Source of the DNA: Chthoniobacter flavus
Lineage (GTDB): Bacteria > Verrucomicrobiota > Verrucomicrobiia > Chthoniobacterales > Terrimicrobiaceae
Direction: 5' to 3'
DNA length: 45,026 nt
Assembly (NCBI GenBank): GCA_945883435.1
Contig: CAMCXK010000021.1
Coordinates: 1-45,026 of the forward strand
In this document: piece by piece, positions 1 through 45,026 of the stretch
How positions within the stretch are numbered: position 1 is the first letter of the stretch
How the letters are laid out: each line of letters opens with the position of its first letter
Translations under genes and position numbers: made by a program
Notes under the pieces: generated by a model
Told to the model about the DNA's origin: nothing
Seen by the model: the letters and a program-made list of their open reading frames with translations, nothing else
Database searches by the model: none

Positions 1-547
1 AGGGCTCACTTGGGAGGTCCTTCTCTCCGGCGATCCCAAGGCCGTGTGGGCCACGTGCGTGAACGGGTTCTCATTGGCCCGCGTGCTCATCTGGATCCCG
101 ATGCTGATCTCGTTCGTGATTTTTCTGATCGCGATGTTCGCGGAAACCAACCGCGCGCCGTTCGACCTGCCCGAGGCCGAGCAGGAACTGGTGGGCGGCT
201 ACCACACCGAATATTCCGGCATGGGATTCGCCTTGTTCTTCCTGGGGGAATACGCCGCGATGATCGCCGGATCGGGTGTGATCGTGACGCTCTTTCTGGG
301 CGGTTGGAGCCTGCCGCTGCTGCCGGACGGATCGATGCCCGGTATCTGGGGTGTGGTTTTCGGACTTGCCAATATCGGCGTGTTCTTTGCCAAAATCATC
401 GCGTTGCTGGTTCTTTTCATCTGGGTCCGCTGGACGGTGCCGCGCTTCCGCTATGACCAGTTGATGAAGCTCGGTTGGTATTTCTTTTTCGAATTGGCGC
501 TGGTGAACATTTTCATCACCGCCTTTGTGCTGGCTTATATCAAGTAG
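1..547 (+). CDS. nuoH: NADH-quinone oxidoreductase subunit H, 3' part
   Basis: This is the C-terminal part of the complex I membrane subunit NuoH, which sits at the junction of the peripheral and membrane arms and helps form the quinone site. The reading frame enters the window at base 2 with no start, so the gene is cut by the window edge. The family signature [16 protein letters not shown] followed by [14 protein letters not shown] is intact, and three to four hydrophobic helices follow, ending in a short AYIK tail at a TAG stop. Other nuo genes would be expected to the left. hisD starts nine bases after the stop, so the two may be cotranscribed. Identification is secure; only the upstream extent is unknown. 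Confidence 0.96.
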
Positions 548-556
548 CCCGGACCC

Positions 557-1843
557 ATGATCGTGCTCCGACCCGAAGACAAGGCCTACCCGGCCGCGCT
601 GGCGAAGCTCACCCGCCACTATGCCGCGGACCCGGCGGTGCGACGGACGGTGGAGGATATCATCGCCGGTGTGGCCCGCGGTGGCGACCAAGCCCTGCGA
701 AAATACACCAAAAAATTCGGCGGACCCGATCTGGCCCCGGCGCAAATTCCCGTCACACCCCAGGAAATTGCCGAAGCACTCGCGGGCTTGGAGCCTTCCG
801 TGGCGAAGGCGATCGAGGCGGCCCGATCGAATGTGCGCGCGTTCGCCAAGCGGAGCCTGCGCAAGAGCTGGTTCATGAAAAACCGCCAGGGCACCGTGAC
901 CGGCGAGCGCTTCGATCCTTTCCAGCGGGTTGGAATTTACATACCCGGCGGCACCGCGCCGCTCGTTTCAACGGCTGTCATGACCTGCTCATTGGCGGAG
1001 GCTGCGGGTGTTCCGGAGATCGTTGCGGTCACACCCGCTTCCAAGGAGGGCCGCATCCACCCGGCGTTGCTTGCCGCCCTGGCCCGCTGCGGGGCCACCG
1101 AAATCTACCGGGTCGGCGGAGCCCAAGCCGTGGCCGCGCTGGCGTTCGGAACGCCCACGATCCTGCCCGTGCAAAAAATCTTCGGTCCGGGAAACGCCTA
1201 TGTGGTCGAAGCCAAGCGCCAGGTGTTCGGCCGAGTGGCGATCGATCTTCTTCCAGGCCCCAGCGAAGTGCTGGTGATTGCCGACGAAACCGCAAACCCG
1301 AAGTGGGTCGCCGCCGATCTGCTGGCACAGGCCGAACACGGGCACGGCAGCGAAGCGGTTTTGCTCACGACCTCGGCGAGGGTTCTCAACGCCGTGGCGA
1401 AGGAGGTGCCCCGCCAAACAAAACTCTCCCGCCGCCCGTCGGAGATGGCCAAAGCCCTCGAAAAAACGCGTCTTCTGCTGGTTGAAAACATGGAAACGGC
1501 CATCCGTCTCGCGAATGAATACGCTTCGGAACACGTTTCCATCGCCGCCAAGGATCCCGGTGCCATTGCCCTGCAACTCCGCACCTCGGGAGCGGTTTTT
1601 CTCGGCGGACTCTCGCCTGTCGTCGGCGGGGATTTTCTGGCCGGGCCCAGCCACGAACTCCCGACGGGTGGGGCCGGACGCTCGTTTGCGGGGCTCACAG
1701 CCGACCAGTTTCAACGCCGCACCAGCGTGGTGCTTTACGACGAGAAATCGCTCGCGGCCTCGCTGCCGCATCTGGAGACGTTCAGCCGCATCGAGGGCCT
1801 TGACGCCCATGGCCGCTCGGCCTCCATCCGGCTCGAGCGGTGA
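557..1843 (+). CDS. hisD: Histidinol dehydrogenase
   Basis: HisD carries out the last two steps of histidine biosynthesis, oxidising L-histidinol to L-histidine with two NAD+ and a bound zinc, in the cytoplasm. The 428-residue product has the usual family length. Visible are the PGPSEVLVIADETANPKW signature, the zinc ligands Q258 and H261 in LLAQAEHG, the catalytic pair E325-H326 in ASEHVSI, the GDFLAGPSHELPTGG segment containing another metal ligand, and a histidine near the C-terminus (DAHGRS). The ATG is nine bases after nuoH. The TGA overlaps the GTG of folP (GTGA). No other his genes are in the window, so histidine synthesis genes appear dispersed in this genome. Confidence 0.98.
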   Translation: MIVLRPEDKAYPAALAKLTRHYAADPAVRRTVEDIIAGVARGGDQALRKYTKKFGGPDLAPAQIPVTPQEIAEALAGLEPSVAKAIEAARSNVRAFAKRSLRKSWFMKNRQGTVTGERFDPFQRVGIYIPGGTAPLVSTAVMTCSLAEAAGVPEIVAVTPASKEGRIHPALLAALARCGATEIYRVGGAQAVAALAFGTPTILPVQKIFGPGNAYVVEAKRQVFGRVAIDLLPGPSEVLVIADETANPKWVAADLLAQAEHGHGSEAVLLTTSARVLNAVAKEVPRQTKLSRRPSEMAKALEKTRLLLVENMETAIRLANEYASEHVSIAAKDPGAIALQLRTSGAVFLGGLSPVVGGDFLAGPSHELPTGGAGRSFAGLTADQFQRRTSVVLYDEKSLAASLPHLETFSRIEGLDAHGRSASIRLER

Positions 1844-2679
1844 TCTGGAAAATCCGCTCCCGCCTCCACGACCTCGCCAGCCGGGGCTGGATCATGGGGA
1901 TCTTGAACGTCACTCCCGATTCGTTTTCCGACGGCGGGGCGTTTTTGGATCCTTCCCTGGCACTGGCCCACGCCCGGCACATGATTGCGGAGGGGGCCGA
2001 CCTGATCGACGTGGGTGGCGAATCGACGCGCCCCGGCGCCGAACCCGTTCCGGCGGACGAACAAATCCGCCGCGTGATTCCCGTGATCCAGGCCCTCCGG
2101 GCCGGTTCGGAGGTGCTTGTTTCGATCGACACAGCGGATGCCAAGGTCGCCGAAGCCGCTTTGCATGCGGGAGCGGATATCATCAACGATGTCACTGGGC
2201 TGCGGGGGGATCCCCGCATGGCGCCATTGGCAGCGGAAAGCGGGGCGGGCGTCGTGCTCATGCACATGCAGGGAACCCCCCGCACCATGCAACGATCTCC
2301 GGCCTACAACGATGTGGTGGCCGAGGTCGGGGATTTTTTTCGACAGAGCCTGGATCACGCCCTAGCGTCCGGCATCGATCCGATGTGTGTGGCTCTCGAT
2401 CCAGGAATCGGCTTCGGCAAATCCGCCGGGCACAACCGCCTGTTGCTCGCAAACACGGCGACTCTGGCCGCCATTGGCCGTCCACTGGTGATCGGCGTCT
2501 CGCGCAAGTCGTTTTTATCCACGATCACGGGCTCCGCGGATCCTGCCGGCCGTTTCTGGCCCGGGGTCGCCTTGACCGCGCTGTGCCGCCGGTTCGGGGC
2601 GCACATTTTCAGGGTGCATGATGTCAAACCCCACCGGGAGGCGCTTCGGATGACCGAGGCGATCGGGCGCGGTGTTTGA
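1840..2679 (+). CDS. folP: Dihydropteroate synthase
   Basis: FolP condenses 6-hydroxymethyl-dihydropterin pyrophosphate with p-aminobenzoate to make dihydropteroate in folate synthesis, and is the sulfonamide target. The TIM-barrel motifs are all present: MGILNVTPDSFSDGG, LIDVGGESTRPGA, DIINDVTGLRGD, VLMHMQGTPRTM, LDPGIGFGKSAGHN and GVSRKSFL. I chose the GTG start that overlaps the hisD stop, giving 279 residues. An internal ATG at 1894 would start directly at MGILNV and seems too short, because it removes the first strand of the barrel. The 3' end overlaps the cdaA start by eight bases. In many bacteria folP also neighbours glmM, as it nearly does here. Confidence 0.97.
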   Translation: MIWKIRSRLHDLASRGWIMGILNVTPDSFSDGGAFLDPSLALAHARHMIAEGADLIDVGGESTRPGAEPVPADEQIRRVIPVIQALRAGSEVLVSIDTADAKVAEAALHAGADIINDVTGLRGDPRMAPLAAESGAGVVLMHMQGTPRTMQRSPAYNDVVAEVGDFFRQSLDHALASGIDPMCVALDPGIGFGKSAGHNRLLLANTATLAAIGRPLVIGVSRKSFLSTITGSADPAGRFWPGVALTALCRRFGAHIFRVHDVKPHREALRMTEAIGRGV

Positions 2680-3547
2680 GGTGCTGGCGAATTTCCTGCA
2701 GGTCCATTGGACCTCCGGAGTGGAGATCGCGATCCTCGCCGTGGTCATCTACCATATCTACATCAACCTCCGGGGGACCTTGGGAGCACGGATTCTGGTG
2801 GGACTGGCGGTGGTGGTGCTCACACTCACGCTGCTTTCGCAAATTTTCAATTTGGAGGTGATTGGCTGGCTCTTGAAGAGCTTGTCGGTGTTTCTGGCCA
2901 TCGCGCTGGTGGTGATTTTTCAACCCGAGCTGCGCCGGGCCTTGACCGAGTTGGGCAGCCACCGCCTTTTCACCTCGGCCCTCCAGGAACGCCAAGTGAT
3001 CGAGGAGATCACCGATGCGGTGTTCGAGATTTCCAGCAAGGGATTCGGCGCGTTGATCGCGATCGAGCGCGAACTCAGCCTCAAAGCGGTGGTGGAAACC
3101 GGCGTCGCCCTCGATGCGAAGTTTTCAAAGGAACTGGCCTTGACCGTTTTTCACCCCAAGACCGTTCTGCACGACGGCGGCATGGTTTTGAGTGGCGACC
3201 GCATCGTGGCCGCCGCCTGTATTTTCCCGCTCACACAGCGCGAGGACCTCGACCGCAATCTTGGCCTGCGACATCGCGCCGGGCTGGGACTCGGAGAGGA
3301 CTCGGATGCCTTGAGTATCGTTGTTTCGGAGGAAACCGGACAGGTTTCGATTTGTCACGAGGGCCGGATCGAGCGCAATTTAACCGTCGAAAAATTCCGG
3401 CGCCGCCTTGCGGAGCTTCTCACGCAGGACATTCATGAAAGCGATCCTTCTCAACAACTGGAAAATCAAACTCGCGAGCCTTCTCCTGGCCATCGCCCTC
3501 TGGTATCTCATCAAACAGAACGTCGCCCCCCAGCCGGGCCGGTTTGA
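2672..3547 (+). CDS. cdaA: Membrane-anchored diadenylate cyclase CdaA (DacA)
   Basis: CdaA makes the second messenger c-di-AMP from two ATP at the inner membrane. The 291-residue product has three N-terminal membrane helices (about residues 10-85) and then a DAC domain. The RHR motif is intact (LGLRHRAGLG) and the SIVVSEETGQVSI segment matches the family, but the usual DGA motif reads HDGGM, so the alanine is a glycine. The start is GTG, overlapping the folP stop by eight bases. It is followed by a small membrane protein and glmM, reproducing the cdaA-cdaR-glmM order known from Firmicutes, where CdaR and GlmM modulate cyclase activity. The tail beyond the DAC domain is proline-rich and overlaps the next ORF by 113 bases. 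Confidence 0.95.
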   Translation: MFEVLANFLQVHWTSGVEIAILAVVIYHIYINLRGTLGARILVGLAVVVLTLTLLSQIFNLEVIGWLLKSLSVFLAIALVVIFQPELRRALTELGSHRLFTSALQERQVIEEITDAVFEISSKGFGALIAIERELSLKAVVETGVALDAKFSKELALTVFHPKTVLHDGGMVLSGDRIVAAACIFPLTQREDLDRNLGLRHRAGLGLGEDSDALSIVVSEETGQVSICHEGRIERNLTVEKFRRRLAELLTQDIHESDPSQQLENQTREPSPGHRPLVSHQTERRPPAGPV

Positions 3548-3599
3548 ATTTCTCCGGTCCCCCGCTTCTGACGTCACATTGATTCAAAAAAAACCATGA
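3435..3599 (+). CDS. Minimal YbbR/CdaR-like membrane protein
   Basis: This 54-residue ORF starts at ATG 3435 inside the 3' end of cdaA and ends in an ATGA overlap with glmM. It begins MKAILLNNWKIKLASLLLAI, continues ALWYLIKQNV, and then has about 24 polar residues. The pattern of a short NNW-K-KL-SLLLA-LW membrane helix is how YbbR/CdaR proteins start, and it occupies exactly the CdaR position between cdaA and glmM. No YbbR repeats follow: the protein stops after the helix. Either this is a naturally minimal CdaR-like partner or the remnant of a truncated cdaR. Position and helix pattern make coding likely; the functional call is inference. Confidence 0.7.
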   Translation: MKAILLNNWKIKLASLLLAIALWYLIKQNVAPQPGRFEFLRSPASDVTLIQKKP

Positions 3600-4975
3600 G
3601 TTCCGGGAAAAAATTGTTCGGCACCGACGGGGTGCGCGGCGTCGCCAATATCGAGCCGGTGACAGCCGAAACCGCCTTGAAACTGGGCCGGGCCGCCGCC
3701 CATGTTTTTGCGCAGCGGCGGGATCCGTCGCGTTCGGGCCGCCTGCGCATCGTCATCGGCAAGGACACCCGCCTGTCCGGCTACATGCTGGAAAGCGCCA
3801 TGGTCGCAGGCCTCACCTCCCTTGGCGCCGATGCCCTCCTGATCGGACCCCTGCCGACACCGGGGGTGGCCTACATCACCCGCTCCCTCCGCGCCGACGC
3901 GGGAATCGTCCTCTCCGCTTCCCACAATCCCTACGAAGACAACGGCATCAAATTCTTCCGCCACGACGGCTACAAACTGGATGACGAAATCGAGGCCCGG
4001 ATCGAGCACCTTGTTTTCAGTGGTGAAATCGAAAACATCCGGCCCACCGCCACGAAAATCGGGAAGGCCTACCGCATCGATGACGCCCTCGGCCGCTATG
4101 TCGAGTTCGCCAAGCAAAGCTTCCCGCGCGGATTGACTCTGGAATCGCTCCGCATCGCCCTCGATTGCGCAAACGGCGCCTCTTACAAAACCAGCCCGTG
4201 CATCCTGCGCGAACTCGGAGCCGATCTCGTCGTGAACCACAACCATCCCAACGGCACCAACATCAACGCCGATTGTGGCAGCACCCACCCGGGACACATT
4301 CAAAAACTCGTGCGCGAGTGCAAGGCCCAGATCGGCATCACGCACGATGGCGATGCGGACCGGGTTCTTCTGTGTGACGAGAACGGCGACCTCGTGGACG
4401 GCGACGAAATCATGGCGATCGCCGCCATCGACCATCTGCAGCGCGGCTGCCTGGAGGGAAACACCCTGGTCGCCACTGTCATGAGCAACTTCGGGCTCGA
4501 CGAAACACTCGAATCCCGGGGCGGCAAGGTCCTTCGCACCAAGGTTGGCGACCGCCACGTCATCGAGGCCATGCTTCGCCACGGGCACAATGTCGGTGGC
4601 GAGCAGAGCGGACACATGATCTTCCGCGACTATGCCACGACCGGCGACGGGATCGTCAGCGCCCTCCAAATCCTCCGCGTGATGACCGAAACCGGCCAAC
4701 CGCTCAGCGAACTCAAAAAAGTCCTGAAAAAATACCCCCAGGCCCAGCGCAACCTCCGCGTGAAGGAAAAGCCCCCGCTGGAATCCATGGCCGGGGTCCA
4801 ATCCCTCCTCGCCGCCGCCGAGTCGGAATTGAACGGCAAAGGCCGCGTCCTGCTCCGCTACTCGGGCACCGAGCCCAAAATCCGCCTTCTCCTGGAGGGC
4901 CGCGACCAGGCATCCATCGATCGCCACGCCGACCGCATCGCCGCCGAGCTCCAATCCACCATCGGCGAGGGCTAA
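3596..4975 (+). CDS. glmM: Phosphoglucosamine mutase
   Basis: GlmM converts glucosamine-6-phosphate to glucosamine-1-phosphate on the route to UDP-GlcNAc for peptidoglycan and LPS. The 459 residues contain KLFGTDGVRGVAN at the N-terminus, the phosphoserine loop SASHNPYEDNGIKFF with the catalytic serine at residue 109, the metal loop DGDADRVLLCDENGD, the sugar-binding GGEQSGHMI and the C-terminal phosphate-binding RYSGTEPKIRLLLEG. The ATG overlaps the preceding stop (ATGA), indicating translational coupling to the cdaA module. In B. subtilis, L. lactis and related species GlmM binds and inhibits CdaA; whether that holds here is unknown. It is the last gene of the plus-strand run. Confidence 0.98.
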   Translation: MSSGKKLFGTDGVRGVANIEPVTAETALKLGRAAAHVFAQRRDPSRSGRLRIVIGKDTRLSGYMLESAMVAGLTSLGADALLIGPLPTPGVAYITRSLRADAGIVLSASHNPYEDNGIKFFRHDGYKLDDEIEARIEHLVFSGEIENIRPTATKIGKAYRIDDALGRYVEFAKQSFPRGLTLESLRIALDCANGASYKTSPCILRELGADLVVNHNHPNGTNINADCGSTHPGHIQKLVRECKAQIGITHDGDADRVLLCDENGDLVDGDEIMAIAAIDHLQRGCLEGNTLVATVMSNFGLDETLESRGGKVLRTKVGDRHVIEAMLRHGHNVGGEQSGHMIFRDYATTGDGIVSALQILRVMTETGQPLSELKKVLKKYPQAQRNLRVKEKPPLESMAGVQSLLAAAESELNGKGRVLLRYSGTEPKIRLLLEGRDQASIDRHADRIAAELQSTIGEG

Positions 4976-4983
4976 AACGGGGG

Positions 4984-5002
4984 GGCGGGTCGACCGCCTT
5001 TT
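4984..5002 (+). terminator. Short hairpin with T-run after glmM
   Basis: GGCGG (4984-4988) pairs with CCGCC (4994-4998) around a five-base loop, followed by TTTT. It lies just after the glmM stop, before a convergent gene, where termination of the hisD-glmM run is expected. The stem is only five pairs, so the call is modest. Confidence 0.45.
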
Positions 5003-5036
5003 CAGACTCCGCTGCGATACTCCGGGGTGCCTTGAA

Positions 5037-6452
5037 CTATGGTCGCCGCGCGTGGCCCTTGGGTTTCCAGAGAATCCAGAGACCCGCGGCGACAACGGCA
5101 CCCGATGCGGCCAGAAGACCAAACCTCTCGGGGGCTGCTGGAAACGGCACAAATGTTCCATAAAGGGCCAAAGACGGCGCAAGGGTTGCCGCCGGGAAGA
5201 GGATCCAACGCCATGCGGGCTGTTCGGATTTGGATTGCCACATGATCCGCACCGCTCCAAGGGCGAGTCCACTGTAGACAACCACCAGAAGCACCGCTTG
5301 GGCGGTGGCGGTCACAAAAAGCGATTCGTAGCGCTGGCCCGGCGGGATGAGAAAACCGGCGGCGAGGGCGAGCAATCCACAGGCGAGCACCACATCGGAG
5401 GCGGCCCGGGGAGTTCCCTGACGATTGGTGGAGGCCCAGCGGGCGGGCAGGAATCCCGAGCGGGCCAACGCGAAAATCCCGCGCGCGGCAGCCACGCTGA
5501 AGCCGATGCAAGTGGCGGTGAAATCGACCAGAACGGCCAACCGGATCCAGAAGCCGGCCCAGGAACCGAGGAGTTGATCGGCCATTCGCGCATAGCCGTC
5601 CATCGCGCTTCCCCAGTCCTTGGCGACATTGGCAGGGCCATAAAAAATGGTGCCCGCATACGAACAAAGAACAAGGAGCAGGGCCACGCCAGCCACCGTT
5701 CCGACAAGCGCGAGGGGAATGTAACGCCGGGGATTCCGGGTTTCCTCGGCGAGACTGCCGGCCGTTTCAAAGCCGCCGAAAAGCAAGATGCAAAACAGCA
5801 AGGCCCCGAACAGATCTCCTCCGTGCGGGTTGTTCCAGGAAAAGACCTGCCAGGTGTTGCCGGAACCCGCCTGAAGGATTGCCGCAACCGCTGTGAGGAC
5901 AAACGGAATCACCGACAAGGCGATGATACCGAGTTGCACCTTGGTCGCAGCCCGCGCCCCGCAGCGGTTCAACACCCACGCCACAGCAATGACCGCACCC
6001 GTTCCAGCCCACCACGGAACGGCTTGCCCGAGGTAAAGGTGGAAGAACCGCGAGCCCAGCTCGCCGACCGCGATTGTGAATCCAGCGGCCCCCGAAAAGA
6101 GCAGCGACAAGACGTATAAGCCGAGCACCGCGACACCGGCCCGTGCTCCCCAAGCGCGCCCGATGTAGTCCCCGATGGCGCCGGCTCCACCGGTTTCGGA
6201 GGCGTAAAATGCCACCACCATCGCAAAGACAACCATCCCCGCCGCAGCCAGTAGAACCGCCAAAGGAGCCGTGGCTCCAGCCACAGACGCCACAATACCG
6301 AGGAAAAGGGCCACGTCGATCAACGGACCAATCGAGAAACATTGGCCGACCAGCTGCCAGAGCCCCACCTGCGGTGCGGCCGGGGGATGTCCCGGCTCCT
6401 TAATGCGTATGCTCACAAGAGCAGACGTATTCAGGCTTTTTGCACCCGCCAC
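5037..6452 (-). CDS. APC-superfamily amino acid permease
   Basis: This is an inner-membrane transporter of the amino acid-polyamine-organocation superfamily, with about twelve hydrophobic segments across up to 471 residues. The family hallmark in the first helix region is AFYASETGGAGAIGDYIGRA, and helix 6 is preceded by LLFGGFETAGSLAEETRNPR, the typical F-E-x-x-G-x-x-AEE-x-x-NP-R motif. Substrate cannot be read from sequence. The start is unresolved: the GTG at 6452 lies within the preceding gene, while GTG at 6416 or 6368 would reduce or avoid the overlap, and none has a clear ribosome site. It lies downstream of the metal-efflux genes on the same strand and may simply be cotranscribed. Confidence 0.88.
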   Translation of the reverse strand: MAGAKSLNTSALVSIRIKEPGHPPAAPQVGLWQLVGQCFSIGPLIDVALFLGIVASVAGATAPLAVLLAAAGMVVFAMVVAFYASETGGAGAIGDYIGRAWGARAGVAVLGLYVLSLLFSGAAGFTIAVGELGSRFFHLYLGQAVPWWAGTGAVIAVAWVLNRCGARAATKVQLGIIALSVIPFVLTAVAAILQAGSGNTWQVFSWNNPHGGDLFGALLFCILLFGGFETAGSLAEETRNPRRYIPLALVGTVAGVALLLVLCSYAGTIFYGPANVAKDWGSAMDGYARMADQLLGSWAGFWIRLAVLVDFTATCIGFSVAAARGIFALARSGFLPARWASTNRQGTPRAASDVVLACGLLALAAGFLIPPGQRYESLFVTATAQAVLLVVVYSGLALGAVRIMWQSKSEQPAWRWILFPAATLAPSLALYGTFVPFPAAPERFGLLAASGAVVAAGLWILWKPKGHARRP

Positions 6453-6840
6453 ACATGGAAAGATCGAGCTGGAACTTCGCCAAAGCCGGTTTTTCCCCGG
6501 GGAGGGATTGGATTTGGAGAATCACGGGAAATACCCTTCCATCCGGAAGGGGATTTTCAGACACGAGACTCTCGCCCTCCGGTTGAAAGGTCAGCCGGAC
6601 CGGAGCGCGGCGGTCCCCGGTTGTCACCGTGGCAGTCCGATCACCCGGAGATACCACGGCTCCGTCCACAAACGTTAGTCGCACCCGCCGGTCGGGGAGA
6701 ACGAGAAACTCCACCGCTGGCTTCATGGTGGTGAGAAGGCGGCCGCCATTGGGGCCGGTTGGAGTGGCACCATGTCCCGGCCCCGCAAGCGCGGGAGCAA
6801 GTGTCAGGGCAAGGGTGGTGAGGAGGTGCGGGATTTTCAT
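6400..6840 (-). CDS. Secreted small protein with Cys/His metal-binding tail
   Basis: The 146-residue product starts MKIPHLLTTLALTLAPALAG, a clear Sec signal peptide, and ends in CGGCKKPEYVCSCEHTH, four cysteines and two histidines in the last 17 residues. The middle is a predicted beta-rich domain (VEFLVLPDRRVRLTFVDG and following). I do not recognise a named family. The first residues after the signal (GPGHGATPTGPNGGRLL) resemble proteins found beside CzcA/CusA pumps. It follows the RND pump gene by 22 bases, so a role as a periplasmic metal-binding accessory is a reasonable inference. Its stop lies inside the longest form of the downstream permease ORF. Confidence 0.85.
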   Translation of the reverse strand: MKIPHLLTTLALTLAPALAGPGHGATPTGPNGGRLLTTMKPAVEFLVLPDRRVRLTFVDGAVVSPGDRTATVTTGDRRAPVRLTFQPEGESLVSENPLPDGRVFPVILQIQSLPGEKPALAKFQLDLSMCGGCKKPEYVCSCEHTH

Positions 6841-6862
6841 GGGATGTTTTGTGGATGCTGGT

Positions 6863-9800
6863 TCAGTGGGTTGCAGCGGCTCTGCGCTCCAGCGCGCGCC
6901 GGGCCGCCGATTTGGCGAAATGAAAAAACACCAGTGGGGTGACCAGAAAGTCGAGAAGAGTCGAGGATACCAGTCCACCGACAATCACCACCGCCACGGG
7001 ATGCAGGATTTCCTTACCGGGCTGACCGGCGGCAAGAACGAAGGGAATCAGAGCGATCCCCGCCACCAGCGCCGTCATGAGAACCGGCACCATGCGCTCC
7101 AAGGTTCCCCGCTCGACCATGGCGCGGTTGAACTCCTCACCTTCATGTCGCATGAGGTGAAGATAGTGCGAAAGCATCATAATGCCGTTTCGCGCGGCGA
7201 TACCGCCCACGGCAATCAAACCGACCAGCGTGGCAATGCTGATATTGTCCACCAGCAGCCAAGTGAGCACCAATCCCCCGGCAAGGGCGAGCGGGATATT
7301 GAGAAGCACCTGAAGCGCCAGCCACACGCTTTGAAAATAATTGGAGAGCAGCACAAGGATGACTCCGAATGCCAAAAGACTCAAAAGGCCAATGCGCATG
7401 GACGCGTCGCGGCGGGCCTGGAACTCGCCCTCGTAGGTCACGAAATAGCCCTCGGGAAGCACCACTTCGCGGGCCACTTCGCTGCGCAAACGCTCCACCA
7501 ACGCGCCGGCATCCCTCACGGTGGGCTTGATCGCGATGGTGAATCGCCGCTGGGCATTCTCCCGGCTGATGACATTCGGTCCCTTCGCCTCGCGCAGCTC
7601 GACCACCGACTTGAGGGGCACGATGCGTCCGGATGGCGTTTGCAGGGGCAGCATCGCAATTTGCCGGGGCGAGTCGCGCAAAGCCTCCGGCAGCCTGACC
7701 ACCAAGGAAACGGCGCGCTGGCCGTCGCGGAGTTCTGCCACCTCGGTCCCGCCCAGCAGCGTGGAAAGTCGGGCATTCAACTCTCCGGGCGACAGCCCGT
7801 AAGCGGCGGCCCGGCGGCGATCGGCTTCGATCCGGAGCTGGGGGATCGCAGCCTGCTGGTCGAGCTTGGCATCCTCCAAGCCGGGAATGGAACGGGCGAT
7901 TGTTTGAATGCGGGTGCCGATACGGCGAAGTTCCTCCAAGTCCGGACCGAAGACTTTCACGGCCACAGGCGCGGCGACACCGCTGAGCATATGTCCGATC
8001 CGGTCACCCAGCGGCCCGCCCACCACGGAAAAGACACCCGGCACAGATCTCACCCGGACCCGCAGGTCCTCGAGGATTTCGGCTCTGGATCTCTTCGAAC
8101 CCGGGGCGTTGCGGAAATCCACATCGAACTCGGCGGTGGAGACGGGCACCACATGGTCGCCCCGCTCGGCACGCCCCAGTCGGCGGCCCACCAGACGCAC
8201 CTCGGGCACGGCCAGAATTTGCTCTTCCAAGGCGTCGGCCAAGCGGTTCATTTCCGCAAGGGAGGTTCCGGGAGCGGAGGTCGAGGCGATCAACGCGGTT
8301 TCCTCCTGGAACGGGGGAAGAAAATCCTTGCCCATGTTTGGATACAGGCCGAATGCGGCCACCACGCCGCCAGCAACCAAAACAAGAACCGGAACGGGGT
8401 GGTCGAGGCCCCAGCGCAGGGTGGTGGCGCGAAGCAATGATTTCGCGGAACGGATGGCCCATCCATCGACATGCGAATTGCCGGCCGCAGGATTCAGAAG
8501 ATAGGAGCAAAGAACGGGGATCAGCGTGAGGGAGACTACAAACGAAGCCAGCATGCTCACGATGGTGGCGATCGCGATTGGCGCAAAAAGGCGGCCCTCC
8601 ACACCGGTCAATCCCAGCAGCGGGACAAAGACCAAAACGATGAGAACTGTGGCGTAGAAAATCGAACTGCGGACCTCGCCGGATGCCGCGGCAATCACCG
8701 CAAGACGGGGGCGGGGGGCTGCCAGACGGGCATTTTCCCGCAGGCGGCGGAACACATTTTCCACATCCACAATCGCATCGTCAACCACCATGCCGATCGC
8801 CACGGCGAGTCCCCCAAGCGTCATGGAATTCACGGAAATTCCCAGCAGGGAAAAGACCAGCATCGTGATGGCGAAACTCATTGGAATCGCCATCAGGGTG
8901 ATGAGGGTCGAGCGGAGGTTCAGGAGGAACAAAAACAAGACGATGGCCACCATCACTCCCGCTTCCAGAATCGCTTTTTTCAGATTGCCAATGGCGTTTT
9001 CGATAAAATCCGTTTGTTTAAAAAGAAGAACGGTTTCCACGCCGGGGGGCAGGGCGGGTTGAACCTCGCGCAGGGCGCCGTCAATCAGCGCGGTCAGCGA
9101 GCGGGTGTCGAATCCGGGAGACTTGGTCACGGACATGATGACCCCGCGCGTCGGGGATTTTTCCGGATGGCGGCTCACGCTGGCATCGCCCCGCATGGGT
9201 TCGATGCCCCACACGACGTTTGCCACGTCGGAAATGAGCACCGGGCGATCGCCGTTCATTTTTACCACTCCCATTCCGATTTCTTGCGGGTCGATGGTCA
9301 TGGCAAGGTTGCGCACCATGGTTTCGGCGGCCGTTTTTTCCAAAAATCCGCCAGACGTCGCCGTCGCCGTGCGGGAGGCGGCAGCCTCAAGCTCCTCCAG
9401 GGAGACGCCGTGCGCGAGCAGGCGGGCGGGATCAGGCTGGACCTCCAAGCGCTCCACGCCTCCGCCCATATTTAGAATCTCAGCGATTCCCGGGATCCCC
9501 AAAAGGCGGGGCCGGATCGTCCAATCGGCCAAACGGCGCACCTCGGCCGGGGCAAGATGGCCCGGTTGACCCACGGGAATGGTGGAGCGGACACCCACAA
9601 GCAGGATTTCCCCCATGAGCGAGGCGGCGGGTGTGAGAACGGGTTGGATGCCCGGAGGCAATTCCACGCTTTGCAAGCGTTCTTGGACGAGTTGGCGGTT
9701 GCGTGCCGGAATACTTCCCCACCCGAACTCGGCGTGGATCAGGGAAAGTGCGACATCCGAACTGGAGCGCAGGCGCGTGAGCCCTGCGACACCCAGGAGG

Positions 9801-10015
9801 GCGTTTTCCAGAGGGCGAGTGATGCGCGATTCCACCTCCTCGGGGGAAAGCCCGGGCGCTTCCGTGAGAATGGTGACCGTCGGCTTGGTCAGATCGGGTA
9901 GCACCTCCACCGGCAGAAGGCTCGCGATCCACCATCCAACCCCCAGAATCAAAAGGGAGGATGCGACAACGGCAGACCGGCGGGCCAGCGACCATTGAAT
10001 AAGGGCATTCAGCAT
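6863..10015 (-). CDS. RND heavy-metal efflux pump, CzcA/CusA family
   Basis: This is a 1050-residue inner-membrane pump that would drive metal ions, possibly Cu/Ag or Co/Zn/Cd, from periplasm or cytoplasm through an outer-membrane channel using the proton gradient. The N-terminus has one helix (SSLLILGVGWWIASLLPVEV) and the LTKPTVTILTEAPGLSPEEV start of the pore domain. A helix bundle then contains GMVVDDAIVDVENVFRRL, with the paired acidic residues of TM4. A second large periplasmic half and a final helix bundle follow (VGGIAARNGIMMLSHY, VALVAGIALIPF). The N-terminal periplasmic features resemble CzcA/CusA more than AcrB, but ion specificity is not readable. Its start overlaps the adaptor gene by seven bases. 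Confidence 0.93.
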   Translation of the reverse strand: MLNALIQWSLARRSAVVASSLLILGVGWWIASLLPVEVLPDLTKPTVTILTEAPGLSPEEVESRITRPLENALLGVAGLTRLRSSSDVALSLIHAEFGWGSIPARNRQLVQERLQSVELPPGIQPVLTPAASLMGEILLVGVRSTIPVGQPGHLAPAEVRRLADWTIRPRLLGIPGIAEILNMGGGVERLEVQPDPARLLAHGVSLEELEAAASRTATATSGGFLEKTAAETMVRNLAMTIDPQEIGMGVVKMNGDRPVLISDVANVVWGIEPMRGDASVSRHPEKSPTRGVIMSVTKSPGFDTRSLTALIDGALREVQPALPPGVETVLLFKQTDFIENAIGNLKKAILEAGVMVAIVLFLFLLNLRSTLITLMAIPMSFAITMLVFSLLGISVNSMTLGGLAVAIGMVVDDAIVDVENVFRRLRENARLAAPRPRLAVIAAASGEVRSSIFYATVLIVLVFVPLLGLTGVEGRLFAPIAIATIVSMLASFVVSLTLIPVLCSYLLNPAAGNSHVDGWAIRSAKSLLRATTLRWGLDHPVPVLVLVAGGVVAAFGLYPNMGKDFLPPFQEETALIASTSAPGTSLAEMNRLADALEEQILAVPEVRLVGRRLGRAERGDHVVPVSTAEFDVDFRNAPGSKRSRAEILEDLRVRVRSVPGVFSVVGGPLGDRIGHMLSGVAAPVAVKVFGPDLEELRRIGTRIQTIARSIPGLEDAKLDQQAAIPQLRIEADRRRAAAYGLSPGELNARLSTLLGGTEVAELRDGQRAVSLVVRLPEALRDSPRQIAMLPLQTPSGRIVPLKSVVELREAKGPNVISRENAQRRFTIAIKPTVRDAGALVERLRSEVAREVVLPEGYFVTYEGEFQARRDASMRIGLLSLLAFGVILVLLSNYFQSVWLALQVLLNIPLALAGGLVLTWLLVDNISIATLVGLIAVGGIAARNGIMMLSHYLHLMRHEGEEFNRAMVERGTLERMVPVLMTALVAGIALIPFVLAAGQPGKEILHPVAVVIVGGLVSSTLLDFLVTPLVFFHFAKSAARRALERRAAATH

Positions 10016-11079
10016 GGCCGTCGTTTTTGGAAGGACATGACGATCAGGAGGACAAACAACACCCCGCTCGCAACCATCCAGAACGGATTGGAATCATCTG
10101 TGGAGTTGCCTGTCGCCGGGCCGGACTTCTCCGGGGCGAGTTCGGATCCGTCTTCCGCATGTTCATGCCCGTGGGCGGCATCAAGGGCCTCTTTCAGGGA
10201 GAGTGTGCCACCGCCCGCAAAGGACAATCCGTAGGAACCCTGCGTGACCACTTCGTCCGCGGGAAACAATCCATTTAAAACTTCAACCCGGTCGTGGCTC
10301 ATCCGGCCGATGGAAACCGGGGTTTTCAAGTAGGCGAACGGCAGTTCAAAATCCTTTACGAAGACAAAGCAGTTGGCCATGTCGCCTTGCAGCGCCTCCT
10401 TTGGAATCGAAAAGACACCCGGTTCCGATCCGGTGACAATGGTGAATTCGGCAAGCATTCCGGGACGGAGGATTTGGTCCGGGTTTTCGAGACGGAAAGC
10501 CGCTTCGACGGTGCCGCTTGTCGAATCGACCTCCGCGCCGAAATGCTCAAGATGGGCATTGAACAGGCCTTCCGATGCGGCAGGAACCTTGATTTTGGCG
10601 GCTTGGCCGGGTTTCAAGCGGCCCGCCAGCGATTCCGGCACCTTGGCAATCGCGTAGACCACCGAGAGGTCGAGGATTTCCAGCAGGATGCGATCCGGTT
10701 CCACGGGCCCGCCGGGCAGAATGTCCACATGGCTTACCAGACCGGAGAGGGGTGCGGGAATCTCGACGGTGGAGGGCGGGTTTCCTGGCAAGCGGCTCTC
10801 CACGAGAACGGTCGGATCGCCTTTGGCCACCGGATGGTCCGGCTTGACAAAAACATCCAATGCACGGCCGGAAATGCGGCTGCTGACAGCCGCCCGGTAT
10901 CCGGGATACGATGCAATATGGCCGATCGCGAAGAGGGACTCCTCAAAAGTCGACTCCTCCGCCAGAGCGGTTTCAATTCGGAGATTCTGGGCGCCGTTCT
11001 CGTTGAGAATGACCAAATTCGCCGGGCGGGAGGCAAAGACTGTGGCCGCTAAAAATAGATGGAGAAAAAACGTCTTCAT
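10009..11079 (-). CDS. RND periplasmic adaptor (membrane fusion protein) with C-terminal helix
   Basis: The periplasmic adaptor links the RND pump to the outer-membrane channel. I start at the ATG giving MKTFFLHLFLAATVFASRPA, a signal peptide; this ATG overlaps the stop of the upstream gene (ATGA). The frame is open further upstream, but that part is a shadow of the outer-membrane gene. The barrel-sandwich portions (SSRISGRALDVFVKPDHPVA; IPAPLSGLVSHVDILPGG) and the beta-barrel (LRPGMLAEFTI) match the HlyD/CusB-type fold. A histidine-rich stretch, DAAHGHEHAEDG, precedes a C-terminal hydrophobic helix (FWMVASGVLFVLLIVMSF) and KRR. A C-terminal anchor is unusual for adaptors, which are normally held by an N-terminal helix or lipid. 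Confidence 0.9.
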   Translation of the reverse strand: MKTFFLHLFLAATVFASRPANLVILNENGAQNLRIETALAEESTFEESLFAIGHIASYPGYRAAVSSRISGRALDVFVKPDHPVAKGDPTVLVESRLPGNPPSTVEIPAPLSGLVSHVDILPGGPVEPDRILLEILDLSVVYAIAKVPESLAGRLKPGQAAKIKVPAASEGLFNAHLEHFGAEVDSTSGTVEAAFRLENPDQILRPGMLAEFTIVTGSEPGVFSIPKEALQGDMANCFVFVKDFELPFAYLKTPVSIGRMSHDRVEVLNGLFPADEVVTQGSYGLSFAGGGTLSLKEALDAAHGHEHAEDGSELAPEKSGPATGNSTDDSNPFWMVASGVLFVLLIVMSFQKRRPC

Positions 11080-12293
11080 GGATTGGGGTCCTGGGCGAGT
11101 CCGGCGGCGAAAAGCCACGCCGAGCGGGCGAGATGGTAGTCGAGTCGGGATTTCAGGAGATCCGACCGCAATGAGTGAACGAGGCCAGACTGCTCGAAAA
11201 AGCGGGAGCGGGGGATTTCCGGGCCTCCCGACTGGAGACTGTCGAGTTGGCCGACCGCCGATTGAAGGGCCTCTTGAAACGATTCGACAGCGCGGTGACG
11301 GGCAACGAGGACCTTCCAAGCCGCTTCTGCTTCGCGCGCGGCGCGGGCCTCGAAATTCCGCAGCTGGAGCTGACGGCTTTGGGCGGCGATTTCCCGTGCC
11401 CCGGTTTCGGCGGAGGTGTCGCGCCACAGGGGCAGGGGAATGCTTAGGCGAACACCGGCGAGCGACTCGGGCTCAAAGCCTCCGGACCCGGTGCGGAAAC
11501 GCTCTCCCTCGATAAAAATGCCGAGCGCGATGTCCTCCCACCCGTTTGCCTTGGCCAGCGAAGTGTTCACACGCGAGGCTTGCAAGGCCAGGCGCGCCAG
11601 AACCAGATCGGGGCGTTGCTGTGGTCCGACGGGAGGATTTTCGGGGATACTCGCTGGAATGGGACGTTCACGAACGCGCGGCAGTGCAGTTCCCCAAGAC
11701 ACTTCGGCAGCCCCCAGCACCAGGGCTTCGGCAGCCTCGTGGCGCCGGAGTTCAGCCTGGAGACGCCCGATTTCCACCCGGGCCGCAGTGGCATCCATGG
11801 CGGGGGACTCACCCCCGGCCGAAGAGGATTCCAAGTCGGCCAGTAGCTGTTGAGCGGTTTCGATGCGCGATCGCTGAAGATTTGATTGCGCCTGCGCCTC
11901 GATCGACTCGTGAAGTGTGATGCGTAGTTCCCGGGCGAGTTCGACCTCGCGCTGGCGGACTTCCTCCCGGGCGGCCTCGATCCCCAAATCCTCCAAATCG
12001 CGCTCATACCTCAATCGGGCAGTGAGCGGAAACTTTTGGCTCAATCCCGCCTCAAAGCGACCCTCGGCGTCCGGACCACCTGCCAATTCGCCGGTCAACT
12101 CCGGATCCGACAAGCGGCCGGCGGCGCGCGCCCGGCATTCCGCCTCGCGGATCGTCAGACGGGCAACTTCCAGATCCGGATGCGACGCAAGACGGGTTGC
12201 AACCGCTTGTTCAAACGGTTCGGCGACCGGTGGCGAACCAACGGAGGGGTTCGCCAAGGCAAACAACAGAAATAAATATAAAAAGTATCGCAT
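11076..12293 (-). CDS. TolC-like outer-membrane efflux protein
   Basis: This 405-residue protein is the outer-membrane exit channel of the metal efflux complex. I start at MRYFLYLFLLFALANPSVGS, a signal peptide; the frame opens 13 codons earlier. The body is mostly long alpha-helical heptad-like sequence (AREEVRQREVELARELRI; ARHRAVESFQEALQSAVGQL), interrupted by the strand segments LTGELAGGPDAEGRFEAGLS and LAGVRLSIPLPLWRD. These are typical of the two OEP repeats, as in CusC/CzcC. It heads the pump-adaptor-channel set and overlaps the adaptor start by four bases. Confidence 0.9.
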   Translation of the reverse strand: MRYFLYLFLLFALANPSVGSPPVAEPFEQAVATRLASHPDLEVARLTIREAECRARAAGRLSDPELTGELAGGPDAEGRFEAGLSQKFPLTARLRYERDLEDLGIEAAREEVRQREVELARELRITLHESIEAQAQSNLQRSRIETAQQLLADLESSSAGGESPAMDATAARVEIGRLQAELRRHEAAEALVLGAAEVSWGTALPRVRERPIPASIPENPPVGPQQRPDLVLARLALQASRVNTSLAKANGWEDIALGIFIEGERFRTGSGGFEPESLAGVRLSIPLPLWRDTSAETGAREIAAQSRQLQLRNFEARAAREAEAAWKVLVARHRAVESFQEALQSAVGQLDSLQSGGPEIPRSRFFEQSGLVHSLRSDLLKSRLDYHLARSAWLFAAGLAQDPNP

Positions 12294-12371
12294 GAAAACC
12301 AGGGCACAACACGAGGGGGGGGTGCCTTTCAAAAAAGGCGCAAACGGCCGGCGCGTCCGCCGGACAGAAAA

Positions 12372-12710
12372 TCACCCCCAACAGGGCGGGTGCTCGATCT
12401 CATCCACCGGACTGTCGGGCACCAGATCGTTCATCGGTCTCAAAATCCCACGCAGTCGCGGCGCGTGGACGACGGGGACATTCAGGGAAACAATCCAGGC
12501 GGGATGCACATGGCAAAAGTCATGATGACACTCATGCGGGGGATGGGCCGGGATTTCGTCGCCGGATTTTCCAATAGAATCGTGCCCTCCCGCACAGCAG
12601 GAATGATTGGAGGAATCCGCCGCTGCGGCGCACCAGACATCCGGCAGCAGGGAATTCCAAAACGTCCCGAGAGCAAGGATGACCGGCAAAACTTTTGTCA
12701 AAAGCGCCAC
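12372..12710 (-). CDS. Small Cys/His-rich secreted protein, first of the metal-efflux genes
   Basis: A 112-residue ORF from a GTG at 12710. A hydrophobic leader (LLTKVLPVILALGTFWNSLL) is followed by CAAAADSSNHSCCAGGHDS, then HPPHECHHDFCHVHPAW, and the protein ends HPPCWG. Six or more cysteines and ten or so histidines in about 80 residues point to metal coordination outside the cytoplasm. No family is recognised with certainty; short proteins of this kind, such as DUF2946-like ones, often precede copper or cobalt efflux operons. It lies 78 bases upstream of the outer-membrane gene and 32 bases downstream of the formylglycine-generating enzyme gene. An upstream extension of the frame overlaps that gene and is not credible. 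Confidence 0.6.
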   Translation of the reverse strand: MALLTKVLPVILALGTFWNSLLPDVWCAAAADSSNHSCCAGGHDSIGKSGDEIPAHPPHECHHDFCHVHPAWIVSLNVPVVHAPRLRGILRPMNDLVPDSPVDEIEHPPCWG

Positions 12711-12742
12711 GACCCCCACCCAATCGCCGGAACGGCGTTTTG

Positions 12743-13810
12743 TCAACGGGCATCTTGGGATTGGGGCGCATCCAACGCGCACCGGAAGCCGGTGTGGCTT
12801 GTGCCGGTGTCCGGCGGCGTGCCGCGGCGTGCCGCCGGGCGGTAACTCTCGCAGTAGCCGGGATGGCAAAGAAACGATCCTCCCTTGGTGACACGCCGCT
12901 CCACACCCGGAACCGTGGGCGGGGAGGGATCTCCGGGCACGAAGGCTTCGCCTCTTGTCGAGGCCGGACCTTGTGGATCGCAACACACTTTTTCCGGGTC
13001 GGCACGGACTGCAAACGCATCCGCGCGGTAGATATCCGAGCACCAGTTCCAAACATTCCCTCCCATATCGCAAAGGCCATAGCCATTCGGAGGAAAAGAA
13101 CCGACCGGCGAGGTTCCGGCAAAACCGTCCAATGCGTCATTGCGCCATGGGAAGTCCCCCGTCCACCGGTTGAGGAGGAAGCGATTCCCGGGATTTTCCC
13201 CGTCGCCCCAGGGGTAGCGTTTTCCATCGAGTCCGCCGCGCGCCGCAAACTCCCATTCGGCTTCCGTGGGCAGGCGTTTCCCGGCCCACTTGGCATAGGC
13301 TTGCGCATCCTCCCAGGCGACGTGGACCACCGGATGGTTTTCGCGGCCCGCGACCGTGCTTCCGGGACCCTCGGGATGCTTCCAAGACGCTCCGGTCGTC
13401 CAGGCCCACCACTGCGACATGTCGCGCAGATCAACAGGACCATTTGTGGCGCGGAAAACCAGCGAGCCGGGTTGGAGAACCTCATCCGGCGGCTTGGGTG
13501 TTCCCGGAGGAGCCTGTTTTTTCAATTCCTCCCAATCGACCGGGCGTTCGGCCATGGTGCGGTAGCCGGTGGCCTCCACGAATTTTGAATAATCCGAATT
13601 CGTCACCGGGTGGATGTCGATGAAGAACGAGGCCACGCGCACGCGGTGGGCCGGTTTTTCGTTGGGAAACGCCCCGGCGGCCTCGCTGCCCATGGTGAAT
13701 TCCCCGCCCGGGATCGCAACCATGCCGGGCGGGTTTTCCAAGGTTCCCGCCCGCGCCATGGAAACAGCCATCCCCATCAAACATAGACAAGCAAGGCGCG
13801 ACACAGCCAC
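12743..13810 (-). CDS. Exported formylglycine-generating enzyme (SUMF1-type)
   Basis: FGE oxidises an active-site cysteine of type I sulfatases (CxPxR) to formylglycine, using oxygen and a Cu(I) bound by two cysteines. The 355-residue product from GTG 13810 has a hydrophobic leader ([21 protein letters not shown]), so export is likely. The fold motifs follow the human SUMF1 order: [94 protein letters not shown] and TSHTGFRCA. The catalytic cysteine pair is present (codons at 12866-12868 and 12851-12853), so this is a true FGE candidate rather than a generic FGE-fold domain. No sulfatase gene is in the window. It lies just upstream of the metal-efflux genes on the same strand. Confidence 0.9.
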
Positions 13811-13912
13811 AATGTCATCCGGTTTGGACACCTTGTCGACTCCGGGGATGCCATGAAAATCGAATTGCCACTCGCCCGCGCCGGTGTGCGCGGGTAGGCT
13901 TGGCCATTCACC
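13811..13912. promoter_or_regulatory. Divergent intergenic region between FGE and uvrA genes
   Basis: About 100 bases separate the two divergent starts, so promoters in both directions are expected here. It contains a GC-rich inverted repeat (CCCGCGCCGGTGTGCGCGGG at about 13878-13897) shortly before the uvrA start. I could not identify convincing -35/-10 pairs or a LexA-type operator. Confidence 0.35.
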
Positions 13913-16804
13913 ATGGAATTTGCCGAACGATCCATGATCCGCATCCGGGGCGCCCGGCAGCACAACTTGCAGGGCCTTGATGTGGACATTCCCCGCCACA
14001 AGCTCGTGGTTGTGACCGGTCCCAGCGGCTCGGGAAAGTCCTCGTTGGCGTTCGATACCCTGTTTGCCGAGGGCCAGCGGCGATATGTCGAAAGCCTTTC
14101 GGTCTATGCGCGGCAATTTCTGGATCAATTGCAAAAACCGGAAGTCGACCACATCGAGGGCCTCTCGCCCGCGATCGCCATTGAGCAGCGCACCGCCGGC
14201 GCGAACCCGCGCTCCACGATTGCCACAACCACCGAGATCTACGACTACCTCCGTGTCCTTTACGCGTCGGTGGGTGTTCCGCACGACCCGGCCACCGGGG
14301 AGGTGGTCCGGCGCAAATCGCCTCAGGACATCGCGGATGCCCTGCTGGCCTGGCCGGAAGGCACGCGGTTTCTCCTGCTGGCCCCCCTTGTCGACAACCA
14401 AGCCGGGGAGTTTCGCGATGTCGTGGAGAAGGCACGACGGGAGGGTTTCGTGCGGCTGCGGGTCGACGGGGAGGTGATCGAACTCGCCGAAACAAAAAAC
14501 GTCCGCCTCGATAAAACCAAAAAACACCGGATCGAGGCGGTGGTCGACCGGTTGACCGTCCGTCCGGATTTGGGGCAGCGGCTCGCCGACTCGGTCGAAA
14601 CCGCCCTGCGCTGGGGCAACGGCAGGCTGATCGCGTCGCGCGCGGACGGACAAACGACCAAATGGATCGACGAGCCTTTTTCCACCGATTTCACAAACCC
14701 CGCCACGGGATTTTCCATCCCGCGGCTGACGCCCCGCCATTTTTCCTTCAACAGCCATTCGGGGGCCTGCTCGGCCTGTTCGGGGATCGGAACCGAGGCG
14801 TTTTTCGATCCCGATCTGGTGATCGACGCCGACAAAAATCTGGCTCAGGGGGCGGTTCGACCCTGGAAAAACGCCAATGCGCGCATGAAATCCTACTATG
14901 CCGCCTTGCTGGATTCGTTGATGGAGGACGCCGGGGTAGCCCGGAACACCTGCTGGAGGGACTTGCCCGCCGCCTTCCGGAATTTGCTCCTGAATGGTTC
15001 GCAGGGACGCGCGCTGAAAATCTCAACCGGGCCCGGCAAGGTTGTTTCCCGTCCTTTCGAGGGACTCCTGGCCCAACTCGAGGGGCTTTACGAATCAACC
15101 AAAAGCGAATTCACCAAAAAGCGGCTCCGGCTTTACCAAGGCCGCCGCCTCTGCCAAGCCTGCCGCGGCGCCCGCCTCCGTCCGGAGATTCTTGCCGTCA
15201 CAGTCTCGACCCGGGCGGGCTCCCCGTTCGGTATTGATGCATTGTGCGGCCTCACGATTGAAGCGGCGCTGGGCGTGGTGAACGATCTGGATTTGACAGA
15301 AACCGGCGAAGGCATCGTGCGGGATGTCCTGCGGGAGGTCCGGCAGCGCCTTCATTTTCTGACCGAGGTCGGATTGGGGTATCTGCAACTGAACCGGGAA
15401 AGCGGCACGCTTTCGGGCGGCGAGGCGCAGCGCATCCGTCTGGCCACTCAGATTGGATCGGGCCTGTCGGGTGTGCTCTACGTCCTCGATGAGCCAAGCA
15501 TCGGCCTTCACCAGCGGGACAACGACCGCCTCATTGCCACGCTGCGCCACCTGCGCGATCTTGGAAATTCCGTCGTGGTGGTGGAGCACGACGAGGACAC
15601 GATCCGCGCGGCGGATCATATCCTGGACATCGGCCCGGGTGCGGGGCCGCGGGGGGGGCGGTTGGTCGCCCAAGGCCCGGTTGAGGCGATTCAAAACACC
15701 CCGGAATCGCTGACCGGACTCTATCTCAAAGGAGAAATCCGCATTCCCGTTCCGCGCCAGAGAACCGCGCCGCGCCGGACGGATCTGGAGCCTGGGCAGA
15801 TCGGCGACGGCTGGCTCCGGGTCCTCGGTGCGAGCGAAAACAACCTGCGCGGCATCGACGCGGCGTTTCCGGTGGGCTGTCTGACCTGTGTCACCGGGGT
15901 TTCGGGAAGTGGAAAATCGACACTGGTGAACGACATCCTGCGCGTTGCGATGGAGCGCGATTTGCACCGGGCCAAGGCCCGCCCGGGGGCGCACCGCGCG
16001 ATTGCGGGAGGCGAGCAATTCGACAAGGTCGTGGTGATCGACCAAAGCCCGGTGGGACGCACTCCACGATCGAATCCGGCCACCTACACGGGGGCGCTGG
16101 GGCCGGTGCGCGATTTGTTCAGCGACCTTCCGGCCGCCCGCGTCAGGGGCTACGATGCCGGCCGGTTTTCCTTCAACAACAAGGGAGGCCGCTGCGAACA
16201 CTGCCAGGGAGACGGATTTATCCGGATCGAGATGCATTTCCTCGCCGATGTGTATGTCGAGTGCGAGGTGTGCCGGGGGCGCCGCTACAACCGGGAAACC
16301 CTTGAAATCACCTACAAGGGCAAAAACATCGCCGATGTGCTCGAGATGACGGTCGACGAGGCGGCCCGGTTTTTCCGCCACGTTCCCGCCCTTTGCAACA
16401 AGCTCGAAACAATGCTCGACGTGGGGCTTGGCTACCTGCGGCTGGGCCAGTCGGCCACCACGCTGTCCGGCGGCGAGGCCCAACGCCTCAAACTCTCGGC
16501 CGAGTTGGCGAAGCGCCCCACGGGCCGGACCCTGTATCTTCTCGACGAACCCACCACCGGGCTTCATTTCACCGACATCCACAAGCTGCTCGAGGTTCTT
16601 CTCAAGTTGCGCAATTCCCGCAACACACTCATTGTGATCGAGCACAATCTGGAGGTGGTGAAATGCGCCGACTGGATTGTGGATATGGGGCCCGGCGGGG
16701 GCGCGGAGGGGGGATCGATCGTTGCGGAAGGGACTCCGGAATCGATTGTTGCCAACTCTGCCAGCGAAACCGGCCGCTATTTGGCCCGCTATTTGAAACC
16801 ATGA
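13913..16804 (+). CDS. uvrA: Excinuclease ABC subunit A
   Basis: UvrA is the damage-sensing ATPase of nucleotide excision repair. The 963 residues contain two ABC modules: Walker [10 protein letters not shown] early and GVSGSGKST near residue 663, signature sequences [14 protein letters not shown] and [14 protein letters not shown], and Walker B segments [13 protein letters not shown] and [13 protein letters not shown]. Zinc-binding cysteine pairs are visible as [17 protein letters not shown], and the C-terminal module CEHCQGDGF with [10 protein letters not shown]. The UvrB-binding region near [13 protein letters not shown] is intact. Length and motifs match the family. The start could be ATG 13913 or ATG 13934 ([12 protein letters not shown]); the latter fits typical N-termini. 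Its stop overlaps the next start (ATGA). Confidence 0.98.
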
Positions 16805-19173
16805 CCCTACCCGTTTTCCTTCTGACCGCACTTTTGACCAACTCCGGATGGACCGGCGTGCGCCAGGCGCTGGACGACGGCCTTCCCACGCTCGCATTGG
16901 CCCGGATCGACTCGCTTCCACCCGCCGGGAACCCGGCCGATTTGCTGACCCACGCCCGTGCCTTGCTCGCAGCCCACCGCCCGGCGGATGCCGTCCGGCT
17001 GCTGGGGGAATCCTGCGTTCCGGATGCCCCGGAGGTCCTCTTCTGGCTGGCACAAGCCCAAGCCGCCGAGGGCGACTGGGAGCCGGCCCTGAAAAACTAC
17101 CGGGCGTCCGCCTTGGCCTCCGGATCACCCGAGGCCGGCCTCGGCGCGGCCCGCATGCTGAGGAACCTGAATCGTTCCGGCGAGTCCGGGGCCGAACTGG
17201 AGGCGCTGAAGCTGAGATTCCCGGCGGACGAGACGGTGCGGATCGATCTGGCCCGCTTGCGCATCGCGGAAAACCGCTTTCAGGACGCGCTCGACCTTTT
17301 GCAATCCATGGGTCATGAAACGATCCAACGGGAGGACATTCTGCTGCTGGCAGCCCAATGCGAAGAAGGTCTCGAGCGACAGGACGCGGTATTGAGCAGG
17401 CTTGCGGATTTCCGACCCGCCACCGCAGAGCAGGCGGTTCAAGCCACCTTGCTCAAGGCGCGGGCGCAGCGTGCCACCGGCGAAAGCCAGGCCGCGGAAA
17501 ACACGCTGGAGGATTTTCTGGCCAACAATCCCCATCTGGAAAACCTGTCTCCGCTTTTCGCATTGCTGGAGGAGATTCAAAACGCGTCAGCCAGTCCTAC
17601 GACCAGCGAACTCCGCCGTTGGGCGATGGACACCCGTTCCGGCCCCCGGCGCCGATTGGCGATGTGGCACCTGGCCCGGGCGGAAGCGGTCCGTGGATCG
17701 CCCGCCGCAGCTCTTCCTTTTCTGGAGGCCCTGGTGGCCGAACCGGGCAGTGATCCCTCGCCCGACGAGGCAGCCAGGGAGTTGGCTGCATTGAGGATTC
17801 GCACCGGCACCCCCGCCCAGGCGGCGGCCCTTCTGCCCGAGGCATCTTTCGAAGGCCGGTTTTTGCGCGGTTTGGCGGCGGCGAAAGCCGGGGACTTCGG
17901 CAGCGCCCGTTCCCATTTTCTGGGAGCATCCGAGGATCCGGCCCTTGCGGAGGCGGCCCTTTTCAATGCCGCGCTCAGCGAACTTCTTTCCGGCAATCCG
18001 GGCGATTCCGCGATGAAACTCGCCGCCCGGTTTCCAGACAGCCCGCTCGCCGGAAACTTTCGTTTGCAAGAAGCGTGTTTTCTGGCGCGCAACGGCGACC
18101 CGGCCGCCCGGCGGAAGTTTGAGGAACTTTCGGCATCCACCAACCCCGTGCTTGCGGCGCAAGCCGCCCTGGGGCTTGCGGAGTGGCAGTATTGGCAGCT
18201 TGATTTTCCATCGGCGCGGGCCGGTTTGCAGCGTGTGTCAACGGCCTCCGCCCCGTCCCATCCCGCGGTGCTGGAGGTTTTTTTGGCCGATGACGGCACC
18301 CCTGGCTCGATGGACAGGGCCTTGGAAAAAGCCAAGGCCGCGCGCAGCCTCGCCCTGCCATCCGATTTGGAGCAGGCGCTTTTGATGAAAACCGGAGAGA
18401 TCCTCTACCGCCGGGGGGATTTCGTGGAGGCCAGGGAGACACTCGTCGATTTGGCGCGGAAACATCCCGATGCGGCTTGCGAGAAGCCCGCCCTGTATCT
18501 GGCGGCTCAGTCCGCCGCCCGCATTCCCTCGACACAATCGGCGGAGGAGGCGCTTCTCCTTCTGGAGGAGGTCGCCTCCAAGCCGGGGCCATTGGCCGAG
18601 CGCGCCCGGATCGAGCAAGCCGCCTTGCTCAGCGCCCGCAACAATCCCGTCGAAGCCAATCTTCTTCTCGAGAAGGTGCTCGCCTCGACTTCCGACCCGG
18701 CCATCCGTGCCGAGGCGCTTATGGAAAAAGGCAAGAATTTCCACCTGCTGGGGGAAGCCGATCCCGCCAATTACCAAGTCGCAGTTGCCACGTGGAACGC
18801 GATTGCGGCCGACCCGGCCGCCGATCCCGCCATGCGGGCGCAGGCCTTCTCTCGCATCGGCGTGGCGCAGGAGAAGGCAGGCAATCCCGCTGCCGCCGTC
18901 GAGGCCTTTTTCGAGGTTCTGCGCCCGCGATCGTCCGGAGTGGCAGCCGACCCGTTCTGGTTCTACAAGTCGGGGTTTGCAGCCGGGCGCCTGCTGGAGG
19001 CCCAGAGCAAGTGGGATGAGGCGATCCGGACCTACGAAATCCTAGCCGGGGCGGATGGTCCCCGCGCCAGCGAAGCCCGCAGCCGCATTGAAAAAATCCG
19101 GCTGGAGAAATTCCTCTGGGAAGCCACGCCGCCCGCACCCGGGCGCAGCAAACCAGGTGGCTCCCGAAACTAA
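16801..19173 (+). CDS. Secreted tetratricopeptide-repeat protein
   Basis: A 790-residue protein that begins [17 protein letters not shown], a short signal peptide, and is otherwise built of helical TPR-like repeats (WLAQAQAAEGDWEPALKNYR; LARLRIAENRFQDALDLLQ; KTGEILYRRGDFVEARETL; AFSRIGVAQEKAGNPAAAVE). No enzymatic domain is visible. The start overlaps the uvrA stop, and the frame also runs back into uvrA, which is a shadow. Periplasmic TPR proteins often act as scaffolds for envelope assembly or export. The next gene, 51 bases downstream on the same strand, encodes the giant repeat protein, so a role in its secretion or surface display is possible but unproven. Confidence 0.88.
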   Translation: MTLPVFLLTALLTNSGWTGVRQALDDGLPTLALARIDSLPPAGNPADLLTHARALLAAHRPADAVRLLGESCVPDAPEVLFWLAQAQAAEGDWEPALKNYRASALASGSPEAGLGAARMLRNLNRSGESGAELEALKLRFPADETVRIDLARLRIAENRFQDALDLLQSMGHETIQREDILLLAAQCEEGLERQDAVLSRLADFRPATAEQAVQATLLKARAQRATGESQAAENTLEDFLANNPHLENLSPLFALLEEIQNASASPTTSELRRWAMDTRSGPRRRLAMWHLARAEAVRGSPAAALPFLEALVAEPGSDPSPDEAARELAALRIRTGTPAQAAALLPEASFEGRFLRGLAAAKAGDFGSARSHFLGASEDPALAEAALFNAALSELLSGNPGDSAMKLAARFPDSPLAGNFRLQEACFLARNGDPAARRKFEELSASTNPVLAAQAALGLAEWQYWQLDFPSARAGLQRVSTASAPSHPAVLEVFLADDGTPGSMDRALEKAKAARSLALPSDLEQALLMKTGEILYRRGDFVEARETLVDLARKHPDAACEKPALYLAAQSAARIPSTQSAEEALLLLEEVASKPGPLAERARIEQAALLSARNNPVEANLLLEKVLASTSDPAIRAEALMEKGKNFHLLGEADPANYQVAVATWNAIAADPAADPAMRAQAFSRIGVAQEKAGNPAAAVEAFFEVLRPRSSGVAADPFWFYKSGFAAGRLLEAQSKWDEAIRTYEILAGADGPRASEARSRIEKIRLEKFLWEATPPAPGRSKPGGSRN

Positions 19174-19224
19174 AAATTTGCCCTTCCTGCTGCCCCGCAC
19201 CACTCTTTACGCACAGACTCGGCA

Positions 19225-22200
19225 ATGCCAATGACCATGCTCCCCGCTTCACCGGCCCCTCTGATTTTGGAATCCTTGGAACTCCGTATCGCGCCCGCAC
19301 TTTTTCTGATGACCGGCACCGGGGATATCAAGGACTCAAAAGGATCGATTCTTCCGAGCGTGGCCAAATACACCGACGTGTCCGGTTCCGACGAGGCGTT
19401 CCTCTTCAAGGCCTCCGACCAGCTTTTTTTCGACAGCAATGGAAACGGATCGATCGATCCCAAAACCGACAAGCTTCTCTTCGCGATCAAATCCGGCGGC
19501 TCCGCAGTGTTTTTCAACTCCTCGCCGGGCGCGTCCGAACCGCTACAAGTTTCCGGAATCGCAACCACCACCGGCTGGTCGGGTGTCTTCCACACCTCGA
19601 TTCACGGCGATGTGGCCACCATGCTCGACGCCAAGACATTCGACTTCGGAACGAAATCCAAAACCGGCAAGCGACCGGTGTTCGAGAATGCCACGGTGAC
19701 CGGTTTGACCATGGGCGGTCCCACCGGGCAGGCGTTTGTCGCAGGTGCCATTTTTGCAGGCGGGAATGTATCCAAAATTTCAATCACCGGAGCGGACTCG
19801 AACGGGATTTCGATGGCTGGCATTTACGCTGGAACCGGGGTCAATGCGGTTGCACAAGTTGATTTCGGCGGGGCTTCGCCGGTGGTGTTGACCACCTATT
19901 TCGCAATAGATGCCAAGCCGGGCCCGGGCGTTGCGGGGGTCAAAACCAATGGCGGTATTGTTTCGAAGATCATTGCCGGGGCGGGCGGAGATGCGATCGG
20001 CGCGGGCGCCGCCGCCAAGGGTGGAAGTGTTGTGGATGTCTTGATCACGGATTCCGCCGGAGGGCTTGTCTCGATCGAGGCCGGGGCCGGAGGGGCGGGA
20101 TCCTCCAATGATGCAGGCACAAAAGGGGGGGTAGGCGGCAACGGGGGCGCCATTTCCAAAGTGGTCTGGAGGGATGCCGGCATCCTGCAACTTGCGGCAG
20201 GGGCTGGTGGCGACGCGTCGCTGGGGGCGAAGGGCGGGACGGGCGGCAGCATTTCCTCCATCACGGCATCCCTCGGAGCGGGCGCCTCTTCCTTGGCGGC
20301 AGGCGCGGGAGGGGGCGGCGCCGATCCCGCAAGCTATGGAACCGCTCCCGGCGGCGGGGCGGGCGGGGGACTTTCGGGAATTTCGCTGGAGGCGGATTCC
20401 GCCAGTGCCAACGTGACTCTCGCTGCCGGGGCCGGAGGCAGTGGCGGCGGCAAAGCCCACGGAGGCTCGATTTCAAAATTGAAAATCCAGGGCGCGGAGT
20501 TTGGCAGCGTGGCGCTTGTTACAGGGGACGGGGCCGATGCCAGCACAACCTACGGGGCGGCCGGCTCGAATGGCGGCGCCCTCGTCGCGCCCGAGATCAC
20601 AGCCACCCGCATCGGGAGTCTTCTGATTTCGACCGGGAAAGGCGGGGCCGGGGCCGAGTTGGTTAAAAACGACGACGGACTCGTCACAGCGGGTGGAGCA
20701 GGCGGCAACGGGGGGATTTTTTCCAAGGTTCTCCTGACATCGACGCTCGGAGGCCTCGAAGTATCCACCGGATCCGGAGGCGACAACACTTACAATGGCA
20801 AGGGCGGCTCCGCCCAGACAATCGACGGGAAGGACTTTCTCCACGCGAAAAAATCCCCTCTTGCCCCGGGAACGATTCTGTTGTCCGAGGGCGCGAACAT
20901 CACGCTTGCTGCCGGCAATGCCGGCGGAGGAAACAAAACCGCCGGTCTGGCTGGGGGAATTCAAGGCCTTGTCTTTTCCGCCTCCGGCCAAGCGCTGGGC
21001 GATGTGTCTTTGACAGCCGGCTCGGGAGGCGCTGCGGTCGCCCTCACCACCACGAAATCCGATGGAGCAACCGCCAACGGCGGCGGAGGCGGATCGATCC
21101 AGCGCATCAATATCCAGTCCGGAACGGTGGCATCCCTTTCCCTCACCACTCAGGAGGGCGGGGCGGGAGCCAGCTTCAAAACATTCGATCCGGAGGGAGC
21201 CGAAATCCCCCAGTCCGTTTCCTCCGGCGGGTCCGCCGGGAGTATTTCCAGTATCACAGGCACGGCTGTGATCGGTGACCTCGCGGTTCAAACCGGTGCG
21301 GGCGGCTCCGCAGGCAAGCTGGATGGGACGCAGCCCGCCAAGGCTCCCAAAATTGTTGCGGCAGGGGGAAGCGGAGGAAATATCACCGGTGTGCAGCTGA
21401 CGCTTTCGGGAGCGGCCGTTCTGGGAACGGGAAATGGCGGCGAAGCAGGTGATGTTCGGGGCGAAAAAGATCTTTGGGCCGACGGAGGTGCGGCAGGGAT
21501 GGTCTCCAACTCGACTTTTCGGGCTGCTGCAACAACCGCATCCTTTGAAGCGGTGACCGGAACAGGAGGCCTTGGCTACCGCACCGCACTGAACGGCGGC
21601 GCCCTTCAAAAAATCGACTTTGAGAGCTCGGCCGGCGGTTCATTTGAGTCAATCACTCTCACCACCGGGGCCGGAGCGAGCGGTTCCGAGCGCACCAAAG
21701 GCGGCAACGGAGGGGCTTTTCAAGAAATCCGCTTTCTTGCGGATGTTGGCGCACTGACCGTTACCGGAGGATCCGGAGGCGAGGCCCTGGATACGACCAC
21801 CTTCGCGGGAGGAAATGGAGCCGGATTCGATGCCTTGTCGTTTGTCTTCACTGGACAGCTTGGTGCGCTGAGCTTGACCGGCGGCGATGGAGGTATCGCG
21901 GGCCTGAATGGAACTGCCGGGGCGGGCGGGGCCTTGGCGGATTTGAACTTGAACGGGACCGGGAGTCCCGACGGAACCACAGTGACGCTTCTCAGCGGTT
22001 CGGCCGGAGCGGATGGAGGCCAAAGCGGGGTGGCCGGAGCAATCCAAAATGTCTCACTGGCCGGCGGAAATTTCGGGGTTGTCGAAATCACTTCCGGCAA
22101 TACAGGCGCGGGTCAAAATGGAATTGCACCGACGGGAATCAAAGTGGCTGAGGGGACCACGGTGGCGGAGCTTGTTCTTCGGGGTGGCCGGGGCGGGGAC

Positions 22201-25200
22201 GCCACCCCTGGTTCAAATCTAAGCGGCGGCAAGGGAGCCGCCCTTTCCGGATCAAGCTTCGACCTCAAGGGAACGATCCAATCGCTCGTCTTGGAAGCAG
22301 GGGCAGGCGGAGAGGGAGATGCAACCGGCGATGGTGGTGAAGGCGGAGGGATTTCCGGATTTTCGCTACCCTCACCCCTTTCCACCCTTTCGGTGACCGC
22401 TGGGTCCGGAGGCCAAGGGGGCCTTGCGGGGGCGGGCGGCATGGGCGGTGGACTTTCCGCGATCACGGCCAGCCTCACTGAATCCGCGACTCTCACAGCG
22501 GGGGACGGTGGCGATGCGTCGCTGGGGGCGATAGGCGGCGATGGCGGCGGTATTTCAGCGCTCAATCTCGCGGGAGGGGGCCCGGGTCTCACACCCGCGG
22601 TTTCCATCGTCTCGGGCAATGCCGGCGATGGTGCCACAGCGGGCCTGGCGGGCGCGGTGGAATCGATCACTTTGGCCACCGGAAATTTCGGATCGGTGGA
22701 TATTTCCACCGGTCTCTCTGGCGATGCCCGAGACGGGCGTTCGCTGGCAGGCATCCAAGTCGGCAGCCAGGCGGTGCTCGAGTCTCTCACACTCACCGCC
22801 GGAAATGGCGGTGACGCCAAGGCCGGATCAGGCGCCAGCGGCGGCGCGGGCGGTGCCATCGACGGAACCAATTTTCTTCTTCAAGGAACGATCGCCAATT
22901 TGACCCTCCAAGCCGGTTCCGGAGGCGCCGGGGATGGCGCAGGCACCGGAGGAAACGGCGGATCAGTTTCCGGGGTTTCCATGCAAGGTTCCACCTTGGA
23001 AATTGCGGTGTTGAGCGGCAAGGGAGGAGATTCAACGGACGGTATGGGGGGAGATGCCGGGAGCATTTCCACTTTGTCATTCAACGAAACGGTGCCGAGC
23101 CTCACACTCACCGGCGGAGATGGAGGGGGTGGATTGTCGGGTGGTCGCGGAGCATCCCTGTCCAATCCGTTTGGTCCACTTCCCAACAACGCGCGAAACT
23201 TGATTTTGCAAACGGGAAGCGGGGGATCAGCGACCTCTGGAACAGGCGGGGATGCGGGCTCTTTTGAGGATATCAACAACCTCACAATCCTCGAATCATT
23301 CACCCTGAGCCTCGGCAATGCCGGGGACGCGGCAACAGGGGATGCTGGAGAAAGCGGTGATATTCAAAACCTCACGCTCAATCTCGGGGATGGCGTTTCT
23401 TTGGCCCTCTCCACCGGCGATGGAGCCTCCGGTGGCCGATCTGTGGGCCATGGCGGATCGATCTCGGGGGTCGTTCTGGTCGCCACAGGGCCAACACAAA
23501 CTTTTGGCGAAATTCAGCTCTCCACGGGCAATGGAGGTTCCGCGCTGACAGGAGACATCGCCGGCGGCCACGGGGGATCCATTTCGGATATTACCGTTGG
23601 CACCGGAAAAACAGCGTCCCTCGTTCTTCTAACGGGATCGGGTGGGGCCGGATCAGGCTCGGGAAACGGGGGCGATGCCGGCCAGCTGTTTGATTTTTCG
23701 GGCATCACGGTTTCCGAATCGTTGACCATCGAGGTGGGAAGTGGCGGCGGAGCCGACGCGGGCATCGCGGGGAGGGTTGGTTCCATCGAAAACATCAGTC
23801 TTGCCTTTGCCGGGCCCGTGGATGTTTCGCTCGCCACCGGGGACGGGGCTGCGAGCGCGGGAGGCACATCGGATGGAGGAAGCCTGCGAGACATCGCCTT
23901 CAACCGCGCCTCCGGATACGCGGGTGCATTTGGTGCCATTTCACTCACCACCGGATCCGGCGGGGATGCGCTTCCCGGGTCCGGCAAAAGCGGGGGGCAC
24001 GCCGGAGTTATCCAAAATATCACCATCGATGGTGGAAAGACAGCCACCTTGAATTTGTCGACCGGCAGTGGCGGCTCGGGAGACGGCTCAGGAAATGGCG
24101 GCAACGGAGGAAATATTCTCGGATTCAATAATCTCACGATCAGCGAGTCGGCTTCATTTATGCTTGGTGGCGGGGGGGCCTCGGAGGGAGGGGATGCCGG
24201 ATCGACCTCCTCGATCGATGGACTCCTGCTCTATCTCGATGGCCCCGTGGATATCAATCTGGCCACTGGCGATGGAGCATCCGGAAAAACGCTCGCCGGC
24301 TCGGGGGGGCACATCACAAATGTCGAATTGAAAAAAGCTCCGGGCTATGCGGGGAGTTTCGGCGCGATAAATCTCGCGACAGGTTCCGGAGCGGATGCGG
24401 TGACGGGCTCGAACCAGAAAGGCGGGGATGCGGGCTCGATTTCCGCGGTTTCGATCGAGGGGCTCGAATCGGACGCCTTGATTCTCCGCACGGGCAATGG
24501 TGGTGCAGGAGACGGCTCGGCTGCGGGCGGAGATGGCGGAGATATCAATGGATTTGGAGGTCTGACATTGAATGGAGAACTCGAAATCATCCTCGGCAAT
24601 GGCGGAAATTCCCCCAATGGCACGCCTGGAACATCGGCGTCCATTGCCAATTTGGCCTTGAAACTGGCGGATGGAGTCGGCGTGAACCTCACAACCGGTC
24701 AAGGCGCGGATGGCAATGCTGGAGCCAATGCAGGATCGATACAGGACATCACTCTCGAAGCCGTGGGTCCCAACCGAACACTCGGGATTGTGCAACTCCA
24801 AACCGGAGATGGTGGCAACGCCACAGGGGTCAACCAGCGGGGAGGAACCGCAGGCTCTATTTCGAACATAACTATTGTCTCTGGAGGACAACCGGCCCTT
24901 GCGGAATCACTGTTGCTTTCCACCGGGTTGGGTGGAGATGCCACGGGCTCCGGTGAGGGGGGGGATGGTGGAACTGTCACGAACATTGCCAATTTTACGG
25001 CCAGTCAGCAGTTTTCAATATCTCTGGGCAGTGGCGGAAATTCCGTCACCGGGACGGGAGGAACGGCGAGCGACTTCGACGCACAGGCCCAAAACGTCTC
25101 TGTCACGCTCGGTGCGGGCGCGGGCTTTTCCGTGCAAACAGGGACAGCGGGTTCCGGAGCCTCCTTGGGCAACGGAGCCTCGATCAAAAATACCACGATT

Positions 25201-26103
25201 CAAGGTCCGGCGTTCGGGGCGACCGGAGCGATCGAACTCGTCGCCGGAAATGGCTCTGCACCGGGTGGAGCGGGCGGCTCGATACAAAACGTTCAGCTTA
25301 ACGGCCTCGCTATATCTTTCATTGCGGAGGCCGGCTCGGGAGCGGCTAGCCCATCGGTGGCAGGAAATGGTGGCGGTATTTCGACCATTCAAATTTCCGC
25401 AAACACCGTGACATTGAGCGCCGGCTCGGGAGGAAATTCACCCGCTGGATTCGCCGGGGCGGGAGGCGGCATCTCGGGCGTCACGCTTTCAGGCACGGCA
25501 CTCTTGACCGTGGCGTCGGGCGCGGGAGGAGACTCCATTTCCGGAAAGGGAGGGGCGGGCGGCTCCATTCAAAACAACCAACTCAGCGGTTTTGAGTTTT
25601 CCACCTTTCAAGCCGGCACGGGTGGTCTTCAAGGGGGAGCGGGAGGAGGAATTTCGGCCCTTCAAGCCATCGTGGGAGGGGGCTCCTCGCTGAAAATTTT
25701 TGCCGGTCAAGGTGGAGATGCCACCGAGACAGTCGCAGGAACGGGCGGGTCGATTCAAGATATTGAATTTTCGTCGTCTTCCATCTCCACGATTGCCGAA
25801 ATTTTGCTGGTTGCCGGCAACGGAGGAGAAGGAACCGCAGCCAACTCCAGCGGGGGCCAAGGGGGCACGGTTTCATCTTTTTCCATGCTGAATCAAGTTG
25901 TGGCCGCCATTCTGCAGATCAGCGGAGGCGATGGAGGGGCGGGAGGAGAAAATGCCCTGGGCGGGGATGGTGGCGATTTAACGTCGATTCTCGCCCGTGT
26001 CTTGACTGGAGGACAAACCATCAACGCGGGAGTTGGCGGACTGGGCGGTGTGGAGAATGGTATTGACGGGATCGAAACGGACGTTCAGCTCATTGAGCTC
26101 TGA
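19225..26103 (+). CDS. Giant glycine-rich repeat protein with LEPR-like N-terminus
   Basis: This 2292-residue protein is predicted to be secreted or surface-exposed. Residues 15-26 (LESLELRIAPAL) match the LEPR-XLL/LEPRIAPA N-terminal motif of giant Verrucomicrobia and Planctomycetes proteins. Residues about 30-110 form a non-repetitive domain containing FFDSNGNGSID, an EF-hand-like calcium loop. From about residue 180 on it consists of short units such as L-x-x-G-x-GG-(x)n-GG-x-GG-x-I-x-x-I, a pattern expected of a beta-solenoid. I saw no cysteine. The C-terminus (ETDVQLIEL) shows no autotransporter barrel, PEP-CTERM or LPXTG signal. ATGs at 19225, 19231 and 19237 are possible starts. Function is unknown; adhesin or matrix protein is an inference. 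Confidence 0.9.
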   Translation: MPMTMLPASPAPLILESLELRIAPALFLMTGTGDIKDSKGSILPSVAKYTDVSGSDEAFLFKASDQLFFDSNGNGSIDPKTDKLLFAIKSGGSAVFFNSSPGASEPLQVSGIATTTGWSGVFHTSIHGDVATMLDAKTFDFGTKSKTGKRPVFENATVTGLTMGGPTGQAFVAGAIFAGGNVSKISITGADSNGISMAGIYAGTGVNAVAQVDFGGASPVVLTTYFAIDAKPGPGVAGVKTNGGIVSKIIAGAGGDAIGAGAAAKGGSVVDVLITDSAGGLVSIEAGAGGAGSSNDAGTKGGVGGNGGAISKVVWRDAGILQLAAGAGGDASLGAKGGTGGSISSITASLGAGASSLAAGAGGGGADPASYGTAPGGGAGGGLSGISLEADSASANVTLAAGAGGSGGGKAHGGSISKLKIQGAEFGSVALVTGDGADASTTYGAAGSNGGALVAPEITATRIGSLLISTGKGGAGAELVKNDDGLVTAGGAGGNGGIFSKVLLTSTLGGLEVSTGSGGDNTYNGKGGSAQTIDGKDFLHAKKSPLAPGTILLSEGANITLAAGNAGGGNKTAGLAGGIQGLVFSASGQALGDVSLTAGSGGAAVALTTTKSDGATANGGGGGSIQRINIQSGTVASLSLTTQEGGAGASFKTFDPEGAEIPQSVSSGGSAGSISSITGTAVIGDLAVQTGAGGSAGKLDGTQPAKAPKIVAAGGSGGNITGVQLTLSGAAVLGTGNGGEAGDVRGEKDLWADGGAAGMVSNSTFRAAATTASFEAVTGTGGLGYRTALNGGALQKIDFESSAGGSFESITLTTGAGASGSERTKGGNGGAFQEIRFLADVGALTVTGGSGGEALDTTTFAGGNGAGFDALSFVFTGQLGALSLTGGDGGIAGLNGTAGAGGALADLNLNGTGSPDGTTVTLLSGSAGADGGQSGVAGAIQNVSLAGGNFGVVEITSGNTGAGQNGIAPTGIKVAEGTTVAELVLRGGRGGDATPGSNLSGGKGAALSGSSFDLKGTIQSLVLEAGAGGEGDATGDGGEGGGISGFSLPSPLSTLSVTAGSGGQGGLAGAGGMGGGLSAITASLTESATLTAGDGGDASLGAIGGDGGGISALNLAGGGPGLTPAVSIVSGNAGDGATAGLAGAVESITLATGNFGSVDISTGLSGDARDGRSLAGIQVGSQAVLESLTLTAGNGGDAKAGSGASGGAGGAIDGTNFLLQGTIANLTLQAGSGGAGDGAGTGGNGGSVSGVSMQGSTLEIAVLSGKGGDSTDGMGGDAGSISTLSFNETVPSLTLTGGDGGGGLSGGRGASLSNPFGPLPNNARNLILQTGSGGSATSGTGGDAGSFEDINNLTILESFTLSLGNAGDAATGDAGESGDIQNLTLNLGDGVSLALSTGDGASGGRSVGHGGSISGVVLVATGPTQTFGEIQLSTGNGGSALTGDIAGGHGGSISDITVGTGKTASLVLLTGSGGAGSGSGNGGDAGQLFDFSGITVSESLTIEVGSGGGADAGIAGRVGSIENISLAFAGPVDVSLATGDGAASAGGTSDGGSLRDIAFNRASGYAGAFGAISLTTGSGGDALPGSGKSGGHAGVIQNITIDGGKTATLNLSTGSGGSGDGSGNGGNGGNILGFNNLTISESASFMLGGGGASEGGDAGSTSSIDGLLLYLDGPVDINLATGDGASGKTLAGSGGHITNVELKKAPGYAGSFGAINLATGSGADAVTGSNQKGGDAGSISAVSIEGLESDALILRTGNGGAGDGSAAGGDGGDINGFGGLTLNGELEIILGNGGNSPNGTPGTSASIANLALKLADGVGVNLTTGQGADGNAGANAGSIQDITLEAVGPNRTLGIVQLQTGDGGNATGVNQRGGTAGSISNITIVSGGQPALAESLLLSTGLGGDATGSGEGGDGGTVTNIANFTASQQFSISLGSGGNSVTGTGGTASDFDAQAQNVSVTLGAGAGFSVQTGTAGSGASLGNGASIKNTTIQGPAFGATGAIELVAGNGSAPGGAGGSIQNVQLNGLAISFIAEAGSGAASPSVAGNGGGISTIQISANTVTLSAGSGGNSPAGFAGAGGGISGVTLSGTALLTVASGAGGDSISGKGGAGGSIQNNQLSGFEFSTFQAGTGGLQGGAGGGISALQAIVGGGSSLKIFAGQGGDATETVAGTGGSIQDIEFSSSSISTIAEILLVAGNGGEGTAANSSGGQGGTVSSFSMLNQVVAAILQISGGDGGAGGENALGGDGGDLTSILARVLTGGQTINAGVGGLGGVENGIDGIETDVQLIEL
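21979..23090 (+). repeat. Long internal duplication (206-residue period) in the giant gene
   Basis: Two copies in register are offset by 618 bases (GGT codon at 21997 against GGC at 22615). Shared landmarks in order are TLLSGSAG/SIVSGNAG, GNFGVVEI/GNFGSVDI, TGIKV/AGIQV, GDATPGSNLSGGKGAA/GDAKAGSGASGGAGGA, DLKGTIQSL/LLQGTIANL and GGEGDATGDGGEGG/GGAGDGAGTGGNGG. The second copy fades after about 23090. Confidence 0.75.
23398..25140 (+). repeat. Four tandem super-repeats of 141-148 residues in the giant gene
   Basis: Landmark GDGA-type codons recur at 23416, 23839, 24268 and 24697, with the next homologous point at 25141, giving periods of 423, 429, 429 and 444 bases. Each unit contains in order L-x-TGDGA, an FG-x-I-x-L-TG strand, a short GGHGGSISDI-like turn, L-TGSGG-GSG, and a GI/NLT-S-S-L strand, meaning about four short units per super-repeat. 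Confidence 0.75.
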
Positions 26104-26138
26104 TTTTTTCGCTACGGCTTCTACCCCATGAGCTTTGA

Positions 26139-27236
26139 TCAAAGACCTGCCAAGGCGTGCCGGACAGCCTCGATGACCATGTCTTGGTCTGTTTTTTCAA
26201 GATAGGGATTGAGAGGGAGGCTCAAGACCTCCCGGGACGCGGCTTCGGCCTCGGGAAAATCCCCGGATTGATAGCCGAGTGGAGAAAACACCGGTTGCTC
26301 ATGCAGACACTTCGGATAGTAGATGCCTGTGGGAACACCCCGCTCCGAGAGGGCGGATGCCAAGGCGTCCCGTTGGGGAACACGAATCGTGTATTGGGCA
26401 TAGACATGGGTGTTGCCGGAGCGAATCGCGGGGGTTTGACAAATGTCCTGCAGGGCGGCGGTGTATCGGGCACCTAGTTCTCCGCGCAACTCCACCTCTT
26501 TGGAAAAACCAGGCCATTTCGCCAGAAGGATGGCCGCTTGCAAGGTATCAAACCGCCCGTTCATACCGACCAAATCATGGTAATGGCGGCGGATGCCTCC
26601 ATGCGTGCGGATGGCCCGCATGAGTTGGGCGAGATGATCGTCACTGGTGAACAACGCCCCGCCTTCTCCATAGCATCCCAGGGGCTTGGCCGGGTAGAAA
26701 CTGGTGCTGGCGATTGTTGTGACCCCGCAACTTCTGCGGCCGTTGCGCTGAGCGCCGAAGCTTTGAGCCGCATCTTCAATCACGGGCAAGCCGTGGCGCG
26801 CCGCAATTTGGTTGATGGCATCGTAATCGGGCATCTGTCCAAAAAGGCTCACGGGCAGAAGCGCCTTGGTCGCCGGAGTGATCGCCTCCTCGATCCGATC
26901 CACAGCGATATTGAAATCCAGCGGGTCAATATCGACAAACACCGGGCGGGCTCCCACTTGAAGAATCACCTCCGCCGTGCTGATCCAGGTGAAGGGAACG
27001 GTGATCACCTCATGCCCTGGCCCGATACCCAGCGCGCGCAACGCGATCTCCAGACTATCGGTGCCGCTGGCCACAGTGATCGCGTGTTTTGTTCCCGTAT
27101 AATCGGCCAAGTGGCTCTCGATCTCCGCCACCTCCGGTCCCATAATGAATTGACCATGCTCCAAGACCCGGTGGATACGATCCATGATGGCTGGCTTGAA
27201 GCGTTGGTATTGGGTTTTGAGGTCGATGAAATCCAT
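26139..27236 (-). CDS. DegT-family sugar aminotransferase, WbpE-like
   Basis: A PLP-dependent aminotransferase of the DegT/DnrJ/EryC1 family that transfers an amino group to a nucleotide-linked keto-sugar. The 365-residue product starts MDFIDLKTQYQRFKPAIM at ATG 27236. It contains VLEHGQFIMGPEVAEIE, ASGTDSLEIALRALG, VIEDAAQSFGA and the PLP lysine segment SFYPAKPLGCYGEGGA. This closely follows the WbpE pattern, including SFFPSKPLGCYGDGGA and YAQYTVR in that family. WbpE makes UDP-2-acetamido-3-amino-glucuronate for O-antigen. Exact substrate is inference, because the usual partner genes (WbpB and WbpD types) are not in the window. It is the last gene of a glycan cluster. Confidence 0.92.
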   Translation of the reverse strand: MDFIDLKTQYQRFKPAIMDRIHRVLEHGQFIMGPEVAEIESHLADYTGTKHAITVASGTDSLEIALRALGIGPGHEVITVPFTWISTAEVILQVGARPVFVDIDPLDFNIAVDRIEEAITPATKALLPVSLFGQMPDYDAINQIAARHGLPVIEDAAQSFGAQRNGRRSCGVTTIASTSFYPAKPLGCYGEGGALFTSDDHLAQLMRAIRTHGGIRRHYHDLVGMNGRFDTLQAAILLAKWPGFSKEVELRGELGARYTAALQDICQTPAIRSGNTHVYAQYTIRVPQRDALASALSERGVPTGIYYPKCLHEQPVFSPLGYQSGDFPEAEAASREVLSLPLNPYLEKTDQDMVIEAVRHALAGL

Positions 27237-27259
27237 GCAATGAGTCTCCAAATGGACGA

Positions 27260-28372
27260 TTACCGCCCGCGGGTTTTGAGCACTCCAGGCAACCACGTCC
27301 ACACTATCTGGGTGGAAACCGCGTAATTCCACACCGCGCCCACCATAGCCCCGGCGGCACCCGCGAACCACCATGGAATGCCTCCTTGATGCAAAAAATC
27401 GGCCGACTCGACGTTGACGATCGCCCCCAGTCCGCAGATCAGCATGTAAGCTACCAGACCGGGAACCAGCAACCCGCCTTTCAAGCGCTGCTGGCGGAAT
27501 GTCACCGAGTTGTTAACCAGAAAATTCGAGATCATGGCGGCCACCGTCGCCGCGATCTGGGATGGCACGAAGTCCAGTCCCCCCGCCCGATGGAGAATGG
27601 CCAGAACCGCAAGGTGCAAGAGCAATCCGGAAAGTCCCGCCAGCACATAAAGCACAAAGCCGATTGGAACAAAGCGTCCGAAAATTTTGTCCGCCAGCAA
27701 ATACAGATACTCAAAAGCGACCACGATATCGAGCTTGCTCTCGCCATGCTGGCGGGTGCGGAATTCATACGCGAACTCCTGCACGCGCAGCGGCCGGCCC
27801 GCGGAAAGAACGATATCCAGAAGGATTTTGAATCCTTTGCCGGTCATGTTGCGAACAGTCTCCTCGAAAATCTCGCGTCGAATGACAAAAAATCCACTCA
27901 TCGGATCGGTTAAAGGCGTTTTCCGCACCACCGATCCAAGGCACGTTGCGAAACGGCTGACAAAAACGCGCGATTTCGACCAATCGCCGGTGCCGCCGCC
28001 CTGGCCGGTGTAACGACTGCCGACAGCAAGTTCCAACTTTGGATCCTCCTCAAACGCCTTTAACATCGTTGGCAGGATCGTTTCGTCATGTTGCAAATCA
28101 CAGTCCATCACTGCAAACACATCCGCACAACTCGATGCCATTCCCTCCAGACAGGCAGAAGCCAATCCGCGTCGACCAATCCGCCGGATGAAGCGCACGC
28201 GGGGATTCGAACGGGCCAAACCCATCAACACCTCCAAAGACCCGTCTTTGGAGTCATCATCGACAAAGACAATCTCCCAATTGTCACCGGGGAGGAGCTT
28301 TTCAAGACGCTCGACAACAAGCGGGATATTGTCGCGCTCGTTGAAGGCGGGGATGATGATGGAAAAAAACAT
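27260..28372 (-). CDS. Glycosyltransferase family 2 fused to a GtrA-like membrane domain
   Basis: The 370-residue protein has an N-terminal dolichol-phosphate-mannose-synthase-like GT2 domain: FSIIIPAFNERDNIPLV, VDDDSKDGS, the DCDLQHDE metal motif, and LTDPMSGFFVIRREIF. From about residue 235 a GtrA-like four-helix membrane domain follows (FVLYVLAGLSGLLLHLAVLA; ISNFLVNNSVTFR). Proteins of this architecture load a sugar on undecaprenyl phosphate and help move it across the inner membrane, supplying lipid-linked donors for PMT/ArnT-type transferases. The next gene upstream encodes exactly such a transferase, which supports a two-step lipid-linked glycosylation route. It lies 23 bases upstream of the aminotransferase. 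Confidence 0.94.
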   Translation of the reverse strand: MFFSIIIPAFNERDNIPLVVERLEKLLPGDNWEIVFVDDDSKDGSLEVLMGLARSNPRVRFIRRIGRRGLASACLEGMASSCADVFAVMDCDLQHDETILPTMLKAFEEDPKLELAVGSRYTGQGGGTGDWSKSRVFVSRFATCLGSVVRKTPLTDPMSGFFVIRREIFEETVRNMTGKGFKILLDIVLSAGRPLRVQEFAYEFRTRQHGESKLDIVVAFEYLYLLADKIFGRFVPIGFVLYVLAGLSGLLLHLAVLAILHRAGGLDFVPSQIAATVAAMISNFLVNNSVTFRQQRLKGGLLVPGLVAYMLICGLGAIVNVESADFLHQGGIPWWFAGAAGAMVGAVWNYAVSTQIVWTWLPGVLKTRGR

Positions 28373-28427
28373 GGGAATCAGACCTGCCCGATATGTGCCA
28401 CTCCGGTAAATGGGAATGTTGGTAAGA

Positions 28428-30119
28428 TTAGTTCATCGACGATTTTTGCCATATGGTCATGCGATTTTTCAGAAATTCCGTCTTTTGAGGGTAGGCCCAC
28501 CAAGGAAGAATCGGCGAGGAGGCATCGTAAACCACTTGATATCCGGAATTCTTATCAAAGAGTTCCTGATAGTATTTTTCCGTAATCCCCTCGACGTCGA
28601 TCGAACACCAAAAAACAAATTCGGGTGACCGCACCACCCGCTCCTCTTTGGAAAACCAAGTCAGCGGAACTTGAGTTTCCCGCTCTTTCGCCGCTTGCCT
28701 CATGTCCCCGTCTTTCTCAAACATTTTTTCAAACAAAGCGGCCCGTTCGAGACCGGTTTTGATTTCGTGGATTTTCGCTTTTTTGGGTAAAGCTTCAATT
28801 TTAGGGACTGATTTGCTCCATTCGATCGTTTCACCGCCCGAAAAATGCTGTTTGACGAAGTCCGGCGTTCGATTCCTCGGGTCCAATCGGAAAAGCCCCC
28901 CAATTTGAACCGCACACAATATATTGTAGGAAATTACTAAAGAAAATAGAACCGAAGTAAAAAAACGACATTTCCCGGACCACTGAAAACCCGGTGCCGC
29001 CAGAATGAGCAGAAACGGAGCCGCCGGCAGGACAAACCGAGTCTCCATGCGGGGAAACGATCCGATTTTCCAGGCGTAAAGACCCAAAACGGCAAAAGCC
29101 ATGAGCCAAATTACCCTATCCACTTTCTTGAAAGCAAGATACCAGGTTCCAATAAAAACTCCAAGGCATAGAAGGACTGTGCCAGGCCATCCGAATATTT
29201 CGAGAAAGGAAGCGCCAAATTCTCCGTAGCCTGTTCCCGAGGTCACTCCATTGTAGATCGGCGTCACATTGTAGTTGTAGGAGAAATCGGCCCAAAATTG
29301 CGTCCGGTCAAAAATGCAGAAAGGATTGCCAATCACAAAACCAACCGGAACCATTATTCCGCAAATCCAAGCGGAAGGACGCTTTAAAGCATTTAAAAAT
29401 CGATTTCCCGCGTGCGAGGCCAGAAGATGGGCCACCGGAAGAGCCGCAGCCACAGCGAGGCCGTTATATTTGGTGGCTCCCGCCAATCCGGCAAAAAGGC
29501 CACCCAAGATGGAAGCCTGCATAGAGGGCTTGGAGACAATCTTTGTGGCAAAGTAAAAAGTCCCCAACATGAAAAAAACAACGGCGAGATCCGTTGTTAG
29601 AAAAATTTGGTAGGGAACCCACCCTGCGGATGTGGCCCAAAGCCAACTGGCCAAGCGTGCCGCGTGATCACCCGCCAACTGTCTGGCAACGACAAAAATA
29701 ATAATCGTGCATCCCGCAAAAAGGAGGAGGTTGAGCACTCGGGCAAGCCACAACCGGACTCGCAAAAAGATTTCATACCGTTCATGCGAAGGTTTCCAAA
29801 AAGCCATGGACGAAATCGTCATGGCGGGGATGCGGGCGACGAAATGATTCAGGTAGGTGTAGAATGGCGGTTTGACGTAGGAGGCCGGTTGAAAGGGCGC
29901 TCGATCTTTGGCAAACAGATTTTTGAACGCCATCTTGTCGAGGTTCAAGCAGTCGTAGTGCCCCCAATTAAGCCCTTGCAACCCCAGAAGGAAGCCCACC
30001 AGCAATGCGCCGATCAACCAGAAGTCCCGGATCCGGCCCAGTTGACGACCCAGCTTTTTAAAGCTGCTTTTAAAAGCGCGTGTGGCTCCTTGAAAGAATC
30101 TTGCGCGAATATCACTCAC
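28428..30119 (-). CDS. PMT/ArnT-type membrane glycosyltransferase
   Basis: A 563-residue multi-spanning protein with about ten hydrophobic helices and a long soluble C-terminal tail. The first periplasmic loop (LNWGHYDCLNLDKMAFKNLF, then KPPFYTYLNHFVARIP) has the acidic residue and K-P-P-F-Y pattern typical of GT39/GT83-like (PMT_2) transferases. Such enzymes move sugars from polyprenyl phosphate donors to lipids, glycans or proteins on the periplasmic side. The start is a GTG; the gene begins 15 bases after gmd ends. By eye it is more AT-rich than its neighbours, a possible sign of later acquisition, as is common in glycan loci. Acceptor and sugar are unknown. Confidence 0.85.
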   Translation of the reverse strand: MSDIRARFFQGATRAFKSSFKKLGRQLGRIRDFWLIGALLVGFLLGLQGLNWGHYDCLNLDKMAFKNLFAKDRAPFQPASYVKPPFYTYLNHFVARIPAMTISSMAFWKPSHERYEIFLRVRLWLARVLNLLLFAGCTIIIFVVARQLAGDHAARLASWLWATSAGWVPYQIFLTTDLAVVFFMLGTFYFATKIVSKPSMQASILGGLFAGLAGATKYNGLAVAAALPVAHLLASHAGNRFLNALKRPSAWICGIMVPVGFVIGNPFCIFDRTQFWADFSYNYNVTPIYNGVTSGTGYGEFGASFLEIFGWPGTVLLCLGVFIGTWYLAFKKVDRVIWLMAFAVLGLYAWKIGSFPRMETRFVLPAAPFLLILAAPGFQWSGKCRFFTSVLFSLVISYNILCAVQIGGLFRLDPRNRTPDFVKQHFSGGETIEWSKSVPKIEALPKKAKIHEIKTGLERAALFEKMFEKDGDMRQAAKERETQVPLTWFSKEERVVRSPEFVFWCSIDVEGITEKYYQELFDKNSGYQVVYDASSPILPWWAYPQKTEFLKNRMTIWQKSSMN

Positions 30120-30134
30120 TGCGGGAGGGATGGG

Positions 30135-31151
30135 TCAGCGATACGCCGGAGTCATCGGATCCGGAACCGGCAGTCCCTGGAGCGAGGCCATGTCGGCATC
30201 GACCATGATTTGGACCAACTCCGGGAAGCGAACCTTGGGCTCCCAGCCGAGTTGTTTTTTAGCCTTGGCCGGATCGCCGATGAGAAGATCGACCTCGGCG
30301 GGGCGCTCGTAGCGGGCGTCGTATTTGACGTGGTCCTTCCAATCGAGGTTCACACGGGCGAAGGCGTGTTCGACGAATTCCTGGACGGTGTGGGTCTCGT
30401 TGGTGGCGCAGACGTAGTCATCCGGTTCATCCTGCTGAAGCATGAGCCACATCGCTTCCACGTATTCGGGAGCATAGCCCCAGTCGCGCTTGGCATCGAG
30501 GTTGCCGAGGTAAAGGTGCTCCTGTTTGCCAAGCTTGATGGCCGCGACGGCCCGGGAGATTTTACGGGTGACGAATGTCTCGCCGCGCCGGGGGGACTCG
30601 TGGTTGAAGAGAATGCCGTTCGTGGCGTGCATGCCGTATCCTTCGCGGTAGTTGACCGTGATCCAGTAGGCATACATCTTGGCCGCGCCATAGGGACTGC
30701 GGGGCCAGAAGGGGGTTTTCTCGGTTTGAGGGACCTCTTGGACCTTGCCGAACATCTCGGAGCTGGAGGCTTGGTAAAAACGGGCCTTCACACCGGCTTC
30801 GCGCATCGCTTCAAGGATGCGTGTGGTGCCGAGTCCGGTTACGTCGCCGGTGTATTCGGGAATATCAAAGCTCACCCGCACATGGCTCTGGGCGCCGAGA
30901 TGGTAAACCTCGTCGGGCTTGAGATCGTAGATGAGCTTGACGAGATTCACAGAGTCCGCCAAGTCGCCGTAGTGCAGGAAAAGCCGCACCCCGTTGATGT
31001 GGGGGTCCTGGTAAAGATGGTCGATCCGGGAGGTGTTGAACGTGCTGGCGCGGCGGATGATCCCGTGCACCTCGTAGCCTTTGCGAACAAGCAAATCCGC
31101 AAGGTAGCTTCCGTCTTGTCCTGTGATGCCCGTGATGAGTGCTTTTTTCAT
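30135..31151 (-). CDS. gmd: GDP-mannose 4,6-dehydratase
   Basis: Gmd converts GDP-D-mannose to GDP-4-keto-6-deoxy-D-mannose, the precursor of GDP-fucose, GDP-rhamnose and related sugars. The 338 residues include the NADP-binding [28 protein letters not shown], the catalytic SSSEMFG and [11 protein letters not shown] (Tyr-x3-Lys), [16 protein letters not shown], and [19 protein letters not shown]. These are near-invariant in Gmd. No fcl (fucose synthase) or rmd is in the window, so the final sugar is not determined. It is first in the minus-strand glycan run and has a candidate promoter just upstream. Confidence 0.98.
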
Positions 31152-31189
31152 ATGGTGGTTTTGCGTCCCGCGAATGCCGAGAATCGCGC

Positions 31190-31218
31190 ACTATCACGAT
31201 TATGAGCCATTGTGGCAA
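31190..31218 (-). promoter_or_regulatory. Candidate sigma-70-type promoter for the gmd operon
   Basis: On the minus strand TTGCCA (31218-31213) is followed 17 bases later by GATAGT (31195-31190), matching 5/6 and 4/6 of the consensus boxes, about 40 bases upstream of the gmd ATG. Short matches like this arise by chance, so this is a proposal only. Confidence 0.35.
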
Positions 31219-31244
31219 GCCCCTCATTGGGCGGGCGGGTTCTG

Positions 31245-32198
31245 TCAAACCCAGCCCCGGTGCTCGATATGGCGCACGGTTTCACGCAGTGCGGTGTATC
31301 CAAAGTGTCCTTGATTCGCCAGAAGGAGTTCACACCCGCCCCACACTGCCGCGGCGGCCTCCAAATCCGCCAGCGGCGAGACCCTGTCATGCAGCCCCGC
31401 CGTGACAACAATCCGACCGGCTTCACAGGCCAACGGGCCGTGCAAAGGCGAACCCAACCGGTCGAACCACTCCGTGCCGCCTCTGGAATGGCCGAGCCGC
31501 CGCAATTCCCGGCGCATGACGGCCGCACCGGGGTTTTCCCACACCGCCTTGTCCATGTTGACGATGGGCTGCACCAATCCCACGAACCGCCAATCGGCCT
31601 CGACCGAGGCGAGCAAGGCGCCGGTCCAGCCGCCATAACTCGTTCCCACCAGGCCAAACTCCCGGGTTCCGTTGCCGCGCAGCCACGCCATCAGCTGACG
31701 CATTTCCATCACCGCCTGGCGGATTCCCTCGGCGTTGCGCACGAGATGGGCCGTGATGGCCAGTTCCCCGTTCCAGGTTCCGTGCGGAGTCCGCGAGTAG
31801 TGAAACGGCAGATGCGTAAAAACCACGGTCCAACCCCGCGCGTTCCAGCGGGCCGCCAACCGGCGGTATCCGGCATCGCTGGCGCTCATCAACGCGTGCA
31901 AAACAAAGACCGCGGGAGCGTTCTTTCGTGCTCCGGGCATGATCCAAGCCCGGGCACGGTCGTTCTCCGGATGGCCGCTGGACCGGGGACTTTTCCACTC
32001 CAGAAACTCCCGCACGGAACCTTCAGGGCCACCATCGACCAAGGACAGATAATCCGTGCGAGACTGGCCAAAACACGATTTGCGGTAAGCCATCAGGTCG
32101 GCGGGCCGCGACGCGTCCCGGCGTCTGCGCCATTGCAGGGCATGCATCATGTTGCACATGGCCCCGTCCACACACCATGCGAGGGCGGCGCGCATCAC
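31245..32198 (-). CDS. Alpha/beta hydrolase, ABHD18-like
   Basis: A 317-residue soluble alpha/beta hydrolase. The nucleophile elbow is GTSYGGWTGALL, preceded by an oxyanion-type segment VFVLHALMSASDAGYRRLAA. The putative acid and base are D in GLHDRVSP and H in NQGHFGY, so a complete Ser-Asp-His triad is visible. The pattern resembles the ABHD18 (DUF2048) group, whose substrates are not well defined. The GTG start overlaps the stop of the acyltransferase gene (GTGA); an ATG one codon later is equally possible. Coupling to a PlsC-type gene hints at lipid-related chemistry, but that is only context. Confidence 0.85.
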   Translation of the reverse strand: MMRAALAWCVDGAMCNMMHALQWRRRRDASRPADLMAYRKSCFGQSRTDYLSLVDGGPEGSVREFLEWKSPRSSGHPENDRARAWIMPGARKNAPAVFVLHALMSASDAGYRRLAARWNARGWTVVFTHLPFHYSRTPHGTWNGELAITAHLVRNAEGIRQAVMEMRQLMAWLRGNGTREFGLVGTSYGGWTGALLASVEADWRFVGLVQPIVNMDKAVWENPGAAVMRRELRRLGHSRGGTEWFDRLGSPLHGPLACEAGRIVVTAGLHDRVSPLADLEAAAAVWGGCELLLANQGHFGYTALRETVRHIEHRGWV

Positions 32199-32875
32199 GC
32201 CTCGCGCATCCGCTCGCGCGGCGGTTTGGGAAAGTCGTCCGCGTCCAGCCCGAAACGGTTTGCAAGCCGGGATTTCAAATCCGAAAATGCCCGGGCGGCC
32301 GCCTCAGCCATCTCCCGGCGCCCGCCGGCGGGAATTGGATGCCCCACCGCGACAAAGACGCGGGCGCGCCTTCCAGAGAACCATCGCCGGATGTTGTAGA
32401 GCCGGTCTGTTCCCAGAATGACCACGGGAACCACCGGGCATCGCGCCTTGGACGCGATCAAGAACGCTCCCTCGCGCATGGGAGCACCGTTTAAGATCGA
32501 GGCCTCCCCGTCGCGGATGCCCCCCTCGGGAAAAATGCCAACCACCCGCCCCTTTGCAAGTCGTTCCAAGGCGGTGCGCAGTGCCTTGCGGTCGTCGCCG
32601 ATGCGGTCCACAGGAATCACATCGAGCCAGTGAAAGCCGGTTTTCGACCAGGCGGTGGAAAACAATTCCGACATTGCAATCCAGTCGATTTTGCGTGGCA
32701 ACCAACCGCTCAAAACCGGAGGGTCGAAGTGGCTGATATGATTGGCAGCCAGAACACACGCGCCCCGCGGGATCGTGCCGATCCACTCGACTCGCACATG
32801 GGCCCCCGTCGTGATCAGGAGCCGTAATCCACCCACCACGAAGCGGTAGAAGATGGCATGCCAGAGCGACCGCAT
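32195..32875 (-). CDS. PlsC-type lysophospholipid acyltransferase
   Basis: A 226-residue membrane-associated acyltransferase of the 1-acyl-glycerol-3-phosphate acyltransferase family. The catalytic HX4D motif is in ANHISHFDPPVL and the substrate-binding motif in GIFPEGGIRDG, with PVVPVVILGTDRLY following. A hydrophobic N-terminal stretch (AIFYRFVVGGLRLLITTGA) anchors it. It probably acylates lysophosphatidate or a related lipid; whether it is the main PlsC or an accessory homologue cannot be told. It lies six bases after the UDG stop in a minus-strand run and overlaps the hydrolase. Confidence 0.93.
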   Translation of the reverse strand: MRSLWHAIFYRFVVGGLRLLITTGAHVRVEWIGTIPRGACVLAANHISHFDPPVLSGWLPRKIDWIAMSELFSTAWSKTGFHWLDVIPVDRIGDDRKALRTALERLAKGRVVGIFPEGGIRDGEASILNGAPMREGAFLIASKARCPVVPVVILGTDRLYNIRRWFSGRRARVFVAVGHPIPAGGRREMAEAAARAFSDLKSRLANRFGLDADDFPKPPRERMREA

Positions 32876-32881
32876 GAAACG

Positions 32882-33649
32882 TCAAGCCGGCTGGGTGAAA
32901 AAGCGCTCCTGCTTGGCGGAGACTGTCTTCCCGAGTTTGCGGAGGACCTGGAGCATGTCCTCCCAGACCTTGCGCTTTTCGGTGATGCTCTGGTTGCGCA
33001 GCAGGTAGGCGGGATGATAGGTGACAAGCACCGGGATGCCTTGGAAATCCAGCCACGAGCCACGGATGTCACGGAGGGGCCGCGTTTCCCCGAGAAGGCC
33101 CTCGGCCGCCGTGGCCCCCAGTGCCACGAGTGCGCGCGGGCGCACCAACTCGATCTGTTCGCGCAACCACGGCAGGCAAGTGGCCATTTCCTCGGGTTTC
33201 GGCTTCCGGTTGCCCGACTCGCCGGGTGGCATGTCCGGACGGCACTTCAGCACGTTTGCGATGAACACCTCCGCGCGGGAGAAGCCCATCGCCTCGATGA
33301 TTTTCGTCAGCAACTGGCCGGCCTTGCCCACAAAAGGCTCGCCCTGCAAGTCCTCATCGGCCCCCGGAGCCTCGCCGACAAACATCAACTCGGCGTTGCG
33401 GTCGCCCGTTCCGAACACGACTTTGCTCCGCGAGGCCACGAGGTGCGGACATTTCACGCAGCCAAGAATCGCCTCCTCTAGCCGCTCCCAGGTCCAAATC
33501 ATCGCCGTCCCGTCGCGCGGTTTCATCGCGGCGGCCCTCAACTCCTCCAACGCCCGGCGGGAGGCCTTGGGACGGCGGACGATCCCGGCATCGACGCTTC
33601 GCAGCAGCGGGATGGTCTCCCCGAGGGCCTGTTGAAAAATTTCGCTCAT
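32882..33649 (-). CDS. Type-4 uracil-DNA glycosylase (Fe-S)
   Basis: This enzyme removes uracil from DNA. Motif GEAPGADEDLQGEPFVGKAG is the family 4 active-site loop, with NVLKCRPDMPPG and TYHPAYLLRN. The four cysteines for a 4Fe-4S cluster are visible: CVKC near residue 92, one in LKCRP and one in TCLPW. The start chosen is the ATG at 33649 (MSEIFQQALG), giving 255 residues; the open frame extends upstream into the recA promoter region and begins with an unlikely sequence. An N-terminal extension of about 80 residues precedes the catalytic domain. It is transcribed divergently from recA. Confidence 0.95.
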   Translation of the reverse strand: MSEIFQQALGETIPLLRSVDAGIVRRPKASRRALEELRAAAMKPRDGTAMIWTWERLEEAILGCVKCPHLVASRSKVVFGTGDRNAELMFVGEAPGADEDLQGEPFVGKAGQLLTKIIEAMGFSRAEVFIANVLKCRPDMPPGESGNRKPKPEEMATCLPWLREQIELVRPRALVALGATAAEGLLGETRPLRDIRGSWLDFQGIPVLVTYHPAYLLRNQSITEKRKVWEDMLQVLRKLGKTVSAKQERFFTQPA

Positions 33650-33762
33650 GCAGGAAAACCTAATCCCTCGGGGACGCGGCGGGCCAGATTTTGTCGCTTG
33701 GGAAAATTGATTCCCCCTCGCGCCACCGAAGTCCATAGTGGAGGCTCGACACTTTGATTCCC
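33650..33762. promoter_or_regulatory. Divergent intergenic region between UDG and recA
   Basis: 113 bases between two divergent DNA-repair genes; promoters for both are expected. I found no convincing LexA operator of the CTGT-N8-ACAG or GAAC-N4-GTTC type and no clear promoter boxes. Confidence 0.35.
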
Positions 33763-34782
33763 ATGGCCAAAACCGAAGACACCACCTCGCCCGACCGCGC
33801 CGCCGCCGCGCGGCTCAAAAACCTCGACCTCGCCCTCCAGCAAATCGAAAAAGACTACGGCTCCGAAGCCATCCGCCGGCTCGGCGACGCCCACGTGTCC
33901 CAAGTCGAAAGCATCCCGACCGGCAATATCATGATCGACCGGGCCCTCGGCGTTGGCGGCTTCCCCCGCGGCCGGATCATTGAAATCTTCGGCCCGGAAA
34001 GCTCGGGCAAAACCACCCTCACCCTCACTGCCATCGCCCAGGCGCAAAAACTGGGCGGACTGGCGGCCTTCATCGATGTCGAGCACGCCTTGGATCCCCA
34101 CTATGCGCGCAAGCTCGGCGTGAATCTCGACGAATTGCTCGTCTCCCAGCCGAGCTCCGGCGAGGAGGCCCTCCGCATTTGCGAGACCCTCGTGCGATCA
34201 AACGCCCTCGACATCATCGTCCTGGATTCGGTGGCCGCACTCGTCACCAAATCCGAACTGGAGGGCGAGATCGGAGATGCGGTCGTGGGGGCCCAGGCCC
34301 GCCTCATGAGCAACGCCCTTCGCAAGCTGACCTCGTTCATTTCAAAAGCAAACACGATCTGTCTTTTCACCAACCAGATTCGCGAAAAAATCGGCGTCAT
34401 GTTCGGCAATCCGGAAACCACTCCGGGCGGAAAAGCCCTCAAGTTTTACGCCAGTGTGCGTGTCGACATCCGCCGCATCGGGGCGATCAAGAATAGCGAT
34501 GGCTCGATCTCGGGGAACCGCACGAAGATCAAACTGGTCAAAAACAAGGTTGCCCCGCCGTTCACCGAGGCGGAGTTCGACATCATGTATAACGAAGGCA
34601 TTTCGAACACCGGATCCCTGCTGGATTTGGCATTGGAAAAAGGCATCGTCGAGAAGCGTGGATCCTGGCTGAGCTTCAAAGGCGAGCAACTGGCCCAAGG
34701 CCGAGACGCCGCCAAGGAGGTTCTCAAGGCCGATGCCAAAATTTACGGGGAAATCGAAGCGATGGTCCTCGCCGCGATGTGA
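33763..34782 (+). CDS. recA: Recombinase RecA
   Basis: RecA forms the filament for homologous recombination and the SOS response. The 339-residue product has the Walker A loop GPESSGKTT (residues 77-85), [21 protein letters not shown], the L1/L2 regions ([38 protein letters not shown]) and [14 protein letters not shown]. The start chosen is ATG 33763 (MAKTEDTTS); a frame start three codons earlier is possible. It is slightly shorter at the C-terminus than the E. coli protein and ends EAMVLAAM without a long acidic tail, which in E. coli restrains activity. The stop lies next to a strong inverted repeat. Confidence 0.98.
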
Positions 34783-35028
34783 TCAGGACGGCGGGCCTTT
34801 GACCACGAAGGCCCGCCCTTCCGCTTCGCACCAGAGCCGGTAGACCAGCACCAGGTTCCGCCGCGCTCCGCCGCACGGCATTTTCAGGAAACCCCGTTTC
34901 TTGGCCGCTTCGAAAAGAATCCGTTCCTTTGAGGTCAGTCGGTGTCCGGTCGAACGATTGCCGATGCGGCTGCGCGTGGGCAGTCCGCGCGACAATTTCT
35001 CAATGTCGTCTTGCCGGGATGAAGCCAT
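34783..35028 (-). CDS. Small conserved-looking basic protein of unknown function
   Basis: An 81-residue basic protein: LPTRSRIGNRSTGHRLTSKE, then FEAAKKRGFLKMP, ARRNLVLVYRLWCEAEG. The even mix of charged and hydrophobic residues and absence of shadow-type Ser/Pro/Arg bias suggest a real gene. It lies 60 bases after rlmH on the same strand and its stop abuts the recA stop in convergent orientation. I do not recognise a family. It carries many Arg/Lys residues and one cysteine, so nucleic acid binding is conceivable but unsupported. Confidence 0.55.
   Translation of the reverse strand: MASSRQDDIEKLSRGLPTRSRIGNRSTGHRLTSKERILFEAAKKRGFLKMPCGGARRNLVLVYRLWCEAEGRAFVVKGPPS
34790..34817. terminator. 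Ten-base-pair inverted repeat after recA
   Basis: GGCGGGCCTT (34790-34799) is perfectly complementary to AAGGCCCGCC (34808-34817) across an eight-base loop. It follows the recA stop by seven bases and lies inside the last codons (VVKGP) of the convergent small gene, so it may work for recA, but there is little T-run. Confidence 0.6.
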
Positions 35029-35088
35029 TTCGAAAAACCATTACGCCCCGCGGATGGCGCGGGACGGAACTTTGTGAGGGAGGGGAAC

Positions 35089-35523
35089 TCAGTCGCGGTG
35101 GTAGGGGCGGCCGGCCAGAAGGGTTTCCGCCCGGTAAACCTGCTCCAGGGCGACAAGCAAGGCGAGTTCATGTTGCAGGGTTTGAGGACCCAGCGACCAG
35201 AGGAGGCCGGCCTGTTGCCGCACGGCATCGCTCCATCCGTCGGAACCGCCCACCAAAAGCGCAAGGCGGGAGGTTCCGCGCACTCGCAAGCGCTGGATTT
35301 CCCCGGCAAAGGCGCGGCTGGAAAATGATGTTCCGGTTTCATCCAGAATGATGCGGTAACATCCCCCGGAAAGTTCGAGCAGCTTGTCGGAGGCATCGGC
35401 GCGGGGTTTCACAAAATGGATTTCGACCTTGGCAAAGGCGGCGAGCCGATGGCTGTAATCCTCGATCCCGAGCCGCGCGAATTCAAGGGACGGCTTGCCG
35501 ACGGCGAGGATGCGCCAAGTCAA
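35089..35523 (-). CDS. rlmH: 23S rRNA (pseudouridine1915-N3)-methyltransferase
   Basis: RlmH is a SPOUT-fold methyltransferase that modifies pseudouridine 1915 in helix 69 of 23S rRNA on assembled ribosomes. The 144-residue product has the right length. Motifs include YRIILDETGTSFSSRAFA, the SAM-binding LALLVGGSDGWSD and the C-terminal EQVYRAETLLAGRPYHRD, corresponding to the family's conserved EQ-YRA-I-G-PYH end. Its ATG overlaps the lipA stop (ATGA), so the two are translationally coupled. Confidence 0.95.
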   Translation of the reverse strand: MTWRILAVGKPSLEFARLGIEDYSHRLAAFAKVEIHFVKPRADASDKLLELSGGCYRIILDETGTSFSSRAFAGEIQRLRVRGTSRLALLVGGSDGWSDAVRQQAGLLWSLGPQTLQHELALLVALEQVYRAETLLAGRPYHRD

Positions 35524-36407
35524 CGCTGGACCGGGTTGAAATCCGCGGCGTGGTAGGAACTGCGGACCAGTGGACCGCTGGCGACGAATTCGAATCCCTT
35601 GTTGCGGGCGATCACACCATAGTGGTCGAACATATCGGGCGTGATGTAAGCCACCACGGGAAGATGGTTCGGCGTCGGGCGAAGGTATTGCCCCAGCGTG
35701 AGCACACGCACGCCGGACTCGCGAAGATCGTCCATCGCCTGAAAAATCTCGGACTCCGACTCGCCGAGACCCAACATCAATCCGCTCTTGGTCATGAGAC
35801 CGGGCTGGAGTTCGGCGGCGCGCGCCAGAAAATCAAGGGAAAGCCGGTATTTCGCCCGTGAACGGACCAGGGGCGTCAATCGCTCGACCGTTTCGAGGTT
35901 GTGGTTGAACACATCCGGTCCGGCGGCCAAAACCCTCTGCAGCGGCTCGTCGCGCCCGTTGAAATCGGGCACCAGCACCTCAACGACGATTTTCGGGTCG
36001 AGTTGGCGGATCGCCTCGATGGTTTGGCCAAAGTGGTCGGCTCCGCCGTCGGCTAGGTCGTCGCGGGCGACCGCCGTGATGACGACATGCTTGAGTCCAA
36101 GACGCCCCACCGCCTCGGCCACTCGCTGCGGTTCGTCGGGCTCGAGGGGAAATGGCTTGGCCGTGTCGACGGCACAGAATCCGCAAGCCCTCGTGCAACG
36201 GTCGCCGGCGATCATGAAGGTGGCCGTGCCGCCGCTCCAGCACTCCCAGCGATTCGGACACTGCGCGCTTTCGCAAACGGTGTGCAGTCGCAAGTCGGAA
36301 ATCAGGCCTTTGGTCGAAAAAAAGACCGGGTTGGAAGGCAGGCGAACCTTGATCCAATCCGGTTTTTTCGACTGGTGCAGCGTGGGGTCGATTTTAATGG
36401 CAGCCAT
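35520..36407 (-). CDS. lipA: Lipoyl synthase
   Basis: LipA is a radical-SAM enzyme that inserts two sulfurs into octanoyl groups on lipoate-dependent enzymes. The auxiliary cluster motif CESAQCPNRWEC and the radical-SAM motif CTRACGFC are intact, and the C-terminal RSSYHA supplies the family's serine ligand to the auxiliary cluster. Other matches are VVITAVARDDLADGGADHF and GLMLGLGESESEI. I start at ATG 36407 (MAAIKIDPTLHQ) for 295 residues; the open frame runs 187 codons further upstream into low-complexity shadow sequence. No lipB is seen next to it. Confidence 0.97.
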   Translation of the reverse strand: MAAIKIDPTLHQSKKPDWIKVRLPSNPVFFSTKGLISDLRLHTVCESAQCPNRWECWSGGTATFMIAGDRCTRACGFCAVDTAKPFPLEPDEPQRVAEAVGRLGLKHVVITAVARDDLADGGADHFGQTIEAIRQLDPKIVVEVLVPDFNGRDEPLQRVLAAGPDVFNHNLETVERLTPLVRSRAKYRLSLDFLARAAELQPGLMTKSGLMLGLGESESEIFQAMDDLRESGVRVLTLGQYLRPTPNHLPVVAYITPDMFDHYGVIARNKGFEFVASGPLVRSSYHAADFNPVQR

Positions 36408-36489
36408 GAAGCGATACCATCCTACACGTTGGATCGGCGGGCGTGCATCACAAAACCGCTCCCCCACGACAGGAAGGGGCCCCGCGGCG

Positions 36490-37758
36490 TCAATCTCCGT
36501 CGTCCGGATTGCGATCCGCTGGCGCGAACAACGCGTTGCGCAGGAAACCGGGAATGTCCGAATTGTCACATGTCCCGCGCACCCGCTCGGCACCGCGTCC
36601 CGCAGCACGCACGAGAATTCCTCCGGACGTGTCGCTGAGGGTTCCCCATGTGATGACAAACGGATGGGATACTCCGGAGCGGTCGGGACGGGAGAGGAAA
36701 GGTTTGCCATTTTCATCCAGCCCGTAAGGCGCACCGTTCGGATCGACACTTCGGGAGGCTTTCTCGAGAAGGGAGGGCTTGGCGGGAAACCCCAGCACGT
36801 CCATCGCGCCGGCGGCACTGTCCGCCGCCGTGAGCAAAAGGGTGTCAGGGCGGGATTCCACAAAAGCCAGGGCAGTTCCAAACGCCTCGTCCGCACGGCG
36901 AAGGGCTTCCAAAACACCCGGTGCGTTGTTGTGGTTTCCAAAATTGTCCGCCCCCTCCTCTTCCGCAATGAGGAGAAACGGGCCCGGAGCGAGAAGGCGC
37001 AGCGCGGCGGCCATCATTTCAGAGATCGTGGGGGCATCGGGGCTGAATGCAGGCAGACCGGCCGCTTTTTGTTCGGCGGGTCCCATGTCATTGAAGGTGT
37101 CCTGGGCTGCAAACACACCAAGCAAACGCGGCGTGCCATCGGGAACCGCCGCCAACTCCTCGCGGTTGTAAACAACCCGGTAGCCCTTGGACAGGGCCTC
37201 GGCGACCAGATTGCGGCCGTCCTCGCGCAGTCCGTCCTTCACATGGCGGCCCGGCGTGCCCTTCGGAAGCATCCATTCCTCACCGCCGGAGAGGATCACG
37301 TCCACACCCGACTCGACAACCTGCACCGCAATCTCGGCGTAGTTGTCGCGGGCGGGGACTTTCGCCACAAAACAGGCGGTGCCGGGCTCGATGAGACTGC
37401 CGGAATTCACCAGGCCGGTCCGAACCCCCTTGGATTGGGCCTCGCGGAGAATGCTGGTTTTATCGGATTCCGGCACAATTCCAAAACTCTCGTAGGGAGC
37501 CTTCACCCCGTAGGCGTGGGTTGTGGCCCCGCCGTTCGAGGAGGCGGACAGCGAGTTCGTCATGTGGCCCCTGTAAACCGCGATGTGGGGCAACCGGTCC
37601 CAGTTCAAATCCCCGTCCGGCCCGACCAGGTAAAACCGCGCGGCTTGCCAATGGGAGAGTCCGGCACCGTCGGGATGGAAAAAAATCGCGTTGCCCGCGA
37701 TGGCATTGCTGGCGAGGACAAGAAGAAGGAGGACCGGACGCGCAATCATGCGGTCCAT
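36490..37758 (-). CDS. Alkaline phosphatase-like protein with altered metal ligands
   Basis: A 422-residue exported protein of the PhoA family. The start at 37758 is supported by an AAAGGA ribosome site eight bases upstream, and MDRMIARPVLLLLVLASNAI is a signal peptide. Aligned by eye to PhoA, the first metal aspartate is kept (FFHPDGAG), as are the nucleophile-site serine (SSNGGATTHAYGVK, where the usual DS is SS) and the acidic/His segment (EEEGADNFGNHNN). The usual ADH motif reads TAADSAAG and the usual HT-G motif reads SDTSGGILV, so two zinc-ligand histidines are replaced by Ser and Asp. It may be a divergent metallo-phosphatase or an inactive relative. Confidence 0.85.
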   Translation of the reverse strand: MDRMIARPVLLLLVLASNAIAGNAIFFHPDGAGLSHWQAARFYLVGPDGDLNWDRLPHIAVYRGHMTNSLSASSNGGATTHAYGVKAPYESFGIVPESDKTSILREAQSKGVRTGLVNSGSLIEPGTACFVAKVPARDNYAEIAVQVVESGVDVILSGGEEWMLPKGTPGRHVKDGLREDGRNLVAEALSKGYRVVYNREELAAVPDGTPRLLGVFAAQDTFNDMGPAEQKAAGLPAFSPDAPTISEMMAAALRLLAPGPFLLIAEEEGADNFGNHNNAPGVLEALRRADEAFGTALAFVESRPDTLLLTAADSAAGAMDVLGFPAKPSLLEKASRSVDPNGAPYGLDENGKPFLSRPDRSGVSHPFVITWGTLSDTSGGILVRAAGRGAERVRGTCDNSDIPGFLRNALFAPADRNPDDGD

Positions 37759-37856
37759 CACACAAGTCCTTTCCCGGGGGAGCAAGACACGATTTGTAAC
37801 GGAAGGGAGGGATTCATGCTTGCAAATCCGCCCGTGCGCCGCACCTTTTCGATTCT

Positions 37857-38237
37857 ATGCCAACTTTAGCGATTGTTTTTGGAGTGATTCTGGATGCGAT
37901 GGGATTCGGAGCCTATGTAGCCACGGAAGCCAAAACCGCACTCATCCCCTGCGCTTTCGGATCGATTTTGTTTTTGTGCGGGATTGTGGCGGGTGCTCGG
38001 CCTAATTTGCGGATGCATGTGATGCACGTGGCAGCCCTCACCGCGCTCATCGGCACATTGGGGGGCTTGGGAATGGGCCTTCCAAAAGCCGGGGCGTTGA
38101 TCGCAGGAACCCTGGAAAAGCCGTTGCCCGCGATCATGCAGATCGGAATGGGGGTGCTTTCACTGATCTTTTTGGTCTTGTGCGTGAAGTCCTTCGTGGA
38201 TGCACGCCTCGCGCGGAAGTCGGCCGAACCGCAGTAG
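37857..38237 (+). CDS. Small four-helix membrane protein
   Basis: A 126-residue protein with four hydrophobic segments: LAIVFGVILDAMGFGAYVA, ALIPCAFGSILFLCGIVAG, MHVAALTALIGTLGGLGMG and MQIGMGVLSLIFLVLCVKS. Short loops and a charged C-terminus (FVDARLARKSAEPQ) follow. The small-residue-rich helices resemble compact bacterial membrane proteins of the TMEM14/UPF0136 kind, though I cannot confirm this. It is transcribed divergently from the phosphatase with 98 bases between, and convergently with the ROK kinase gene. Function unknown. Confidence 0.8.
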   Translation: MPTLAIVFGVILDAMGFGAYVATEAKTALIPCAFGSILFLCGIVAGARPNLRMHVMHVAALTALIGTLGGLGMGLPKAGALIAGTLEKPLPAIMQIGMGVLSLIFLVLCVKSFVDARLARKSAEPQ

Positions 38238-38273
38238 GAATCCCGGATCGCCGTCCAGCGGGGCGAGGACGAT

Positions 38274-39194
38274 TCAGGCCGTGAATGGCGCGGACAGTCG
38301 CGCCGCCCCGAAGACACCGGCACTGTCGCCGAGCGCCGGAGGAACAATGCGGGTGCGCACGACCGGATTGAACAGATGCCGGGCAATGCTCGCGCGGGTG
38401 GCCTCCTCATAAAAAAGCGGCAAGTTGCCGACTCCCCCGCCAACCACGATCACGTCGGGGTCCAAAATATTCATGACCGCCGCAATAGCCTCTGAAAACT
38501 TTTCCCGCAAACGCTCGAGCGTGGCCGACGCGATGCGATCGCCTTCGATCGCCCGGCTGACAATCCCGGGCAAACGCAACGCCTCCCCGGTCGCCTCGCG
38601 ATAGAATCTCTCGAGCGAAGGACCGGCGATCACGGTTTCAACGCAACCCGTCCGCCCACAATAGCACGGCACGGACTCGTTCCGGATGGGATTGTGTCCC
38701 CATTCGCCCGCGATTCCGTGCAGCCCTTGAATCAAACGCCCGCCCGCCACAATACCCGCTCCGGTTCCACTCCCGATGATCAAGCCCAGAACAACATCCG
38801 CTCCGGCAGCCGCTCCCCATGTCGCTTCCGCGAGTGCGAAGCAGTTGGCATCATTGGCGATCCGGACCTCGCAGCCCAACCGTTGAGACAGATCCCCGCA
38901 CAGCGGACGTCCATTCAAGCACACCGTGTTGGAGTTTTTAAGGCATCCACTGGCCGGGTCCTCGGTCCCGGGCGTGCCGATACCAAGGCACACCGGGCGG
39001 GGAAGTCCCGAGACGCGCGCTAGATCGTCAACCACAGCTTCAATCGCCGAAAGGATATGCTCGTAGCCGTGTTCCGCCCCCGTGGGGCGGCGAAGCCGGT
39101 GGAGTGCCGAGAGGGGGTCGGCCGGATCAACAAGGGCCCCCTCGATCTTGGTGCCACCCAGATCGATGCCCCAGAGAGGGGCACCGGATTTCAC
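38274..39194 (-). CDS. ROK-family sugar kinase (glucokinase-like)
   Basis: A 306-residue ATP-dependent sugar kinase. The phosphate-binding WGIDLGGTKIEGALVD opens the protein; the catalytic aspartate is in RIANDANCFALAEATWG; IIGSGTGAGIVAGGRLI follows; and the zinc-binding ROK signature appears as GIAGEWGHNPIRN and CYCGRTGCVET. Glucose or fructose is the usual substrate; N-acetyl sugars are possible. The start is a GTG that overlaps the dnaN stop (GTGA), so it is coupled to the sliding clamp gene, an uncommon pairing. Confidence 0.95.
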   Translation of the reverse strand: MKSGAPLWGIDLGGTKIEGALVDPADPLSALHRLRRPTGAEHGYEHILSAIEAVVDDLARVSGLPRPVCLGIGTPGTEDPASGCLKNSNTVCLNGRPLCGDLSQRLGCEVRIANDANCFALAEATWGAAAGADVVLGLIIGSGTGAGIVAGGRLIQGLHGIAGEWGHNPIRNESVPCYCGRTGCVETVIAGPSLERFYREATGEALRLPGIVSRAIEGDRIASATLERLREKFSEAIAAVMNILDPDVIVVGGGVGNLPLFYEEATRASIARHLFNPVVRTRIVPPALGDSAGVFGAARLSAPFTA

Positions 39195-40291
39195 GAATTG
39201 GAAATCCGCATGGGCATGATGACGTAGAGGAACGGAGACTGGATTTTCAACACGCCAGGGCTCATTTCGTCGATCAGCTCCAGATAGACCTCGTCATTCG
39301 AAAGGTTGCGGAGCGGGTCCATGAGAAAGTCGGGATTGAACGCGATCGCGATGTCCCGTCCCTTGTAGTTCAAAGCCATGGATTCGCGGGCCTCTCCGAT
39401 CTCCGGGGTGTTCGCCGTGATATCAAGATTGTTTTTGGTGAACTCGAGCCGGATCGAACTGGTCTTGTCATTGCTGAGCAGCGAAACACGGCGGACGCAG
39501 TTCAAAAACATCTCCCTTTCGAGAGGAATGCGTTCCTTGGCCTCGCCGGGGATCACTTGGCGGTAGTTCGGGTAATTTCCGTCAACCAGCTTCGAGACCA
39601 GTTGCGAACCGTTGAGATCGAAGGACACCAGATTCGCGGAGGTCGAAATCGACACTTGGCCGGAATCGCCGAGCAACCGTTGCAGCTCCATGACGGCTTT
39701 CGTCGGGAGGATGAAATCGCGTTCGCTGCTCTTCGGGAACTCCAGCTCCGTGTCGAAAAGGGCCAGTCGACGACCGTCCGTCGCAACAAGAGTGAGCTTG
39801 TTGTCCAGAAGCGAAAATAAAATTCCGTTCAGCACGTAACGGGCCTCGTCCGCCGAGATCGCATAAGAGGTTTTTTTCAGCCCGTCGCGCAGATCGATTT
39901 GCGGCATCACGAGCGAATTCGACTCTTCGAAGTGCGGGAACGCCGGGTATTCCTCCTTGGGAAGGCCGTAGATTTTGAAAAAGCTGGCTCCACACCGGAT
40001 CGAAGCCGCCTGTTTGGCGTCCACCTCGATCGAGATTTCGGAGTTCGGGAGTTCGCGCACGATCGAGACCAAACGGCGGGCCGGGAGTGTCGTCGCTCCG
40101 GCGCGCTCGACACGGGCCTCCACGCGGCACCGGATTCCCACCTCCAAATCGGTTGTCGTCAAGCGCAGCCCGTTTTCGTCGGCCTCGAACAAGGCATTCG
40201 AAAGAACCGGGAGGGAGGGGCGGGAGCTGACAACATTCTGGATGCGTTGCAGGCCTTCGAGAAGGGCTTCTTTGGTGACCGCGATCTTCAT
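39191..40291 (-). CDS. dnaN: DNA polymerase III sliding clamp (beta subunit)
   Basis: DnaN is the ring-shaped processivity clamp of replication. The 366 residues have the family start MKIAVTKEALLEGLQRIQNV, then SSRPSLPVLSNALFEAD, GILFSLLDNKLTLVATDGRR, the hydrophobic-pocket region VDGNYPNYRQVIP, and the end SPGVLKIQSPFLYVIMPMRI. Length is typical. dnaA, recF and gyrB, its usual neighbours, are not here: upstream is a lipoprotein gene and downstream a sugar kinase. An origin next to dnaN is therefore not supported by this window. Confidence 0.97.
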   Translation of the reverse strand: MKIAVTKEALLEGLQRIQNVVSSRPSLPVLSNALFEADENGLRLTTTDLEVGIRCRVEARVERAGATTLPARRLVSIVRELPNSEISIEVDAKQAASIRCGASFFKIYGLPKEEYPAFPHFEESNSLVMPQIDLRDGLKKTSYAISADEARYVLNGILFSLLDNKLTLVATDGRRLALFDTELEFPKSSERDFILPTKAVMELQRLLGDSGQVSISTSANLVSFDLNGSQLVSKLVDGNYPNYRQVIPGEAKERIPLEREMFLNCVRRVSLLSNDKTSSIRLEFTKNNLDITANTPEIGEARESMALNYKGRDIAIAFNPDFLMDPLRNLSNDEVYLELIDEMSPGVLKIQSPFLYVIMPMRISNS

Positions 40292-40337
40292 AAAGTGCGT
40301 CTATGGTTAGGTGGCAGGGGCGAACGTGTCAATCGCC

Positions 40338-40781
40338 TCAGTCCCCGGCACGGCGGGCGATCTCCTTTAGCATCGGGCCAAACTCGGCATTCCAAAGACC
40401 GATCAGCGGGCGTTCCTGATCGAAACCCGAGACCCCGGCGTTGCCTACCGTGAAAACCTGGGTGGACAAGCGCATGTCATCGGTTCCCGGAACCGGACGC
40501 ATGTGCAACTTCACGCGAATCGTTTGCGGATCACCGTAACTTCCCCACATGGCATTTCCAAAAGCGCCGGCAGGCTTGTCGAATGACACCGCGTCCGGAA
40601 AATCGCTGCCGGCAAATGTGTATCCGCGCGCGGCAAACACACTTTGGGCTGCGGCCATCACCGCGGTGGCATTGGTGTCATGCACGGTCACCGAGCCGAG
40701 ACCGCCGGATTTTTGAACCGGCGCATTCAGACAACCCGAAACCATCAGCAGGCTGCCAAGGAGGACAAAAAGACGCTTCAT
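40338..40781 (-). CDS. Putative lipoprotein
   Basis: A 147-residue protein with a lipoprotein signal MKRLFVLLGSLLMVSGCLNA; the lipobox VSGC predicts cleavage before Cys-17. The mature part (FAARGYTFAGSDFPDAVSFD; TIRVKLHMRPVPGTDDMRL; STQVFTVGNAGV) looks like a small alpha/beta domain of the kind seen in other outer-membrane lipoproteins of unknown function. It is placed between menE and dnaN on the same strand, 12 bases after the menE stop-side boundary, and has no recognised partner. Confidence 0.85.
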   Translation of the reverse strand: MKRLFVLLGSLLMVSGCLNAPVQKSGGLGSVTVHDTNATAVMAAAQSVFAARGYTFAGSDFPDAVSFDKPAGAFGNAMWGSYGDPQTIRVKLHMRPVPGTDDMRLSTQVFTVGNAGVSGFDQERPLIGLWNAEFGPMLKEIARRAGD

Positions 40782-40793
40782 CCACCCCGCCTA

Positions 40794-42164
40794 TCAGAGG
40801 ATTGTCATCCGGGCAAGCCGCGCAAGCAGGGGAAAATCCAACTTTGGCGCACCTTCATCGATCCCGTCCGGCCAAGGAAGAATTTCATCGGGGATGGCAA
40901 ACGGCTCGCAACGCGATGACAAAAAATTTTTAAGCTCCGCCACATCGGCGCCGCCGCTCACGAACGCCACCGGCCGCTCGCCAAAAGCCGGATGAGGCAC
41001 GGCCACCACCGCCGCACGTCGCACCAGGGGATGTTCCTGCAGGAGCCGTTCAAGGAATTCGGGCTGGATATTCTCCCCTCCCGAAATCATCAATCGGTCT
41101 CGCCGTCCTGTGACAACAACCTCCCCCGCGGGTGTCAAAAATCCCGTGTCGCCGGTGGCAAACCAGCCGTCGTTCCGTGCAGGATTTCTAAAAATTCCAT
41201 CCCCGCCGCGCACCAACGGAGAAAGCCCGGGGGCGCGGCATTGCAAAATCCCGTCCGGCCCGCATCGGAGCTCCACTCCCGGCAAAGGATGTCCGGAGTG
41301 GAGCGGATCGGAAACCTGTTTTAAAACGGCGGTGGTGGCTATTTGGGAGGCGGTTTCCGTCATTCCGTAGGTCAGGTGAAGGGGAACCCGCGCCGCCACC
41401 GCCCGTCGGATGATTTCGCGATCGAAAGGCCCCCCGCCGCCGAGCACGGCTTTCAGTCCACACAGCGGAGTGCCATCCTCCAAAAGACGCCGGAGTTGAA
41501 CCGACACGAGCGATAAGTGGGTGGAGGCTTCCAAGGATGCGGATCCCCATTTTACGGAATCCGGAAATACGATATCCGCCCCTGCACAAAGGCATCGCAT
41601 CAGGATGCCCAATCCACTGACGTGATGCAGTGGAAGGGATAACAACCAGCCATCTCCGGGCTTCAGGGGAATCCGTTCGGAGGCCGCCCGGGCGCTGGCC
41701 AGATGGTGGCCCAGAGAATGATACACGGCTTTGGGAAACCCGCTGGATCCAGAAGTGAAGAGAACAGTTCCCGCTCCTTCGGGAAGCCCTGGTGTGGCCT
41801 GCCGACGCAGCTCCAAAAAACCATTCGCGGTTGCGAGATGGGAGGCTCCCAGGGAATCGGCCAAGGCCACTGCACGCTCCAGAGGCCAGCGGAATCCCAC
41901 AGGCGCCACCACCCGGCCATCCGCCCACGCGGCCAGCATCGTCAGAACCATTTCTGGAGAATTGGCCATCCAAATCGCCAACGGCGCGTCGCCGCGAACC
42001 GCCGGGAGCTGCTTTTTTCGGGTTTCAATGGCGGACGGAAGATCCAAGGGACCGAGCAAGAAATCCCCCGCGGCGCGGCGGAAGCCGGTTTGGCAGGGTG
42101 CGGAGGACTCAGTCCAAGGGAGCCAGTCGGAATCGGTCGACATCGGGAAGGGGTTGGGTCGCAT
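40794..42164 (-). CDS. menE: o-Succinylbenzoate-CoA ligase
   Basis: MenE activates o-succinylbenzoate with ATP and CoA in menaquinone synthesis. The 456-residue product has the AMP-binding loop VLFTSGSSGFPKAVYHS, the YGMTETASQIATT motif, GWFATGDTGFLTPAGEVVVTGRRDR in the hinge region, ISGGENIQPEFLE and a C-terminal lysine in GAPKLDF that corresponds to the adenylation lysine. Assignment to MenE rather than another acyl-CoA ligase rests on the operon with menB, menA and menC. The start is ATG 42164, with ATG 42143 (MSTDSD) as an alternative; both lie inside the 3' end of menC. Confidence 0.9.
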   Translation of the reverse strand: MRPNPFPMSTDSDWLPWTESSAPCQTGFRRAAGDFLLGPLDLPSAIETRKKQLPAVRGDAPLAIWMANSPEMVLTMLAAWADGRVVAPVGFRWPLERAVALADSLGASHLATANGFLELRRQATPGLPEGAGTVLFTSGSSGFPKAVYHSLGHHLASARAASERIPLKPGDGWLLSLPLHHVSGLGILMRCLCAGADIVFPDSVKWGSASLEASTHLSLVSVQLRRLLEDGTPLCGLKAVLGGGGPFDREIIRRAVAARVPLHLTYGMTETASQIATTAVLKQVSDPLHSGHPLPGVELRCGPDGILQCRAPGLSPLVRGGDGIFRNPARNDGWFATGDTGFLTPAGEVVVTGRRDRLMISGGENIQPEFLERLLQEHPLVRRAAVVAVPHPAFGERPVAFVSGGADVAELKNFLSSRCEPFAIPDEILPWPDGIDEGAPKLDFPLLARLARMTIL

Positions 42165-43044
42165 CCATCATATAGCCATCCATGCACAGACGCTTGGAAA
42201 GCACATCGGGAACACAGGTCGAATAGGTATCCAGACCCGCAGCCGCTGGCAGAGGGAGCGATGCGGCAAACCGGGCCAAATGGAAAACCCCGACCCCCGA
42301 TTCGTAGGAGGCGCTCACGACGGACGGAATACCAAGACCGGCGGCGTATTCGGCGAATTGGCGGCACCTCCGGAATCCCCCCGCAAGCGTGGGCTTCAAA
42401 ACCAGCGCTGCCGCGAGCTTGTAAGCGGGAATGTCGGCGGGCGAAAGATCGCGCAACGTTTCATCCAAGGCCACTGGCACCGGCGAGCGGCGCATAAAGT
42501 CGACAAGCCGGTGCGGCTCCGCGAGCGGTTCCTCCAGATAATCCACCGGCAGGTCTTTCAAGGAACCGGCGGCGTAAAGCGCCTCATCGAACGACCACGC
42601 ACGGTTCGGATCGATGCGCCACCGCAATCCCTCGCCGGCGACCTCGCCAAGTCGACGGACCACATCGGCAACCGATCGCGCATCCATGGTCTTGATCTTG
42701 GCCCAGCGACACCCCTCATCGGCGGCACGCAGGACTTTTCCGGCCATCGTATCGAAGTCACCGGTCAACAGCGCGTTCACTGGAACCCGGGGGTGAAGGC
42801 AAGGCCATGCAGCATCGGCGGAATCCAGCGCCGCGCTCAAAGCCGCCGGGGCGGGATGCGCGGGGTCGCGAAAGGCCCTGACCACCTCCTCGAACGACTC
42901 GCGGCTCCAACCGGGCAGAGGTGAGGCCTCTGTCCACTCGACCGGCCCGCCGGGCCACTCCAGAAGCAGACCGGCCCGCAACCTTCCATTCACTCCCGGA
43001 ACATCGATCCGGTGCGCGCGCGCTTGGTTTGGGAGAGGCTTCAT
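42109..43044 (-). CDS. menC: o-Succinylbenzoate synthase
   Basis: MenC dehydrates SHCHC to o-succinylbenzoate; it belongs to the enolase superfamily. The 311-residue product, from ATG 43044 ([15 protein letters not shown]), has the second-lysine motif WAKIKTMD and metal ligands in RIDPNRAW, YLEEPLAEP and VALDETLRD, then the opposing lysine in LVLKPTLAGGF. The last part, SASYESGVGVFHLARFAAS, is typical of the family. The frame extends upstream into menA and that part is ignored. It overlaps menA by four bases and menE by 56 bases, an unusually long overlap. Confidence 0.92.
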   Translation of the reverse strand: MKPLPNQARAHRIDVPGVNGRLRAGLLLEWPGGPVEWTEASPLPGWSRESFEEVVRAFRDPAHPAPAALSAALDSADAAWPCLHPRVPVNALLTGDFDTMAGKVLRAADEGCRWAKIKTMDARSVADVVRRLGEVAGEGLRWRIDPNRAWSFDEALYAAGSLKDLPVDYLEEPLAEPHRLVDFMRRSPVPVALDETLRDLSPADIPAYKLAAALVLKPTLAGGFRRCRQFAEYAAGLGIPSVVSASYESGVGVFHLARFAASLPLPAAAGLDTYSTCVPDVLSKRLCMDGYMMDATQPLPDVDRFRLAPLD

Positions 43045-43928
43045 CGTGTCAGAACAAGTCCCGTTGCAGCGCACAGGCACACCGCCAGACTCGCAGCCGC
43101 CGTGGCCGGGAACAGGGCGTTGTAAGAAACTGGATTCTGAATCGTCCACATCCGGCGCGTAAGCGGAATTCCGAACACAAGGGCCGCCGCGCTTGTTGAC
43201 ACCGCGGCCCCGGCAGAAGCCCACGGCCACAGCATCCAGCCCGCCAGGGCAGGCGCCAAAAGACAAACGGCGATTTCCAAACGGCCGAATTTTCTGCCAA
43301 GCCGCACGATCAGCGTTTTTTTTCGACTACGAACATCGGCCTCGTAATCCCGAAGGTTGTTCAAGGCAAGCAAGGCAACCGAGTAAAATCCCGGGAGCAT
43401 CCCGAGCAGCCAAGGTTCGGGCGCCCACGCTTTTGTTTGAACGAAAGAGGTGCCGGCTGTGGCCAGGCAACCAAAGAAAAAAAAGCTGAAAACATCACCG
43501 AGCCCCAGATAAGCGAGGGAAAATGGTCCAGCAGTGTATAGAATGCCGCAAGCCATCGAGACCGCGCCGATGACAATGACGATGCCGCCGGCGCGACTGG
43601 CCAGAAAGAGTCCCGCCAGTGCGGCGATCAGGAAGGCCACCAGCATTCCGATAAAAACCGTCCGCGCAGGCAGGAGGCCCGCAGCCACCACCCGCACCGG
43701 CCCAACCCGGTCCTCGCGGTCGGCCCCCTTGCGGGCATCATAGTAGTCGTTGGCCAGATTCGTGCCGATCTGGATTCCAAATGCGGCGACCAACGCGCAA
43801 ATCGCCTCCTCGCCTCGAAAGGATCCGCAGTGAAAGGCCCAGGCGGTGCCCAAAACAACCGGTGCCAAGGAAGCAAAAAGCGTCTTGGGACGAATCGCCA
43901 GCACCCATGCCCCAAGGGAGGTGTTCAC
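43041..43928 (-). CDS. menA: 1,4-dihydroxy-2-naphthoate prenyltransferase
   Basis: MenA attaches the polyprenyl chain to DHNA and belongs to the UbiA family of integral membrane prenyltransferases. I start at GTG 43928 ([18 protein letters not shown]), overlapping the menB stop as GTGA, giving 295 residues. The two aspartate-rich Mg/diphosphate motifs are [17 protein letters not shown] and [14 protein letters not shown]. About eight hydrophobic helices follow the UbiA plan. The frame opens 55 codons upstream, inside menB, and that part is shadow. Confidence 0.95.
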
Positions 43929-44749
43929 GGCCTCTTGGGAAAGCGCGTGAAGTCGGGAGCGCGTTTTTCCACAAACGCATTGCGGCCCTCTTGCCCCTCC
44001 TCGGTCATGTAGTAGAGCAACGTGGCATTTCCCGCGAGCTCTTGAAGCCCGGCCTGGCCATCGCAATCCGCATTCAGCGCGGCTTTCAGACAACGAATCG
44101 CCAAGGGTGATTTTTCCAGAATCTCACGGCACCACTTCACAGTCTCGATCTCCAACTGCTCATAGGGGACCACCACATTCACCAATCCCATTTGAAGAGC
44201 CTCCTTGGCATCGTATGTCCGGCACAAAAACCAGATTTCCCGAGCCTTTTTCTGGCCCACAATGCGGGCCAGGTAGCTGGCACCGAATCCCCCGTCGAAC
44301 GAACCCACGCGCGGGCCGGTCTGGCCGAACTTCGCATTGTCCGCCGCAATCGTCAGATCGCACAACACATGCAAAACGTGTCCACCTCCGACAGCCCATC
44401 CCGCCACCATTGCGACAACCGGTTTGGGGCAATTTCGGATTTCCCTCTGAAAATCGAGAACGTTCAAGCGTTCCACCCCCTCTTGGTCGGAATATCCCGC
44501 GTCCCCGCGGATTTTTTGATCGCCTCCAGAGCAAAAGGCCAACTCCCCTTCGCCTGTGAGGATGACCACCCCGATCTTCGCGTCGTCACGCGCATCCTGC
44601 AGCGCCCGCCGCATTTCCTCGACCGTGAGTGGACGGAAGGCATTGCGACGTTCGGGTCGGTTGATGGTGATCTTCGCGATCCCTTCGGCTTTTTCGTAGC
44701 GGATGTCTGTGAAGATCGCCGCGGGTCTCCATTCAAGGGCTGGTTTCAT
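43925..44749 (-). CDS. menB: 1,4-dihydroxy-2-naphthoyl-CoA synthase
   Basis: MenB performs the Dieckmann cyclisation of OSB-CoA to DHNA-CoA and is a crotonase-fold enzyme. The 274 residues contain [20 protein letters not shown], the flexible loop [16 protein letters not shown], the oxyanion region [40 protein letters not shown] with the family's catalytic aspartate/glycine segment, and [11 protein letters not shown] at the end. These specific motifs separate it from generic enoyl-CoA hydratases. It is first in the minus-strand menB-menA-menC-menE operon; menD and menF are not in the window. Confidence 0.97.
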
Positions 44750-44839
44750 CTCGTCATGCTACGAATTCGTTTGGAGAATGGCTACTTCTTGCTCAAGCGG
44801 CAGGCCATCCCGAGTCGGACTGCGCCTTGCTAAAACCCA

Positions 44840-44869
44840 AAAAGCCCTCCTGGTGACAGGAGGGCTTTT
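44840..44869 (-). terminator. Strong intrinsic terminator downstream of flagellin gene
   Basis: Twelve perfectly paired bases, AAAGCCCTCCTG (44841-44852) and CAGGAGGGCTTT (44857-44868), around a GTGA loop, extended by one A-T pair (44840/44869). Read on the minus strand it ends in a run of five T. It sits 33 bases after the flagellin stop and before menB, so it separates the two units. Confidence 0.85.
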
Positions 44870-44901
44870 GGTCATTGGATATCTTGCAGTGCGAACCAGC
44901 C

Positions 44902-45026
44902 TCAGCTGATGAGGCGCAGGATCGACTGGGTCGATTGGTTGGCCTGGGCGAGCATCGCCGTGCCGGCTTGCTGCAGGATGTTGTAGCGGGCCAGTTGGGT
45001 GCTCTCGGAGGCCACGTCCACATCGA
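44902..45026 (-). CDS. Flagellin, C-terminal end
   Basis: On the minus strand the frame reads DVDVASESTQLARYNILQQA, then GTAMLAQANQSTQSILRLIS and a TGA. This is the conserved flagellin C-terminal D0 helix (typically ILQQAG-SMLAQANQ-PQ-LSLL), which packs in the filament core. The rest of the gene lies beyond the right edge. The organism therefore probably makes, or once made, a flagellum. Conserved D0 residues are intact. Which paralogue it is cannot be told from 41 residues. Confidence 0.9.
   Translation of the reverse strand, partial: DVDVASESTQLARYNILQQAGTAMLAQANQSTQSILRLIS

Follow-up and report, generated by a model that had tools for sequence, protein, structure and literature searches.

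The window analysed in this study (the whole stretch of DNA under examination, 45,026 nucleotides from a soil-type bacterium of the Verrucomicrobiota) encodes a glycine-rich protein of 2292 residues, P0001, which is a new member of a previously undescribed, lineage-restricted set of giant proteins that carry an N-terminal tag. We regard it as somewhat probable that P0001 is exported and has a structural role at the cell surface or in the extracellular matrix, where a tagged beta-solenoid with polyglycine-II (PGII) hairpins would form a rigid, acidic blade.

Coding sequence and homologues

The preliminary description of this DNA had reported a 2292-residue ORF; its coordinates proved exact and its frame intact. 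The coding sequence and its final section are as follows:

19225..26103, plus strand: coding sequence of the giant Gly-rich protein P0001; single uninterrupted ORF, ATG start, 2292 aa
25912..26103, plus strand: C-terminal tail, residues 2230-2292, ending ...DGIETDVQLIEL; the homologue in genome G021 ends ...DGVETDVNITVG, with the G021 match at 2047-2289

The protein is 24% Gly, contains no Cys and has a pI of 4.2, with 171 Asp/Glu compared to 78 Lys/Arg. The annotated start may be four codons too early, since the homologues begin at Met5 (19237). Searches of P0001 against Pfam, NCBIfam, PDB sequences and phage genomes returned zero matches; the Pfam and NCBIfam scans thus contained no enzymatic domain, in agreement with the preliminary description, and the possibility raised there that the repeats might belong to a well-characterised family was searched, with the result that they fall outside any described family. 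The gene is single-copy in its own genome, whose assembly totals 2.84 Mb in 126 contigs. Its GC3 is 0.62, compared to 0.72-0.76 for most of the neighbours tested (uvrA, TPR, acrB, hisD, dnaN and gmd), a value that is compatible with recent gain or with relaxed codon use and is proof of neither.

P0001 is not a chance ORF, because G021, a genome from a different genus of the same family, contains a homologue that is 40-48% identical along much of the protein. That homologue is split over two contigs (55 exact bases of overlap, one 100-N gap) and is most simply read as one gene of >3,100 codons; being longer than P0001, it indicates that repeat number varies. No protein of the P0001 type was found in the other 15 genomes of the source genus, so P0001 is dispensable within the genus.

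Genomic neighbourhood

The neighbours of P0001 are a uvrA-like gene, a gene for a TPR protein and glycan genes. The TPR gene (16393-19173, plus strand) lies upstream on the same strand, separated by a 51-base gap; as listed, its ORF overlaps the uvrA-like gene by ~400 bases and the matches in relatives contain internal stops, which makes a true start further downstream probable. It is present in 14 of the 16 genomes of the genus. Convergent with P0001, a glycan block on the minus strand (26139-31151) encodes a DegT aminotransferase, a GT2-GtrA protein, a PMT-like protein and a GDP-mannose dehydratase. The PMT-like gene has a GC of only 0.49 and was possibly acquired, and the block is possibly linked to surface glycosylation. 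At 557-4975 (plus strand), hisD and genes for a folP-like protein, a CdaA-type diadenylate cyclase and a phosphoglucomutase/phosphomannomutase are consecutive and form an ordinary c-di-AMP type cluster plus hisD. Locus or operon context was considered as a clue to P0001 and rejected: the flanks are apart in the congeners examined and different genes lie downstream of their TPR gene, so the position of P0001 has no conserved context.

N-terminal tag and module

The conserved head of the protein comprises two nested features:

19225..19929, plus strand: conserved N-terminal module, residues 1 to ~235; profile homology; AF2 pLDDT mostly 46-82, residues 1-20 <35
19267..19305, plus strand: LEPR-like tag, residues 15-27, LESLELRIAPALF; seven positions invariant in 14 homologues; the basis of a genome-wide DNA pattern

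The motif placed at residues 15-26 by the preliminary description, which had likened it to LEPR-XLL, is present (ILESLELRIAPA, counted from residue 14/15). The P0001 head LESLELRIAPA can be aligned with those of 13 other giants, and the homology extends ~200 residues further. Positions E16, L18, E19, R21, A23, P24 and A25 are invariant in the 14-homologue alignment. The resulting consensus, E-x-L-E-x-R-[IV]-A-P-A, forms the invariant head of an N-terminal module of ~235 aa that consists of the tag and a beta-rich domain with D65..D70..N72..G91..F96..G111..A113..G128; P0001 carries the family-defining head, ExLExR[IV]APA at most ~35 residues from the start. The module profile (A6) matches P0001 with an E value of 2.4e-64, but P0001 is itself a row of that profile; a paralogue from the same genome that lies outside the profile rows is matched with an E value of 4.6e-33. 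No Sec-type hydrophobic core was seen ahead of the tag on inspection of the sequences of P0001 and its close homologues.

LEPR-XLL and Planc_extracel (PF07595) denote short motifs of the L-E-x-R type that occur close to the N-termini of presumably secreted proteins of very large size. P0001 shares such a motif close to the N-terminus of a giant, while its family differs in the consensus ExLExR[IV]APA and in the outcome of both family searches: PF07595, a model of 20 positions, gave two sub-threshold matches elsewhere in the genome and none at the tag (C21:19267), and an NCBIfam scan of P0001 and two paralogues assigned no family. What stands of the earlier likeness is a conserved tag with seven invariant positions in 14 homologues, and what does not is a match to PF07595 or NCBIfam; judged from its sequence, the tag is LEPR-like and not a demonstrated LEPR-XLL member.

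Distribution of the tag

The DNA pattern of the tag was scanned in 213 Chthoniobacterales genomes, with the reversed pattern as a control. There were 204 matches in 21 of the 213 genomes versus 2 for the reversed pattern, which indicates that the head is a lineage-specific N-terminal tag of giant proteins; the five richest genomes had 26, 22, 21, 19 and 17 matches. The module profile was positive in 20 of the 213 genomes. When 388 genomes sampled evenly from the phylum were scanned, only the source genome was positive for the profile, and the tag pattern gave 8 matches outside the source genome versus 3 when reversed, which is background. Many of the profile matches listed extend no further than the first ~25-70 positions of the model and lie in open frames that range from several hundred to 4391 aa, so the tag also heads giants with other bodies. 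Tag counts are near all-or-none, with 8-26 in some genomes of family f6 and 0 in close congeners (e.g., G064-G066), and this pattern suggests a dedicated export or sorting system.

Two further tagged giants are adjacent to each other on contig C5 of the source genome (locus L025, C5:1000-20500), at 13988-17434 (minus strand, 1149 aa) and 9368-13984 (minus strand, 1539 aa, FG-GAP repeats). Tagged giants of this type are also paired in L019, L020, G058:C217, G061:C13, G039:C9, G086:C77 and G088:C39, and the pair is distributed more widely than the P0001 type. A gene for Verru_Chthon cassette protein A (TIGR02600, 832 bits), which is common across the order, is located at 402-4343 (plus strand) of L025, a few genes from the pair, and the cassette, which is pseudopilin-like, was considered as a partner of the tag because of this nearness. 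It was rejected as the tag's required machine since tag and cassette fail to co-occur across the order: the tag-rich genomes G061 (21 tags), G070 (15) and G063 (15) had no cassette-A match, and many genomes with the cassette are untagged.

Repeat organisation

The remainder of the protein consists of short units grouped into larger repeats:

19930..26079, plus strand: repeat region, ~57 units of ~36 residues; autocorrelation, unit profile, AF2
21982..22599, plus strand: 205-aa super-repeat copy 1, residues 920-1125; autocorrelation at lag 205, 44% identical with copy 2
22600..23190, plus strand: 205-aa super-repeat copy 2, residues 1126-1322; autocorrelation, copy identity
23191..23619, plus strand: 143-aa super-repeat copy 1, residues 1323-1465; autocorrelation, copy identity
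23620..24048, plus strand: 143-aa super-repeat copy 2, residues 1466-1608; autocorrelation, identity, AF2 model me6065dedbc6c
24049..24477, plus strand: 143-aa super-repeat copy 3, residues 1609-1751; autocorrelation, identity, AF2 model me6065dedbc6c
24478..24909, plus strand: 143-aa super-repeat copy 4, residues 1752-1895; autocorrelation, copy identity
24910..25317, plus strand: 143-aa super-repeat copy 5, divergent and partial, residues 1896-2031; 35-43% identity to other copies

Each ~36-residue unit contains a strand A (LxLxTG), a Gly-rich out-and-back segment, GGxGGxI and a strand B (xxIxL); because anchor patterns were used to build the unit profile, it is biased at the anchor positions. 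BLOSUM autocorrelation over residues 241-2285 was elevated at lags of 143 (z 6.9), 205 (z 5.9) and 36 (z 5.6), with an observed value of -0.047 compared to -0.197 as the best of 200 shuffles. The nesting in at least two larger classes that had been proposed for this protein is borne out beyond shuffles by a 205-aa class (residues 920-1322, two copies, 44% identical) and a 143-aa class (residues 1323-2031), in which four copies share 44-47% identity and a fifth, 35-43%. The super-repeat alignment (A5) consists of non-overlapping super-repeats. Overall, the copies have diverged to 35-47% amino acid identity and 64-70% DNA identity, and TRF found no DNA-level tandem array within the gene.

PGII bundles require Gly at every third residue (PMC10235112, PMC10216338). 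The enrichment of Gly pairs at lag 3 is 1.42-fold in P0001 compared to 0.99 in local shuffles (z 6.9), although one inherited GxGGxGG motif could partly contribute to this spacing, while no Gly periodicity was detected at lag 9 (z = -0.2). Nearly all family members with at least 23% Gly have a lag-3 excess (z 4-8.5), and it is weak or absent in several FG-GAP-type members that are truncated. The lengths of the Gly-rich loops in P0001 cluster at 16 and 18; their non-Gly residues are 56% polar or charged, with Asp at 10% and Asn at 8%.

Predicted fold

Two pieces of P0001 were modelled with AF2. The first (residues 1-540, aligned with four homologues) had a pLDDT of 71 and a pTM of 0.79, with the repeats at 231-470 mostly at 70-96 and residues 1-20 disordered. 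The second (residues 1466-1751, 286 aa) used an alignment built from P0001's own repeats (two other super-repeat pairs) and reached a pLDDT of 91.2 and a pTM of 0.90; its five models agree (89.7-91.2), its eight units are modelled as eight strand pairs, and its Gly-rich loops have pLDDT blocks around 90. Both pieces are predicted to be beta-solenoids of stacked short-strand rungs, the second with high confidence, as the preliminary description had expected when it proposed a stacked beta-helix. Given perfect repeats, AF2 is known to predict beta-solenoids that are unrealistic despite high confidence; predictions for families of diverged repeats are consistent across methods and represent a safer case (PMC11795689); since the repeats of P0001 have diverged, this caveat is eased, not settled.

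Structural comparison with VIA-align placed parallel beta-helices at the top for both the residues 1-540 model (EtpA, Z 14.2; HMW1, Z 14.1) and the residues 1466-1751 model (SufB-SufC-SufD, Z 12.8), the latter also matching tailspikes and polysaccharide lyases (Z 9-10); over both models, beta-helix matches had Z scores of 9-14. Comparison of a P0001 model with a viral fold library gave poor matches only. A springtail antifreeze protein whose structure (7jjv) bundles nine polyproline-II (PPII) helices superposed on residues 248-444 of the first model (Z 13.8, rmsd 2.7 A, 118 of 126 residues), so that approximately nine helices correspond to four to five P0001 units, or two per unit. The same structure was the best Foldseek match of the second model (E 5e-3) and was absent from that model's best 50 VIA-align matches. 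The long Gly-rich loops described earlier are present and are probably more than floppy connections, given the 3-residue Gly period and the superposition on a PPII bundle in one model. Taken together, the superposition and the Gly period, rather than torsion angles, form the basis on which the loops are predicted to be PGII hairpins.

Potential explanations for P0001

Under the exported-blade interpretation, each ~36-aa unit would contribute a single beta-solenoid rung made of two short strands. The Gly-rich stretch of 14-20 residues that leads from strand A to the following strand B would extend outward and fold back as two PGII helices, which would pack against those of adjacent rungs. The outcome would be a rigid, negatively charged blade of about 25-30 nm (~57 rungs, or ~27 nm if one unit is one 4.8-A rung). 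Export would depend on a system that recognises the N-terminal tag, and outside the cell the protein may serve as a stalk, coat or matrix fibre, possibly as an adhesin; we infer both the route and the function, whether adhesion, matrix or sheath. Repeat number could be altered without breaking the fold, in which case length would evolve freely. A bolder form of this proposal, which we consider possible but rather doubtful, is that P0001 represents a new composite fold, with a PGII hairpin on every rung and a beta strip beside a PGII bundle for dozens of rungs, on giants that a Chthoniobacterales export or sorting system recognises via ExLExRIAPA; the near all-or-none tag count per genome (0, or up to 26) is what a dedicated machine serving substrates of its own would be expected to produce.

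There are several other potential explanations. P0001 may be an ordinary beta-solenoid protein, either an adhesin or a passenger like those of autotransporters, with flexible Gly-rich loops that adopt no fold themselves, an unlikely account to which we nevertheless give real weight, as flexibility is common in Gly-rich loops and the structural match lists are full of beta-helix proteins, including the adhesin PfbA and antigen 43. However, the loops of residues 1466-1751 are modelled confidently, loop lengths cluster, Gly spacing has a 3-residue period, and a PPII bundle can be superposed on one of the two models. The resemblance to antifreeze protein 7jjv also raises the idea of an ice-binding protein or ice adhesin, like the springtail PPII-bundle proteins. 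The springtail protein has small hydrophobic residues on one face (PMC10235112), in contrast to the predominantly polar or charged loops of P0001, and the common feature is only the Gly-triplet fold; ice binding is very improbable.

Two further possibilities concern the secretion route. A two-partner-secretion (TPS) exoprotein of the TpsA/FHA-like type, with an N-terminal TPS beta-helix and an outer-membrane TpsB pore, would fit with the two best structural matches of the residues 1-540 model, both of which are TPS domains; yet these matches (11-12% identity, 4-4.5 A) are those of a generic beta-helix, Pfam detected no TPS or haemagglutination-activity domain, no long Sec signal peptide was seen and no TpsB-like gene was among the neighbours scanned, making this route improbable. 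The GGxGG and GDGG motifs of P0001 are superficially like RTX nonapeptides, and its giant size and acidic pI would also suit a calcium-binding RTX protein with type I export, but there is no RTX match in Pfam and the 9-residue period of GGxGxDxUx nonapeptides is missing; this candidate is largely refuted and retains hardly any likelihood.

Significance and comparison with known systems

Giants with LEPR-like heads have been widely noticed and left unexplained, and a lineage-specific, near all-or-none tag turns their export into a question that can be tested by phylogenetic profiling. If the beta/PGII composite is true, Chthoniobacterales would be a second bacterial lineage with a PGII architecture, a subject so far confined largely to a phage adhesin and the PE_PGRS proteins of mycobacteria, and the ~36-residue unit would be a compact one for structural work and materials design.

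With the parallel beta-helix exoproteins (the TPS domains of HMW1 and EtpA, PfbA and antigen 43), P0001 shares short parallel strands, predicted to be stacked, and a giant repeat architecture that is putatively extracellular. It differs from them in sequence (identity mostly 7-14% among the VIA-align matches listed), in its two-stranded units, each with a 14-20-residue Gly-rich excursion, and in having no autotransporter or TPS signature in Pfam. The 3-residue Gly periodicity and the 7jjv superposition are shared with the PPII-bundle antifreeze proteins of springtails (Granisotoma/Hypogastrura); those proteins, however, are tiny (about 80-130 aa) and have no beta-solenoid, while the loop surface of P0001 is polar and acidic. 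The PE_PGRS proteins of mycobacteria likewise form a multi-copy family, in which the N-terminal domain is conserved and the Gly-rich one hypervariable, and they share with P0001 Gly triplets, acidity, modular length and predicted PGII helices (PMC9436101, PMC10216338, PMC13243192). In contrast to these proteins, P0001 has no PE domain (no Pfam match), and its predicted PGII hairpin alternates with a solenoid strand pair where PGRS has a hydrophobic turn (the 'sail foot'); the two belong to different phyla, with no evidence of common descent. By analogy, the putative P0001 blade is comparable to the PGII-sandwich 'sails' of PE_PGRS proteins in design, not in descent.

What the first reader, a model, noticed from the sequence alone, without database searches (positions are those of the whole stretch)
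36490..37758. PhoA-like protein lacking two zinc-ligand histidines
The usual ADH-E motif is TAADSAAG and the C-terminal HT motif is SDTSGG, so two metal-ligand histidines appear replaced by Ser and Asp, and the DS nucleophile pair by SS. The fold and signal peptide remain. It may use another metal (for example Ca or Fe), have a different ester substrate, or be a non-catalytic binding protein.
Basis: partly seen in the sequence, partly recalled or inferred. Interest (0 to 1): 0.5.

Follow-up and report, generated by a model that had tools for sequence, protein, structure and literature searches.

The report
Phosphatase rebuilt without zinc-binding histidines
This bacterial gene encodes a secreted protein of the classic alkaline phosphatase family in which all three histidines that normally hold zinc are exchanged for oxygen-bearing residues, an exchange shared by a whole branch of the family in many bacteria, including cyanobacteria, and one that suggests they recycle organic phosphate without zinc.

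Summary
Window 36490-37758 (-) encodes a 422-residue, apparently exported protein of the PhoA family (PF00245, E 2e-38; AlphaFold pLDDT 95; best fold matches are PhoA structures). Against E. coli PhoA, all three zinc-ligand histidines are replaced: H331→N275, H370→S314, H412→D376. D153→E, T155→G and D101→S also change. The nucleophile S102 (S74), phosphate-binding R166 (R137) and ligands D51, E322, D327, D369 are kept. This is not decay: 175 rows fall into three ligand patterns, 102 with this whole set, 52 with the zinc set, 21 degenerate, none between (92/48/16 after collapsing rows at 95% identity). Named members come from about nine phyla. With active-site columns removed the altered set is one clade, sister to Bacillus/actinobacterial zinc-type enzymes. 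Some cyanobacterial members are fused to GDPD, PhoX-like or RTX domains, and some lie behind Pho-box-like repeats. Best reading: an active exported phosphomonoesterase with an oxygen-ligand (Ca/Mg/Mn-type) centre instead of zinc. Metal, activity and substrate are inferred, not shown; two newly conserved histidines (H28, H81) leave a mixed site possible. New variant of a known kind; ten searches of an open-access library gave no earlier description.

The parts
36490..37758 (-). PhoA-family protein, 422 aa, oxygen-ligand variant (stop codon 36490-36492)
   Evidence: Pfam PF00245 E 2e-38; AF2 pLDDT 95.1, pTM 0.93; Foldseek and VIA best matches are PhoA structures
37696..37758 (-). N-terminal hydrophobic segment read by eye as signal peptide (residues 1-21, MDRMIARPVLLLLVLASNAIA)
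   Evidence: sequence; AF2 helix 6-20, pLDDT about 70; no signal-peptide predictor was run
37675..37677 (-). H28, newly conserved histidine (E. coli I49 position), two residues before D30
   Evidence: 102 of 102 oxygen-type rows; I, V, N or L in 51 of 52 zinc-type rows
37669..37671 (-). D30 = PhoA D51 (metal 2 / metal 3 ligand)
   Evidence: 64 of 64 in A2
37537..37542 (-). S73-S74 = PhoA D101-S102; S74 is the nucleophile position
   Evidence: S74 64 of 64; S73 position S in 26 and T in 38 of 64
37516..37518 (-). H81, newly conserved histidine (E. coli W109 position)
   Evidence: 101 of 102 oxygen-type rows
37381..37389 (-). E124-P125-G126: E124 at PhoA D153, G126 at T155 (metal 3 site)
   Evidence: E124 and G126 64 of 64; E at this place also in 1 of 52 zinc-type rows
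37348..37350 (-). R137 = PhoA R166, phosphate-binding arginine
   Evidence: 64 of 64
36961..36963 (-). E266 = PhoA E322 (metal 3 ligand)
   Evidence: 64 of 64
36946..36948 (-). D271 = PhoA D327 (metal 1 ligand)
   Evidence: 64 of 64
36934..36936 (-). N275 = PhoA H331 (metal 1 ligand, His replaced by Asn)
   Evidence: 64 of 64
36817..36822 (-). D313-S314 = PhoA D369-H370 (metal 2 ligands, His replaced by Ser)
   Evidence: 64 of 64
36631..36633 (-). D376 = PhoA H412 (metal 1 ligand, His replaced by Asp)
   Evidence: 64 of 64

Best explanation
It is an active, exported Ser-nucleophile phosphomonoesterase on the PhoA fold whose metal centre was rebuilt from two zinc plus one magnesium to oxygen ligands, most likely holding Ca2+, Mg2+ or Mn2+. 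Predicted sites: metal 1, D271, N275, D376; metal 2, D30, S74, D313, S314; metal 3, D30, E124, E266. S74 attacks the phosphorus, R137 holds the phosphate, and metal-bound water releases phosphate. The role is to free phosphate from organic esters outside the cytoplasm without zinc. Shown here: the replacements, their conservation, the retained nucleophile and Arg, the predicted fold, a single origin in the tree, the domain fusions of some relatives. Inferred: activity, metal, substrate, export of the window protein.
For: Residue correspondence with E. coli PhoA, ungapped around each ligand against Priestia in the printed alignment. Unselected tabulation of 175 rows gave three ligand patterns and nothing between: 102 oxygen-type, 52 zinc-type, 21 degenerate; 92, 48 and 16 after collapsing at 95% identity. 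Tree of 81 thinned rows without twelve active-site columns: 44 oxygen-type rows on one side of one branch (SH-aLRT 100), sister to Priestia, Paenibacillus, Kineococcus and Streptomyces zinc-type enzymes (97). Fold: pLDDT 95.1; VIA Z 46.2, rmsd 2.1 over 342 residues to 7qp8. dN/dS 0.047-0.119 in nine pairs. Fusions in six long cyanobacterial proteins that I chose for their unusual length: GDPD in 2 (one genome), RTX repeats in 2, a PhoX match (25.8 bits, cut-off 24) in 1, CBM96 in 1. GDPD yields glycerol-3-phosphate, a phosphomonoester (established knowledge). Paired Pho-type repeats upstream of cyanobacterial single-domain genes: p<0.01 in 6 of 26, against 1 of 53 other loci. PDB titles list a TAB5 phosphatase His135Glu mutant 'with Mg bound in the M3 site'; that His135 matches PhoA D153, the E124 place, is recalled.
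Against: I found no activity or metal data for any member. No coordinates were available, so ligand distances were not measured. H28 and H81 are newly conserved and could add nitrogen ligands. The Pho-repeat test is post hoc: a three-box scan came first and was weak (mean best score 26.2 vs 24.9 for shuffles); four of the six sites are the same or nearly the same site in related genera; at p<0.05 the counts are 8 of 26 against 7 of 53; the window gene scores only 15.3. Fusions were seen only in cyanobacteria, not in the window's relatives. Neighbouring genes give no functional hint. For the wider claim: a passage of PMC12206446 says low phosphate raises the zinc quota of Trichodesmium, which fits zinc-using PhoA there (membership of its PhoA in this clade is untested).
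Confidence: 0.62

Rival explanations
1. Still a transition-metal enzyme: H28 and H81 (perhaps H65), conserved in this clade, move into or under the site and provide nitrogen ligands, giving a mixed (Fe/Ca-like or Zn) centre.
For: H28 102 of 102, H81 101 of 102, H65 101 of 102 oxygen-type rows, where zinc-type rows mostly hold I/V, W/L/I and mixed residues. H28 is two residues from D30; H81 is seven residues, about two turns, after S74 in the predicted helix 74-83.
Against: The positions homologous to known ligands all carry oxygen donors. H28 and H81 lie deeper along strand and helix than D30 and S74, so a second-shell or core role is as likely. H65 is less special: 4 of 52 zinc-type rows have His there.
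Confidence: 0.2
2. Non-catalytic phosphoester- or ion-binding protein on a PhoA fold.
For: All three zinc-ligand histidines are gone. Related genomes do carry a degenerate PF00245 group.
Against: S74, R137 and four acidic ligands are kept in 64 of 64 rows, whereas the 21 degenerate rows have A, G, S or T at the nucleophile, P or A at the Arg and K or R at D369. Fusion of relatives to GDPD and PhoX-like domains.
Confidence: 0.08
3. An active hydrolase of another ester (diester, phosphonate, sulfate or phosphoglycan), with the altered metal site tuned for it.
For: The K328 position is N in 64 of 64 and the ligand set differs wholesale. The AP superfamily is known for such shifts (established knowledge).
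Against: R137, the phosphate-binding Arg, is kept in 64 of 64. No CxPxR-type sulfatase motif at S74 (sequence SSNGGAT). Fusion to GDPD and Pho-type repeats in some cyanobacteria point to phosphate esters.
Confidence: 0.1

Closest known systems
E. coli-type alkaline phosphatase PhoA (PF00245); near solved folds Vibrio 3e2d/7qp8, Halomonas 3wbh, E. coli 1alk
   Same: Fold, Ser nucleophile, Arg, D51/E322/D327/D369 equivalents
   Different: H331, H370, H412 replaced by N, S, D; D153→E; T155→G; D101→S/T
Bacillota/Actinomycetota PhoA group (Priestia, Paenibacillus, Kineococcus, Streptomyces)
   Same: Sister clade (97); Priestia and Kineococcus share the EEEG motif before D327
   Different: All three zinc-ligand histidines present
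PhoX and Psip1 (Fe/Ca beta-propeller phosphatases; abstract, opening and section 6 of PMC11098088 read)
   Same: Expected use of calcium; phosphoester hydrolysis outside the cytoplasm
   Different: Different fold; the window protein passes the cut-off of PF00245 only
PhoAaty of dinoflagellates and cyanobacteria (passages of PMC4548154 and PMC6723241 read)
   Same: Dinoflagellate enzymes reported to be activated by Ca, Mg, Mn but not Zn
   Different: Its motifs are said to fit no characterised domain; the window protein is a clear PF00245 member. No direct sequence comparison was made.
Sulfatases of the AP superfamily (Ca2+ held by D, D, D, N; recalled)
   Same: Oxygen-only ligands at the place of the zinc 2 site
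   Different: No formylglycine motif here; PhoA fold and Ser nucleophile

Membership tests
Alkaline phosphatase PhoA (PF00245) | PF00245 score above Pfam cut-off | tested here: met
   132.9 bits, cut-off 24.4
Alkaline phosphatase PhoA (PF00245) | PhoA fold | tested here: met
   AF2 model; Foldseek E 4.2e-28 to 1ani; VIA Z 46.2, rmsd 2.1, 342 aligned
Alkaline phosphatase PhoA (PF00245) | Ser nucleophile and phosphate-binding Arg | tested here: met
   S74 and R137 in 64 of 64 rows
Classical zinc PhoA | Three zinc-ligand histidines H331, H370, H412 | tested here: not met
   N275, S314, D376 in 64 of 64 rows
Classical zinc PhoA | Zn/Mg-dependent phosphomonoesterase activity | not testable with these tools
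   needs an assay
NCBIfam alkaline phosphatase equivalog NF007810 | Score above cut-off 540 bits | tested here: not met
   49.5 bits
PhoX | PF05787 match | tested here: not met
   no PF05787 match of the window protein at E<=1
Sulfatase | CxPxR/SxPxR formylglycine motif at the nucleophile | tested here: not met
   S74-N-G-G-A-T
Degenerate PF00245 group of related genomes | Loss of D327, D369 and R166 | tested here: not met
   window keeps D271, D313, R137
PhoAaty | Four published PhoAaty motifs | not tested
   motif letters were not at hand; only passages of PMC4548154 read

The most novel reading that the evidence does not exclude
A separate class of PhoA enzymes with a zinc-free, oxygen-ligand trinuclear centre (Ca/Mg/Mn, possibly with an extra metal at H28/H81) arose once and spread to about nine phyla: a PhoA-fold counterpart to PhoX and PhoD. 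Many cyanobacterial proteins that would be labelled PhoA (here including Richelia and Calothrix) would then not need zinc.
Probability: 0.5. Interest if true: 0.75.

Novelty: new variant of a known kind. Interest (0 to 1): 0.62.

Why it matters
Marine phosphorus studies often contrast zinc-using PhoA with iron/calcium-using PhoX and argue from that to metal limitation of phosphate supply (for example the abstract of PMC5454538 in the listing). A 2025 Trichodesmium paper states that the metals of its PhoA and PhoX have not been confirmed (PMC12206446, passage). If a PhoA clade of diazotrophic cyanobacteria and other bacteria is zinc-free, the gene name no longer tells the metal need, but a few alignment columns would. 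It is also a clean natural case of a whole metal centre exchanged within one fold, with no intermediate in this sample.

Tried and rejected
Gene neighbourhood: clustering of ORFs around the 80 loci and part of the window gave no informative neighbour. The largest neighbour cluster (C1, 12 loci) is cyanobacterial only; a few clusters span phyla but hold 2 to 6 loci each (for example C6, C7, C20) and cluster C5 is ORFs antisense to the gene itself. Plasmid search: 160 records, all under 60% identity; the six that I opened carry zinc-type enzymes and served as outgroups. Viral fold library: six matches at E<=0.001, all distant. Three-box Pho scan: little above shuffles; the two-box scan was chosen after it, with weights of my own. 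In the two-box scan the double-domain genes gave p<0.05 in 2 of 12 (Fisher 2.0e-4).

Whether Anabaena All2843/Alr5291, Trichodesmium Tery_3467 or the Halothece 'PhoA' copies belong to this clade could not be tested: no sequences at hand. A passage of PMC6713934 reports that phosphatase activity of Halothece did not change when Mg and Zn were left out; its authors credit PhoD, so it decides nothing here. Papers: abstract, opening and section 6 of PMC11098088; passages by the find function of PMC1906773, PMC4390845, PMC7564538, PMC4548154, PMC6723241, PMC5768637, PMC6411698, PMC6713934, PMC12206446, PMC3610870; the others only as search listings. Ten searches for an earlier description showed none in their listings; most subscription papers are not held.

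Limits of the counts. The positions D101, D153, T155, R166, H331, H370 and H412 lie outside the patterns, and double-domain rows found by profile alone agree, 27 of 27. The classes '102' and '52' are defined by the letters at the ligand positions, so '102 of 102' at those positions is by construction; the result is that the unselected table had no partial pattern. Some of the 175 rows are the same protein cut differently; at 99% identity 166 remain (97/48/21), at 95% 156 (92/48/16). Dropped before the 175: AP domains covering 75% of the profile or less, and 33 exact duplicates of 208 rows. A2 is the window plus 63 of the 80 loci; L030, L037 and L071 were left out for a stop or truncation, the other 14 by eye for likeness and size. 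The tree is a quick-method tree of 81 rows with SH-aLRT only; two of the 21 degenerate rows are in it. Organism names are record titles, many of metagenome bins that may be misassigned.

Full report
What is there. The ORF at 36490-37758 on the minus strand encodes 422 residues with an N-terminal hydrophobic segment and an AAAGGA eight bases before the ATG (read). Its only Pfam match above cut-off is PF00245 alkaline phosphatase (E 2e-38); NCBIfam's PhoA equivalog scores far below its cut-off (49.5 of 540 bits). The best-scoring solved sequences are Halomonas, Vibrio and other alkaline phosphatases. An AlphaFold model from an alignment of 64 rows, the window included, has mean pLDDT 95.1 and pTM 0.93. 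The best structural matches are E. coli PhoA entries (Foldseek E 4.2e-28, TM 0.74) and Vibrio phosphatase (VIA Z 46.2, rmsd 2.1 over 342 residues).

The active site. I fetched E. coli K-12 phoA and aligned it with the 64 rows of A2, three plasmid-borne phosphatases and twelve PF00245 proteins of related genomes. Ligand roles of the E. coli residues are recalled; the letters at the fourteen numbered positions matched. Kept: D51 (D30), S102 (S74), R166 (R137), E322 (E266), D327 (D271), D369 (D313). Changed: D101 to S/T (S73), D153 to E (E124), T155 to G (G126), K328 to N (N272), H331 to N (N275), H370 to S (S314), H412 to D (D376). So the three histidines that hold zinc are gone, each replaced by an oxygen donor, while the nucleophile and the phosphate clamp are intact. 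In the window protein a histidine (H276) follows N275, but only 5 of 102 oxygen-type rows have His there, so it is not a conserved substitute.

Not decay. I tabulated the ligand letters of 208 sequences, 175 after removal of exact duplicates: family members, canonical enzymes from plasmids, from the window's phylum and from Cyanobacteriota, and the PF00245 proteins of the window's family. They fall into three patterns with nothing between: 102 oxygen-type, 52 zinc-type and 21 degenerate; collapsed at 95% identity these are 92, 48 and 16. The classes are defined by those letters, so the point is the absence of partial patterns, not the uniformity within a class. Independent of that definition, 64 of 64 rows of A2 and 27 of 27 rows of cyanobacterial double-domain loci carry the full set. 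Nine close pairs give dN/dS 0.047-0.119. One scan used two peptide patterns that favour D51, E322, D327, N272 and H28; the exchanged ligand positions lie outside them.

Origin and spread. A tree of 81 thinned rows built without twelve active-site columns puts the 44 oxygen-type rows on one side of one branch (SH-aLRT 100), sister to four Bacillota/Actinomycetota zinc-type enzymes (97), on a long stem (1.09) (quick method, so support is less firm than a bootstrap). Record titles place members in Verrucomicrobiota, Ignavibacteriota, Chlorobiota, Bacteroidota, Cyanobacteriota, Planctomycetota, Pseudomonadota, Nitrospirota and Gemmatimonadota; many are metagenome bins. Frequency: 14 of 26 genomes of the window's family (E<=1e-30, own genome included), 7 of 288 in the phylum sample (E<=1e-60, own included), 19 of 244 in the cyanobacterial phylum sample (E<=1e-100, the Calothrix centre included). 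In the window's genome PF00245 finds this gene and one degenerate gene, PhoX finds none and PhoD one partial match (41.6 bits, cut-off 27).

What it probably does. Several cyanobacterial members hold two such domains in one protein that starts, by eye, without a signal peptide. I scanned six long ones chosen for unusual length: two (one genome, both cut by contig ends) begin with a GDPD domain, two end in RTX calcium-binding repeats, one ends in a PhoX match (25.8 bits, cut-off 24, cut by the contig end) and one carries CBM96. A further one, of Calothrix NIES-4101, shows four GGxGxD motifs but no Pfam RTX match. GDPD releases glycerol-3-phosphate, which a phosphomonoesterase would then hydrolyse. 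Upstream of 26 cyanobacterial single-domain genes, paired Pho-type repeats beat shuffles at p<0.01 in six (Fisher 1.3e-7), against 1 of 53 other loci (Fisher 0.13); at p<0.05 the counts are 8 of 26 and 7 of 53. This is supportive only: four of the six sites are shared by descent, an earlier three-box test was weak, and the window gene has no such site. Twenty-six of 80 loci show a lipobox-like motif by a loose pattern.

Mechanism. I propose Ser-nucleophile phosphoester hydrolysis with hard metals. Zinc favours histidine nitrogen; a set made of Asp, Glu, Asn and Ser suits Ca, Mg or Mn (established coordination chemistry). E124 at the D153 place fits a direct magnesium-type ligand; the PDB lists a TAB5 phosphatase with an engineered His135Glu 'with Mg bound in the M3 site' (title), the positional match being recalled; E also occurs there in 1 of 52 zinc-type rows. 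RTX repeats place some members where calcium is plentiful. What weakens this: H28 (E. coli I49) and H81 (E. coli W109) became conserved in the same clade (102 and 101 of 102) and could add nitrogen ligands; I could not measure distances.

Known or new. PhoX, Psip1 and PhoAaty are other phosphatases reported to use calcium or related metals (PMC11098088, PMC4548154, PMC6723241; parts read), but Psip1 resembles PhoX, a beta-propeller, and PhoAaty motifs are said to fit no known domain. I saw no description of a PhoA clade with replaced zinc ligands in the listings of ten full-text searches of an open-access library that lacks most subscription journals. I rate it a new variant of a known kind.

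Noticed in passing
G000:C6:63115-64245 (-), loci L002 and L126: A second PF00245 protein in the same genome starts, by eye, with a membrane-anchor-like helix and has lost most metal ligands (D327→G, H331→A, D369→K, H370→R, H412→E; also E322→D, R166→P). 21 rows of this type come from genomes of the window's family, with K in 20 and R in 1 at the D369 place: a likely pseudo-phosphatase.
   Followed up: partly
L231:2218-5085 (+), L232:2720-5620 (+): GDPD domain fused to two oxygen-type PhoA domains in one cyanobacterial genome, two copies, both cut by contig ends.
   Followed up: partly
L233:806-4639 (+): Two oxygen-type PhoA domains followed by a PhoX match (25.8 bits, cut-off 24), cut by the contig end: two different phosphatase folds in one protein.
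   Followed up: partly
L235:2516-7903 (-), L236:2802-6422 (+), L234:2539-8553 (+): Very long cyanobacterial double-domain phosphatases with RTX repeats (L235, L236) or CBM96 (L234); the RTX ones may be secreted by a type I system.
   Followed up: partly
window 35520-36407 and 36490-37758 (-): A gene that reads by eye as lipoyl synthase starts 82 bases after the phosphatase stop on the same strand, possibly co-transcribed.
   Followed up: no
window 37857-38237 (+): Small divergent ORF, membrane-protein-like by eye, beside the phosphatase; an ORF of the same cluster lies beside it in L024 and L025 (cluster C19).
   Followed up: no
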